Positions 1-64,000 of a DNA stretch of 64,000 bases are shown piece by piece. The stretch is from Capitulum mitella. Lineage: Eukaryota; Arthropoda; Thecostraca; Pollicipedomorpha; Pollicipedidae. Each line of letters opens with the position of its first letter. Positions within the stretch are counted from its first letter, which is position 1. The stretch spans positions 36,613,293-36,677,292 of the forward strand of contig CP099839.1 in assembly GCA_030062745.1 (NCBI GenBank). Reading direction: 5' to 3'. The position numbers were made by a program, and so were the translations under genes. The notes beneath the pieces were generated by a model. It had not been told where the DNA came from, did no database searches, and saw only the letters and a list, made by a program, of their open reading frames with translations.

Positions 1-910
1 GCGTCGTTTTGCGATGGCTTGTTGGCATTCCGGGGTCCACCAAGGCGCTGATGCCTTATTTCGGGTTTTTTTTTATTTTGGGACGGTGGCCTGTGCTGCT
101 GAGCTGATGGCTCCTAAGACCTCACTTATGGTGTGGTCCGTTGAATTTACTAGTGCGAGGTCCACCATAGCCTCGTATTTTGGCCAGTCCGCCCTTTTTA
201 AATTCCATGTGGGTGCGTGGAGTTTGGTATGGTGGATTGCAGCGGAGCTGAGCTTAATGTGTATTGGGTAGTGGTCGCTCAGTCCGGGGTCGTCCTCGAC
301 CGACCATTCAAAAAGATGACTAATTCGCGGGGTGCAGCACGAAATGTCTATTGCGCTGTCTACAGCCCCGTAATCTGGGGTTGTGTCTGGCGGCGGCCCC
401 GGTGTTTAGCAGTGTAAGATTTTGATTCTCCATAAATGTGTGTACCATGTGTCCTCTGTTGGTTGTTATGTGGCTCCCCCAGCTGGGGTGGTGAGCGTTT
501 ATGTCTCCCAGAATCAGCACTGGGTGTGGAAGTTGTGAGATGAGGGTGGTGAGGTCGTGTAGTGTGGGGTCTGGTTCTGTGGGTGGGAGGTATAATGAAA
601 TAATGGTGGTTTGTATGTGGTTGATTTTTAGGTTTATGGCTACGCAATTTAAGTGACTGTTTACGTTAATTCTGCTGTGGGGGATGCTGTTGGCAATGAG
701 AATGGCAGCTCCCCCTCTTCTGGTTGGCCCGTTGACATTGTCAACGTGCCACGTGAAGTTTGGAATGTGAGTCCAGTGGGAATCTGTGTCTCGCAGATGT
801 GTCTCCTGGAGGGCGGCCAGGAGGAGATTTTTGCGTTGTGTAGGTTCAGTTTTGAATTCGGTGAAGCGAGATGGAATGCCGCCCACATTCCATTGGAGAA
901 TGTGTGTCAT
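1..910 (-). pseudogene. LINE ORF2 fragment: APE endonuclease domain, frameshifted
   Basis: This would encode the endonuclease that nicks target DNA for target-primed reverse transcription. From the start at 910 the reading shows the LQWNVGG opening, ALQETHL (catalytic Glu region), RGGAAILI, and ILGDINAHHPSWGS (the Asp/Asn active-site block). That frame ends at 320. The true continuation lies in another frame from about 370 downward, with SAIDIS, FEWSVEDDPG and the LSDHYPI motif carrying the catalytic His. A one-base indel near 370-380 therefore breaks the ORF. The frame then stays open to the window edge. No RT domain is present here. Confidence 0.85.
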
Positions 911-913
911 GAT

Positions 914-1600
914 TTAAGACATGGGGACTGGAGTGGGACGGATACGGCGTGTCGTGGGGGTGTCGGAGACCGAATCCGCAAGGTTTAGGGGTCTGCGGAG
1001 ACGGCGTCGGGTCATGGCTGGCGGTGTGACACGCCGGACCAGGGAGGTGATGCTGGTTTTGGACCGGGTGATTGGCCCGGCTTGGGACTCAGTCTGGCAG
1101 GCCACGTTTGCCGTGGATGGCCTGTCACACTGAGTCCCGGTGGATGTCGTGGAGGCGGGAGCGCGGGTCTGAGAGGATTTGGATTGGGGCTTTATTGGGA
1201 CGTGGTGGGGGAGGGGTTTGGGTCCGGGTGGGGGGAGGGGGGGGAACTGAGTGGAGGAGAGGAGTTTGAGACCTGGAGTTGGGTGAGCGGGTTGGTGGGG
1301 TGCGGTCATCGGGAAAGGGTATGGCCACTCGGGGCGGCCGGTTGGGGGCTGGAGCGACCGTGGGTGGGGGGGATGGGGGAGCAGGCCTGGCTTCGCTGGG
1401 GGCGTCGCCAGGCCCAGGGTGGGCTGAGGGAAGGTGTGGGGGTAGGAGCAGGCCTGGCTTTGCGCCTGGAGCGCGTCGCCAGGCCCAAGGGGGGCCAAGG
1501 GGGGGGAAGTGCTGGAGGGATCGGGGGTGGGGAGGGTGAGGGAGCAGACCTGTCGGTTTGTAAAGGTACCTCGTTGAAGTGTTAACGGGCCGATGCTCAC
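914..1600 (-). CDS. LINE ORF1-like proline-rich protein (228 aa)
   Basis: This open frame ends with TAA three bases before the endonuclease ATG and in the same frame as it. The product is low-complexity and rich in Pro, Ser, Thr and Arg. It has no CCHC zinc knuckles or RRM-like motif that I can see, which is unusual for ORF1 of Jockey-like elements (often 400 aa or more with three knuckles). It may be a truncated or degenerate gag-like frame. Its role as ORF1 rests only on its position upstream of the endonuclease. Confidence 0.45.
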   Translation of the reverse strand: MSIGPLTLQRGTFTNRQVCSLTLPTPDPSSTSPPLAPLGPGDALQAQSQACSYPHTFPQPTLGLATPPAKPGLLPHPPHPRSLQPPTGRPEWPYPFPMTAPHQPAHPTPGLKLLSSTQFPPLPPPGPKPLPHHVPIKPQSKSSQTRAPASTTSTGTQCDRPSTANVACQTESQAGPITRSKTSITSLVRRVTPPAMTRRRLRRPLNLADSVSDTPTTRRIRPTPVPMS

Positions 1601-1930
1601 CTGTAAAGACGTTCCTGGCGACCTGGCGGATGCCTGTTACTGGTCGGCAGGGGCATCTTTACAGGAAAGCAGGGAGCTCCTGAATAATCGTTTAGGGGCA
1701 CCTGTTTGCCAGGGGGGCCACTGCCTGTCTGTAGAGGGCATTCTATCTGTCTGTAAAGGGCCCATGTCGACCTCTGGAGGCAGGGGCAGGGCCTTTTTCC
1801 ACACCGAAAAGAGATTCCTTCAGAGGCTGGCAGGGGTCCTTTATGGGTCTACAGGGGCCCTCCTCAAACAAGCAGTGAATTCCCCTACAAGCTAGCAGGG
1901 GCCCCTAAACGCTCATCCAGACCACGGGCC
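1600..1930. repeat. Short-motif repeat leader next to the LINE
   Basis: This stretch, 5' of the LINE ORF1, carries several copies of a CTGTAAAG-type motif (for example around 1558, 1601, 1655 and 1755) mixed with GGCAGGGGC/GGCCC blocks. It may be the element's 5' UTR promoter region. No gene is seen. Confidence 0.35.
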
Positions 1931-3769
1931 TCTCTTCATAGCACAAAGCCTCCTTGTATATTCGGAGGACGTTTTGTTTCGGTTCGTACATCGATTTTTT
2001 TTTTAATAGCGTAAGGTTGATTTTTCACGATTTTGCTTGGTGCAGTGACCGAAATTTCTGGGAGGGCAAAAACATAGCTTTGCCCCCCAGCCGTCAGGCT
2101 GGGGGGGGCGGCCGCCCCTCCTGCCCCCCCTTTTCCGCCGTCGCTGCTATGACCTAAAGTGGCAGTGCGCGAACCCTATAGGGGAAGCTGCCCAGTTTGC
2201 GCCACCTTTTCGAAAAATCGTCACGACGACTATGATATAGCAAAAATTGTTTCATTTCTATCTCATACATCTTTTCTGGTCTTTTGGCCACCAAAATATC
2301 TAGTGTTTTTGAATTTTAGTCTTTGCCTACTATGTTTTATTTGGTTTCTAGCAAGACGCTGCAAAAAGGCGCAATTAGGGCAACCCTGCCATATTTGCGC
2401 CACATGATGTGCCTAATTGCGCCACCATAGAAACGATACTCAGTTCCAGGCACTTCTGCGTCGGGTAAAGGTATAATGGATCACTACATAGTACACTGTC
2501 TGAACAGTTTCATTTATTATTCCTTCTGCAAATACTTCCTGATAGGTGGGGAGAGGTGCTCGGATCCCGACAAGATGCTGGGCAGACCCCATGGAGGTGA
2601 CCACATAAACGCATCCGATGGGTTTAGTGTCCATACCGCTATTGTGGTCCGAAAATGTCTCCCTCTCAAGTCCGAAAATAAAGCAGTCCTGCTTTTTCTA
2701 AATGTCGAAATAAGGTCACCGAAATCAAAAGGATTTTGGGGCATGAGAAGAGTAGAGAACTCTTCCCTTCAGGGTTTATTTTAGCGTGTCAACTAGGGAG
2801 CAAACTTCTGTTAATATATTAAGAATATATTAAAAAATGTATTTATAAATGTATAAAAAAGGCGGCTAAATCTTCCAATGGGGTAAGCACAGCGAAGCAG
2901 CTTGGCTCCGAAAGGTACAGAGATTGTGGTCACCGGCGAGCCAACCTCTCCAAATGAATTAGCCATAATATATAGAAAAAAAAGTGTTTACCCGCAAGAT
3001 TGATATGAGGCCCTTGTTCCACAGGTGTCGGCAGGATTCTCGGCCTGGAGACTGCCTGCGAGACTTGGGGGTGTTGATTACATGGTGAATGAGAAAAAAA
3101 TTGTGTTTGACATTAGTTTCCGCGGTCCATGTGGACGACGGGGGCTGAACAGACTTCGAGGCAGGGGGAGAGGAGGACTGACGGCTACAGCCCTCCCAAG
3201 GAGGCTCTGGCAACGGTTCTGCCTCGCTTTAAATGTGTCCCTTCTGCAGCCCAAATCCCTTCCCCTTGATTCTCGATTTAATTGGGTCCCAGCCTCGTGC
3301 GAAACGCCGAAACCACTATCAGTACACCGTTGCTTAGTCCTGCCCTGATTGTGCTAATGGCGCAACTGGGCCCGGTAAATGGTGGCGCAAAAAAAGGCAA
3401 TGGCTCCACCACTAACAAAACTACCCGCGGATAAAAAAAACGCAAGCACGTATCATCTCTTTTCTGGTCAAATAAAAAGCGTAATTGCACAACGGACGCA
3501 CTGTGAGGGGTCCGTTTTGCACCACGGTATTGATAGAACAGTTATACATGGGTATCACAAGCCGGAAAATTATTTGAAACTTGCACTGAAACTTCACGGA
3601 CGCACCACACGTCTGAAACGTTGCGAGGAAGAGGAAGGGAAGAGGAAAGGATCGAATGTGCAGCCCTCGGAAAATATCTTTTCATCTGCCAATCCGCTCT
3701 CTCATTTAGGAGATAATGGGGGATGGTGCAATTAAGCAGGGTGGCGCCCATTGGGCAGTTTCCCCTGTC
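1931..3769. other. Gene-free stretch
   Basis: I see no conserved coding segment. The stretch holds a perfect 12-bp inverted repeat (2368-2379 with 2412-2423, GGCGCAATTAGG type), scattered GCGCC-rich motifs at 2160-2430 and 3340-3500 that look like copies of one another, and homopolymer tracts. Small ORFs here lack recognisable features. Confidence 0.5.
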
Positions 3770-4450
3770 ATAACAGCCGTAAAATGGAATTTTAGAAACA
3801 GAGTAAATTCAAATGATTGAAAACGTTTTCAAATAATACGAAATGCACACAAGATCATTCCAAGTGACTCTAAGGTCATTTGAGGTCATTTAAGGTCAAA
3901 GGTCATAGGGTTGATCTGAAGAACATGTGATCATGGCAGTTCCCCTTTTTCATGTCCCGGGCGCTGCCTATGCTAACATTATACAAACACTGAAACACGA
4001 TTAATACTTCTTCAGCATAACATGACTAGCAAAAGCTAAAAAAGTGTTTTTATTTTTTCGTTAATTCGGTCTTCGAAAAATTAGTCCTCCTGTTTTTGAA
4101 ACCCTGCGAACGCCTATGAATTTTCTCAAAATTTCAAATGTATGAACCCATGGTAAAATTCCCATTTACAGTCTCCTGATTCGTGTCAATTTCATCAAAA
4201 TCGGTCCATAAACAACAAAGTTATAACGAGCCTAAAAGTATCCCCCATTTTAACTTTTTCCCCTGTATCCACCCCTTTCAAAATTTTGGAAACTTTTTTT
4301 TATAAAGATGTAGTTCACGTCACGGCAAATCGATTGCCGTTTGTTGCGATGAAATCGGACCAGTTGTTCTTGAGATCTCAAGGTGGGCCGAATTTGCCTC
4401 CCCCTGCCGGGAATCGGCCATACCGTCGAGCCCTTCGGGAATAGGGTTAA
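3770..4450 (-). mobile_element. Truncated copy of the TTAA-flanked (piggyBac-like) element
   Basis: Read on the minus strand from 4450 to about 3770, this matches the plus-strand sequence from 59924 to about 60600: a TTAA followed by CCCTATTCCCG, a GAGATCTC-containing block, an AAAATTTTGAAA-type block, the TCGGTCCATAAACAACAAAG block, TAATGTTAGCATAGG and a CATGTCCC block. The TTAA at 4447-4450 is the outer edge. The match stops near 3770, so the other end is missing. No transposase frame is present. Confidence 0.7.
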
Positions 4451-6640
4451 ATCTTTGAGGGGCCTTCATTACCTTCAGGGGACCCACATTCAGGAACAGA
4501 GTTTTAAGTCGGACGAGGCAATGTTTGCGGGCTCTCTCAAAACACCAAAGGCCCTCTCAAAAAACTTGAGGGTTTTACGAAAAACTCCAATAGAACCTCA
4601 AGATGAATTCAAAAAGGGCGCCTGAGACCACGGGCAGAGCCCTGTCTTGATGGAGAATTCATCTAAAGGGCCCATTGTCGTTTTTGTGGGCCCTCAGTTC
4701 TCTGAGCAGGGCCTTTGTCATCGTATTTTCAGAATAACTCCTAACAATTTCTTAGCGTGGTTTTAAAATTGCTTATGAATGCTTTATGGGTTATCTGAAC
4801 ACATCAAGGGTCCTCTCATTAAGAACACCACAAAAACTCTAATGACGCTTTGGATAAATGCGGAGAAGGGCTCCTCGCATCTCATGGAGCGCCCGTGAGG
4901 TGGGGGTTGTTGGAGCACCCAATTCCAAGTTGGAGCCCCCTCAGTTCTGCCCCCTATCATTTTCACACGGCGACACCCCTTAGTGTAATATACATTATCT
5001 TATATAAATCGTTTCTTCAAAACAACCGCCATCGGTCAAAACAAAGTGCCTTAAATCCGTCGAGAAACTCACATTTGGGGTAACTTAGGTTGTGGGCCCT
5101 CCTCGACTCTGTCCCTCCCTCTCCCCAAAACTATTTACACAAAACGACACTCCTAGCTATGGGGCATCGGTAGTGTTCAAGGGGCCCCCAGCATTGGGGC
5201 CCTTCATTTTCTAGGCCCCCTCCGGAAAAAGTCCTAGCTTCACTATTGTGAACATGTATAGGTGCTCTAAAAGGAGTTTTTCAGACATTTACGGATACAA
5301 AACAATTCAGGCATTGTCTTCAGCCGTCCTTTCTCTTTTCATTATACAGCGGCTAACAGGGGTGTCGATTTCTGTAAAAGATTGGAAGGGCCGAGCCTCG
5401 GGCCCAGTAACCTAACCTCCCTCAAATGTGGGTTTCTCAACGGATTTAGTCCACTTGATTTTGACGAACGGAAATTTATGACTTTTTTGTTAATGTTTGT
5501 CAAATAAAAAATTGCACTGAACCCCATATATATGTGTATACATGTATCTATATATGCATGTATATCTATATATGCATGTATAGAAGATAGAAAAATAGAT
5601 AATTACATCGATTTGGACTTTATTCTTTACTTCCTGCCTGTCTCTCATCTATTGCGGCCAATGTTTCGCTACTATTACTCATTTCCCTTCAAAACGGGCA
5701 GAAAATATTGCGTGGGCCTCCGGCCAACATTGGGTGGACCCAAAGCCACATTGGGTGGGCCGTGGCCCTCTCAAAAGAATGTAAATCGACACCCGTGGCA
5801 GCTAAAACAGGTGAACTACAATGAACAAGTCCATGAAGGAAAGGCAAAGGTTTTCATCTCAGAACTTTTTTTCGTTAACAGCATTTCGTCAACAACTATA
5901 CGTTTTGCTGTAGCTGAACGTCCCCTTGTTGCAATGATAAGGAGACCGGCAGTGAACGTGCTGCTAACATGAAGCCCATTGCCAGAAGACAGTTATTTCT
6001 GAAATGGTTGAGGAGTGTCTATTGCATCGGCGTGAGCCAACTACACTGTCCTGGTGTCGTCACCATCTCCCGGGCGACGCCGCTTTGGCCTGGAGCTGCC
6101 CCGTGACGTCACAGCAGCCTGCCGTGCCGCGGGCCGCCCGGCAGGTGTTGACGGAACACTGGGTCTGCCATCGCCCGTCACCGGCCGACGACAGCACCGC
6201 GCTAACGAGCCGCGGCAGCCGGCAGTGGACAGCCGTGGCCCCGGAGACGGGCCCACACAGGCCATCGCGTCGTTGCTCCCATCCCAACACACGGCCAGCC
6301 GGCACCCGGCCGCCGCTGAAAATCGCCGCTTTCGGCAGGCTAGACTTCAATTATTCACCCGGTCGACGGCAGGATTTAAACGACTTATGCCTGTGAATGT
6401 TTGCTGGCAGGCGATGACCGGACTTTGGACCGCTCGAACGTCCTTCACCTTCTGAACTACACAAGTACTGATATCTCAAAACACCCCAGGCTTGGTAGCT
6501 GTGGATCGGTCGCTCTGTGCCCTCTGCATCATCCGTATGCCGGGATGATGACGACAGATGCACCATAGTCACTTGGCCCACTTGAACACAACCGTCGTCA
6601 TAAAACTGTACAGACGTTGCCACATGTTTCCAAGGCGGTT
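4451..6640. other. Gene-free stretch with a short AT tract and an orphan CpG-rich block
   Basis: No coding exon is recognised. Bases 5527-5583 are a (TATATGCATG)-like low-complexity tract. Bases about 6040-6345 are markedly GC- and CpG-rich compared with both flanks, but no exon with a recognisable protein family is attached. It could be an unannotated first exon or a regulatory element. Confidence 0.45.
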
Positions 6641-6799
6641 GTTGTTCGCCTTATGTTCACGATTTATCAAATTTCTGGCAAAGCCTGCAGCGTGCAAACT
6701 CCGGAGAAGAGCCCAGTAAAAATTTCCTACAAAGGGATATAAAGCAACTTGCCTGCGTTTCGTCTGAGCCGCGTTCTAAACCACCCCAGCTAACCCAGT

Positions 6800-8110
6800 A
6801 CCGTTTGGGGGTATCAAATAGAGCAAACCTCTCGGTTTTTCGTGAACAACTTCTTAAACGTTACAGCCAGCGCAACCAAAGCTTGCAATACCCGTTAATC
6901 AATCAATTCTGCATATTTCGACATCAAAATCATTTTCGTGGTAAGTCAGGTCATGGAGATGCGATTTCATAAGCGAACCCTTGCATGCGTGTTTTCGCCT
7001 CTCTGGGCACTGGTGCGAAAATGCTTCGTTTTTTGTAATACTCGCGAATATACGGTACGGATAATTTGGATTTACATGGGGCACGGTACGGATAACTTGG
7101 ATTTACATGGGGCACGCATGCATGATGGCAATTGGACTGGTTTGCACAGGCGCAGATAAGAGGGAGGACGGGGGTCCGGGCCCCCTCCCCTAAGCCCGAA
7201 TTTTTTGTGAAAACCATTGCACATCGCCTTGCCGGCCGGCGGTTCTCGCATGATTTCAGTTCACACTGAGCTACCCCCCTTAAGAATATCCTGGCTGCGC
7301 CCCTGCTGATTTACATTGAGGATGATAGAAATGTTTGGCGCTGACCTTCCCCATCGTTCAAGCAATACAAATCTACAGCGCCTCTTCGCAAGGTGCACCC
7401 AATGCAACGTGAGGTCATGTCAGGTCACGTTATAGGTGGATGTCAAAACGAAATGAAATGCAGGATTGTCCATGGAGGATCGTTCTGTAGTAGCAGAGAG
7501 CAATTATTGTTCCTAGTCAGAAAAAGGAAAATAAAATGTGTCCTGACCTGGCTTGACCTTGACCCGACAAAGAGCAGACAGAGCAGATTCAGTTATCACG
7601 AGATGTCATTTTAGTTCTGTATTTGACACAGTTAAGAATCCCAGCGAGCAATTATTGCTCTTTGTCAGGAAAAGTAATGCAACCTTATCTGCATGACCTA
7701 GACTGACCTCGACTGGACTGAAAGCAGGTTATGTAAAACTCATCATCAGGAGATTTCACTTCCGTCCTTTTTGTCGCGTGGATCAACGCGGCTGCGAGTA
7801 AGTATCGATCTTTAGCATGAGCTAAAGTAAGACCAAATTTTCGCTTGGCCTAGGCTAAGCTTGACCCAACATTTCTAATACTTTGGCATGTGTCTAATGC
7901 AGAAGATCGTGACCTTTCGTTTGATGCCCAGCTGAAGACACTAAGACCAGCATTAACGATGAGATGATGGACGAACCGGTGCCAGTTTTTCCGACGTCGT
8001 GTTATGCGTTTTATGTGACCTGTGACGTCATCATTCACATGATCAGAGCTTACGTAGCATTTTCTGAATCGCAAGACTCAGGACTAGCGATTGGTAGTAG
8101 GCTGGTTCAG
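6800..8110 (+). repeat. Dispersed repeat family A, copy 1 (interrupted by a MITE)
   Basis: This is collinear and in the same orientation as 56090-57270. Shared blocks include the ATATCAAATAG start, TTTTACATATTTCGAC, CGCGAATAT with GGATTTACAT, CGCTGACCTTCCCCA, GAGGTCAT.TCAGGTC, ATGTCAAAACGAAATGA, GACAAAGAGCAGACAGAGCAGAT, and GAATCGC.A.ACTCAGGACTA. The copy has no long ORF. Unlike copy 2 it carries an extra block at 7147-7305 (the MITE). Blocks resembling its end recur at 12420-12520, so the family may contain internal tandem units. Confidence 0.75.
7147..7305. mobile_element. MITE-like element, CAGGGGCGCAGCC termini, copy 1
   Basis: This is a 159-bp block that ends in GGCTGCGCCCCTG and starts with CAGGCGCAG, giving imperfect terminal inverted repeats. 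The inside shares TTTTTTGTGAAAACCATTGCACATCG and neighbouring sequence with 29226-29387. The other copy of repeat A (56090-57270) lacks this block, so it is a later insertion. A clean target duplication is not obvious. Confidence 0.6.
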
Positions 8111-8321
8111 ATATGACGGTTAGATCCTGAGATAATAGGGGGTGCCCATTTTGACTCTTTTTTGGCATAACTTCACCCCCAATTTTCAGTGTCACTGCTT
8201 AAGTAACACAGACACCTTTTGACAAGAAATAGTTGTCCGAGTCGCCATGGGTCAGATCACATGGAGTCGTTACCTGGACCATGGTTTTCAAGTACTGGAT
8301 GTTAGAATCATATCATATAAC

Positions 8322-11300
8322 CATAGGTGGGCATCGTTACTAAAAAATGTAACTTCGTTACTCGTTACTCCGTTACTCAAAAAAGCCAGTCCGTTACTCG
8401 TTACTCCGTTACTCTGGCTTAAAAAGTAACGGAAGTTACCGTTACTCCGTTATTTCGTTACTTTTTTAAATGCAGTGAAAACCAAGCGAACGCGGGTTTT
8501 AAGTCTTTTATGCTGCTTTGTGGTTGTAAAACGCATTCCATATACAAAGGGGAGAAACAAAAAGCGCTTACCCAAAACACTCCGCTAGCTGCCCACTGCC
8601 CTCACCAGCCGTTGTAGAGTCAGCGGCGCCGGGACAACAGCCACGGCGGGTATTCTACCACTGTGTTAGCCACAATGTTCAAACCAACGAATTCCTGTTC
8701 ATTGCCCGCGGCGCCGACGGAGCGGGAACAACCGGCGCTGGAGCGGACGCATGCAAAATGCGACAAACAGCGGACATCTATCGACTGGGTTTGATCAACA
8801 ATGCCTCTCGAAGTATCCGCCCTGAACATAATGGTCTCCGTTCAGAGCTCGTTTCGGTCTCGCGAACTTCTTGTTTTGTTTTGAAATTATGAGTGTGTAT
8901 TAGTTTGTGTACGAGCGCATGCGTGGAGGTAAGATTCCTGATTTACCTGACGTTTTTTTAATACCAAACGACGAAGGACTCAAAAAAACGTGACTGATAT
9001 GGATTTTATTATTGTGAAATAAAAGACTAAAAAAAGGTGCTTTAGTACCTCTTCAGCACCCTTGAAAAGACAAATTAGCTATAAAAACATGGTCATAAGT
9101 AAGATGCAACGGAGGATGTTAGCCGTTCACAAGTGGAACATTTTGGAACGATGACGTGACCTGACCTGACCCCTGTGAAAGGCCAAAATTGATATCAATG
9201 AACTCGCTATTGTCTTACGGTTCAGTATATGTCGCTTAAGTTCAGCTTTTCAGGGACAAGGTATTGTGTCTATTTACCTAATTCCAAGGACGTGGTTTGA
9301 CCTTTCATGGCGTCTGGTGGCCTCAAAATTGACCTGAGGTCAAAACTCTTGAATGTTTTCGTCTCGATTTGACAAAACCTTTCCGCCGGTGTTTTCCTTT
9401 TTCCGCGCGATATATGGGAGCCGAGATCCTGGGAGGTGCGGAAATCCGCGCTCCCCCTCCGGCCGGGCAAAGGGCATTCTGAGCCCGGCCGGAGATGGGT
9501 TAAAAACACTTCATTTAACCCTATTCCCTGTGGGGAGATTCTGCTACCCGTGTCTTTTTCTTGTCGCTCCCCACGGTTTGCCGCAGCGCCACAAGATTTT
9601 CTGGCATTTCATGGAATTGATACACACGTGTTTTGTCAACATTTAAAAAAAAATCGGTCCCGCAGAGTCGGTTCCAAGCCCCCGTTTTCGGCGGTAATGT
9701 GCTGTGCGTGAAGCTGCAAAGTTGTGCGGTTCACTATCGTGACATTCTGAGTAGAAATAAAGATCACTGACTCATTTATATGGTCATACACATCCTAAAT
9801 AATGCGCATGCACACACATTTTCAGGCGAACGCACACCCAGGTACTGAAAAAATGGGGGAGCACACTACTGTGCTTATGGTGCGCTCCGAATTTTGTTTA
9901 CCTGGATCCACCTCTGCGCTACATATAAACTTAAACTGGCTTGCTAGTTGTACATCTGATGTTTATATCACCCAAAACAAACAAAAACAAAGGAAATTTC
10001 TTATTTCAAAATCACCCTTCTTGCCCTCCTGGAACTGCCTATGGTTTTCTTTTTTAAATTTCAGCTTTCGGTATATAAAAGACTTGGACATTCCAAGCTG
10101 AACCGTGTTATTCCCATGAAAATTGGTTGGTAAATACGGCCGCAGTGACCTTTCAGAAATCCCGAAATTTTGGAGTTTGTTTGCCCCCACGCCCTATTTT
10201 CGCATTTTTGAATTTTTGGGGTCCGGAGTTGGAGATCTCGTTGAAACATATTACATGGCATTCATCCCATCAACATTGGACGAATGCATCTCGAGATCTC
10301 TGGAAGGGCGGGAGGGAGGGGCAGAATTGGTAACCTTCACCATTCGGCCAATGCTTTTTTCGAAGGTGCAAAGTGGCAACGGCTCATATCATGTTTGAGT
10401 TTGGGTCCTCACTTCTGCGTCTACAAAAAATAATGTGTCGCCAAAGGTGTTTTGGCCAGTTGATATTTTTTTCGGGAACGCAGGAGTGGGAACTCGAATC
10501 GCATGGACAATGTAGCCTGTCCTCCAAGTTAAAAATGATTTAACTTAACCTAACCTAAAACCTACTGTATGGTTGCAGGGATTGCCCTAAATGGGCATGT
10601 AAAACTAATTTTTTGTTAGGTTCAATTTGCCTGTTTTTTGGTTTGGTTAGCTCGTATCGGCTGAAGGCAAACATGTGTCAACTGAATCAAAATTCAAGAG
10701 TTACCTAACCAAGTCAGTTTACACATCCAGTAGGGGCCAGTGCTTAGAAAAATACCTGAATGGGCTAAATTGTTCACACAACTTGTGTTGCCACTTCCGC
10801 GTCTCTAAAAATTACACGTAAGCGTCGGCCGAAAGGTAGATTACCGCAGATCTGCCCCCCCCCAGGTTAATGTGAATCTCACTGCCTGCAGAAAATATCG
10901 TTAAGGCAAATAGTCCAAGCAATAGTCGACAAGCTTCAGAATTATGCTGCACTACTGACAACTTATTGTGCACATTCTGTTCTCACCTGGAAATACCGTA
11001 AATAATGCTTCCTCTTGATATGTGCCTTTAGGTTTGAAAGGCTACTCTTGTGACTCTTGATTATAACCTCTTTCGGTCCGCACAGGACATACGTAAAAAT
11101 GACGTTTTTCCCCTCCTCCTTAAACTCAAAGTACGTTTCTAGATGTGGCCATGGGTGACCCAGACCGGGCTCGTCCTCTGCCTCGAAGCTGAGGCACCGT
11201 CGGACTCGGAGTCAGGTTTTCGACCTCCAGTGGCGGCGTAAAGACGCCTTGATGGGACATTTTAGTGTCAAGTAGTTAAAATTTCAGGCCAGTCAAGAAT

Positions 11301-11960
11301 CAATCACCCCATAGACATCACAGATCCAAGGCCATGGCGGCAGTAATCATGTGCTCAACAGCCTTGAGTGATCTTGGCGGGGAACCGTGTGGCGGTGGTA
11401 AGCAATCCGTGACTAACTTGAGACAACATTGAAAACTGCCGTCAGCTGGCTGTTCCAGTATAAATGACAATAACTTTGATATCTTTTAGCCTGAAAAATG
11501 ACGACTGAGTAATTTATCATTTTAAGTCATATCAAAGTTACGCATAATTCAATACTTTTGTCCCAAAAGAGACCAAAGTCAGCTGGCCTTTATACTGAAC
11601 CATTGCCGCCAGCTTGCCGTCAACGTTTATCAGCTGGCGAATATTGTCAACAAGTCGACTCCGCGATTGTCAGCTGAGTGCGCGCCCAGCCGCGCTTGTA
11701 TCGCCGCACGCTATTGGGTGTTGGCTATTCAAGTAGCCAATGGCGTGTGCCGATGCAAATAAAGCCGGGCGGTGTCTGTAAGGAGTTTAAAAAGTAACGG
11801 AGTAACGGAGTAACGGACCAAAAGTACGGGGTAACGGACCACAAAAGTAACTTCCGTTACTCAGTCCGTTACAGTAAAATAAAAGTAACGGGTCCGTTAC
11901 TCCGTTACTCAAAAAAGTAACTTCGTTAGTAACGGAGTAACGGATCAGTGCCCACCTATG
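8322..11960. mobile_element. hAT-like DNA transposon, 3,639 bp, non-autonomous
   Basis: The element starts CATAGGTGGGCA and ends with the exact inverse TGCCCACCTATG. It is flanked on both sides by the same 8 bp, CATATAAC (8314-8321 and 11961-11968). An 8-bp duplication plus short terminal inverted repeats containing GTGGGCA is the hallmark of the hAT superfamily. Both ends carry dense GTTACT/AGTAAC arrays (about 8336-8465 and 11790-11945) in opposite orientation, like subterminal transposase-binding repeats. No hAT transposase (DDE or dimerisation domain) can be read inside, so this copy must be mobilised in trans. It interrupts repeat DNA of the family-A type. Confidence 0.85.
9515..9540 (+). 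mobile_element. Possible TTAA-flanked element end inside the hAT element
   Basis: TTAA followed by CCCTATTCCC repeats the terminus of the element at 59924. A GGGTTAA lies just upstream (about 9498-9504) in the opposite sense. No partner end is identified, so this may be a nested remnant. Confidence 0.35.
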
Positions 11961-11968
11961 CATATAAC

Positions 11969-13559
11969 ATATCATACCAAATACAGGATGTTAGAACCCC
12001 GTCATATGCCTTTTCCTTTTGGCATGGCTTCAAAGAACCACCTCATCAGGAATGACACTGATACCAATTATTAAGTCACGCAAGTCACGAGTAACCTAGA
12101 GTGAGGTCAACATCGGTAAATAGCTAGCTTTGTACAGGGTCGATATGACCTCTTCTCCGAGACCAATCTAACCCTAGAGACCAAAATGCTGCAGATGCAG
12201 TAAGCTTCTAGTGAAATTCTATGTCGGAAACATGTAAAAGGTCAAAGGTTAGATCATGGCGTAATTTGGCCTCGTGGCCTAGGTTGGTCTCGGGTCACTT
12301 TTGTGCAAAATTTATTCTTCGCAAGAGATAAGTTCATTTGATACCAAATATAGCCACTTCCGACCATTCTTGTTCTGTTAATGCATTTCTGAAGCTGTGC
12401 GCAAGTAACTCACTTTCAGGGCTTTGACATGACCTATGACGTCATCAGAAGCATTGAGATCAACAAATGGGGGATATCTGGGGCTTCAGAGCGGCGGACC
12501 ATCGATTGGCATTTGAATTGTAGAAAATCCGTTGGTTCTCAAGGTACAAAGGACAAAGAATGTCCCCCCCCTCCTGTAACTGGTGAATGACGAAAACCCC
12601 AGTCAGTGCCGGTTTATGAAAATGTGAGTGGTGAGTGCCGCGTGTTTTCCGATACCATGCTAGAATACCGATGAGGTGTAAACAATTGATGTCACGATTA
12701 GAAAACTAGCCCTTTAGTGGGAACAAACTGGATGAATCGATGCTTAGCCTATGGTACGTTTTATTTACCTGAGTGTGGCACCACGTCACTGCATGTGATG
12801 GTAGCCCGTCCGTGTTTGTGTGTGTGCGTGTGAAAGTGTGCCATGCGGAGCTCCTGTTCTGTTCCACCTGTACGGAGGCCATGAGGACGTTATTATGCGA
12901 GCGTGAGCGTTGGCTCGGTCAACAGCCGGGGCATAAACGGACCGGCGTCCGACGGTTACGTCACGTACACCCATTCTTTTCGGTCTTGAATCAATGAGTT
13001 CCTCGTAGCTCTGCACTGCTATGCTCGATCATTTCGCAAATGTGCACCGGGACCGTCCATGAGCCCATAACGCATTTTGCGGTGGTTCTCAGCTCCCCGT
13101 CCCGCTTCGTAGCGGTGAGCCAATGCCTCAGTTCCAAAATTTCGTGATCCAATCACCACCCCGTCCCAGTGGTAGTCCACCCTGTCATTTGTAATGCTAC
13201 CTGGTTTTTTAGTTTTTTTTAGTCTTTTAGTTTATTGGTCCTTTTTCTTTTTCTGGCGTTCCCGCGTTAAGTTACTCTTGGCCACACCCCCTCCCCGCCC
13301 TCCTAGTTGTAACGCTTTGTGCGGTTTGGTCATCCCAGTGCCACCCACCCCTGGCGTTACATAATTTATGGACGACTGCATAGTTACGTGCAACGTTGAA
13401 ACGCTCTCGCAAAACGATGTACGGAGATATGTCGCCTAAACACACACAGAGCAGTGTGTCGTTAGCGTACAATGTACCTTGGCTTCTAATTGTGGCAAGT
13501 CGGAATCCTGAAAAATTAAACGCACGGAATCGGTTCAAACAATGGATCAGAACCGGCTC
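11969..13559. other. Gene-free stretch before the reductase gene
   Basis: The left part (to about 12530) continues family-A-like repeat DNA, with GGATGTTAGAA and GACCTATGACGTCATC blocks. The rest shows no recognisable exon. CpG content rises toward the promoter of the next gene. Confidence 0.5.
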
Positions 13560-13922
13560 CGTGCTGGCCCACGCAATATCGACGACCAGCCCGCCTGGCT
13601 GGGACGTCCACAGCCGGCCGCCGCCGTCGAGTCGGACCCCAGTACGAGCGCCTGATATCGATCAGGGTGAACAGGTGCCGGTGCGGGCCAGGGCCGCTCA
13701 CACCGCCGCCGGCGCCGGCGGAGATTGGCTGCACCTCTCAGCGGGCCAGCGGCTGCTGGTGGACGGGGCCGGCTCGGGCGGGACCCACCAGCAGGCAGAG
13801 GGCACCGTGTCACGGCAGCTCGCCTGGAGCGCTGGGGACCGAGGTTCGTCACATCGGGCAGCAGAGCGTCACCAGGCGGAGTTGGACGGTAGCTCCTGCA
13901 AACACCGCACACCCAGCTCACA
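13560..13922 (+). promoter_or_regulatory. CpG-rich promoter/5' UTR of the FRRS1-like gene
   Basis: This GC- and CpG-rich block (runs of CCGCCGCCG and GCCGGCGCC) ends at the first ATG, which sits in a good context (CTCACAATGG) directly before a GTGAGT donor. It therefore holds the 5' UTR and probably the core promoter. No TATA box is evident. Open frames across it are most likely by-products of the GC richness. Confidence 0.5.
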
Positions 13923-16900
13923 ATGGGTGAGTACGTGCGCGCAGACAGGTACAAACCGCGTGTCCTCAACGCAATAGGTATAATACATAACATCCATAAT
14001 GCATTTATATAATGTGATGTAAATTTGATATATATGTATGTTCATATACCGGGATATACAATACGGACGGCATGATAAGTATGGCCTGCAAATGGCCGTT
14101 GATTATCACTGCAAAATATAAAGCAAGACTGCCAAAACGTATAGATTGAATAGACCAAACATGATCAAACATAACGATTGTTTATAATCAAAGGTGGAAA
14201 TTATTTCACCAAGAGCCTCGAGCCTGCTCATGTCTTTCGTGACCGATGTTTCATTTCATGGCGGTCAAAAGTCCCGGAAGACTTTGTCCGAACGGGTTTC
14301 ACGAAGAGACCTGATATACCTCACTGGTCATTTTATGCATATCACCTGTCTAACTTGCACACAGGGGTGGTCTGGCGATCATCCGGACAGGAGCTTAGCT
14401 GCTTTGATGTACCCACTGGTGGGATAGATAATATTATTATTTTGCGTAACGTAACCGAAGATGCGTTGCTCGTGTTTAGACCAAGGTACTATTGGACGAT
14501 TAGTCTCTGGAAACAGCAATAGTTCTCCCTATGATCGTGAAAATAAACTTGTAGTTTTCTTCAGCCATCTCGAAACTTCTATCCAGAACGAAAGCTACTC
14601 CACTGAAGTTAGTAATAAATGTAGCATGTGGACTTTCTCCGTACGCCTGTAGCATAGCGTGGTGGTGTTTGCGGTGATGGACGGTAACTTCACCGGTTCG
14701 TCTGGCTCGGAGAGGGAGCTCGGTGACGACTGCCTGGAGCCCTGCAGCGGCCGCGACGGTGGCTGCGGACAGCGACACTGCCGTCTGCTGTGCCGCAGGT
14801 CGCTGTCGGTTCTGGTATCTGCTGCTGGTGCTGCTGCTGGGCCGGCCGGCCAGCGGGCTGCCCGGAGGCGCGCCGACGGCCGCCTGCTCCAGCCTGCGGC
14901 CCCAGCACGGCTCGCACCGGCCGCAGAGCGGCCCGGCGCCCTACCGGCTGAGCTCGAGCAGCCTGAGCGGCGGCAGCGGCCGGCGCACCGTCCAGCTGCA
15001 CGCGGACACCGTGTTCCGCGGCTTGCTGCTGGTGGCGCGCAGCGCCAGCAACCGCAGCGGCCCTGCGCTGGGCCGCTTCCAGCCGGCGGCCGGCTTCAGC
15101 CTGCTGGACTGTGGCGGACGCAGCCAGGTCAGGCGGGGCAGGTCAGGCCAGCGGCAGGAGTCGGTTTGAGTCAGGTCAGGGGGCAGGTTAGGCCAAGCTA
15201 GCCATAGGGGGCCAGATCAGGTCAGGTCGAGTCAGCGGGAAGGATCGATTTGCGTCAGGTCAGCGAGAAAGGTTTCGTCAGGTCAAATCAGCCGAAGTGG
15301 GGCGCGTTTGGCCTGCCGTGGGCCAGATCAGGTCAGCGGGGAAGAAGGTCAGGCCAGGACAGCCAGCGCAGCGGAAGACGAGTCATCCAAAGTGCACGTC
15401 TGTGCATATCAGTGGCAGGAGATCGCAGAAAGAACGCAGTCCGCTGAGCGTTGAAAGAGGGTCTGATTAGCAGAGGAAGACAACAGTTAAGCTAAATGAA
15501 AGGAGGGGGACATAGTTTAGACTTGGGAACTTCAACTTCGATAAGGTCGACTTCGATAGCGTAGATTCGAGGAACTGCGTGACATCGACACCAGAGAAAG
15601 GTGGTAAGTGGGGCAGATTGTGTCAAGCTGTGCAAATTCGATCCGACTGGTATCACGCAGGATGACGATTATGAACTTGACTGTCTTATCCTCACGAAAC
15701 CCATAGAAATTTGGGCGCCACGAAACAGATCTGAAGCAGCTCTTTCATGCAGCGTCATAGACGTAGCGCCAAAAATGTGGGTACATCAAACCTCGCTTAA
15801 TGGACGCGAATGCATCCTTTTAGGGGCTGTGTTGAATAAGTGTGTATTCTAAAGATGTCCACACATTTATTTTTAAGCACATTACCCCACATCGACGAAA
15901 ACCTACAAAAGCATGATGGACTCCACCATTTGTGTCAGAACCACGAAGCTTTTACAGCACATTTCCCTATCCGTGTTTAAATTATCACCGTTAGCCCAGC
16001 ATAAGCAAATGCGTCACAGTGCGACCGCGAGACCTTCACGCGTGCGGACTAGTCTGGGAACGATATGCGTGAGGTGTTGTCAAGCCGTTTTCTGTCGGTT
16101 TCAGAACGCTCTGACCCACGCCAGCGCGGCCACCAAGCAGGGTCTGCAGGTGGAGTGGGAGCCGGACGGCGCCGTCGGAGACGTCGTCTTCACGGCCACC
16201 GTGCTGCAGGAGTACCGCATGTGGTGGGAAGACATCTCCACAGAGGTGGCGACTGTCAGTACGGGCACCGCCGGCATGCTGGCCTCTCTGCAGGTGCATC
16301 CTCGGCGGCCGCCACCGCCAGTTGTCGAGACGGAGTGCCATTGTCCGAACACTTGAGGGGTTTTCCGCGTCGCAGGTGTTCCGTCGTAGGTTTGTGGTCT
16401 ATAGCTTATTTCGGCTGTCGTTTAATTGGCGTTTTTTACGACTCACCAACAAAGACAGTAGCTTGGCTGGTCTCAGCCAGGCTACTAAAATCAAGGTAAT
16501 TAAGCCAAGAATTACGAGCCGGACCCGTGGTATCGCCGTCGCACGTCTGGAGCTGCGGCTTCCCTCTCATTGACGTCATCGTCGAATGTCGTCTCCAGAT
16601 GCCGACCGGCGTGCAGGACACGTACAGCGGCTGCTTCAGCCAGTACGGCTGCTTCGGCGTGCCGGCAAACTGCGAGCCGGCCAAGAACTGCGAGGTGCTC
16701 TTCACCTACGTCACCACGGAAGACGGCATCAAGATGGGCCTCATGTCCAAACAGGACGGACGCTACGCCGCTGTAGGTTTCTCCGATGACGACACGATGG
16801 TAAGTCCAGGGTCTGGGCCACTGTTGCACCACTGTTGCGTCACTGTTAAAGTGGCCCAGTTTGGGTACTGCCATCCCATCGCCATCGCCATGGCGAGCAT

Positions 16901-19900
16901 TAACCATATGTTGTTGCTCTTTTTTGCGTTTAATCTCTAGCTTTCCCGGTGCGACTAGAGACCTCAGGGCAATAACGTTGTTTGTGTGGTTTAAAGGATC
17001 TCGAACCAGAGTTGATGATGCCTAAGGTGCCTTGTCATGCATAGCGGTAGCTCGCGAGACTGCACGATCCAAATGACTTTTTTAACTCACTGCCCGGAAG
17101 GATTATATTGCACGCAAAGTGCAATAATGTCATCACTGTATTTCGTCGACAAAATTGGAACTTTCTGCTGACGGAAAAGACATAAATTTACCACAACACG
17201 TAAGTTTCGTCATTATAGTGCGGTCTGCATGAAGTGCCATTTCTGGTTTTTATCTGTCAGTCGAATACCAGGGAGCCAGCACGATCAGCACCTGATGGCC
17301 GGACCTAGCCCATTGAGTTCTGTATAGTAGCTGACGGCCCCTCCAACACTAGGCGGCGGGCTGAGATATTGTGATGTCTGCACCGCAAACGTCATTGGTG
17401 ACCAGGTTTTCAACCAGGCGAAGCTCTGAGCCTACCCACCTGAAAAATCATTTAATCCCTTACGGGTTCAGTCAAAACAGCTTTAACAAAACAGTTAATC
17501 ATCCGAACTAGATGGACGCCTTGTGGGAGAACATGAATAGCGAGGCCTACTTCGTTAAAGCTTGCATCATTATTTTCCCTTATGTATTTCACAACACGAA
17601 AGAATATTTATCTATCTGTTTCAGTGTCCTGCATCCGAACAGTTGTGTCCGCACGTCATACGCGCCGAAGATACCGTTCTTTGCCAATACTGAGCGGCTC
17701 AAAAACACACTCGGAAAAAATTGGCCTCAGCATAAGCATTACTCCCGGTGCAGTTTACAAAGTTTAAAAGAACTCAGCGATATTCCAGCGAAAACTTTAT
17801 CCTCCTGTGGTCAGTGTGTGCTATGTTATTAACATCCACTGTACATAAGGGCAGACTGCTCCTGGCCCTGAGTTTGGGAACATTTAGCATGACTTACATG
17901 GCGAAATATGAAAATAAAAATTCGGAAATACTGTGGCCTTGTTTGCGCCCCATCCGGTCTGCAGAAGTGGTGCGGCCACAACACGTGGATACGCTTTATG
18001 AGTTCACTTTTCATTGGCTTCTTCCATGCTTTCCTGGCACTCTGGGAAGGCACTATCCCCGGTCCCAAGCCTCTGCTCTACTTGGAACGGATGGTGAGCG
18101 AGCTGTTTTATTCAACAGGGCGACGACGGCGTCATTTTTTGCACAAACACTGCGGACAGTCAGCCCGTGGTCTACTACGGATACAACAACGGCAAGAGTA
18201 GCACGTACAAGTCCGGCCAGGTCTGTTTCTTTATTTGACTGACGTGCTGTATGACGTAAGCCTTCACGTTGTGGTATTTACTTTTCCGTCTTTACTGGTT
18301 GTCAGCACAAATGATTTTTATCCAACAGCGTTAGTCCGAACTGTCCAATGGCCGAAACGGACTAAATGTTTTCCACACAGCATCACGGCCCTTGTTAACG
18401 TTATCACAGGCGTTGACACAGTGAGAGTGTTACTAATGGTTTTAAAAATGTGGCAGACGAGCCTGTTGATTCTATTATCCGTTTATGGCCGACACCGTTG
18501 CATTAACTTTGTACGGCCTTCCGTGTGCCGCTCTTTTGCTTCAGCTGTGTGCTGATCAGGCCGACATGGCTCGTTCCGTCACCGAACAATGGACACCCGG
18601 TCACGTCAGCTCCTTGGCGCCGGAGGTCGTTTCCACTCATTGTCCTGTTGTTATTTCTACCGCATGTGCTTTTGGAAGCGTTTTGACGAAGCGTGACGTG
18701 AGGAAGACAAGCCAATATCTCGACAGCACTCTACAGTACTGATGCCCCTTAATTCACTTACTTTCCACCGCAATGGCATCCCCAGTATCTCAGTTTGGAA
18801 GATCTGCCATGCTTCTCATATTTCCTTTTTTACTGTTACGCATAGTATGTGGAGAACAAAACGGGTCCAGACTGGTGCACATTTCTCCTTCCTTTCAGAA
18901 CCCTTCAACGGTAACTGACCTGGAGGTATGGGAGGACGACGGACACTTCATGTGCAGTTTCACGCAGGAGCTGAACCTGGTCATTCCTGACGAGAAGTCG
19001 TTCAATCTAATCGAAAAGCACCATCTCCTGGTGGCGACTGGGATCCTCGGTACGTGACGTCTTTTTCATTTTTGTTTCATGTTAATCACCGAGCTTTCTG
19101 ATTGCGTAGGCGAACGTTCCAAGGAACTTTTCCCTTACATTTTCCACGCCGGTGTTTCGAGAAGTAAACATATGAAGGGACAGTCAGTTGGAACTGCGTG
19201 TTGACGAAATCAGCGCAGCAGAAATCGCGTTGTATTATGCGTTTATTTGTTTGTTACTCATGACGCTTCGTTCACGAGCAGTTAATTCGCATTTATTCGC
19301 TGGAACCCATATGTTTAAAGCCATCGTGTTCAAATCTAGGTGGTGGCAAGCTCTCCTCTTTCCCGTCTTTCGTCTTCCTGTATTCCCCGCGACCTCCTTT
19401 GTGAGATGAGACACCAAATAAATCTAGCCATACATTGGCGGCATCGATGAAACACTAAAGGAACAGAACCTTTGCCACCATATGCAATGTTGATAATAAA
19501 TTTCGTAGGCATAAAATATACTCAGTTTTTTAAACCGTAAGTGTTGCATTGCACATGGATCACGTGGTTTCGTACCAACAGCATAAGACTTTGTTCCACA
19601 CGTTTCTCACGTACCACATACGTAAAATAAACAAGGGCGCTGTAGGGGGGGGGGGGGGTGGCAACGTTTCCATCGTTTTGCGGTTTTCGAATATGGTTAG
19701 CGTTCCAATTTACTCAGGATTTGTAATTACAGATTTAAAATGCAACACAAGTAGGCCCCCTCCCATTCTGGAGGCTTGTCATACCCTTAAAAAATCGTCC
19801 TGTGGTGTTCCCAGAACTTTGCGTAAGTTCTCGTTGACCTTCTCATGGTTTTATGATGCTCTGATTCGTGCTTGTCGGTGCGCGATGAGCCCCGCCGAAA

Positions 19901-22900
19901 CACAGTGAGCTGACTATTTCTGTCCGCTAGTACCATGTGACGCGTGAACTTCAAAACGTTTGGCCGTAAATCCCCCGTCTTGGTTATCTCAGTTCACGGT
20001 CCAGAGTCATGGTGTCATGTCCGGGACGGCGGCGTTACGCCGCGTCATCTCGATAGCGGCGTCATGTCAGCGCTTACCGTGGCTATCGTCAGCGTAAGCA
20101 CAATGACAGTCATGGTGGCATGCGCGTTAGCGTTTACGTTACCCAACGATACTGCGTGTAGTCGACTTGTGAATTAATATTAGATGACAAAGGTTAGCAG
20201 ATACGTAAGTATTCGGAGGCGTTGCGTCAGGAAAGTCACTTCAGTTCGCCACAGGGTCACCTGAACAATGCCGATAATGGTGGTCGATTAGAGTGCATGA
20301 GTCTGCATTCCAATGGACTTCCTGATAATTCATCATTTTCTGATAATACTTTCAGTCAGATCTTTATTAGCGGCACGACCAAAATATGACTTGCATCGTC
20401 CACCCGCAGGTGGCGCCGGGTGTGTACCGCACCCGGCACCACCTGCGGGTGCTGACAATGGACCTGATATGATAGTGAACACTTGCAGGCAGCGCCTCTC
20501 AGCCCGAGTATCACCATAGCGAGAAGGTCGTCTCGTCGGAGGCCGTCGATCTGACAGAGTTCTCGGCTCTGAAGTCAGCTGGAGTTCCGCCGCTCGTTAA
20601 AGGTATTGCCTCTCCCGGTTTCCCGAGGACGCCGCCGTGCGTTACCACGTGACTCAGTGACATCAACAATTCGAGGACTATTTCAAAACCGACTTGTTCA
20701 TTAAATCGCCATTATTTTCTTCATTATTAATTATAATATTATTTTCCACGAAGGTCAAAAAAGTACACCGCACGTATTTCACCCTTTTGCACGTGATTCG
20801 CTGTGCGCTGGGAATAAACACGATGGTTTCTGTTTGCAGCACATGGAGCTTTCATGCTGATCGCCTGGATGGGCACGGCAGGCATAGGGATACTTTCTGC
20901 GCAGTACTTCAAGATGACGTGGGTTGGCAAGAAACTGCTTGGAACGGACATCTGGTTTACGGTCAGTGACTGCAGACGGCTCCATACGTCTCTGCCTTTA
21001 CGTGTCCTATGCAGCTTGTCCTCAACTGTGTCTTGAGTAATTTCGTCATGATTAAAACATTTTTTTCATCGGCCTGCTATTTTCGCTTGGTTGTGGCACG
21101 TGTCGAAACAGGATGATTTGACCTCGTCATTAAACAATGCGTTATGGTTCTTCCGATCGTCACCTTGTATTTCGCTGGGCTTGTCTCGTAATAAGTTGAA
21201 ATTCACCATTTGGCTTGGGTCTTATAGAACAGTTGCCTGGTGGCCCTTCAAAGGTGACTGTTACCGGGCACATCCTGTAATTGTCATCTAAGGCCAGTTT
21301 TCGTTAGCTGTAAATTGTGCTGACTTCTCATGAGCCGAATAACCCTCGTCAGAAAAGGTGGTGCACCCTCTTCCTCTCCCCTCTCGAGAGTCTCGCCGAG
21401 ATCAGCGAAATACACCCACGCAGAATATAATTAAAACCATTTCGATGCATCTGGAGAAGACAATGGTTCTGGAAATGCATCTGGAGAAAATCCACTGAAT
21501 GGCCCTGGATGACCTCAGTTGAACTGACCTTGCTGTGCTTTTGGGCATCTGCATTCAGCATACAGTAAGTCATCAAGCTTATACGCCCCCTCCCTCCCTC
21601 ACCAGTGCGCGCATTTAGAACTATTAATTTTACATTAAATGTCATGACTTAATGAAATTGCCGTTGCAACCGGTCATGTTTGCATGCTCGATGGCAATTT
21701 GATGCCAGGCTGAGCCTGCAGTCCAGTAAACCACACATCAAAGACAGCCTAATACCATCAACCCGGCAACTGTCATTCGGCTGTTCATATAGTATTATAG
21801 TCGACATGGGAATCACAATACTGACCCCAAATGGCTTATACCTAATTTTTGATCTGTCGGACTGACTGGAACCATTCCCCAATTTCATCTACTGGCAAGC
21901 ATATCGTCCATACACGGATATCAAAAGCGTGAAGGTTCGTATTCGTGCACTAGCGTGGTTTCAAGAAGAAAATACCAATGGTATCGAATTAATTTTTCGA
22001 AGCGTACGTGAGTAAAAGGGCCGTTTTATGTTAGAAAGAAAACCCATGCACTTCGACATGAATAGATGAGCCTGCTGACGAAGCCATATCGATTCATGCC
22101 AAAATACATGGGCCATTTAAAACATAAAACGACTCTACTAGCATGGACTGCAAAAAAATAATCAGTAAACATCTGAGTAAAAATGCAACTAAGGGACCAT
22201 ATAAATCACGTCATTTGACCAACCAGCTGCGTACTTCAGCCCTCTAGATTAATCTAGTGCAGTCACTGAGGCGCTGCTGCAAACGCAGTTGTCCATTTCT
22301 TTCACCTGGCGTGAATTCAGAGGACTGCGAGATGCATCTGGAAGGTAAGACTGGAAAAAAGGTGCATTTAGAGTAATGCTTCGATATTGCTCAGTGAATC
22401 GATGCTTTTTTTAGACGCGTCTCTTCTCGTCAGACGTTCCAATGTGCAGCAGTCACCTTTTTTATCAGCAACAAAACACTAACGAGTGACTTTCCTGCTT
22501 CCAGATTCACCGATCCATGATGGTGCTGACAGCCGTGTGCACTTGGCTCGGCTTCGCGCTCATCGTTATCCACCTGAAAAAGCTGGAGTTCGACCACAAT
22601 CACAACATCATCGGCTTCACCGTGTGCCGTGAGTCTGCCGGCCTCCCGGGGCGGTGGCCTCTCTCACTGGCTTCGGACTACCATCGCAGTCCGCAGTTCA
22701 GCTGGTTTCGGTGTCTCGCCGGTTAAGATTTGCTCTCGCATTTGCAGCCTGTTTGTTGCCATCGCACAGACATGCCAGAGATATTCGGCAAACGTTCCTA
22801 AACATGATACACTTGGCACGGCTCACCTGGACTTCAGTGACCTCACACCGCTGCTATAGGTCTCAGTGACCTGACACGGCTACTCTGGACTCTCAGTGAC

Positions 22901-24306
22901 CCCACACGGCTCACGGGGTCTCCGTGGCCTAACTCGGCTCACCGAGGCCTCACTGACCTCTGTCCTGACGGCCGCCCCGCTCTCCTGACCTCTTCCTGAC
23001 GGCCCGCCCTGATCTCGTGTCACTGACCTCTGTCCTGACGCGGCCGGCCCCGCCGGCAGTGATCTCGGTGCTGCAGGTACTGGGCGCGCTGGCTCGGCCC
23101 AGCCCCACGGCGCGGCTCCGGCCGCTGTTCAACTGGGGCCACAGGACAGGCGGCGCCGTCGCCTACGTGCTGGCGCTGGCGGCACTGTTCCTGGCGCAGC
23201 AGCTGCCACAGCTCGACCTGCCCCGCTACTGGCTCTGGCTACTCACCGCCTTCATCGCCCTGGACGTGGTTGTCTCTCTCGTGTTCATGGTATGCTGTAC
23301 AGTTCTGATAGTCCTGGGGACGTTTAGCAACACGATGCTGACGGAGTACATCCCAGTGCGCCAGTCATTACACGATGGGATTTCATGGAGTGATCACCAC
23401 AAATGATTTACCCTCTGCAGGACATTCCGTACGTGGCTCCCCAGTCGATAAAAACGACACCTCTGGTGACAAACGACGGGAAAAAGGTCATCATCAAAGA
23501 TCATTAGAGGTTACCATTAATCAGCTGCATTTAACCGTGGGCTGAACACATTAGTTTGGGCTCGTGATCATTTTACATTTAATATTGACTCATTTATGGC
23601 ATGTATCGATGTTTTTTTGGTGCTGAACGCCGGCGGTTTGTTGCGGCGCAGACTGCCGCTGGATGACGGTTGAACGGCCGCTAATGGATCGTCCAGTGAC
23701 GTCCCGGCCTGTTACATTCCCAGGGTATCGACCACTGCGTATTCAGCCCCCAGGTCCAGCCCAGTCCGGGCAGTACCGGCAAAGTCGAGGCCGCCGTGAG
23801 TACCATGAATGAAAACGCTGTGACGTGCCGGGACAGAGGGCGCCGCTTCCCCGCGGTGTCTGCGTTGTTCGTGGCAAAACTGTGAAAAAGACGTCAAACG
23901 GCACGAAACTGCCTCCGGCGCTGCGCCTTTCGATAGTACCTCGTGTGCCCCTGACGGAGATGATGATGATGAGTGTGTCCCTGACAGACGAAGATGTAAC
24001 GTCTGGCGAACAGGTACGGAATGCATGGTTTTGTTCTCGTTAACCACGGAACAGAAAGCCTTGAAAACAAAAGTAGCATGGTGCTGACCAGCCGTGAACA
24101 CCTTGTACATCCCTGATAGGTGTGGTAATGTAACGCTAAATAAAACTTGGTTATGTTATTTCAGACGGCTCAGACATGACCTTGGTTCCCTTTTGTTACA
24201 GGGTTCATCACATCGGAAGATCTTGCTGGCTATTTACGTATTTTTCTCGGTCGGCTTCGTTGTCACCATGGTCACGGTCCTGGTCCTGTCGGACGCTGGA
24301 AAGTAA
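13923..24306 (+). CDS. FRRS1: Ferric-chelate reductase 1-like protein (reeler-DOMON-cytochrome b561), 14 exons, 620 aa
   Basis: This is a transmembrane reductase of the FRRS1/SDR2 family. Family members pass electrons across a membrane through b-type haems, with ferric iron as the usual substrate. Coding exons: 13923-13926, 14799-15127, 16105-16293, 16599-16799, 18119-18220, 18899-19049, 20489-20602, 20840-20961, 22505-22628, 23060-23289, 23421-23486, 23724-23795, 23960-24013, 24202-24306. All junctions are GT..AG with matching phase and sum to 1,863 nt, close to human FRRS1 length. Order: signal peptide (WYLLLVLLLG, aa 7-16), reeler domain (about 20-175), DOMON (about 190-330), cytochrome b561 helices (about 360-525), acidic/Ser linker, last helix (KILLAIYVFFSVGFVV). 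The four b561 haem-ligand His are visible: AHGAFM H365, IHR H406, NHN H437, NWGH H473. The ATG lies alone in a 4-nt coding exon. Exons 11-13 are the least certain. Confidence 0.92.
15128..15360. repeat. GTCAGGTCAG minisatellite at the start of FRRS1-like intron 2
   Basis: Immediately after the exon 2 donor (CAG then GTCAGG), the intron repeats GTCAGGTCAG-type units many times (for example 15126, 15172, 15217, 15258 and 15330) separated by GC-rich spacers. The repeat unit resembles the donor itself, so many decoy GT sites exist. Confidence 0.6.
20401..20451. repeat. 22-bp near-perfect hairpin in FRRS1-like intron 6
   Basis: The left arm 20401-20422 (CACCCGCAGGTGGCGCCGGG then TG) is the inverse of the right arm 20430-20451 at 21 of 22 positions, with a 7-nt loop TGTACCG. 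It is very GC-rich and ends 37 nt before the acceptor of exon 7 (exon start 20489). It would form a stable RNA stem next to the branch-point region. Confidence 0.85.
22780..23059. repeat. Degenerate minisatellite before FRRS1-like exon 10
   Basis: Loose repeats of a unit around CAGTGACCTCACACGGCTC / CTGACCTCTGTCCTGACGGCC run from about 22820 to the exon 10 acceptor (CCGGCAG, exon start 23060). They supply the acceptor-side sequence of the intron. Confidence 0.55.
23487..23507 (+). other. Alternative reductase C-terminus by intron retention
   Basis: If the donor at 23487 is not used, exon 11 reads on for VIIKDH and stops at 23505-23507. The product would lack the final transmembrane helix encoded at 24202-24306. 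An AATAAA at 24139-24144 could serve such a transcript. The spliced form is favoured because three further in-phase exons restore a last helix as in FRRS1. Confidence 0.35.
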
Positions 24307-24948
24307 TTCTGCCGTCGCAGTGCCGCTCGGCACCGTATGAAGACCATTCACAGCCGTCATGCGCAACAACATGAGCGTTTCACGGCCACCAACCGAACAT
24401 GACGTGGCACATTCCGTTCTTTGTGCAAGATTTGTTAAATCTGCTACTGATAACAGCAGATAGCCATTTTTCATCTATCGTTCTTGGGTGGGCCATGAGT
24501 TTAAGTCAATACAGTGCACTTCACATAGGGCGCGTACCTCCTGGTTTCACATTGATACACCGAGAGCAGCAGGTTTCAAGGGCCAGTTCATTTCCACAGA
24601 CTGCTGCTTGTCTCCCATTTTGATGGGTTGGCCCAGATGCTCGGTGAAAGGAGCAGTTCTGCCATCCTTCCGACAACCTCCGTCCTAATTACGCCTCACG
24701 CTTCCGTTGAAAATATCCGAGTAGTTAGTTAGACAAATCGCTGGAGTACCACAGCTAATCAGCAAGCGTCCTCCCGCCGGTAACAGGTGCAAGCAATCGC
24801 TGAACATACCACAGAGGCTGTCGCATTTGTTTTTAGTGCCTCTGTTGGCCTGTTCATTCTGAGCCCTACTTGGACATTAGGATGGCCCAGGAACTTGACA
24901 ATAGCGGGAGTTTTAAATCGGACGTTTCACCTGAATCCATTTTTGATA

Positions 24949-24954
24949 AATAAA
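24949..24954 (+). terminator. Candidate polyadenylation signal of the FRRS1-like gene
   Basis: AATAAA lies about 640 nt after the stop codon at 24304-24306, the first canonical hexamer I see downstream in the plus sense. It is consistent with a 3' UTR of ordinary length. Confidence 0.4.
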
Positions 24955-27195
24955 TTCGGTCCGAAATTTGTTCCTGATAACGTTTTCAGTACTTGTTGCC
25001 ATAACGAAATTTCTTTAAGTTTAAAAATGTAATTAATTTTCCCCCGATGACGGCATTGTGCAGTTCAATGAACGCCAACGTTCATTGAACTGAGCCCAGT
25101 GTGACGGCAGGCAACGGCTGTACATAGAACACGGCTGAAAAGGGCAAACTGAAAAACCGGAGGACACCGCTCTGAAACGGCGTCAATGTAGAGTCTTATC
25201 ACATCATATGTATTCTAAATTGGCCTCTAGGACTACAGGTTGCACCTTCGTTATCTCGTCCCAAAACACGTCTTGAAGGTGAAACATTCGCTTAAGGCTG
25301 AATTAGTTATTTCCGTGCAATAGCACGAAGTTGATGTGTAGAAAGGCGGGATAAAAGGTCCATTCCCCTCCCAAGCCACTTACCAAAATGCCCCAAATCT
25401 TACAGCTTGCTAGTCCATCTGTCCTAGCATTTCTGTCAGCATCTTTGCGTTTTTGGTCACGATCGGTACCTGCTCGAGCAGAAACCGCCTACAGTACTCA
25501 ATGTCAACACGTTATGCCTGCAAATCCACTTATGGCCTTGGACGTGAAAACGCGAACAGCAACAGCGCTAAACCAAGGACCAGGTCAGCCAATTGATGTC
25601 ATTGATGTGAAACACATGTATCATTTCTACGGTTAATAATACGGCAACCTAGGGACACCAAAGAAGTGATCTGTACTTTCCGACAACTTCGCGATCGGTG
25701 TTGTTTGTGGCAGATGTTCACAACTGTTGACGCATTTCGGACTAGGGAGCAGCTTTGCTTCTTTGCTTCGGCCGGACACGACGAAGGAACATGCGCACTC
25801 TGTCCAGTCGACGCAATGAGCAGTCCCCACGAAACTGTGACCGCCTTTTGCAAACACGTGTATGCCATTTGCCACCAGTGTCGGCGTCTCACATTCGAAT
25901 TATGTTGTCATGCAGTCATGGTATGTCAGATGCCTTCGAATATACATGCAGCCGACAGCTAACCTGGCCCAGGGAATGGGCTTCAGTGTGTCCACAAATA
26001 CAATCAGTGATGTCCCGTTTCGGGGGAAACGCAGCGCCGCCAAACACGCGTAGAATCAATCCTTTTAAAGAAAACCTTGTCGGTTGTAGAATGCTTTCAC
26101 TGAAATATATTTTGAATTACATGGCTTCGTTTTCGCGCACACCACAACGCAGACGCAGCTTCCGACGTGGCATATGCATTCGCAGAGGCATAGCTCTCGA
26201 AAGCATGAAAGCCCTGTATTTCAGCTCTCCAGTGTACTTTGACAGAGCGGCAGGACCAGCAGCAAAAGACCGGAGGCCGGCCGGCCCAAATCCTCGTTCA
26301 CCAGAACTGCTCTAATGGGAATTTGATCTGCAATTTGCTGGAAATTTGCGTAACTGTTCCACGAATTACCAGCCGCCTGAACGAAAAACCACATGGTCTG
26401 TTTGTTTTATACGGCAGTGTACCAATAACCACTGTGACTCAGCGTGCAGCGTCACGTGACAGTCAAGCCGTGACAGTGCCCTGCGTAGGCACCAAGGTGA
26501 TGAGTGAAGCAATCTGAATACCGTTTGAATAGTGTCATTTGGCTCGCCACATTGTGTTGAGGTGGCACAGCTCCGTGTCTGGTTTTGCCCGATGGCGGTG
26601 CGTGTGGATTTCGGCCACACCGGGCGCTGGCGATAAACTACTGCTGTCTTATCAGTGAGTCGTAACCAGCGTGCTCCACAACGCCGACCGGAGGAAAAAG
26701 CTAATGGAGTGTAATTTCTCGAACGAAATATTTCATGGTTTATAAGCAAACGTTACGTAAAATGGGCTTCTTGTAACTAGAACGAAAAGCACAGCAGCGT
26801 CATTCTGAAGTTCTCATCCCCGGAACCTGCTGCTAAGCCTGCCACTTGCTAAGAAACAAAGGACACTGACCGAAACGCTGAACAACATGCGAAAATGCCT
26901 TTATATTGTACTACACCTGCCTTCAAGGATCGCAACTATCACACTGAACATTACCGTCAACGTCCACATATTCGGGTTGTTTCTTCGACACATCTCATGG
27001 CTTCCCCCGCAGACCTTGGTGACGTCACGTCCCACCATGTCCGCGGGTGTACAGGCGGGGAAGCACCAGCGCAGACTGACACCAGCGCGCGGCACCAGCC
27101 CACAACTCCGGCCAGACGTGGACGCTACGTGACCTACGATGACTATGAGAGACCGTTCGGGACGGCGGGAACTGGGCTGACGGCCGGTCCCCGGC
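24955..27195. other. Intergenic space between two convergent genes
   Basis: No recognisable exon. The stretch contains a perfect 14-bp inverted repeat at 25061-25092, and only short ORFs without family features. The 3' UTR of ASH2L must extend leftward into it. Confidence 0.5.
25061..25092. repeat. Perfect 14-bp inverted repeat, 4-nt loop
   Basis: CAGTTCAATGAACG (25061-25074) is followed by CCAA and the exact inverse CGTTCATTGAACTG (25079-25092). It lies downstream of the reductase poly(A) signal. Its function is unknown. Confidence 0.9.
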
Positions 27196-27222
27196 GGGGG
27201 CGGGGCGGGGGCGGGGGGGGGG
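27196..27222 (+). other. G-quadruplex-type G-run cluster
   Basis: Four G runs (5, 4, 5 and 10 G) are separated by single C bases, a textbook intramolecular G4 pattern on the plus strand. It lies 38 bp beyond the ASH2L stop, so it appears as a C-rich tract in the ASH2L 3' UTR and as G-rich RNA in any plus-strand read-through transcript. Confidence 0.75.
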
Positions 27223-27260
27223 CGGCGGCGGGGGGCCTCCGACCGTTCTGACGGCGGCCG

Positions 27261-30200
27261 TCACAGGTCGATTCGCAGCTTGCCCTCGTGCTCGGTGAGC
27301 CAGGCGATGTCGGCCATGGCCTGCTGGACGGCGTGCTCCTCTGCCCGCTCCGACATCTGGCGGCGGACGACAGGCCGGACACGGTCACCCCCACAGCTCG
27401 CCGCTCACGTCGCCTCTGTACTCGCTGTCACGCATGCAGAATGGAAGGTTTGACGTAGCAGTATAACTCTTGTCATAATTGTAGGGACTATCGACTTCGT
27501 GGAGTGAAATACCTACACAGAGTTTTTACCAGTTTGGATTCCATCTGTCGTTAGGTGCTGACTGGTGCCGAGAAGCGTTTCATGATGCTGACAGTCTATG
27601 GCTTTCAGCCGGGCAAGCGTACCGACGCGAAAGCAGATCGAACTGGACTGGACTCGAAATCACCACGTTGTGTTTCGTACACATGAGAGCGCATCTGATC
27701 CAAGGAAGCTATTCTATGGATCTCCTATCTCTTGTCTTTTAAGGTCAATCCTGTAAAGGCCACTCTCTGTAGCTCTTATGGATGCCACTGATGGTTGCTC
27801 CCATCAAAAGAACTGCCATTATGAATACCCTCTCTGTGCGACACATCTGTACAAGGTGCTTCCTGGAGGTTCCTTTCCAGGCGCCTCCCCGATGTCATTA
27901 CAATGGCGTCAGTCCATTACACGGTATTACCATTCGAGAATGCCTCTGTGGATTCCACCCACCGCTGAATACCCAACCGTGCAGGTCATTCCATTATCCA
28001 TGCAAATGTGTCCTTTCCACGCACACGAATCACATGCTCATGCTTTCCATGCCCACTTCGCCAATGACATCCTCATAACGTCATCACTGATTTCGCATCA
28101 CACATGAATTAATCCTTTTTTAGGCATGACCGATGTTACATTAAGCTCATCCTGCTCGCCATCCCAGTGCCGGAACATGCAATGATGGTGAGATGCGGCG
28201 AGGACAAAACCAGGCCACTCGGGAACCTCCGCCGCTGAAGCACAACTTAAACAAAGCCCGAAGCTGAGCCGGCGGACGCGGCGGCACGAGACGCCGCCCG
28301 TCACCACATGACCTCACCGCCGCCGACCAGACTCCATCAGCCTCGACAACCAGACGACGCAGACGCCGAGAGAGAGAAAGAGAGTCCGAGGCGGAGCGCA
28401 AGCGCAACACTCACCGGCCGGAACTTGGTGTCGCGCGGCGGGTGTTTGAAGTTCGGCCCGAAGTTGACCGTCACCGTGATGCCGCGGTACACGGACACGG
28501 CCGGGTAGTAGTCAGAGCTAGAACGCAGCGGTCACGGCCAATGACAACAGCCGAACGCATGACGCAAGGCCACGGCACGAACAAACAAGTTACGCGGTCA
28601 TGGTTGGGGTAATCATGACACACAGCGACGGCCAGAAAAACAGTCACAGTCGCGACCACAGCAACACGTCACACAGCCACGACCTGGGCAAACAAGACAC
28701 AGTCACGGTGCGTGCATACATGTCACACAGTCTTGGCAGGGACACACATGTCACACGGTCACAGCAAGGAAAACAAGTCACACAGTTATAATCGGCAGCA
28801 GCAGAGCCAAGTCACCCTGTCACGGCAGGGACACGCTTCAGTGACGGGCCGTCACACCTAAATCCAACGCATCACACAATCACAGCCGAGGCAGCAGAAA
28901 CATCACAGGCCCTGTCACGATCCGCACAAACATGGCCTTATAGCATGGCACAAACATGAGCAGTCCCGCCCAATATCGGCTGGGTCGACAAGTCATTCGG
29001 CCACGGCTGAGACAAACAAGTCAACCCGTAATTAAGTCACTGTGGGGACGACAGACTAACACTCACGGACTGTGTGACATGAAGTGAATCCTTTGAGTAC
29101 TGTGGATGCCGATGGCTTTGGCTAGATGGTGAAGCCGTCTAAAACCATCAACAAAAGAGCAAACAAGACTTACAGCAAACACAAATATACCATTGTGCAC
29201 AGATGAAGCTTAGTGATACAACCAACATAGGCGCAGCCAAGGGGACCGGGGGGAGGCCGCCCCCCTTAGGCCCGCATTTTTTGTGAAAACCATTGCACAT
29301 CGTCTTCCTGGCAGGCCGTTTTCGCATACGTTCAGTTCACAATGAGTTACGCCCTCCCCCCTTAGAAAAATCCTGGCTGCGCCCCTGACAACCAATTCCG
29401 TGGGCAGTTTGAGCAGCACACGCCGCCGTAAACATCCGAGGCCAACACAGGCGGCGCAGTTAAGCCCACAATCAGGCCAATTTATCATAAATAACGCACA
29501 CACCTAATCAACTTCGTTTGTCGGGGGTACATGACAATGGAGCAAGACCATGAACGCAGATTACTTTATCTCGCACCGGCCCGGTCCTTAGTCGACGCCT
29601 GACGTCAAACAGCATTGCACCAATGTGGCCATCTAGTCCAAAGCCACGCTTGATAAAGATTATCTCAGCCACGCGGAAAAGGTCAAAAAATTCATGTGTA
29701 ACGATAATAGTCACGCCAAAGCAGTCCGCCTCAAACAGAAAACACATATGTTGTTCTTCATAATCCCAAAAGAAATGTTCCAACCAAATCCAAAGAACGA
29801 GAATGCACACGAAAAACAGACTACATGGCAGATGCAATCAAAGCCACGCAACTTTTTGGCAATGGTTCATGCAATGAGAAACTCTACCTACATTCCAAAC
29901 AGCACCTCTCCTAACATCCACAAGGTATCTCTACCAACAAAACAGTGGTTTCGTAACCAGGACACTACAACGCTAGTGACCCTCTGTTTCATACATTCAG
30001 GCCAATTTCAACATCCCTATATTACACGATCGACGGGCAATGCTGTTTGTTTTTTATAACTGTAGGCTGAGACGACGACAGAAATCAGAATGAAGAAAAA
30101 TATATCCACAATATTGCTGCTTATCTTTTTTTATTGCCGAAGGCTAGGCTGACAATGACAGAAATCAGAACGGATGGAATGTACCAACGTCATATTCTGG

Positions 30201-33200
30201 TACTGCTAAAAGGGGTGGCAGTAAGTTTCTCATCATTATTAATACATTGATTTCATCAAAACTCTGCAAAATAGCGCAATGGAGAAAAAACGAAACAAAG
30301 GCTTTCACCCCATTATGCAAGCACTGCAAAGTGTATGCACAAATCGCTAGCTGAACACAAACCTTAAATCGTATGGATTCACGCAAGAGGACTAGAACAT
30401 CAATTTCCAATCCAATATTCGTTTACGCGTTGCAAATGAAAAAGGATGGTGTGGGATGCCACTTATAAAGTCAACACATCTGGAGCCATGACATGCATAC
30501 GAGCAACCACAGACGAAACATAGTCATCGAAGTCAGCTACCAACACTAGGATCTGTCATATCTTAAAAAAGACCATAACAATTACATAAAGACGACTTTA
30601 GTCTTTGCTTCATCGCCGTCTCTTAAACACGCGCAGTGGAAGGGGGTTTCGCGTTAACGAGCACTGGAAGGGGGGCCAAAAAGTGCCCCCCTCCGATCTC
30701 GGCAACGGAAAGAGCTCGACACAGGGCAAGGCCATAACGATTTACACTGTGTGCAATTTTTATAACCCTAGATCAATATCTTCAAGGTCAAATCGGGTGG
30801 AAAAGGTCAACTTTTGACGCCTCTTCGGCCCGTACAGGCCATTCCATACAACTTTTCGAACGAAACGGGAAAAGGGTGTTTGGCCGTTACAACGAGGCAT
30901 ACGACAACTTCCATCCACTTGGCGTCTTTTGAGTGTAAATAAGGGCGAAACACGTATCTTTTGGCGTATTTTCAGTGATGGTAGTTAACATCCATACATT
31001 TGGTCATCTCCAGCGTTTCTATTTATGTATGTACGTTCATACGTATATATGTATATACTTGTGTATCACTGTGTCAACGTGTTTTTATTAGGGTCTTTGA
31101 ATGCATATTTCATACAAACTGGCATATTGCAAAGCACATCTGGACCAGGTCACAAAACAGTTGCCCTAGACCTTTGATGACGTTGACCCGAAATGACCCT
31201 GGTATATATGTAAGCGTATCCATGTACGTAAACGTGTTTTTACAACGGTCTTTCAATGCATATTTCATTTTTGTTGTTGTTTATTTTTTTAGGTTAGCGT
31301 TTTCGTGGTTGCTTGCCGACCTTCTCCACCTGGTATTTAAGTATCAATGCATTTTTATTTCATACAAACCGACAGGTTGCAAAGCAAATCTGGATCAGGT
31401 CACAAGCTGTTCGACCTTGACCTTTGATGACCTTGACCCTTACTGACCCTGGCTTTGGTCTTGGTACATCCATTACTTATGCCCAAATGACGTCGCGTGA
31501 TTGTGCTCAAACGGTAATCTTGGGTAGAACGCCGGTTCTTTCACAAAGTTCCCGTCAGCGACAACCATCGTTTTCGTTATGGTTGCCTGACTTCAAATGC
31601 TTGAAACTTCAAAAATTTCCGGCCGATTTCCGATTTTTCTGCGTCATTCGACGAGTTATTCATTTGCCAAAACCAGGTGGGGGGGGGGGCACAAAAAGAC
31701 CCCCTTCCAGTGCGCGTGTTAAAAGACAACATAAAACGTCAGGCTGCGTATGGCACTAATCATCGGGACAAAACTTCTTTAACTCTTCATGTTCGCTGTC
31801 CAATGTGTTATACCACTGAGAGATTCGTTTCTTAAACGTTCCGGTACAAATGAGATGACATCAAACCACCATTTAGATACAACCCGAACGCAAAAATTTC
31901 ACTAACTGCGATATTGCAGGCAACCACCTTTGTGCGCATTACTTTTATTGACTGACATTCGTGCTTTACACGTTTCAAGTAACATGAAACACTAGACATC
32001 ATTCCGGCTGAAGCCAACCATGAGTTCCGAACAATGCGTGACGCTAGTTCCATTTAAAGTCCGAGGCAGGGCAGAGTTGCATCGTGTTTAAAAATGTACC
32101 GCGCATCGCAGATGTTCCTCACCCGTACAGATTTCTGAACGCCTGTCCCTGCAGTTTGCCATTCTTATAGAAGCCAATGTAGGCGCCGGGCACGGGTTGC
32201 AGCTTTTCCAGCGTGCCGGGCACGTCATCCTTCTCCTCGAAGTAAAGGTGAGATTTGGACTTGATGAGCGGCTGGAAGCGGATACACAGTCGCCTAAGTG
32301 CTGGCCAAGACGATCCGGACATGCAGGAGAGACACTGGCCCTCTCCAGTAGCATCCTGCAGACATTACACTTGTGACCAACGCAAGTACATCCGGTTACT
32401 GACTCAGGATCTTTTGTTACGCCGCATCGAGCGTTATGGTTCGGTGCTGAGTAACCTCAGTGAAATTTGTGCGGACAATCAGACGCCAGCTCGCGTCTCG
32501 CGGCCCGACGACCGACGCCCTAACCGTTTTAATACCCTGCCCCGACTCAGCACACATCATCACATCAACTCAGCTACGAGTTCGATATAACTGTGAAGTT
32601 TTACCACCTTTTGGCCCCCGACGTCTCAAGCATTTCTTCCATCTCGTCAGTGATAGGGTGTCGACTGAACCAACCAACAACCACCATCGTAACTTCTCAA
32701 CATATGGCACCTCAGGACTGGTGTCAGTGCATTCCATTACATCGCGCTAGGAGGCCTTTCCCATCCTATCCTATCCTAATGCATCCTAAAACAACTGCTT
32801 TGTTGCATCGTATGTTTCGGAGCCACAGTATTATGGCAAGCTTACGAAAACCGGGTCCGCGCTGTTTTCCCGCGCGCCAAACATCTTCACTGGACCGCTC
32901 CTTCACTGGTCCCCCCCAACACCACCACCAGCCACCACCGGCTGCTGGCCGGTCCTGACCCCAGACGCCGGCACGCTGCGGGGCCCACCATGGTCCGAGT
33001 CGTGACCGGCCGGCAGCGAGAGGTACCTTGTCTTTGTAGCTGTCTGGCAGGCGGGCGGGCACGGCCGACTCCGGCAGGTGGATCAGGATGCCGAGCACGT
33101 CACCCTGCTGGTAGCCGGTGCTCAGGTGGCGCCCGCGCGCCTCGTGGAACACCGTGCCTTTCCTGCCGGGCCGGACAGTCGACTGTCAGAACACAATCCA

Positions 33201-35578
33201 CGAGGACGGAAACACCTCGTCAAACTCCGCGCCTTTCCTGCCTGGCCGGACAGTCTAAAGTATGGTCGTGCAGCCACAGAACGAACACATCACATCCATA
33301 CATATATCTCAGTCTGCTTAACGTCTTTGAAAACAAAGGTCACCACAGCACGTCTGAACCGGAGATGCGCCAACATCCCATCTAAAAACGCATCCTGCCC
33401 AAAACAAAACATGCAAATCACCCCCGAACGGTCCTCCCGCCTGCACGAAGACAACCCGGGAGCTATCAAACCAGACATCACAGGTCGGAACAGCACTGCC
33501 ACCCTAGGCAGCAGTACCAGCACTGCCAATCCGGGGACAGGGCGGATGCCGGCCGCACCTGCTGCGCCACGAGTAGCCGAACTTGTCGTATCCGAGCGGG
33601 GCGTTCAGGTTGGCCAGCGGACCGGCCCAGCCGATACGGCAGTGGGCGCCGCTGGGCTGCGCCGAGATCGTCGCCTCCCAGTACCAGGTGCCGCGCCGGA
33701 CCGCGTGCGTGGCGCGCACCAGGCAGTAGCCCTTGTCGCCCGTCACGGAGAGACGGTCGTCCGAGATCTTCAGGCACTGGGCCCTGGCGGCGACGGGTTC
33801 GGGTCAACACTAGAACCGTGTGGCGACTCCGCGACACAGAGCGCGCGTCCCGCTTCACGGTCAGTCAGGTGCTCTGCACCAGTCGCGGCTCCTGACAGCA
33901 GGGGGTGGCACAAGTCCCGCCACTCCCACAGCGAGATCGGCACGCACCACTGGTGAGCCCCCACGCAACACAGATCCCTGACACGGCGCCCCAGGAGTGA
34001 GGGCGTCACGCACCTGTCGTGCAGCGCCAGCAGGACGGCGGCCGGACACTGGGCCCTGTGCAGCCAGCCGGGGATCGGCCGGCCGCCGCTCTCTGACGAC
34101 TCATCAAACTCCTGCCTGTGCCACGGCGCACCACCGTCAGTCACAGACGTCACAACGGCAACTGACCCCACAGCCACAAGATCCCAAACACACGCCGCAA
34201 ATGCAGCTTTTGCTTTCACTGAATAGTCATTGCGACAAGTGGAATATTTTTCGTCATTCTATTAGACAGCTGCTGCAGAATAAAGCAAACACAGACAGTC
34301 CTGATGATTCAGACAAAGAAACTGCAGTTGATGGCTAAACAAGTCAATAAGTACCAATGTCACCACCGCAAATGGCCAATGCTGGCACAAATATAGTAAA
34401 CAAGTTTCAACAGCCACTCCGGTGCAATGCCAGGGAGGGCGACTGACCTGAAGGGCGCGTGCGGGTCCGGCTCCGTCAAGATGTAGCGATAGCCGTCCTT
34501 GTTAAACGGATGGTCCAGCGGATAGCCGTGAAGTTTTTGGACCGCACCCTCGCTGCGCGCCTTCTTAGACCCAGCCGACTGCTCGAGGACCTTGCGCTTG
34601 GGACCACGTGACTTCACTGCTGGAGTGGGCACATAATGCACAGTCGGCAGATGTTTTACATTGAGACAGGATCGACATAAGCCACTTCTTCGTCAATGGC
34701 AGGACGGACAGCGACGAGTCATGGGTGCCTTTGCTCAAATGTTCGGGTCCATGGGCTCCGCCTCAGAGTGCACACATGCACGGCTGGGATAAATCCCTTC
34801 AGAAAGTGGTGAAATCTATTCCAGCCACACGCAAGGTTAGCTGCAGGCAAACTGTCCCTGAATGACGAATACCACATCCAAATCAATTAAAACCAAACAC
34901 GACAAAGCCCTTGGAATAGAACTGAGCCAGCCTCCATCGTGCGGGCCGCCCGGCGGCGGCCGGTGATTGCCACAAGTCCGAGTTAAGAGATACCTTCGTT
35001 CTGACGCTGCTTCAGCTGGTCGTAGTTCGGCCGGATCACCGACAGGTCGGTCTGCCGCAGCCCATACAGCGGGTGGCAGGCGCTCGTGCTGCCATCCGGG
35101 GCGCTCTCCTCGCAGCGGAACAGCCCCGACGAGTCCTTGGCGAGCGTGCGCTGAATCTGCCCGTCAGGGATGACGGTTACAGAGAGCGCCACGATCGTGC
35201 CGTGACACGGAGCACCGAGGCCAGGCCGTGATATCGAGAACCGAGACAAAGCAGTGGCATCGAACACCGAGACAAAGCCGTGACATCGAACACCGACACA
35301 ATGTGACGTCGTGACATCGAGCACCAAGGCAAAGTCGTGACACTCAGCATCAAGCCATGACATTGAGCACCAGGATAAAGCTAAGATGGCAGACTCCAGG
35401 TCGAGGTCAACATAATGCAGAGCTATCTAACTGTGCACTAACACAGGAAAGAAACAACAAATGAGAATGACAAAACATGTAAAAATATGCACACAGGAAG
35501 CAATTTTCAGGGGATAAAATCTAAATGTCTTTCAAAATGGGCTAACTCATCAGGAGAAAGAATAAGAGATGGTCAGGT

Positions 35579-35641
<63 letters not shown>

Positions 35642-35662
35642 ATGTAATATATAATTATATAT

Positions 35663-35695
<33 letters not shown>

Positions 35696-37185
35696 CCACA
35701 AATCACCATCAACTAAACACCTGTAAAAAATACACATGACCATGAAACAATGACAATGATGCATCATGGGCATCATACATCACAACTCATTAGTAACAAA
35801 TGCCTAGCTGAGCAGAAAAATTGGCCTGCCTGAAGAGAAACAAAGGGAGTACTAGCCATACAAAATTAAAAATAAAATAGTGACCATTGCAGCTCATCTT
35901 CTTTGCCTGCAAGAAGTTAGTCAACCACTGTAACTAAAAAAATTCAGCACAGTTAGCCTATTCAACAAGTGATATTTCATCAGATAGTCTAAGACTGCCA
36001 GAGGGCAACATCACCAACCGTCTGTTTCCAGCTCTGAGTGGTGCGGCGTGCCATCGTCGTCATGCCTTCCCAGTGCATCTCTATCCAAGGCACAATGTCC
36101 TTGGCTAGTGAAAATAAGACCCTGCCATCCTCCTTTGAAGCAGCTTGCTGCAGGTTTGCCAGTGCTGTCACACACATCTGGCTGGACTCTGTAGGGATGG
36201 ACAGACTTTGTTGTTTGTCGAGAAATGGAAATGTTCTGAAGAAGACAACCCAAAATCAGTTTTTACAAGTGATCGACTTGAAGCCAGAGCATGCCAGGAA
36301 ACCTACCAGAAGATTACAAGCACTGTTAGCTGCAAACTAATGCAAGTACTAGTCAAAACCAGGCATTGAAAGAACACTGCCAGCTTCATGCTACAAAGTG
36401 TCACTTTCATATGGTTGGATCAAAAGATGACAGCATACCTCCTTCTCAGATGAGAATCAAGTAAGATCAGGAGGCTACTTATCAGATGAGAATCAAGTAA
36501 GATCAGGAGGTATCAACATTAAAATGAGCTTTTGGAGCTGATACATACGGGCCTGGTGCTTCTTGAAGGTCTCGAGTCCTGTGTTGGAGCAGTTGCGGCA
36601 TGTAAAAGTGTAATTAGCCAAGAATGGCACCAGCTTTCCCAGCTGGTAGGAAATGCAAGATTCATGGTGAAACTGCAGGCATCCACTACACTGAAGTTCT
36701 ACGATGTTTAGATTTCTTCCTTTGCCACTGTAAACAAATTTCCCCAGGGAGGGATTTCAGCAAGTACACAAGAGCTAGTATACTTACAACTATGGCCAAC
36801 CCAATTTCTGTCCACTGACATGTAATCTTATGATAAAATAACAACTTCTAGCACCCTCCTTGCAGCCTATTTCAAATTCCATATACCAAAGTCAATATTT
36901 CAATCCTGAAACAAACTCCTGGGACTTCAGAACAACAGTGAAAACTAAACAGTAACAACCACACACTCAAAAACATTACATGCATGACAGGATGTAAAAG
37001 AGATCAACACCTTAAAAAACAAAACACCATAGAACTGCTGACAAAGAGGAGAAACTGGATCTTTATGAATGTGGAACAGACCACTATTACCAGTATCCAC
37101 ATGATGTGAACTCTTCTTTCTGGTCAGTACTGTATGCAGAATGTTTTTCTACACCATCACCAGAATCTTCAATGCCTGATTTCAT
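27261..37185 (-). CDS. ASH2L: ASH2-like, core subunit of COMPASS/MLL histone H3K4 methyltransferases, 11 exons, 529 aa
   Basis: ASH2L joins WDR5, RBBP5 and DPY30 to activate SET1/MLL enzymes in the nucleus. Exons in transcript order: 37185-37091, 36727-36549, 36188-36019, 35156-34994, 34619-34448, 34115-34014, 33783-33559, 33162-33027, 32271-32123, 28517-28415, 27356-27261. They sum to 1,590 nt with all phases matching. Order: atypical PHD finger with C29, C32, C45, C48, H53, C56, C75 and C78 ([13 protein letters not shown]), winged-helix region ([17 protein letters not shown], about 95-200), a Lys/Arg linker (GPKRKV), then SPRY ([56 protein letters not shown]). The C-terminal helix [14 protein letters not shown] corresponds to the DPY30-binding segment. 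An in-frame TAG precedes the chosen ATG. The exon 3 donor is the weak GTTGGT, chosen because it keeps phase and family alignment (WKQT-IQRTL). Confidence 0.93.
28520..29045. repeat. Degenerate GTCACACAGTCAC minisatellite in ASH2L intron 9
   Basis: About 500 bp of loosely repeated units such as GTCACACAGTCACGGCAGG, GACAAACAAGTCAC and their variants, with a period near 30 bp, start right at the upstream side of ASH2L exon 10. They form the acceptor-proximal part of the 3.6-kb intron 9. Confidence 0.6.
29226..29387. mobile_element. MITE-like element, CAGGGGCGCAGCC termini, copy 2
   Basis: This 162-bp block starts CATAGGCGCAGCCAAGG and ends TCCTGGCTGCGCCCCTG, forming terminal inverted repeats. 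Internal sequence (TTTTTGTGAAAACCATTGCA, CGTTTTCGCAT, CAGTTCACA.TGAG) is shared with 7147-7305 in the same orientation. It lies within ASH2L intron 9. Confidence 0.7.
30654..31722. mobile_element. Second TTAA-flanked non-autonomous element, in ASH2L intron 9
   Basis: A TTAA at 30654-30657 is followed by CGAGCACTGGAAGGGGGG..GTGCCCCCC. A TTAA at 31719-31722 is preceded by the inverse (GGGGGGGCACAAAAAGACCCCCTTCCAGTGCGCGTG). TTAA target duplications suggest the piggyBac superfamily. A further, nested-looking end (TTAA plus ACACGCGCAGTGGAAGGGGG) sits at 30623. The inside has two internal direct repeats (about 31078-31205 and 31228-31268/31360-31455, each ending in TTTGATGAC.TTGACCC) and no transposase frame. 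Confidence 0.6.
33141..33255. repeat. 75-bp-period tandem duplication covering the ASH2L exon 8 acceptor
   Basis: Bases 33141-33180 and 33216-33255 are near-identical 40-mers (CTCGT..AAC.CCG.GCCTTTC then CTGCC.GGCCGGACAGTC). Each contains the acceptor and first exon bases read on the minus strand. The inner copy at 33162 is the functional exon 8 boundary. The outer copy is a decoy that would read into a stop within one short exon. Confidence 0.8.
35190..35380. repeat. GTGACATCGAACACCGAGACAAAG minisatellite in ASH2L intron 3
   Basis: Six or seven degenerate copies of an about 30-bp unit (GTGACATCGA.CACCGAGACA with variants) start shortly above the acceptor of ASH2L exon 4 (exon boundary 35156). 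Confidence 0.75.
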
Positions 37186-38650
37186 TTTTAATGGCTACTG
37201 GAACAAAACAGAAGAAAACCATCAACATTTTGTATTATGCATGAGAGCATGCCATCATACAAGAGAAGTGAAAAACATAAATGCAAAATGCCCATAACTG
37301 GGCTAATTCATGGTACTCCTAATACCAACCCATCTCATTCCTTCCAGTCAAACTAAGGAAACATGACTGCATGACACTGGGGTATTAGTAGGCCACAAAC
37401 AGATGTCTAGCAGCACCAGTCACTTTTTCATTTAGATAACTGTACAGTGCGCACATTATCTCATCCTTGCCATGTAATGCCAGCCTGAAAACCATTTTTA
37501 ATAACTTATTTCATCTTACTCCTCATTCTAAATGAGTTTTACACATTTCTCGGCACTTCTGTGGGTTTTCATATTTTCTGTTGCTAACATAACACCTTTT
37601 TGTACAGGCAATACAACCTCAGTTTTCTTGACTTTACCAATAGCCAAATATAAAAGATCACAGGTTATCATATCTTTAAAGGATCAATGCATCCCAGGTA
37701 CTCAAAGCAATAACACAAGATATCCTGAAGTGCACAGCCATCATTTGCATTGTATGCAATATGTGGAACATTTGCGCAAGTGCAATGTACATCTTGCAAT
37801 GCAGACTTACAACAGTGAAAAGTTGCAAAGTTATACAAATGGCCATCTGTAAGTGCACCATTGCATACTTGCAAATAGTGAGAACATCTGTTGCTTATAC
37901 TGCATGTTATAAATTGATTTATACTGAAGCAGGCCTTAAAAACATTAATGGGCATGTTTCTACAAGGACAAAGATAACACATTTATGAAAGCATGAATGG
38001 CAAAACCAAAAAGCATTAATTTTGACTAGTAAATGCATACTGGCGGCTCAAATGTCAAAAAGAACATGTTGTTCTGCTTCATACATTTTTAGTTAGCTCA
38101 GCAATGACCATTCAATGGGGTTTTTCTGATTTTCTCAGTCACCTTCCTTTCCTGAAGATAACTGGGCCCTAACATTTCCTTGACTGTCAAGGGATACATG
38201 TACCTCACACAAGCCAAGGTTAAAACAAAATCATCATGTTTATAAAAAAAATTGGAATTTGCACCCTTACAGTATTCCATGGCACCATGAAGGAAATCTG
38301 GCATTTTTACTGCATGGGTGTAGAACTGGGACAGATTTTGGTATGGAAGAATAGATTCAAGTTGTCATTGTGACGTTGATCATGTACTTAAACTACCTAG
38401 ACAGGAAAATGCATGAATGGGCCTGGTTAGGAATTCCATACCAATGACTTCCTTCGGTATGGAAAACTCCATATCAAAGGTATACAAAGTTACCACCCTG
38501 TTGTATCATTTAAATGCACTTGTACACATGATAATTACTAAAACATTGAGTTGTTTGTGAGTTACGATACACAGGTTCTTGAGCTCAGACAGCTAGTCCT
38601 AATTTAAGTTTTGTGCTTACCAATTCACCAGTCAGCCGTCTGCAAATGTG
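35381..38650. other. CpG-depleted domain over the 5' part of ASH2L
   Basis: From intron 3 to upstream of exon 1 the sequence has very few CG dinucleotides but abundant TG and CA. I count 6 CG in the 1,080 bases 37441-38520, against 15 CG in only 300 bases at 17101-17400 in FRRS1-like intron 4. The domain coincides with the transcribed 5' half of ASH2L and ends near 38700. Confidence 0.7.
35583..35695. repeat. (TA)n microsatellite, two blocks
   Basis: Long uninterrupted (TA)n at 35583-35634 and about 35671-35695, separated by a TAATTATA-rich spacer, in ASH2L intron 3. Confidence 0.95.
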
Positions 38651-38775
38651 AAGTTTGTTTGTTTGTTTGTTTGTGAGTTAGGACACCTCTTGCCTCTTGG
38701 GCTCAGGTGTCCAAAGTCTTGGGTCCAGTCCTGTGTCTCGTCGGGCGTCAGTCAGTCGTCTGCAAATGTGAAGAA
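38560..38775. repeat. Degenerate direct repeat with (GTTT)n
   Basis: CAGTCAGCCGTCTGCAAATG (about 38630) and CAGTCAGTCGTCTGCAAATG (about 38750) are copies about 120 bp apart, each preceded by GTTTGTGAGTTA-like sequence. A (GTTT)n tract lies between them at 38655-38673. Confidence 0.7.
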
Positions 38776-39300
38776 AACCCTAAACGTAACGAAAATAAGC
38801 GTCATTTAGCGTGTTTACTTTCAGCCGTGCGGCGCGTAACGCGCTCGTAGTTCAGCACGGGTGGAATCCGTGAGACTAACTGACGGATGGTAATTACAGG
38901 CAAGCCAGTACTCCAAACTCTCTGAAGAAATCGATACCAGGTTCCTTTTAATCGAGGTGTCATATGCAAGTTACTATTTTTTCCGGAGCCTGATGACATG
39001 TAGGTGAGGACAATTAGTCTGGTCGGTGCCATAGTATCTGGGCACAAGACGGGCCACAGTGGATAACGCTGGTTTTCGATGCGTTTCGATGATACCGACT
39101 TGACCTGAAAGAAAAGTAAATCGCATAAGGTGCGACGCTTAGTGAATGTTTAAAATAACAGTCGGTCATCCGCAGCCCCGAGGAATGAGGTCGCCTGCAG
39201 CCGAAATCGGTAATTTATGTCGCTTTCATTGGCTAATGGCTGACCTTGCCAGCCTGCTGGTAGTTTTGTTGTACTGGAGGTTATTGACCTGACCTGAGGT
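38776..39300. promoter_or_regulatory. Candidate divergent promoter of ASH2L (-) and NOPCHAP1/ANKRD49 (+)
   Basis: This is the only stretch with ordinary CpG frequency (GCCGTGCGGCGCGTAACGCG and neighbours) between two CpG deserts that flank it. ASH2L starts to its left on the minus strand and NOPCHAP1 to its right on the plus strand. CpG retained between methylated gene bodies is what a constitutively unmethylated promoter leaves. Transcription start sites cannot be seen directly. Confidence 0.45.
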
Positions 39301-39893
39301 TATCAAGTTCCGCGAAAAAAGGGAAATTGCACATGGTTCATCGATTGGTAAGGGTTTGGTGGTGATTTGTTTGATGCTATCAGAGCATTGGAATGCCTGC
39401 AACTTGGGTTTAGCAAGAACCGGAAGTTTCCGTGGAGTTTTGTTGATTTCTGATGTGACCTAGGGTCACCAAATCCTGTGAAATGGGGGTTTTTGGAATA
39501 CCATTTCGAGGAATTAGAAGTTGAGGTCAATCAATCAAACATGCTTGTAGCTTCGGGTCACATGTATTTATCACCTGTCGTTTAGCCCCACAGAGTTGTA
39601 GCTCCGAAATTCTACCCGACGTTGGTACGTGGTAGATCGGTGACACACGTGCTGTGTGGGCTGGACACGCGAGGTACGGCTGAATGGTTATTGCAATGGT
39701 CAGTTACGGTTTGGATGAAGGCTGTTCGGATGTTCATTGCAAATGCACGTATAAACATACATACTGAACTCAGCTGCCATTTTGTCTGACTTCTTTACAT
39801 CTTGTTTTAGTGACGTGCTATGTATCTAGCTGAGTACTCTGGAAAGCCACCTGGAAGCTTTTCGTCTGTTTTTCTGGCACAAATTGTGAAGCG

Positions 39894-40877
39894 TATGGTG
39901 CAATGCTTAGTCTGGCCTGTAAGCATTTGGTCACCCTGCTCCCAAGAGTGTTTTGGATGGATTGGGTAAGGGAATGTTTTGCCATCATTAAAAGGGATGT
40001 CCTGCCTTGGTTGAGTTTTCACAAGTAGGCAAGGTTGGTTGGAAAAGTATTGTTTCTGCCATTTTCATTACTCATTTTGTGAATTGTGCAGGCATACACC
40101 AAATGATGTCATGCTGGCCTGTAGTCAATGAACTCAAAAAGTTATTGATATGAGATGTCATGCAGAAGCTGTAAATAGTGCACAGTTGAGAGGATGCTTG
40201 AGAGTTATGGAATGTTGGATTGACCAGTACCATAGGATTAACCCTCCATAGAGAAAAGTTTTAAGACAAATGTTACAGGTAGGCTTTTAAGGTGGCAGGT
40301 TACAGTATAGCCATCCCATTTTCAAGCTTGTGTCAAGGTGGGTCATTTCCAGTACTTGGCTTTGGAACTAGGGCAGGATCAAATCATGAACCTGGAATTC
40401 CTCTGCACTGTTAAGATAAAATGCATGTCAGTGCATGGAAAGAAATGTCTTTAAGGCCACTGCTGCTCCCTTGCAACATATATCTGCTAGGATATTTGCC
40501 TATGCCCCAGATTGAAAGATTTGCAATTGCTTAGTAAATTTGGTTTAGCAGGACCCATTTTCCATTTGATTTCTTTATCATGAAATTTCTTGCTTTCATT
40601 GCTTTCATGTTCAAAATATTGTGTAATCATTAAGTTGATGTCAGATGTTCAGCTAACATTGCAGTTTTATTTTCCAAAGCAAATGATACTTTCATCCATT
40701 CATTTATGAGGATGGCTGAGCAGTTTTTTAAGCTGTTGAATGTGCATTTCATGCATACTGGTTTTGTTTTAGGACTGGTTCATTATGTGGTAGCTCTGTT
40801 GCCATGGCCTCTGACCATTGCAAATCCAGCAAGACATCATCTGATCTGCTGAGTGCTGGTGTGCAGGGCTCAGGTGT
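39894..40877. other. 984-bp stretch without any CpG, upstream of and into NOPCHAP1
   Basis: No CG dinucleotide occurs between 39894 and 40877. It probably corresponds to a 5' UTR intron plus the start of the NOPCHAP1 exon. A good acceptor (GGTTTTGTTTTAG, ending at 40772) lies 31 nt before the NOPCHAP1 ATG. CpG density jumps sharply inside the NOPCHAP1 ORF. Confidence 0.75.
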
Positions 40878-41268
40878 CGAATCACTGCTGCTGTTGAAGA
40901 AGCCCCCGGCAGTTGGCGAGCACACCACATTTCGCGTACCACCCAGCTCTCTGCTCGACCGCTGTCGCGCCTTCCTGCCCCGCATGCGCGAAGCTGAGGC
41001 AGAACTGCACCAAAGGGTAGCCGAGGGTGGCGCCGACTGTGTCAGTATTGAGGCCGACGACTCAGCACGGCCGCACATTGAGCTGAACCTAGGCCTGTGT
41101 GAATTCGAGTCGAGTTCGAGCGACTCGGACTCGGACTCGGACGCCGAGGCGGCCAGCGGCGCCGAGGACGCGCCCGTCGGCCCGGTGACGGCCGACAACA
41201 TCCGACTGCCGGGCGCTGCCGGCCGACGGCTGGTGACCGAGCTGCCGGCCGCCGACGACCGCCACTGA
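40804..41268 (+). CDS. NOPCHAP1: NOP protein chaperone 1 (C12orf45-like), 154 aa
   Basis: In humans NOPCHAP1 links NOP58 to the R2TP/RUVBL1-RUVBL2 machinery during box C/D snoRNP assembly. The ORF is uninterrupted, with ATG in a good context (GTTGCCATGG). Family landmarks: SSLLDRCRAFLPRMREAEAEL (aa 49-68, matching the LLD..FLP.M segment), the conserved IELNLGL stretch (92-98), a Ser/Asp acidic tract (99-114, matching the acidic region of the human protein) and DNIRLPG (131-137, DNIKLP in human). Length is close to the human protein (about 185 aa). A likely 5' UTR intron acceptor ends at 40772. The stop is followed after 11 nt by the ANKRD49 start, so both may share an mRNA. Identity rests on these short motifs in correct order. 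Confidence 0.82.
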   Translation: MASDHCKSSKTSSDLLSAGVQGSGVESLLLLKKPPAVGEHTTFRVPPSSLLDRCRAFLPRMREAEAELHQRVAEGGADCVSIEADDSARPHIELNLGLCEFESSSSDSDSDSDAEAASGAEDAPVGPVTADNIRLPGAAGRRLVTELPAADDRH

Positions 41269-41279
41269 ACGCGGCGGCG

Positions 41280-43476
41280 ATGAGCGACAGCGACTCTGAG
41301 GGCAGCGCCGCCTCCGAGCCGGACCTGGAACAGCTGACGCGCCAGGCGGCCGAGGCCAAGCTGCTGCGGGCCGCCTCGGGGCGCGGCTCGTCCGGCGAGG
41401 ACGACGCCGAGGCCGAGCGTGACGTCGACAGGCACGGTGAGCGGCCCACTGACTGGGACGAATGACAGGAACAGCCCACTGACAGGGACGACGTGCATGC
41501 CCTGTCGGGTGCCATTGACCTAAAATAGTCACGGGGAATGTATAAGCTCGACTGTGTTATCTCGTGCCTCTGTAAAAGCAAGCGTCGGATTTGCAAATGC
41601 AACGCAAAGCATGCCTTGTAGAGATGTTTCTTACCTGCAGTTGACACGGATGTTGCAGATCGACTGTCGGCCGCTTACGCTGGGGTTGGATACCTTTGCA
41701 GAATCGCCCAGTGGGGAGCTGTTGTGGACGGCGGAAAGGGGTTTGAAAGACCGAGTCAGCCGTCTGCTGCAGAATGACAGGACTCTCGTCCAGGCGCGGG
41801 ATGACGATGGTTACACGCCACTCCATCGTGCTGCTTACAACGACCACGCCGAGATAGTGGAGGTATGGTGCATAGTAAATTCATTGCCTTGCCCTGCTGT
41901 ATCTGAGCCTCATGTGCATAACACATGGTTTTTGTTGTATTCAAGTTGGAAGATATTTCCTTTGGTTGTCTTAAGGCTGTGTATGAATTCTACGCTTGCC
42001 GGGCGCCAGCTTTCCAAAGCTGTCATTTGAAGGCGTGCCGTGAGTGCTCTTTGTGCGCTGGACGTTGTCGCGTCTGGCGCTCGGATGTTTGACGGGGGGC
42101 CCGTGTTGCCGCAGCTGCTGCTGGCTGCGGGGGCTGACCCGGCCGCCCGGACCGGCGAGCTCTGGACGCCGCTGCACTCGGCCGCCAGGTGGAACTCGGT
42201 CGCCTGCATCCGGCTGCTGGTGCTGCACGGAGCTGACGTGAACGCCGTCACATCCGGAGGTTTGTGTCGTGGCTCATGTGCTCGTACTCAGGCATTTGAA
42301 TGCGAGCGAGACCATGGGCTGATTGAGCCTTACGTCATCTAGCAGAAAAACTGAACTGAATGGCCAGCGCTGCTCGACCTGGTCCTTACCACTTTGTAGA
42401 GGGTACGAACTTCATAACCATTGGTCACAAAATTGTAAAATGCTCCTTAGAAACCAGACAATTTCTTGAAATCGATGCATTCACACAGCAAAGCTTGCAA
42501 GCTTGTTCGCTCACAGGGCTGCCGAGGGGAGTGTTTTTGCTCTATTGTTTTCATCTCCGTTTTTCAAGCTTAGTTATCGTAGCCAATATTGGCGCCCCTA
42601 ACGGTTAAACTTGCAATTTCTTGGCTCACAAAATACCGAAAGCGATCGATAAATGGCTGTTTGCATCCCTAAAGACAAAATGGGGAGGTGTAATATGTCA
42701 GCAGTATTGTTGATATACATCAAGACTTAGAAACTAAATGGCCACGCTTTTCATACGCCCCACGAGGTGCCTTGCTGGTTACTGGACCTTTATTTTGGAG
42801 GTAATTTCGTGCTCTTTTTCTTTGTCGTATATCTTTTAATCAGTGATAGCCTTTACATATTCATGTTAATATACACATTGTTGGCTGTTCCCTATACAAG
42901 TCATTAATAGACCTGTGTTTTCGGATCCCAATGAAATGCGGTTTTCCACGTTGTGCGCCCTGTTCTAAGGTGACTGGGGCAAGTGTTTTGTCATGTAGGC
43001 ATCTTTTTGCTCTGCCGGGAGTCGGCGTTTCCGAGGTGAGGCAATGACGTTCCGAGGTCAGCGAAGGGGTCGATTCAAGGCGAGGATGTCCTTCGTTCCG
43101 TCAGGATCTAGGCAGGTCAGCAAAGGGGTTAGTACAAGACGAGGATGCCCTTTTTCTGTCATAATCCAGCCTCATGTCTGGCCATGACTTGTTGTTTATA
43201 GGGGGCTGCAACGTTAGTTTTTGTCCGCCCGGAATGTCGATGCACGGGCACCGGTTCTGATTCTGTGGATGCATCTTGTGCCCAGGCCTGACGCCACTGA
43301 TGGTGGCCACCTCTAACGCGAGCGCGCGAGACGCCTGCTTCCTACTGCTCAACACGCCCGGCGTGAAGCTGGACGCCACCAACGACAGTGGCGACACGGC
43401 CGTAGCCATCGCCGCCCGCTCGGCCGCCATCATGCCGCTCTTCGAGATGGCCGAGCCGTACATGACCGACATCTGA
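41280..43476 (+). CDS. ANKRD49: Ankyrin repeat domain-containing protein 49, 4 exons, 217 aa
   Basis: Exons 41280-41436, 41702-41862, 42115-42259 and 43286-43476 sum to 654 nt with matching phases (1, 0, 1). The N-terminus is acidic and Ser-rich (SDSDSEGSAASEPD). Ankyrin repeats follow: GELLWTAERGLKDRVSRLL (57-75), DGYTPLHRAAYNDHAEIVELLLAAGADP (88-115), ELWTPLHSAARWNSVACIRLLVLHGADVN (120-148), LTPLMVATSNASARDACFLLL (156-176), and a final TAVAIAARS helix. Repeat order and the short C-terminus match ANKRD49 (human 239 aa), for which a nuclear regulatory role has been proposed. The start at 41280 is the only in-frame Met before the donor at 41437, and the upstream 11 nt separate it from the NOPCHAP1 stop. 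Confidence 0.88.
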
Positions 43477-45988
43477 GCCCAAAGCCGGACGTGTGATGTC
43501 AGGTCCGTTGTGGACGTCAGAGATCCGTGGCAGGCAGAGGAGGCTGGTGGCACCGGCGTCTGGCTGCAGGGGGTGTCCGGTGAAACTCGTCCTCTCACAG
43601 GCCGTTCCGTGCCAATCGACGGTGGAATGGGGAATGTATGAGAATGTGTTGATGGCATGCTGTTGCTGGTTTTCGATCTGTGGTTGTATTTACATAAAAT
43701 ACACAGAGAATTCATCGGAAGGACCTGTAAATCGTATGATATTTGAGATGTCGTAAGAGGCGTAGACAGGACTTTGCCAAAGATGGGACTAGTTTAGTAA
43801 GAACAAAAACAACCCGACCCCGCTCAAAGTAGAACTCTCCAAATCGTGTCTATTTTATTATCAAACAATGGATTTCTTCTCACTTTTGGTGTGTAAAGAA
43901 ACGTCGCACCTCCGACCCAGGTGGAGTCGGAGGTGGTGTCCTCCCCTTCCCACTGGCTATGTCAATGGATGTCGCCACATCTAGGCGCGTGTTGGAATCT
44001 GTTTGGTACGTGACGTACTGGATGCCGATGATGTGGCTAGCAGTGTCTGGCCGCGTATCCGGTGCGGACCGGCGATTGTGCTGATGTCATAGCACAGCAA
44101 TGCTGCAGCTGGCGGCGAATTTTAACCGAATCCCCGCCGCGACATGCTAAAACAGGGCAGGCGTCGGGCAGCAACGTCTCTCGCCGTGTGCTCTGCCTTC
44201 AAGTTGGACGGAAAGACATTCTCAGGACCAGTTGTTTTGTCTACTTTGATGAGTTTGATTAAGCGCGTTCTCTTTCAATAGCGGTAATAAGCGACTGTTT
44301 GATGCCATGAGAGTAACCCACGCCAGACCCCAACCACTGCTCAGTGAACTGTGAATTACGAAGCGTGCCTCAAAATTTTAACCAACAGGATAAGTAGTAA
44401 TAACGGGCACCATCCACTGCAGCGAAAACAATGGCATCTGCCGAAGCTTGGCAAGGAATGGAATTTCTCCCCAGCAATGGGCTTGGCAGGGACGTAGCCA
44501 AGGGGGCTATGCTCCCCCCTGAACTAAGTGGTCTACACTGGATACATAGCGATTTTGCACGAACACATTACAGTGATCATATATATGTTGCAAACACAAA
44601 CATTAGATGTGTTCCTGTGCATTACATAGGAGGCAAATTGCATGAAATTGCTGCTTTTTCCTATAAATTTTGTCATGTCAGTGGCATATGACAAAATTTG
44701 GCATTTGTCCCCCTCCACCAAGGAAAGTCCTGGCTAAGTGCCTGGGGCTCGGCATTGGTCCTAGGCTGCAATGCCGATTATATATGGTACATTTAAGCAG
44801 AGGAGCTCTTCGGCAAGTTGACTACGGTCCAGAGGGTATATTGGGGTATTCCTCGCTGATGTATTTCTGCGTGAACCAAATGCCATGTTTGTTGCACGGG
44901 GCTAAACCACTAACCACTTGCAGTTTAGTGTTGCAAATGTAACACGAAAAAGCCTGAAATCTAAAATCAGTCCTGTGGCTATGCTCGGAAACCACGGACC
45001 TGAGCTCCCTTCCCGCCAGGCCCGCCCGAAGTTTCTTGTTTTCGTTACAGGCAAGCAGTCCGCTAAGGCAATTCTGGTTGTCTAGACGTACGTGAAAAGG
45101 ACATTGCAAATGTCAGCTGTTGCAGTAGATATCGTGTACTATTACAGTCGATTCTAAGTGAATTCCCGTTTCTATCAACTTTAAGACTGATTTTTCCTGG
45201 GAATGGATTCGCACCGACCCCAGATATGTCTTCCAATTTTCTAGATGCCAAAAATGCCGAACTTAGCGTATAAAAGTTCAATCATACGAAAAAGAAACGC
45301 CATGTCATATGTAAGGACAGATAGGTACAGCGTCGACGTTGATTTGAGATTAGCACCGTTTTGCCGTAAACAGAATGTCGCTCTTCTTGGCAACAAATGT
45401 GTATGAGGAATTTTGGCAAAGCTATGTGTAACAGTCCGCAGATTTTTAACCAGCATCTTTCGCTATCGATTTTAATTCCTTGATGTTACTTTCAGGAAAT
45501 ACGAAAAAGTTCAAAATCTTTACACATTGACTACTGATGCCTTTCATCACGTTTAAGCGAAAATAATCCATTTTCGCGATACCCGGGCCTAAATTTTCAG
45601 CGTAGGTACCCAGTCTTAAAAAGCATTATTTGTGCTCCACCGCATACTGCCACTAAATGGTGCCAATCCATTTCAGGTGCACCACAAAGGCCTCAAATGC
45701 GCAAATGGGGAGGAAGAGCCTTGGTGTGTATTGGGTAGGCTGTATGAGATGGAGTAGAGTGGTGTTGTTGAGACCTACGAGTGGATTTTGTGCTATTGTG
45801 ATGGGATGTCGAAGACGGCTTCTGACTTTTCGTGCAGCATTCCTTTGAAATAGCGGATATGAAATTTTCTTCGTTTTGGAAAGTTGTTGAAATTGAACCC
45901 AGGCTACTATAGACTGCGTATCGTTAAGTAAGACAGCACTGTGAATTGATAAAGTTACTGTACCGTTGCTGATGCAAGACAGTGGTAG
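43477..45988. other. ANKRD49 3' region and AGAP 5' flank, no further gene seen
   Basis: Apart from the MITE-like element at 44487-44744 I see no coding exon. CpG frequency is ordinary up to about 45980 and then falls at the first AGAP exon, so the AGAP promoter may lie in the right part. Confidence 0.4.
44487..44744. mobile_element. MITE-like element with CAGGGACGTAGCCAAGG termini
   Basis: The block starts CAGGGACGTAGCCAAGGGGG and ends CCCCCTCCACCAAGGAAAGTCCTGGCTAAGTGCCTG, so its ends are imperfect inverted repeats (CAGG.AC.TAGCCA). Termini resemble those at 7147 and 29226 but the interior differs (AT-rich), suggesting a related subfamily. Confidence 0.5.
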
Positions 45989-48900
45989 ATGCTTCAGCCA
46001 TTTTCCAGAAAGGGTAATGGGCTTTTGTATGAAGAAAATCTGAATGAACTCCAATCAAGCTTGCCAAGGATGTCCTCAAGACCTCACATGCCTTTCTTTT
46101 CAAACTCCCATGCCATCAGGCAGGAGATACAGCGCTTTGAAAGTGTTCATCCCTCTATCTATGCAATATATGAGTTAATCGAGCATGTCCAGGATCCAGC
46201 ATTAGCCCAGCAAGTCCGTGAACATGTTGTATGCATAGAAGGTAAGCAGAAGTCATCAGTCAGTTCTGCATGGCATTGTTCACTGCTCTTTGTGTCATGT
46301 GCCAGCTACCACAGGGTTTTGGACTGTGGGTAGCTGCCCACTATGATTTGGACAGTATGAACATGTTCTTCACTTTCCATGGGGCATGGAATGCAATACC
46401 TGTAAAAATTGCTTTTGGTGCAAATAACAAAAACATGTCATCATTTGTGGTGAGCTCCAAAACAACTAGGCACTGTGGTATATGTCATGGTTCTGAGTGT
46501 ACCCAGATCTCATTTTGTGCACACTTGTATGTTGGATTATTCTGATACAAACTATGTAAGTTTTTTCAGGATATGTTAATAAGGCTGCTGGAAGTATTAC
46601 CTTTAGCACTAATTAAATCGTTTGTTGTGCTGGTTGCAGTGAAAAGTATGGTTTTCTGTACTTCTGTGGATGCAGCAGATGTTTCAGGGCCATATTCTGA
46701 TGTAGCACTGACTAAAGCATGCCTAAGACAGAATATTGATGAGGAGAAATGATTCTGCTTTAATTAATGAAAATTGCAAAAATTGGTGTGTAACTTGGTG
46801 TGACATCCTCTGAAGCACAGTTTTCATTAGTATGCCATTAATGCTGGAAGTTTTGTTTAAATTGTCTGTATGTAATTAAGACTGACATAAAATGTTTAAA
46901 CTGAGTAAAAAAGAAAATAGGAAAATAAGTGGCATGATGAAATGCACTCAGTTTAGAGGATTTTAAGGTCATTGTTGTCAGCCCAGTAAAATGATTAAAA
47001 AGATCAGATGTGCATCCATATTTGCAGATAAAAGCACTGGACTCCTGTTTGTTGTAATAGGTAATGTGTTGGATTACAATGATGACCACTCCAGGGGCAT
47101 AGTGTTCCAGGCCAACTGCATTCTACTGAGCTTTCTGACATGTTTTGTGGAGTTTCATTTCATTGAGGTATCACACATATGTGCCATCATGGAAATGGGA
47201 CTTTTAGGCACACAGAAAAATAGCTTGGTGACAAAAGAAGTGGCAAACATATAACCGCAATGACAGTGGTACATGGATGAGGCTTGGGGATGGAGGATAG
47301 AGATATGATGGCAGGCTTCCAGTCAAGGACAGCATTTAGTAAGGCACTGGTCTCAGGCACAAGGCCCCCCTGAAAAAAGGCAAGGCTAAGGGTACAACAA
47401 AAAATGTTGAGTGTGGTGCAGATCACTGCAGCCATTCCTTTGCAGCACTTGAAGCAAGAACTCAAACTGAAGGGTAAAGGGCTAAGTTCTGTGAAGGGAT
47501 GGAAAAGGCTAGGAGTGCAAATGAAGAATGAAGGATTCTCAGCATCATGACTGAGTCATTCAGCACTCAAATTAAGTTCATAGCATCATGTACTGGAAAT
47601 ATAGAGATATTATGCTAATAAATTGGATCATTTAATTACATTGTCATTGTTCATTGGCCCTGTGCAGTGCTTAGAAGCCTACCAAAATGATCAAACATGG
47701 CCACATAAAATATGCAAAGCAGTCTGTCACTGTTCACCATTTATTGCTACATGCTGATCTGTGTGAACACCTTGCCTGACACTGATTGTTGTGCAGGTCA
47801 CTGTGGCTCTGTGTTCATTGTCTTGTGATGTCTCCCAAGAGCTAGCAGTTTTAAACCCAAAACAGAAAGTGTTGCTCAGACACCCAGTCCATGTGGTGTG
47901 TTTTCTGACATGATTGCAAAATAATTGCAAGATGTCTGCATATCTTCTGGTTTAGTGCTTGGGGAAGAATTAATCCACACTTGCACCAATGTGGTCAGCA
48001 GGCCATGGTTTGTACAACAGACATTGTTTTGCTCATTGAACCCTGGTTGAAATATCATCTTTGAAACACACTAGTCAAGCTTACAGTAATGTGCTGGTTC
48101 ATTTTATGTTTGTGTTGTTTAAATATTTACTGGCCCAAAAGGGAACAATCCATATTTATAAGTGTCTTAAACCAAGATAACCAATTCATAGTTTGTAGTC
48201 CCGGAACCCATCATGCAATGTGCATTGTATCCTGCAGTTCCTTTTTTCAACATTTTCAGGGGTTCAAAGAAATCTCACATGGTTTTCCTGTCATTCTGCT
48301 CAGCTATGTCCAGTTTACAGCCATTACATGTCACAAGTGGGCACAGGCCCTTGGATGCTTGCCTCTGACCTTCATCAAGTCATATTGGAGAATGGCTACC
48401 ACAGAAACCTTTTAATGATACACGTTTTCTAAAGCCTGACACTTTTCATAACTTTAGCCCTGGGAACATTAGCAGCAACATTTTTGCAGACTAGCCAAGT
48501 CCATTTATTAAAAGGTGACCAAACTGAAACATTTCTTTAGAAACACATCATTTCTTACCTTCTCAGTTCACAACCAGATATGCCAAAATGATTATGCACT
48601 TGCTGCAATGTGAAAAATAATCATATTACACATACCTCTGTGGGCTGGTAATGAATTTTGATTCTGATATCATTCACCAGTGAGGAGTAGATATGACGTG
48701 TCTCACAATTAGCAGACTAGTTGTTGCCACTGGGGCTCACAGGGGTGACACACTTCTTTTTCCTTGCTTGCATTTCTCATGAGATCGGTTTGTCCTGTTT
48801 TGGAGCCAGGTTGTGGCTTTTGTGTCCTGTGTTTTCCCTGTACTGTATGCATAAAAAAGACAAAATTGGTGCAGTTTGCCTTAAAGCTGCTTCAGTTTCC

Positions 48901-51004
48901 AAAATGTCATGCAAATTCAAATTATATTTTCAAAGTCCTTGAAGTGCAAAACAGAAACATTATTCTGAACACAGTCCACAAAGTCTCTGCAATGAGGTGG
49001 TCTAGATTTTAAGCAAGCTGAAATGTGGCCTCAGATTCATCATGCAGAACAAGGAGAGGGGCCAAAAGGCAAGCAACGCCCTCCGGCCAAGCGCGAAAAT
49101 TTTGGATGTTGTGTGAACACTGTGGAGACTCGCTAAGGGCATGGGCGCAGCAAGGCAACAGCGGGCCGGATCGCGGAAGATCACATTCTTTTCTTCTCAT
49201 ACAAGATCACCATTCATCAGAAGCATTTCCGGACTCACGGCTGCAGGCCGGAGCCCGGTTTTTACAGCGCTCGTCCTTTGATGAAGTGTGACGCTTCGGG
49301 ATCCTTTGCGGAGAAACTGTGGTTTTCTGAGGAAGAGCATTTTCACCGTGATGGGTCGCGTAAACGGCCAGAACTACAAATTCTGGTCTACTGAACCACC
49401 AGAAGAAGTTGTTGAGCAGCCTCCCCACAGCCGGAAGTGCACTGCATGATGTGTCATGAGTGCGCACAGCATCGTGGGCCCATTGTTTTTAAATGACTCG
49501 GACGGCCAGTGCGTCATTGAATGTCGTGATGCATCGTGGACGTGTCATATCTTGGTCGTGGAAGAGCATCACACACAGGCGTGGTGTCAGCCTTGCAGAA
49601 CCAGTGGTCCCAGCAAAATGGTGCAAGTGCTCACTCACTACTCTCTCTAGGAGGTGGCTGCGAGATAGGTTTTGCGCGTAACTTGTCTTGTCTCAAGAAG
49701 CCAATCTCATGGGCCCGTCATTCTCCGGACCTGGCCAAGAACTCAGCGGGGCGATCTCGTCAGCTGTCCGTGCTGTTCCACGATCAGCAGGGGGCGCTGT
49801 GATCCGATCCGCCAAACGTCGAGCGTCTCTGTGCCTGCAGAGAAAGGGCGTTCATCCATGGTACTAAGTGTGTGGTACCTGAAGAAGTGAAGGAGGAGGA
49901 ACGGTATGCAGTGCAAACAGTATTTCTCATGGTATATGTTGAAGCTTACAAACTAATTGTTGTCAGTACACTCCGTACATTGGATTGAAATATGTCCGTT
50001 GTTTGTGAGACGCCCTAGATATTCATGGATGTCCTTACATGGACATGGGAAACCACTTACTGAAACAAATAACTGCATTTAAGAGGTTAGCCGTATAGTA
50101 CACATAAATAGGATGCTTGGAATGGACATCAGACACGAATTTGGCCGAGACCGTATTTTGACGGAGGACCTTGTCGTGATTTGAAATGCACTAATGTTCT
50201 GGTTTCACACGTCATCTTCTGTTTTTTGTTTCCTGTTGCAGTTCAGTCCGAAAAACTACGGCCTCCGTGCAAATTTAAAAATAACGTCGCCATACGTGCA
50301 GCACGGAGGGACGGGGAATAGAAAGTGCACACAATGTTCCAAAAAGAGTTTGCTCGGAAATGGCGATCGATTGCAAGTCTGCTTGTGTTGACCGGGGTTC
50401 GAAGATTAGCTCGCTATGAATTGACTATTAAACAGCTATTACCGATTTTTTGCCTTTTTGTTATTGCTGCATAAATGAGTAGAGGCAGTTACAAAACTGT
50501 GTGCCAGAGCACCGAGCACTAGCAGCGAAAACCGCACAGAATTGGGAACTTGGTGGCCATGCAGCTTCCGAATTATAATGTATAATCGTTATGCATTACA
50601 CTCACCATTCCTGTTTCCACCCAAAAGAGAATCTTAGCCAAAATAAAGCATAAGACTGTCGCACGCCGCTGGCGATTTGCCGGAGACCATTGTACCTTTT
50701 GGTCGCGCGGGCACGCACTTGTGGGTGTTTGCGGCTAGCCGACCGCTCACCGTCCGCGGTCTCCGTTGCAGACTCGTTCGTGAACAGCCAGGAGTGGACG
50801 CTGAGCCGGGGCGTGCCCGACCTCCGTCTGGGCATCGTCGGTAGCCTGAGCTCGGGCAAGTCGGCGCTGGTGCACCGCTACCTGACCGGCTCCTACATGC
50901 AGGAGGAGTCACCAGAGGGCGGCCGCTTCAAGAAGGAGATCGTGCTGGACGGCCAGAGTCACCTGCTGCTAATCAGGGACGAGGGCGGACCACCGGAGCT
51001 GCAG
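45989..51004 (+). CDS. AGAP1: Centaurin-gamma/AGAP Arf GTPase-activating protein, first two coding exons (partial)
   Basis: AGAPs combine a Ras-like GTP-binding (GLD) domain, PH, ArfGAP and ankyrin repeats and act in endosomal traffic. Exon 1 (45989-46241) encodes [24 protein letters not shown], the hallmark AGAP N-terminus. Exon 2 (50772-51004) encodes [18 protein letters not shown], the P-loop GSLSSGKS (aa 108-115), the switch I region ([14 protein letters not shown]) and [11 protein letters not shown] (switch II). The junction is phase 1 and the exit phase 0. A TAG immediately precedes the ATG at 45989, but an acceptor (CATTTTCCAG) ends at about 46008, so the real start may be Met28 at 46070. 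The next exon is not found before 64000, so the following intron exceeds 12 kb or the assembly is interrupted. AGAP1 versus AGAP3/CenG1A cannot be decided. Confidence 0.88.
46242..49020. other. CpG-depleted domain, AGAP intron 1
   Basis: Bases from exon 1 to about 49020 carry almost no CG. After the one near 47256 the next I see is near 48202. CpG frequency is restored abruptly near 49070, well before exon 2. There is no sign of coding sequence inside. Confidence 0.7.
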
Positions 51005-51080
51005 GTAAGGACTGCTGGACGGCCTGAGCGGCCTGCTGCTAATCAGGGACGAGGGCGGACCGCCAGAGCTGCAGGTAAGG
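50941..51080 (+). repeat. 70-bp tandem duplication of the AGAP exon 2 end and its donor
   Basis: Bases 50941-51010 and 51011-51080 are two near-identical copies (TGCTGGACGGCC.GAG..., CTGCTGCTAATCAGGGACGA, GAGCTGCAGGTAAGG). The first copy ends at the expected donor after ELQ. The second supplies another intact GTAAGG 70 nt later. Use of the second donor would add 70 nt, which changes the reading frame of all downstream exons. Confidence 0.92.
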
Positions 51081-54000
51081 TTCGCCCGACTAACCAGCAA
51101 TGGTTCCTCTCATGCAGTGCGGTGTTATGGTTGGATGCTGCCTGTGAGTCTTGTCCTGGCTGGTCCGATTGTTGTGAAAGGTTAATTAGACACATGCACA
51201 TTTGCGAGACATATTTGAGGCTTTTAAAAATACGCCTATCGTGCCATTTCCCGTCCCCATCTTAGTTAATGGGCAAGAACATAGTTAACAAATTGATCGA
51301 GTTTGCAGTATATGTTAATGGATTTTAATTGCGATATGTTATGCTACTTGTAGTAGTTAAAACATTACGTTGCTTATCAGGAAAAAGTGAAACTTTCTAA
51401 GTGGCGGCTGACTTCCGCCTCAAGCTAGGCCAGCTGGGATTTTAGTCAGTAGTGTCGTCAGCTCATAGTTTGCATGTGCCGAGTCTGTCTATCCGAGTCG
51501 GTTAGATCTGTCTAGTCTGTGTAATAGATCTAATCTATTGTGTAATAGGTCTAATCTGTGTAATAGATCTAATCTGTGTAATAGATTGTGTCGGGTTGGT
51601 AGGAGAAAACGTCAGTGCCTTTACAAAGAGGCATGATCGAGCCGCCTCTGAGTATTGTACGGCTGTGCTGTGCTTGCCTTCTTCGCGTTCCGCTTCAGTT
51701 GTTTGTCATTTTCACGTTTGCCCATGAGTGTTAAGTATTAATCTTCCGTTGAAGTCAGTCACTTCCTCACGTTTCCATATCATACGCCTGTCACATGTCC
51801 CGTTAATCTTTGAGAAAGGCAGTTCCATATCAGTCGATGGTTGTCTGTCGGCAGGAAAGCATTCAGCGTCTTAAAACAGTATTGCAAAAAGATAATCTAT
51901 TTGTATGATGCGACCCGCACGCCATCTATTCATTTTTAGTGTCTCTGCAGCCTGGAAATGGCAGATTTGTGGAGAGGTCTTGGGTATTCACCGGACATCT
52001 GGTGGTCACGTTCTGTTCTGCGGTCTGATCACGAATAGATCAGCCGATTAGCTCAGGGCCCTCCGTCAGTTGCTGGCGGCAGGCGAGAAACATTGAAAAG
52101 TTATGCAGGTGTGTGTGATCGAGGATAATTGGGACTCTGGGCTGCTCGTGCAAACTGTACGTCCCATTAGGTCCCACTTCAGGGTAAATGACGGAAACCA
52201 GTTGGATGTTTCCAGTCGTTTTTTCAGCGGAATGCAGATGTGTGGACTGGAAGGGGGGAGGGAGCAAATATAGTAGCGGCTCCAGCTTTATGGTACTAGT
52301 TCACAAGCTTAATCGGTTGGAGCAAGGTACTGCGCAGTTGTTACGGGATTGTGTTCGTGCCGGTTTCAGTATGATTTTCACTGAATCGTTTTTAACGACA
52401 GGTCTCGTACGTCATTTGAGTTATTTTAGAACTTGCGGCGTCTGTTGCCGGTAGGTTTCTAATGCCTGATGATATTTCCAGTTGCTCTTTACCAAAATAG
52501 GCTGGAGAGTATTCGCCCCGATTTTCTGTTCGTATAGATATTCGTACTGTATCATTCGGATGGCGTTTTGCGAGGTAAATTCAGCCAAGCCCAGGAAGGT
52601 ATTGCCAGTTAGTTGAATCACGAAGGCAATTTTGTTATGGTAGATGCGAATCGTCGCGTCATTATTCCAATGCTTATGATCGGTGGTTTGTTTTTGTCTT
52701 TAGTTATGAAATTCGAGGAGTGGCGTGGTACCAGAGATAGATCCTGGGTGGTCCAGATCCTCATGAAGAAATAGAGAAGGAATGTTTTTGGGCATGCCAT
52801 TTGGAAGAGGCAAGCATCCTGCCGATTGAAAAGTCTTTGTGTTCACTTCCGGAACGGAAGTGAATACATTTCTGGAACGAAAAAAAAACGATATGATAAG
52901 CCCACTACAAAACCAGTGGTTTGCCAGTTAACATCGATCAAATATTGCGTACAGAAGCCTAAGTAGATGGAACCTTGTTCTTTTCCTTGTTGTCCTTGAA
53001 TTGGTCGGCACAGAATGCTTCGTTGAAACCTTAAAGCACTCTTTTCCACGCTTTAAATACGTGCGATCTTTGGATGCATCAGAGTTCAGCGCCTCATCTG
53101 TGGTAAGTTCCTAACAGTGAACGATAAAGTAACACCACTTGTTCATTTAATAATGGCATTTGCTTACTAACGTATATTGCGTGCACGAGGGATGCTAGGC
53201 AGATTAAAATAATGCGAAGCCATGCTGTTTTGTGTTCTTATTTTTATTTGCACAAATTTTGGGCCATGTATGGGTATTTGGCTGATGTGACTGTATGCGA
53301 GTGGCACCGAAGGCCGAGCGAGTCTTTTTAGCATTAGCGCGAAAAAAGATGAATGGCCGGCTTGGCAATAACGCTTTCTATAAGCCAAGAACTTTACAAC
53401 CACTGGACACCGAATCATACATTTCTGATGAGATGATAACTCACGTCCTAAAATTCTGTATATTTACTTGGACATTGCGTTAGCTTGTAGGCCTTGGTAA
53501 CTGCAGGGAATGACGTTTTTCCTTTCATACCCTTTTCTGTGGGTGTTTTTGGACCACTCGGCAATGGTTGCGACGTTTAAGCGTGCGACGATCATTGGCG
53601 CACGCGACGTTTAAACGTGCATTGAGATCAAACTAAATGGCATTGGACGTCAAAGGTACAAACTTTTATTGCGCAGAAATTTCAAATGGGGCGCAGTAAT
53701 CATTTATACCGGTGGTCAAACATACGCATAGCATGGATTACGAAAATGCTTCATCTTTTATTTTGTCGCGAATTTATCAGAAATTTTTCGCCGGGATTTT
53801 TTCATTTTATTGGAAAGATATAAGCGCCGAACCGAATTTTAACCCCCTCATTATTCAGGGTTCCACGGATTCCGCCGTCCTCCCCCGTCCCCCCCCCCCA
53901 CTATACTTCGGAAATTGCAGACAAGCTTTGCGTACCAAAACTTGCGGCGCCTATTCTACAATCAGTTTAACGTAATAAGGTAGCAAAGTTATGTCCGAAA

Positions 54001-56089
54001 CGTCGTATGATATCTACCCGCTCAGCGCAGCTGAGCGGTGGTGCCCTCCGGCCGACGCATGGCCATCATTTGTGATTACGGAAGTTTATACAAAATAGCT
54101 TACTAATTCATAAATGTCACTCTGTTGCTAATGAAGTGAGAAATATGTTTACGTTCAGTTCGTAACGTTTCCTTCTGTGGGCTTATAAGTAACGAGTATT
54201 TAACACTAAAGCTGTGCTCATCGTTGCCGGTAAAACAGAAGTTTTCACGTCCCTGTGCTTAAATTGGACAAACAGTCATTATCATCTCTTGCGTGAACGT
54301 TCACTGTTTCATTGCGCATCTGATGGTACCAAACTGAAAGCAGGTGAAATAAAAACATTGTTTTGCGTGACTGATGTGTGGCTCACGGAGCTCGAAAACG
54401 CGGCGCAGTCGAGCGGCGGCGCCCGCCAGCCGCACATTTTTTTCTTCATTCTAGGAAATGCAAAGCTTGTTTACACATTATAGGTTATGCACCATTTTAC
54501 TGCTAACGACATGAAGAATCGAACGTTTAGAACGCATCCTGCCATAGGCTCGTCAGAAAAGAGGGTGTAATCCCAAAGGGAAGATGAGTTCATCGTTACC
54601 AGTAACAAAGAACAGTTTTCCACATCATTGTGCTTGAAAAGCAGGAGAAATTGTTATCATCTCTTAAGTGAGCAGTCACAGTTTCATTAAATCAATCGAG
54701 ATCATTAAATCAATCGAGAGGAAAATGTGTTTTGCGTGAACTGTTAGTTGGTCACGTTGCCGGATAACATTGGCGGGCGCGGCGTGATTTCAGTAACTCA
54801 AATTCCTTTCCAAAATTAAATTTTCGGACCTCCAGGCAAATTTTCAAATTTTCGAAAAGTTGAAATAACTGACGTGATGTGTGCCAAATTTCATGCAGTG
54901 GTGTGCGGCAGATCAGAAGTTGGAAAGGGTTTCTGGACCCCTTCCCACTATTGCGAAGGTGGGTCCGGCATCCACCAAGGCGAAGATAAAATTATACTTT
55001 CAGATTGGAGAGATACGCAGTAAGACGCGCTGGAGGCTTCTCGCTGGTTTGTAGTCTGTTAATGGAAAATTACTTCGTAGGAGTTGCCATGAAACGTTTG
55101 TTCCATCGACCATCAACTTTCCGTTTCCTAATATTCCTCGTACGTTGTTGCGCTGCACGGACGGGTTGTTGATATTTTAGTGTATCAGAGACGTCACGTC
55201 GCGCACGAGACCGTCCGAGGGCTAAACCATCACGGCCTGGCTTGCGACATTCTCCGCTGCAGCCGGTGGCGCGTGAGTGCCCAAGGTGGCCCGTTTCGCA
55301 GAACTGCGTTGTGCCGTAGAAATCACGCAGTCGTTAAAGCCAAGGACATGTTGCGAAGAGGCATGATCCTTTTTTTGCGGCAGTAGCAGCAGCAGCGACA
55401 GCCAACTTAAGCAGGTAAACCATCTAAATCTAGAGGTCCTTGTCTTCTGATCCGCTTCTGCCAAGCCTCCCCCTCCCCACTCCCCCGACCTCTGACGCCA
55501 CAGCTGTCACGCGGACGCAGGCCGGGTAGCATGCTACACGTCCTCCATGGGGGGGTCACGGGGAGTGATGACGTCATGGGGATGGTGGGCGCCGACGGAC
55601 GGCTGGCAGAGGCCAGTGTCGCCTCGGTACGGAATGCCGTCTGTGGCCTGGGCCAGTTCAGTATTGGTAACGTGTTCGGGCCACTGTTCGGGAATGTGTG
55701 CCGTATCAGGAGCAGCGCTCCCGGGTATCGGACGGTCGTCAGGCGGATCAGCCGTGTAACTGGATCCGGTCTCGGACGTCTTGTATCTGGTTGTCGGGCA
55801 AGAAATTCACGGGTCCACTGTCCACTGATACTGTGTTACACCAGATTCAGTGCTACTGAATCATCTAGGTAGCGGTCGGCGTTAAATAATCAGAGGAGCA
55901 TTCGAGTGTTTTATCTTGACCCTTGCCAGCATTTGCAGTTTGGCGATATTCGACAGGACAAGGGGTGGTATGACCCCCATCCATTTCCAAGCCTGGCTTG
56001 ACAGAGCGAGCGACGAAAAAAAACACCATGTAGGGTGGTCTTTTGGCTGCATAATGATACCCCGTTCGACCCTTTTTACCCTTCACCCA
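51081..56089. other. AGAP intron 2, left part, no gene seen
   Basis: No exon of AGAP or another family is recognised. A minisatellite sits at 51515-51590 and scattered poly(C)/poly(G) runs occur (about 53886). Confidence 0.5.
51515..51590. repeat. Minisatellite, CTGTGTAATAGATCTAAT unit
   Basis: About four copies of an 18-21-bp unit (CTGTGTAATAGATCTAAT with a longer CTATTGTGTAATAGGTCTAAT variant) are in direct tandem within the AGAP intron. Confidence 0.85.
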
Positions 56090-57270
56090 CCGCCTGAGGG
56101 ATATCAAATAGGGCAACCCCTCGGTTTGTGGTGAACAACTTTTTAACATTTAGAGCCAGCCCAACCAAACTTTCAGTAACTGCTCATCAGTCAATTTTAC
56201 ATATTTCGACACCAAAACCATCTCCATTCTGGGTGAGGCCACGGAGGTATGACGTCATGAGTAAACTCCTGCATGTGTGTTTTTGCCTCTTCGGGCGGTG
56301 GCGTAAACATTCCTCGTTCTTTGCCAATATTCGCGAATATAATGCATGAATTATCTGGATTTACATAGGACACGGCCCCCAGAAGGATTTAAAACCGCGA
56401 CACGTCAACATTAAAGGTCATGCTAGTTCACGTGCATGGTGGCAATTGGATTGGTTTGTATTGTGCGTGATATAAGTGGTCGCCGCTGACCTTCCCCACT
56501 GTTCACGCCAGACAAGCAAATTTGTATGCGCTTCTTAGCAAGGTACGCCAGAAGCATCGTGAGGTCATATCAGGTCGCGTCATACGTAGATGTCAAAACG
56601 AAATGAAGGACAACGTTATCTGTAAAAGATCGTTCATTTGCAGCAGAGTAATGATTGCTTCTAGTCAGAAAAAGAAAAATGACTATCCTTCCTGACCTAG
56701 TTTGACCTTGACCTGACAAAGAGCAGACAGAGCAGATGTGATTATCACGGATGTCATTTCAGTTCTGTATTTGATGCAGTTAAGAATCCCAGAGAGTTAT
56801 TGTCGCTCTTTGTCAGGAAGAGTAATGCGTCCCTATCTGACCGGGGCTTTAGACTGACCTTGGCTGGAGGAAAGCAGGTAATCCAAAATTGGTCTTCATA
56901 GGGTTTCACTTCCGTCCCTTTTGTCACGTGGATCAAAACGGCTGCAAGTAAGGATCGATCTTTGGCTTGCAGAGTATGACTAGTATTTCACGTGGCCAAG
57001 GTGGACCGTGACCCAGCATTTTTTAAAAATATTTTGGCATGTGTCTGACACAAAAGATCCTGGCCTTTTTCTTGACACCCAGACAAAGGCTGTAAGATAG
57101 TTATTGTTCATGATATGATGTACGGACCGGTGTCGGTTTTTCACGTCACCAGTCACGTCACCAGACGTCATCAGTCACGTGGCCAGGGCTAACGTAGTAT
57201 TTTCTGAATCGCGGTATTCAGGACTATCGATTAGTGGTAGACCGGTTTAGATCCAACGATTAGATCCTGA
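56090..57270 (+). repeat. Dispersed repeat family A, copy 2
   Basis: Collinear with 6800-8110, lacking the MITE found there. Similarity begins near GATATCAAATAGGGCAACCC and fades after the ACTATCGATTAGTGGTAG / GATCCTGAGA block near 57270. It contains no long ORF. The family identity (retroelement UTR, MITE cluster or other) is not determined. Confidence 0.75.
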
Positions 57271-57299
57271 GACAGCAGGGGGTGTTCTTTTTGACCCCC

Positions 57300-59234
57300 T
57301 TTCAGGCGGTCGCGGGTACATAAACACGCCAGGCGGTGCCCGGGTAAATCACGGTCAATCATGAATTATAGGGCTTGTGGGATGTAACGTGTAAGTCCCT
57401 TTTGAGGGACCTAAAACGACTTCTGTCGTTGAATATGGTCTCAGAGTACTGTCCATATTCACTTCGGTGTTTCTTACTATATCATGACTCATCGGGGACT
57501 AGTGAAAGGTAAAAAAGGTTAGTGATCTCAGTTCATGATTTTGACCGAAGACCACTGTGACCCAAGCAAGACCCAAGTACGCAGTAAGGTGCGGAGGCAT
57601 TGGCATCTGGAGTGACACACATGCGTAAGATTTAGTAAGACCGAATACCGTCAAATATTCAAATCTGTGTTGTCCAGTGACGGTCGCCGCCGTACCGCGA
57701 TTTCTCCATGGCACGCCCTCAAAAAGAAGCCATAGGTCATTGTCCGCCAGGCCATTGACCTCATGTTTTCATGGAATATGTGAAAAGGCCCAAAACTCAG
57801 CTATACAAAGTTCCAGAGCGGCGAGCGTAATCGTTCTGGGGGCAACTTGCGAGAAACCTGAGGAAGTTTCGCCAACTGTTTTGTGCTGGCGAGGACTGAT
57901 ATATTAGTTGTATTAGTTAATTGCGTCATGTACAATAAGTGAATTAGTTAAATGAAAGTAAAAAGTCTTAATATACGTCATCTTAATGACCTGTTAGTTT
58001 TCTTCCAATAAAATATCAACGAACTTAAAGGGACTTAGAATCGAAAAGAAAACCGTATGACGGCTGACATTGGCCTGGTTTTCAAACGTAAACGCAAACT
58101 TCTTTGTGACCTAAATGTTCCCGTGTCCTTCGGAAGTCGTAGAGAAGCAGTCTTTTTTTCTTCATCGTCGTGTTCCGTTGGCCTTGACTGAGTGGCGTGG
58201 GCAGCTTTGAGTGGTACAATCGGGACCTCTAAACTTTGGACGGAATGGCCTCTCCTGTCAGACTGTTGTGCTCCCCCTGCGCTGGGTCACGGTCATGGAA
58301 GTGTCATTGGCGGCGTGCCATTCTGTGACGTGTGCAGAAGACTGTGAAGACTGTGGTACTGGCCACGTGGCCCTGCACTGCCGCACAGGTCCCAGCCACG
58401 ACGCCGTGGTCAACCCAATCCCTGTCGGAATTATCCTCGTCTGATAAGGGACACGTCGGGTTTATAAAAAAAAAACTGGGCAAAACCGAACTGGAAGCGA
58501 GTGTCTGTTCCCTTTATTTTGCTGCGTGCTGTAAAGTCATTTTTAAGTCGCAGCTGATTATTCCTGTCTGTAGTGTCTGTACAGGGTGGCTGATATGCCA
58601 GCAGTTCTTAGAGTGGTTATTCGGCGTCGGACAAAGGACTTTGCAGTAAAAAAGATGCCCGAAATATGGAAAATTCTAAGAACCCTTACTAAGGGAACTG
58701 GAAGAACTTAAAGAATACAGTAGGTTCGTCAGGTTTTTAAAGGAAGGCTGCTTAATTGTCGTTCATTGAGGCAACGATCGTAGGGCAAGGCTTGTGTCGC
58801 CAACATTGTTTTTTCTGACGAATTCTCAAGTTTATTCAGGAGACTTGCGTTGTGCAGTTGGATTCCCGTACAGCGTACAGAAAGAGATGTAAATGCTGGG
58901 TTTGCCCATCTCTCGAGATTTTGCCGACAAAACGTCACATATTATGTTTAAAGAAGTACGTGTGTTAAATGCCTCATACGGTCATGGAATGCTCACTTTC
59001 TCGCATATCAGCTACACTGCATCAAAGCTGTGGAACACTCGTTGTTACTAACGGCGAGTTCTGTAACAGACATGTTGTGGATCTCTGGTGTCTGAAGTTT
59101 TGACGGCAGCAGTCGTGTTGCATATCAAAGGGGTCTGCGGACGCGGCGTGTTTAAGCTGTCGCAGTGAAGAGAAGGGTGAATTAATAAGAATTTGTAACT
59201 GGCGTTCTTTGTAATTTGTATTTGTAATTTGCAA
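57300..59234. other. AGAP intron 2, no gene seen
   Basis: No recognisable exon, RNA gene or complete transposon. Confidence 0.4.
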
Positions 59235-59276
59235 CTGTCATTCTTTTGCCAACTGGCGTTAGCAAAAGAATGACAG
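59235..59276. repeat. Perfect 15-bp inverted repeat, 12-nt loop
   Basis: CTGTCATTCTTTTGC (59235-59249) and its exact inverse GCAAAAGAATGACAG (59262-59276) flank CAACTGGCGTTA. A partial copy of the loop region (AACTGGCGTTCTTTG) lies just upstream near 59198. Confidence 0.9.
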
Positions 59277-59923
59277 ATGCTGCAGTACGTACAGTCTAGG
59301 AGTGGGCTATGAGTGCACTGAAGCATCGAAAGACACTGGATTATTTTTTTGTGGGCAAAGGCATGCGGGGTAGATTGGCAGTAGTTTGGTTTGCTGGCGT
59401 CAGATATAGGTATTGATGTAGCTCTGACTAGTAGTTGGTTCCAAAGACTTGTTAGCGCTAGTCAGAGTTGAAATGCATACGGCCATCCATTGATGGTAAA
59501 TGAAATAGCTGTGTTGTGGTAAAAAGTGCTGGAAGGGTAACGGCTACGTGACAGTGTTTCCATTGCCAGTCGCTAACGGAAAATTGTATAATCACATCAA
59601 ACATGGGCAGATCTCGATGTAGAACATTGCCCTGTGATGCAGTATGATGTCTGCGGGCCCACCTTTACACTGTGGATGGCTTCTGTACGTGCTGTCTTCT
59701 TTTGTTGGGTGCTCTTCCCCAGAAACGATATGTAGGCATTTGGTCAGTCGTTACGTGATGATTTACGGGCTGAATCCCTTGGAAAAATGTTTGTTCTTGT
59801 TCCGGCGCAGGAACCGGCGTGAGATGTTGCATTATTCAGTGGACGTTAAGTGGAAGATGACACTAAATTTCCCTGCAACCGCCAATTCCTCCTCTGGTTG
59901 CTGCATCGCTCTTTGTTTCATAC

Positions 59924-61136
59924 TTAACCCTATTCCCGGAGGGCTAGACGGTATGGCCAATTCCGGGCAGGGGGCGGATTCGCCCCCCCCCCCCTCCCGA
60001 GATCTCGAGAACTACTCGTCCGATTTCATCACAACAACGGCAATCGATTTTCCATGACGTAAACTTTACTTTGGAAAAAGAAGTTTTCAGAATTTTGGAA
60101 GGGGTGGATACAGGACCAAAAATATCCAAATCGGGGTACTTTTGGGCTTCTTGTAACTCTGTTGTTTATGAACCGATTTCGATGAAATTGGCATGAATCG
60201 AGAGATTATAGATGTGACTTTTAAAATTGGCACACGTATTTGAAATTTTGAGACAGTGCATAGGCGTCGACAGAGTTTCAAAAATAGGAGGATTAGGTTT
60301 TTAACAGATGAATGAACAAAAAAGGCAGGAGCACTTTTTTGGTTTCTGCCAGTCTTTTCATGCTGAAGAAGTACAAATCGTATTACCATGTTTGTATAAT
60401 GTTAGCATAGGCGGTGCAGGGACATGAAAAAGGGGGAACTGTCGTGGTCACATGCTCCGCAGACCTACTTGTGACCATTGATCTTAAATGACCTCCAGTG
60501 ACCTTGGAGTCATTTGGAATGACCTCGTGTGCATTAAATATTATCCTTAAACGTTTTCAATAATTTGGATTCACTCCGTTTCAAAAATTCCACTTTATGG
60601 CTATTGCGGTATAGAGTACGCGTTCTGACATTTTAGGTCATAGCGCCGTGACACGACCTGATATCAAGCTGAAACTTGATACACAAGTAGCGGGCACCCT
60701 TCTACGTCACATATATTCCAGATTTGGCATTTAAAAAATAGTGCCGAAATTATTACTATAAAAGATAATTTGGATTCTTGGCCTTGACCTGACCTTGTTA
60801 AGTGAACTCAGATGAACAAAATTGTATTTGCACGTTGCCCAACTATTTAGCTATACATCCATATAAAGTTTTAACTTCTATCTTAAAAATGATATTTTTG
60901 ACAGTCATTTTCCTTTTACCCCGAACAGGGCCAAAAACGGCCTGAGGTGCCTCCCAAAAACGTTGCCTGGCTCTGCCCCTGAGCAAAATAGGATTTGGAA
61001 GTTTGGTCACAGTACGTAGAAAGACTAGCCAGGAAAAGTTACCAAGTTTCGTGAAGCTGCGTCAAAAATCCTGGAATTGGCAAACAGAAAACCCAAGGGG
61101 GGCCGATTAAGCTCCCCCCTGCCGGAATAGGGTTAA
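59924..61136 (+). mobile_element. TTAA-flanked piggyBac-like non-autonomous element, complete
   Basis: TTAA at 59924-59927 is followed by CCCTATTCCCGGAGGG. TTAA at 61133-61136 is preceded by CCCCTGCCGGAATAGGG. The inner 1,205 bp thus has terminal inverted repeats beginning CCCTATTCC and a TTAA duplication, as in piggyBac elements (TTAA target, CCC.. termini). There is no transposase frame. An internal CCTGGCTCTGCCCCTGAG near 60966 recalls the MITE termini and may mark a nested fragment. A truncated copy in the opposite orientation lies at 3770-4450. Confidence 0.75.
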
Positions 61137-61309
61137 GAAAACCACGCGTTAACAACTGCAGCACGCATTTACCTTACGTTACGTTACGTTACGTTAGTGC
61201 TTGCGATTTCCTGTTCGGAAACCTCACTTGGTGGATGACGACGTGAATACTGAATGTAACACCACTGACGCTTTGTCATCGATTCTTGCATTTTGGGACG
61301 TTTCTCGCC

Positions 61310-61600
61310 GTTTCTGTGGCGTGGAAAGTGAGGCCGGCGCGGTTGGCCGGCCCTGTCTCGGCTGATGGCGGGGAGGTCGGGGGCCCCGTGGGGTCACGCC
61401 GGACGCCGGCGGCGCCCGGCGGGTAATTGCGTCTGAGCTCTGGCCGTGTTTATCGGGGAGGCTGGCACGTGGCTCCGGTGTCCGCTGCTGACATAGTTCA
61501 GTGACAGCCGGCCGAGCGTGGCGCCACGTGTCGAAGAGGGGAGACCGGCGGCGGCTGGCGGCCAGTCGCCGTCCCGCCCGCAGCCCGTCCGGTCGCCGCC
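61310..61600 (+). promoter_or_regulatory. CpG-rich promoter/5' UTR of the 54-aa protein gene
   Basis: A GC- and CpG-rich block starts abruptly after the TTAA element and ends at the ATG. It includes a TCAGT (61498-61502), which fits the arthropod initiator consensus, and a CACGTG box (61526-61531). The start site is inferred only. Confidence 0.45.
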
Positions 61601-61765
61601 ATGGTGGTCACCACATCAGCCGCGGCCGCCGTGTTCGTCATCGGCTCGCTGGTGCTGTTCTGGTTCTCGGTCGAGATCTACCTGTTCGCCAAGCGCGTGG
61701 CGGTGACGGTGGTTTCGATGCTGCGCCGCGAGCTGTCCACGGCCTGCAAGTACGAGCCGCTGTAG
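61601..61765 (+). CDS. 54-residue single-pass membrane protein, unrecognised
   Basis: The ORF runs from an ATG in an optimal context (GCCGCCATGG) to TAG, without an intron. The product has a short N-terminus (MVVTTSAAA), one hydrophobic segment (AVFVIGSLVLFWFSVEIYLF, about aa 10-29), then a basic juxtamembrane part (AKR.. MLRRE) and a polar tail ending CKYEPL. It is preceded by a CpG-rich promoter-like block and followed by a 3' UTR with AATAAA. That arrangement, and coding-like GC bias in the third position, argue that it is real. I do not recognise a family. It could also be a short first exon, but the in-frame stop and poly(A) signal favour a complete gene. It lies in what may be a long AGAP intron, same strand. 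Confidence 0.6.
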   Translation: MVVTTSAAAAVFVIGSLVLFWFSVEIYLFAKRVAVTVVSMLRRELSTACKYEPL

Positions 61766-62342
61766 ACGGCGGCAGCGGGCCGGCCCCGGTCCTGTCCGCC
61801 GCCGAGCCGTCGGCCCGCACAGCCGCGGCGGCAGCTGAAGATGTCGACACGAGGCTGGCACCGCCGTCTGGACCGTCAGCTGGGAACGACGTCGAGAGCC
61901 GGATCTGATGTGGCCCAGACGTAACGGATCAAAGAAATCCATCAGTCGACGGTGATCTGATGGGAGGAAGACGGTTCTCAGAACATACGAACGACCTGTT
62001 GAAGACACGAAGGAGGCGCAGATGATAGGTGGCATGGACGGAAAGTTCCTAACGGATGAAGACAATGTTTGCGGAGGCTGCTGATGCAGAAGAACACAGG
62101 GACGGAAAACGACAGAGGAACGGAGAAGACCGTTTCTTCGTAGGCGATCTCGCAAGTTGCATTTCCTGGTGTTGGATGTGTGGCTGGGAAACAAATGCAT
62201 TTGTTTGCAGTTATATGCAACATTATTTGTTGAGCCATGTGTTCGTTGGCCCGTGTATATTATTGCTATCATTTGGGAAAGACCATCGGAAGATGGCCGA
62301 GATATTTTAGACTGACATGTTGAAACGTGATACTCTTTTGTG

Positions 62343-62348
62343 AATAAA
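62343..62348 (+). terminator. Poly(A) signal AATAAA of the 54-aa protein gene
   Basis: A canonical AATAAA lies 578 nt after the stop, giving a 3' UTR of about 600 nt. There is no other canonical signal between the stop and this one. Confidence 0.6.
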
Positions 62349-62757
62349 ACTGCTAGAAAAGGTTAAATTCTCTCATTTCTTGGAACGTTGGCTCATATTA
62401 GCCGATAGCCGGCATCCAGCTCTAGATGATAGCTGTGTGATATCTCATTTTAAATGTCATCCATGTAAACGGGGATTAGATCGATGTAAGATGGAGAACC
62501 GAGCATAATAGAGATGTCGATCCTTTTGGGAGGTGGAGAAGCTAAATGTAGGCCAAAGAAACTTCGCTAAAAAGGGAAGGCTGAGTTTTGTGAATAACAG
62601 AGGAGCCGGATTGAGTGAAGCCGGAGGACACGTGCTAGGTGCATGCCAGGCGAGCTGAATGTCATGAACTGGTCCAGGAGCCGGGCTTGATGTTGTATGC
62701 AGGAGCCGCATTACATGTGGGATCCAGGAACCGGGTGCGATGTATGATACAGAGGCA

Positions 62758-62758
<1 letters not shown>

Positions 62759-62819
<61 letters not shown>
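62759..62819. repeat. (TA)n microsatellite
   Basis: About 30 uninterrupted TA units. Confidence 0.97.
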
Positions 62820-62822
<3 letters not shown>

Positions 62823-62944
62823 TTGAACACGACATTGTTTTCAGATTGCATCATTTTGTACAAGTTTGCGATATTTTTTTGCGACTTCGCTGTTCAGCCG
62901 AGACTTGATGAAGCAAATTATCAAAAGAATCAACCATCAAGATA

Positions 62945-62965
62945 AAGATATGCATATATATACAC

Positions 62966-63002
<37 letters not shown>

Positions 63003-63021
63003 ATAGTATATATATATGTCT
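62945..63021. repeat. (TA)n-rich tract with TATATACACATATG interruptions
   Basis: A second TA-rich tract, interrupted by CACATATG and TTTTATAG, in the same non-coding stretch. Confidence 0.9.
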
Positions 63022-64000
63022 ACGGGCCTGATGTGGAACCGAGCCGGGCTTGATGAACGGGGGGGGGGTGACCAGCCTTTTCGTGGGCCAAGGAATCTGG
63101 TTGGATGATCGATGAGCTCTTCAGCGTACCTGTTTCGAACTAGCAGAGAAAATGCGTTCCTTAATTTGAGGCCGTTAGATGTTTCCTTTGCAATCGTTGT
63201 TAGGTATCTACGTTGGCAGGCCCAGATCATGTGATAAGGAGGCCGAGTCTGTATCCATGTAACAAGTTAACCTACCTCCACTGCTTGGTTTCCCCGGATT
63301 TTGGTGGCTTTGTTTTGCCATTTTCATTATCATTAGTATCAACAAAGGTATATTCAGAATCTAAAATTCGTACAATATCTGGAAACAGCGGGCCCAAAAC
63401 ACATCTTGGCCCCGGGTTTTCCAGCAAAATGGTTTCTTAACTCACCCCGATGACCCCTTCTTGGATCCGCCAGTTCCCATGTTCGTGATTGCCTTGCACA
63501 TTTTATCTGTAGAATTTGGGGATTGCAGTCGCATGAAGCACAGCGTTATGTACTATGATACAAAATCTGAATATGGAATAGTTTGGTCCCACTGATTGAT
63601 CTTTCTATGACCGTCACCTTAACCTAGCTCTCGTAGGTAGCCATTGGGAAGGTTGTATTCCCTCCTTTTTGGATTCGAAAAATTCGTCATCTTCAGGTCG
63701 CGTTGTGTTTGGTTATTGGTCGTTTCCATGAGGTCCTGGTTTTAACCTCATCGTGTAGTCCTGGAATTGGTAAATTTATAGGAATAAAATTGATAATAGA
63801 AATGTTGATAATATGGATAGTAAAAATAAATTGATAATTAAATACAAAAAATAATACAAAAAAATGTGCAGGCATTTGTGCAGGCATTAATGAATTGAAA
63901 TACCATTAAATTTACTTGTTTAGAGGAATGATGTTTTCCACGCACCACGGCGTAGGGTGTGCCTTACAAAAGCGTACAAGACACCACCGCAGAAGCCGTA

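Follow-up and report, generated by a model that had tools for sequence, protein, structure and literature searches.

A candidate dicistronic NOPCHAP1-ANKRD49 transcription unit in a barnacle genome

In animals it is uncommon for a nuclear gene to be dicistronic and to encode two conserved proteins, and every well-established example adds to our understanding of how a second ORF is reached by ribosomes. The genes described include Drosophila uORF-mORF pairs such as MOCS2 and CG9960-CG9958 with snapin, and the human SNURF-SNRPN, CERS1-GDF1 and RPP14-HTD2 (PMC2276209, PMC4705651). A related arrangement is the ASNSD1 mRNA, where an upstream ORF encodes ASDURF, a subunit of the PAQosome (PMC9406135). 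For the viral ORF35-ORF36 mRNA of KSHV a translational route has been described, in which a short uORF lets ribosomes reinitiate at the second ORF; there, a start codon 16 nt after the uORF was not strongly inhibitory for the second ORF, while one at 246 nt was (PMC3561293).

The locus that we describe lies in a window of 64,000 nucleotides, bases 36,613,293-36,677,292 of contig 1 of a barnacle genome (477,042,490 bases searched, 16 contigs), and the gene content of the window is that of an animal. Two ORFs follow each other closely on the plus strand, NOPCHAP1 and the first exon of ANKRD49. Our best reading, to which we give a probability of about 0.65, is that they belong to one dicistronic transcription unit. 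In human the two genes are on different chromosomes. A literature search found no papers that name both ANKRD49 and C12orf45, and none of the matches listed has the NOPCHAP1-ANKRD49 pair as the subject of its title or the opening of its abstract.

The NOPCHAP1 ORF (40804-41268, plus strand) is 465 nt long and encodes 154 aa, from the start codon in gttgccATGG to a TGA at 41266-41268. In a Pfam profile search its residues 50-121 match PF15370, the NOPCHAP1 family, with an E-value of 9.8e-12 and 45.7 bits, above the model cut-off of 27; the match covers model positions 1-74 of 110. It is the single match in the 477-Mb genome, where 7 of 7 candidates were scored. A codon-usage model, trained on 757 codons from ASH2L, AGAP and ANKRD49 exons 2-4, finds the ORF after 40878 to be coding in its own frame (score 44.1, best antisense 20.5, z 5.9), with a weaker coding signal before 40878 (z 1.8). 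The C-terminus can be aligned to its end with the human protein at 30% identity, using an approximate human query. The lone PDB match, malyl-CoA lyase, has an E-value of 0.26 and was judged to be due to chance.

ANKRD49 consists of four exons with GT-AG borders throughout and encodes 217 aa. Exon 1 (41280-41436, plus strand) begins at an ATG with G at -3, encodes an acidic N-terminus and ends at the donor ACG/GTGAGC; codon usage finds it coding in this frame (score 35.5, best antisense 24.2, z 6.2). Exons 2 (41702-41862), 3 (42115-42259) and 4 with the stop codon (43286-43476) are also on the plus strand; human ANKRD49 is 50-51% identical over exons 2 and 3 and 39% identical over exon 4 (E 0.054), again with an approximate query. 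The protein matches Ank families of Pfam at an E-value of about 1e-23, and its ANKRD49-like ankyrin repeats and acidic N-terminus point to an orthologue of ANKRD49. With 150 of 169 candidates scored, a genome search gave 39 matches, of which the top four are the gene's own exons, and the next ankyrin locus by E-value has 39% identity (E 2.3e-11). The original prediction had allowed that ANKRD49 might begin at another exon. The candidate checked was a longer exon 2 with its start at 41611, but 41611-41701 scores as non-coding (z 0.1) and the start stays at 41280, the sole ATG in the ANKRD49 frame within 40804-41300.

The ORF coordinates confirm that the NOPCHAP1 stop codon and the ANKRD49 ATG are 11 nt apart on the same strand, as predicted. 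The gap, ACGCGGCGGCG (41269-41279), holds neither an AG nor a poly(A) signal, and the further claim that it leaves no space for a poly(A) signal or a 5' UTR also stands. By codon usage NOPCHAP1 and ANKRD49 exon 1 are both coding (z 5.9 and 6.2), as both ORFs of a dicistronic gene should be, with a change of frame at the junction. A hexamer search of 40700-44500 turned up neither AATAAA nor ATTAAA, and seven variant poly(A) hexamers are all absent from 41269-41701. Variants are present in ANKRD49 introns 2 and 3, at 41874, 42648, 42868 and 42930, and the only ones of the nine hexamers searched that occur in 43477-44500 are CATAAA at 43693 and AATACA at 43698 (43693-43703, plus strand), which may serve as weak signals. 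Since the coding stretches are continuous except for the 11 nt, a NOPCHAP1 transcript that is not cleaved early must include the ANKRD49 start. The spacing, the missing AATAAA and ATTAAA, the lack of an evident intron between the ORFs and the single CpG-free 5' block described below all support the proposal of a dicistronic mRNA. In such an mRNA the NOPCHAP1 stop codon would lie 168 nt ahead of an exon junction, and under the mammalian rule the mRNA would be a candidate for NMD, which counts against the dicistronic reading.

Might the closeness of the two ORFs come from a collapse of GC-rich DNA during assembly, or from a recent local rearrangement without transcriptional meaning? The GC content reaches 0.80 in the region of the junction, and we worked with one assembly. 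However, neither ORF is broken before the junction, the alignment of the NOPCHAP1 C-terminus described above extends to its end, the window contains no N and a second NOPCHAP1 match was not found, and for these reasons we regard an artefact or accident of this kind as highly improbable.

Other ways of joining or separating the two ORFs were also considered. A trans-splice acceptor before ANKRD49, as in a spliced-leader operon of the nematode type, was not found, as the 11-nt gap has no AG and no AG after 40946 and up to 41279 has more than 8/15 pyrimidines. Readthrough of the NOPCHAP1 stop codon into ANKRD49 is ruled out because the frames differ and a second TGA follows at 41281-41283. This second in-frame stop overlaps the ANKRD49 start codon as ATGA, probably by chance. 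The termination-reinitiation motif TGGGA, known from viruses, is absent from 41100-41280. The z-scores (-1.57, 0.02 and -0.34) do not support an unusual RNA structure at the junction or near the uORF described below, and Rfam has no match in the window at gathering scores.

The CpG content of the region bears both on the number of transcription units and on where ANKRD49 transcription begins. The CpG observed/expected ratio of the window is 0.89, falling to 0-0.31 in three blocks. CpG is nearly absent from these blocks of 1-3 kb (35402-38374, 39892-40878 and 45964-49077), which are found at the 5' parts of three genes. The first (~35.4-38.4 kb) covers the 5' part of ASH2L, a divergent neighbour with exons at 28409-36711 on the minus strand, and the third (~46.0-48.8 kb) the 5' part of AGAP (centaurin gamma), whose 5' exons lie at 46100-51004 on the plus strand with the first at the edge of the block; the queries for both genes were approximate. 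The second, at 39.892-40.878 kb, is a CpG-free stretch of 986 bp that runs up to and into NOPCHAP1 and takes in a presumed 5' UTR intron together with 75 nt at the start of the ORF. No separate CpG-free 5' block belongs to ANKRD49: within 40879-45900 no gap without CpG is longer than 190 bp.

The original prediction had noted that NOPCHAP1 is CpG-free at its start and CpG-rich in its 3' half, and had taken this jump as a possible sign of an internal promoter for ANKRD49. The contrast is real and marks the edge of the 986-bp block; the promoter does not follow from it. An ANKRD49 promoter inside the NOPCHAP1 coding region (~40.9-41.27 kb) would give a monocistronic mRNA, either alone or alongside a dicistronic one. 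Compact gene pairs often have nested promoters, the 11 nt leave nowhere else for an ANKRD49 5' UTR, and in 100-bp bins of 40900-41399 the CpG observed/expected ratio is 0.76-1.55 and the GC content 61-80%. Yet the rise in CpG is a return to the usual level of the genome, with no island: in 400-bp bins of 40801-46000 the ratio is 0.63-1.38 in 12 of 13, the remaining bin (44401-44800, after ANKRD49) having 0.37. The missing 5' block of ANKRD49 also speaks against a promoter of its own, as do comparable CpG-free gaps elsewhere in the genome. A gap of at least 470 bp, a threshold that was chosen after seeing the gaps, is present at 5 of 8 proteasome loci (5 kb) and in 3 of 40 random 5-kb halves (Fisher P 0.0015); at 500 bp the counts are 4/8 and at most 3/40. 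Of 25 PF00227 matches, nine begin at profile position 7 or earlier; eight of them make up the set, and the ninth (on C6, with a stop inside) was left out. The 40 random halves were obtained by splitting 20 arbitrary 10-kb loci, of which 2 have a gap of at least 470 bp. Gaps at the proteasome loci were counted near the first domain exon, and the 5' end of the gene was placed at one locus alone (L027), where the start codon precedes the CpG-free block and the block therefore lies within the gene body.

A study of Daphnia and other arthropods reports methylation mainly in exons 2-4, declining toward the 3' end (PMC6097596). Two loci of the barnacle genome match DNA methylases. Given these observations and the excess of gaps at proteasome loci over the random control, we infer that the CpG-free blocks are old footprints of 5'-biased gene-body methylation. 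The CpG jump in NOPCHAP1 is then the end of a footprint and says nothing for an internal promoter, which we consider unlikely.

The dicistronic reading, on the other hand, fits the distribution of the blocks. ASH2L has a CpG-poor block and so does AGAP, while the NOPCHAP1-ANKRD49 pair is preceded by a single CpG-free block, and a single footprint for the pair is what one transcription unit would leave. As 3 of the 8 proteasome loci have no gap of at least 470 bp, the absence of a block at ANKRD49 is only moderate evidence. CpG-free blocks may also serve as a cheap, sequence-only marker of the 5' parts of genes, or of 5' gene-body methylation, in this genome, which would help to distinguish a single transcription unit from a pair.

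Some further features of the window deserve mention. ASH2L and NOPCHAP1 are arranged head to head (36500-39900), and the DNA at ~38.8-39.9 kb between their CpG-poor blocks is CpG-normal, as a shared two-way promoter would be. At 50943-51080 a 70-bp tandem duplication with 91% matches repeats the end of an AGAP exon and its splice donor, resulting in two candidate donors. An endonuclease-reverse transcriptase domain (PF14529, E 5.5e-16) on the minus strand at 320-913 is probably part of a non-LTR retrotransposon.

If the pair is one unit, transcription would start in the CpG-normal DNA between ASH2L and NOPCHAP1, ahead of the CpG-free block. A 5' UTR intron would then be spliced out at a presumed acceptor (40751-40772, plus strand) that ends in GGTTTTGTTTTAG and has 11/15 pyrimidines, the best of the 11 AGs in 40600-40803. 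The following exon would run through the entire NOPCHAP1 ORF and the 11-nt gap to the end of ANKRD49 exon 1, and would be spliced at 41436 to the remaining ANKRD49 exons. The mRNA would end after 43.5 kb, as suggested by the splice sites and by the lack of an earlier poly(A) signal of the usual kind.

The same promoter could also give two splice forms, one of which uses an acceptor inside NOPCHAP1, e.g. the AG ending at 40946, and so loses the NOPCHAP1 start codon to become an mRNA for ANKRD49. This AG has 11/15 pyrimidines, equal to the presumed acceptor at 40772. It has little company among the 28 AGs in 40804-41279, the next best having 10/15 and 9/15 after a purine and the rest at most 8, and even in this form the in-frame ATG at 40984 would still precede ANKRD49; we think such a pair of splice forms very improbable.

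A dicistronic mRNA raises the question of how its second ORF would be translated. With G at -3 and +4 the NOPCHAP1 start codon has a strong context by the vertebrate Kozak rule; it is not the weak first start that leaky scanning of a bicistron of the green-algal type calls for, and simple leaky scanning should therefore be inefficient. The only other ATG between the two starts (40984-40986, plus strand) is in the NOPCHAP1 frame and has C at -3. NOPCHAP1 has no out-of-frame ATGs where about 3.2 are expected from the rate in 15 other exons (17 in 2435 nt), but we do not accept this depletion as proof of selection, as P is 0.53 by synonymous permutation and 0.14 by codon order. Reinitiation after the 154 codons of NOPCHAP1 is likewise expected to be poor: the predicted limit given in a review is 55 codons, followed there by an exception of 102 codons (PMC4705651).

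The leader may hold another possibility. If the presumed acceptor at 40772 is used, so that the leader includes this region, a candidate two-codon uORF, ATG TGG TAG with A at -3 (40785-40793, plus strand), is present closely before NOPCHAP1. Its stop codon lies 10 nt before NOPCHAP1, 190 nt before the ATG at 40984 and 486 nt before ANKRD49. Complete uORFs of at most 10 codons are found in 773 of 9139 31-mers of the window and in 268 of 5000 shuffles of the leader, and this one may therefore be due to chance.

We hypothesize that the uORF allows ribosomes to bypass NOPCHAP1. NOPCHAP1 itself would be made by ordinary initiation at its strong start codon, and ANKRD49 by ribosomes that do not initiate there. 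The likeliest course is that some of these would translate the two-codon uORF and, unable to reinitiate just 10 nt further on, resume scanning, pass the weak ATG at 40984 and start at 41280. Direct leaky scanning, or reinitiation once the 154 codons have been translated, would contribute little. The KSHV result suggests a caution: lying 190 nt after the uORF, the ATG at 40984 might capture some of the reinitiating ribosomes.

In the HSP90-R2TP pathway, NOPCHAP1 assists in bringing NOP58 to RUVBL1/2 (PMC9406135). Fly Ankrd49 is described as forming complexes with Bdbt, a protein of the FKBP family, each raising the level of the other, and as acting via casein kinase I; nulls are lethal, and the authors report that their data gave no evidence of a chaperone model (PMC7402468). 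If real, the arrangement would pair a PAQosome cofactor with a poorly understood protein and would suggest a shared chaperone-related role, although such a theme linking NOPCHAP1 and ANKRD49 is suggestive only. A more speculative and rather improbable extension is that a dicistronic mRNA ties the snoRNP-assembly chaperone NOPCHAP1 to ANKRD49, and that the two-codon uORF sets the ratio of the proteins by an ATF4-like bypass, thus co-regulating ribosome-assembly capacity and the ANKRD49-casein kinase I route through initiation factor activity.

How does this locus compare with the known systems? It shares with the animal dicistronic genes two different proteins per mRNA, presumed in our case (PMC2276209, PMC4705651), while their joint transcripts have been reported and that of NOPCHAP1-ANKRD49 is inferred from sequence. 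As in ASNSD1/ASDURF, the first ORF encodes a protein of the PAQosome (HSP90-R2TP) pathway (PMC9406135); ASDURF, however, is a prefoldin-like subunit and NOPCHAP1 a cofactor guiding NOP58 to RUVBL1/2, and ANKRD49 is unrelated to ASNSD1. Green-algal bicistronic loci likewise have few ATGs ahead of the second ORF, a short first ORF (median 357 nt in C. reinhardtii, against 465 nt for NOPCHAP1) and a short gap (medians of 183 and 40 nt, against 11 nt), but the start context of their first ORF is weak where that of NOPCHAP1 is strong (PMC11892635). KSHV ORF35-ORF36 offers the parallel of short uORFs in the 5' UTR, after which the second ORF is reached by reinitiation (PMC3561293), although this viral case was shown by experiment and the barnacle locus has the arrangement alone. 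NOPCHAP1-ANKRD49 is a new candidate for a known arrangement, the animal dicistronic gene, and at the sequence level the case for a single transcription unit is good.
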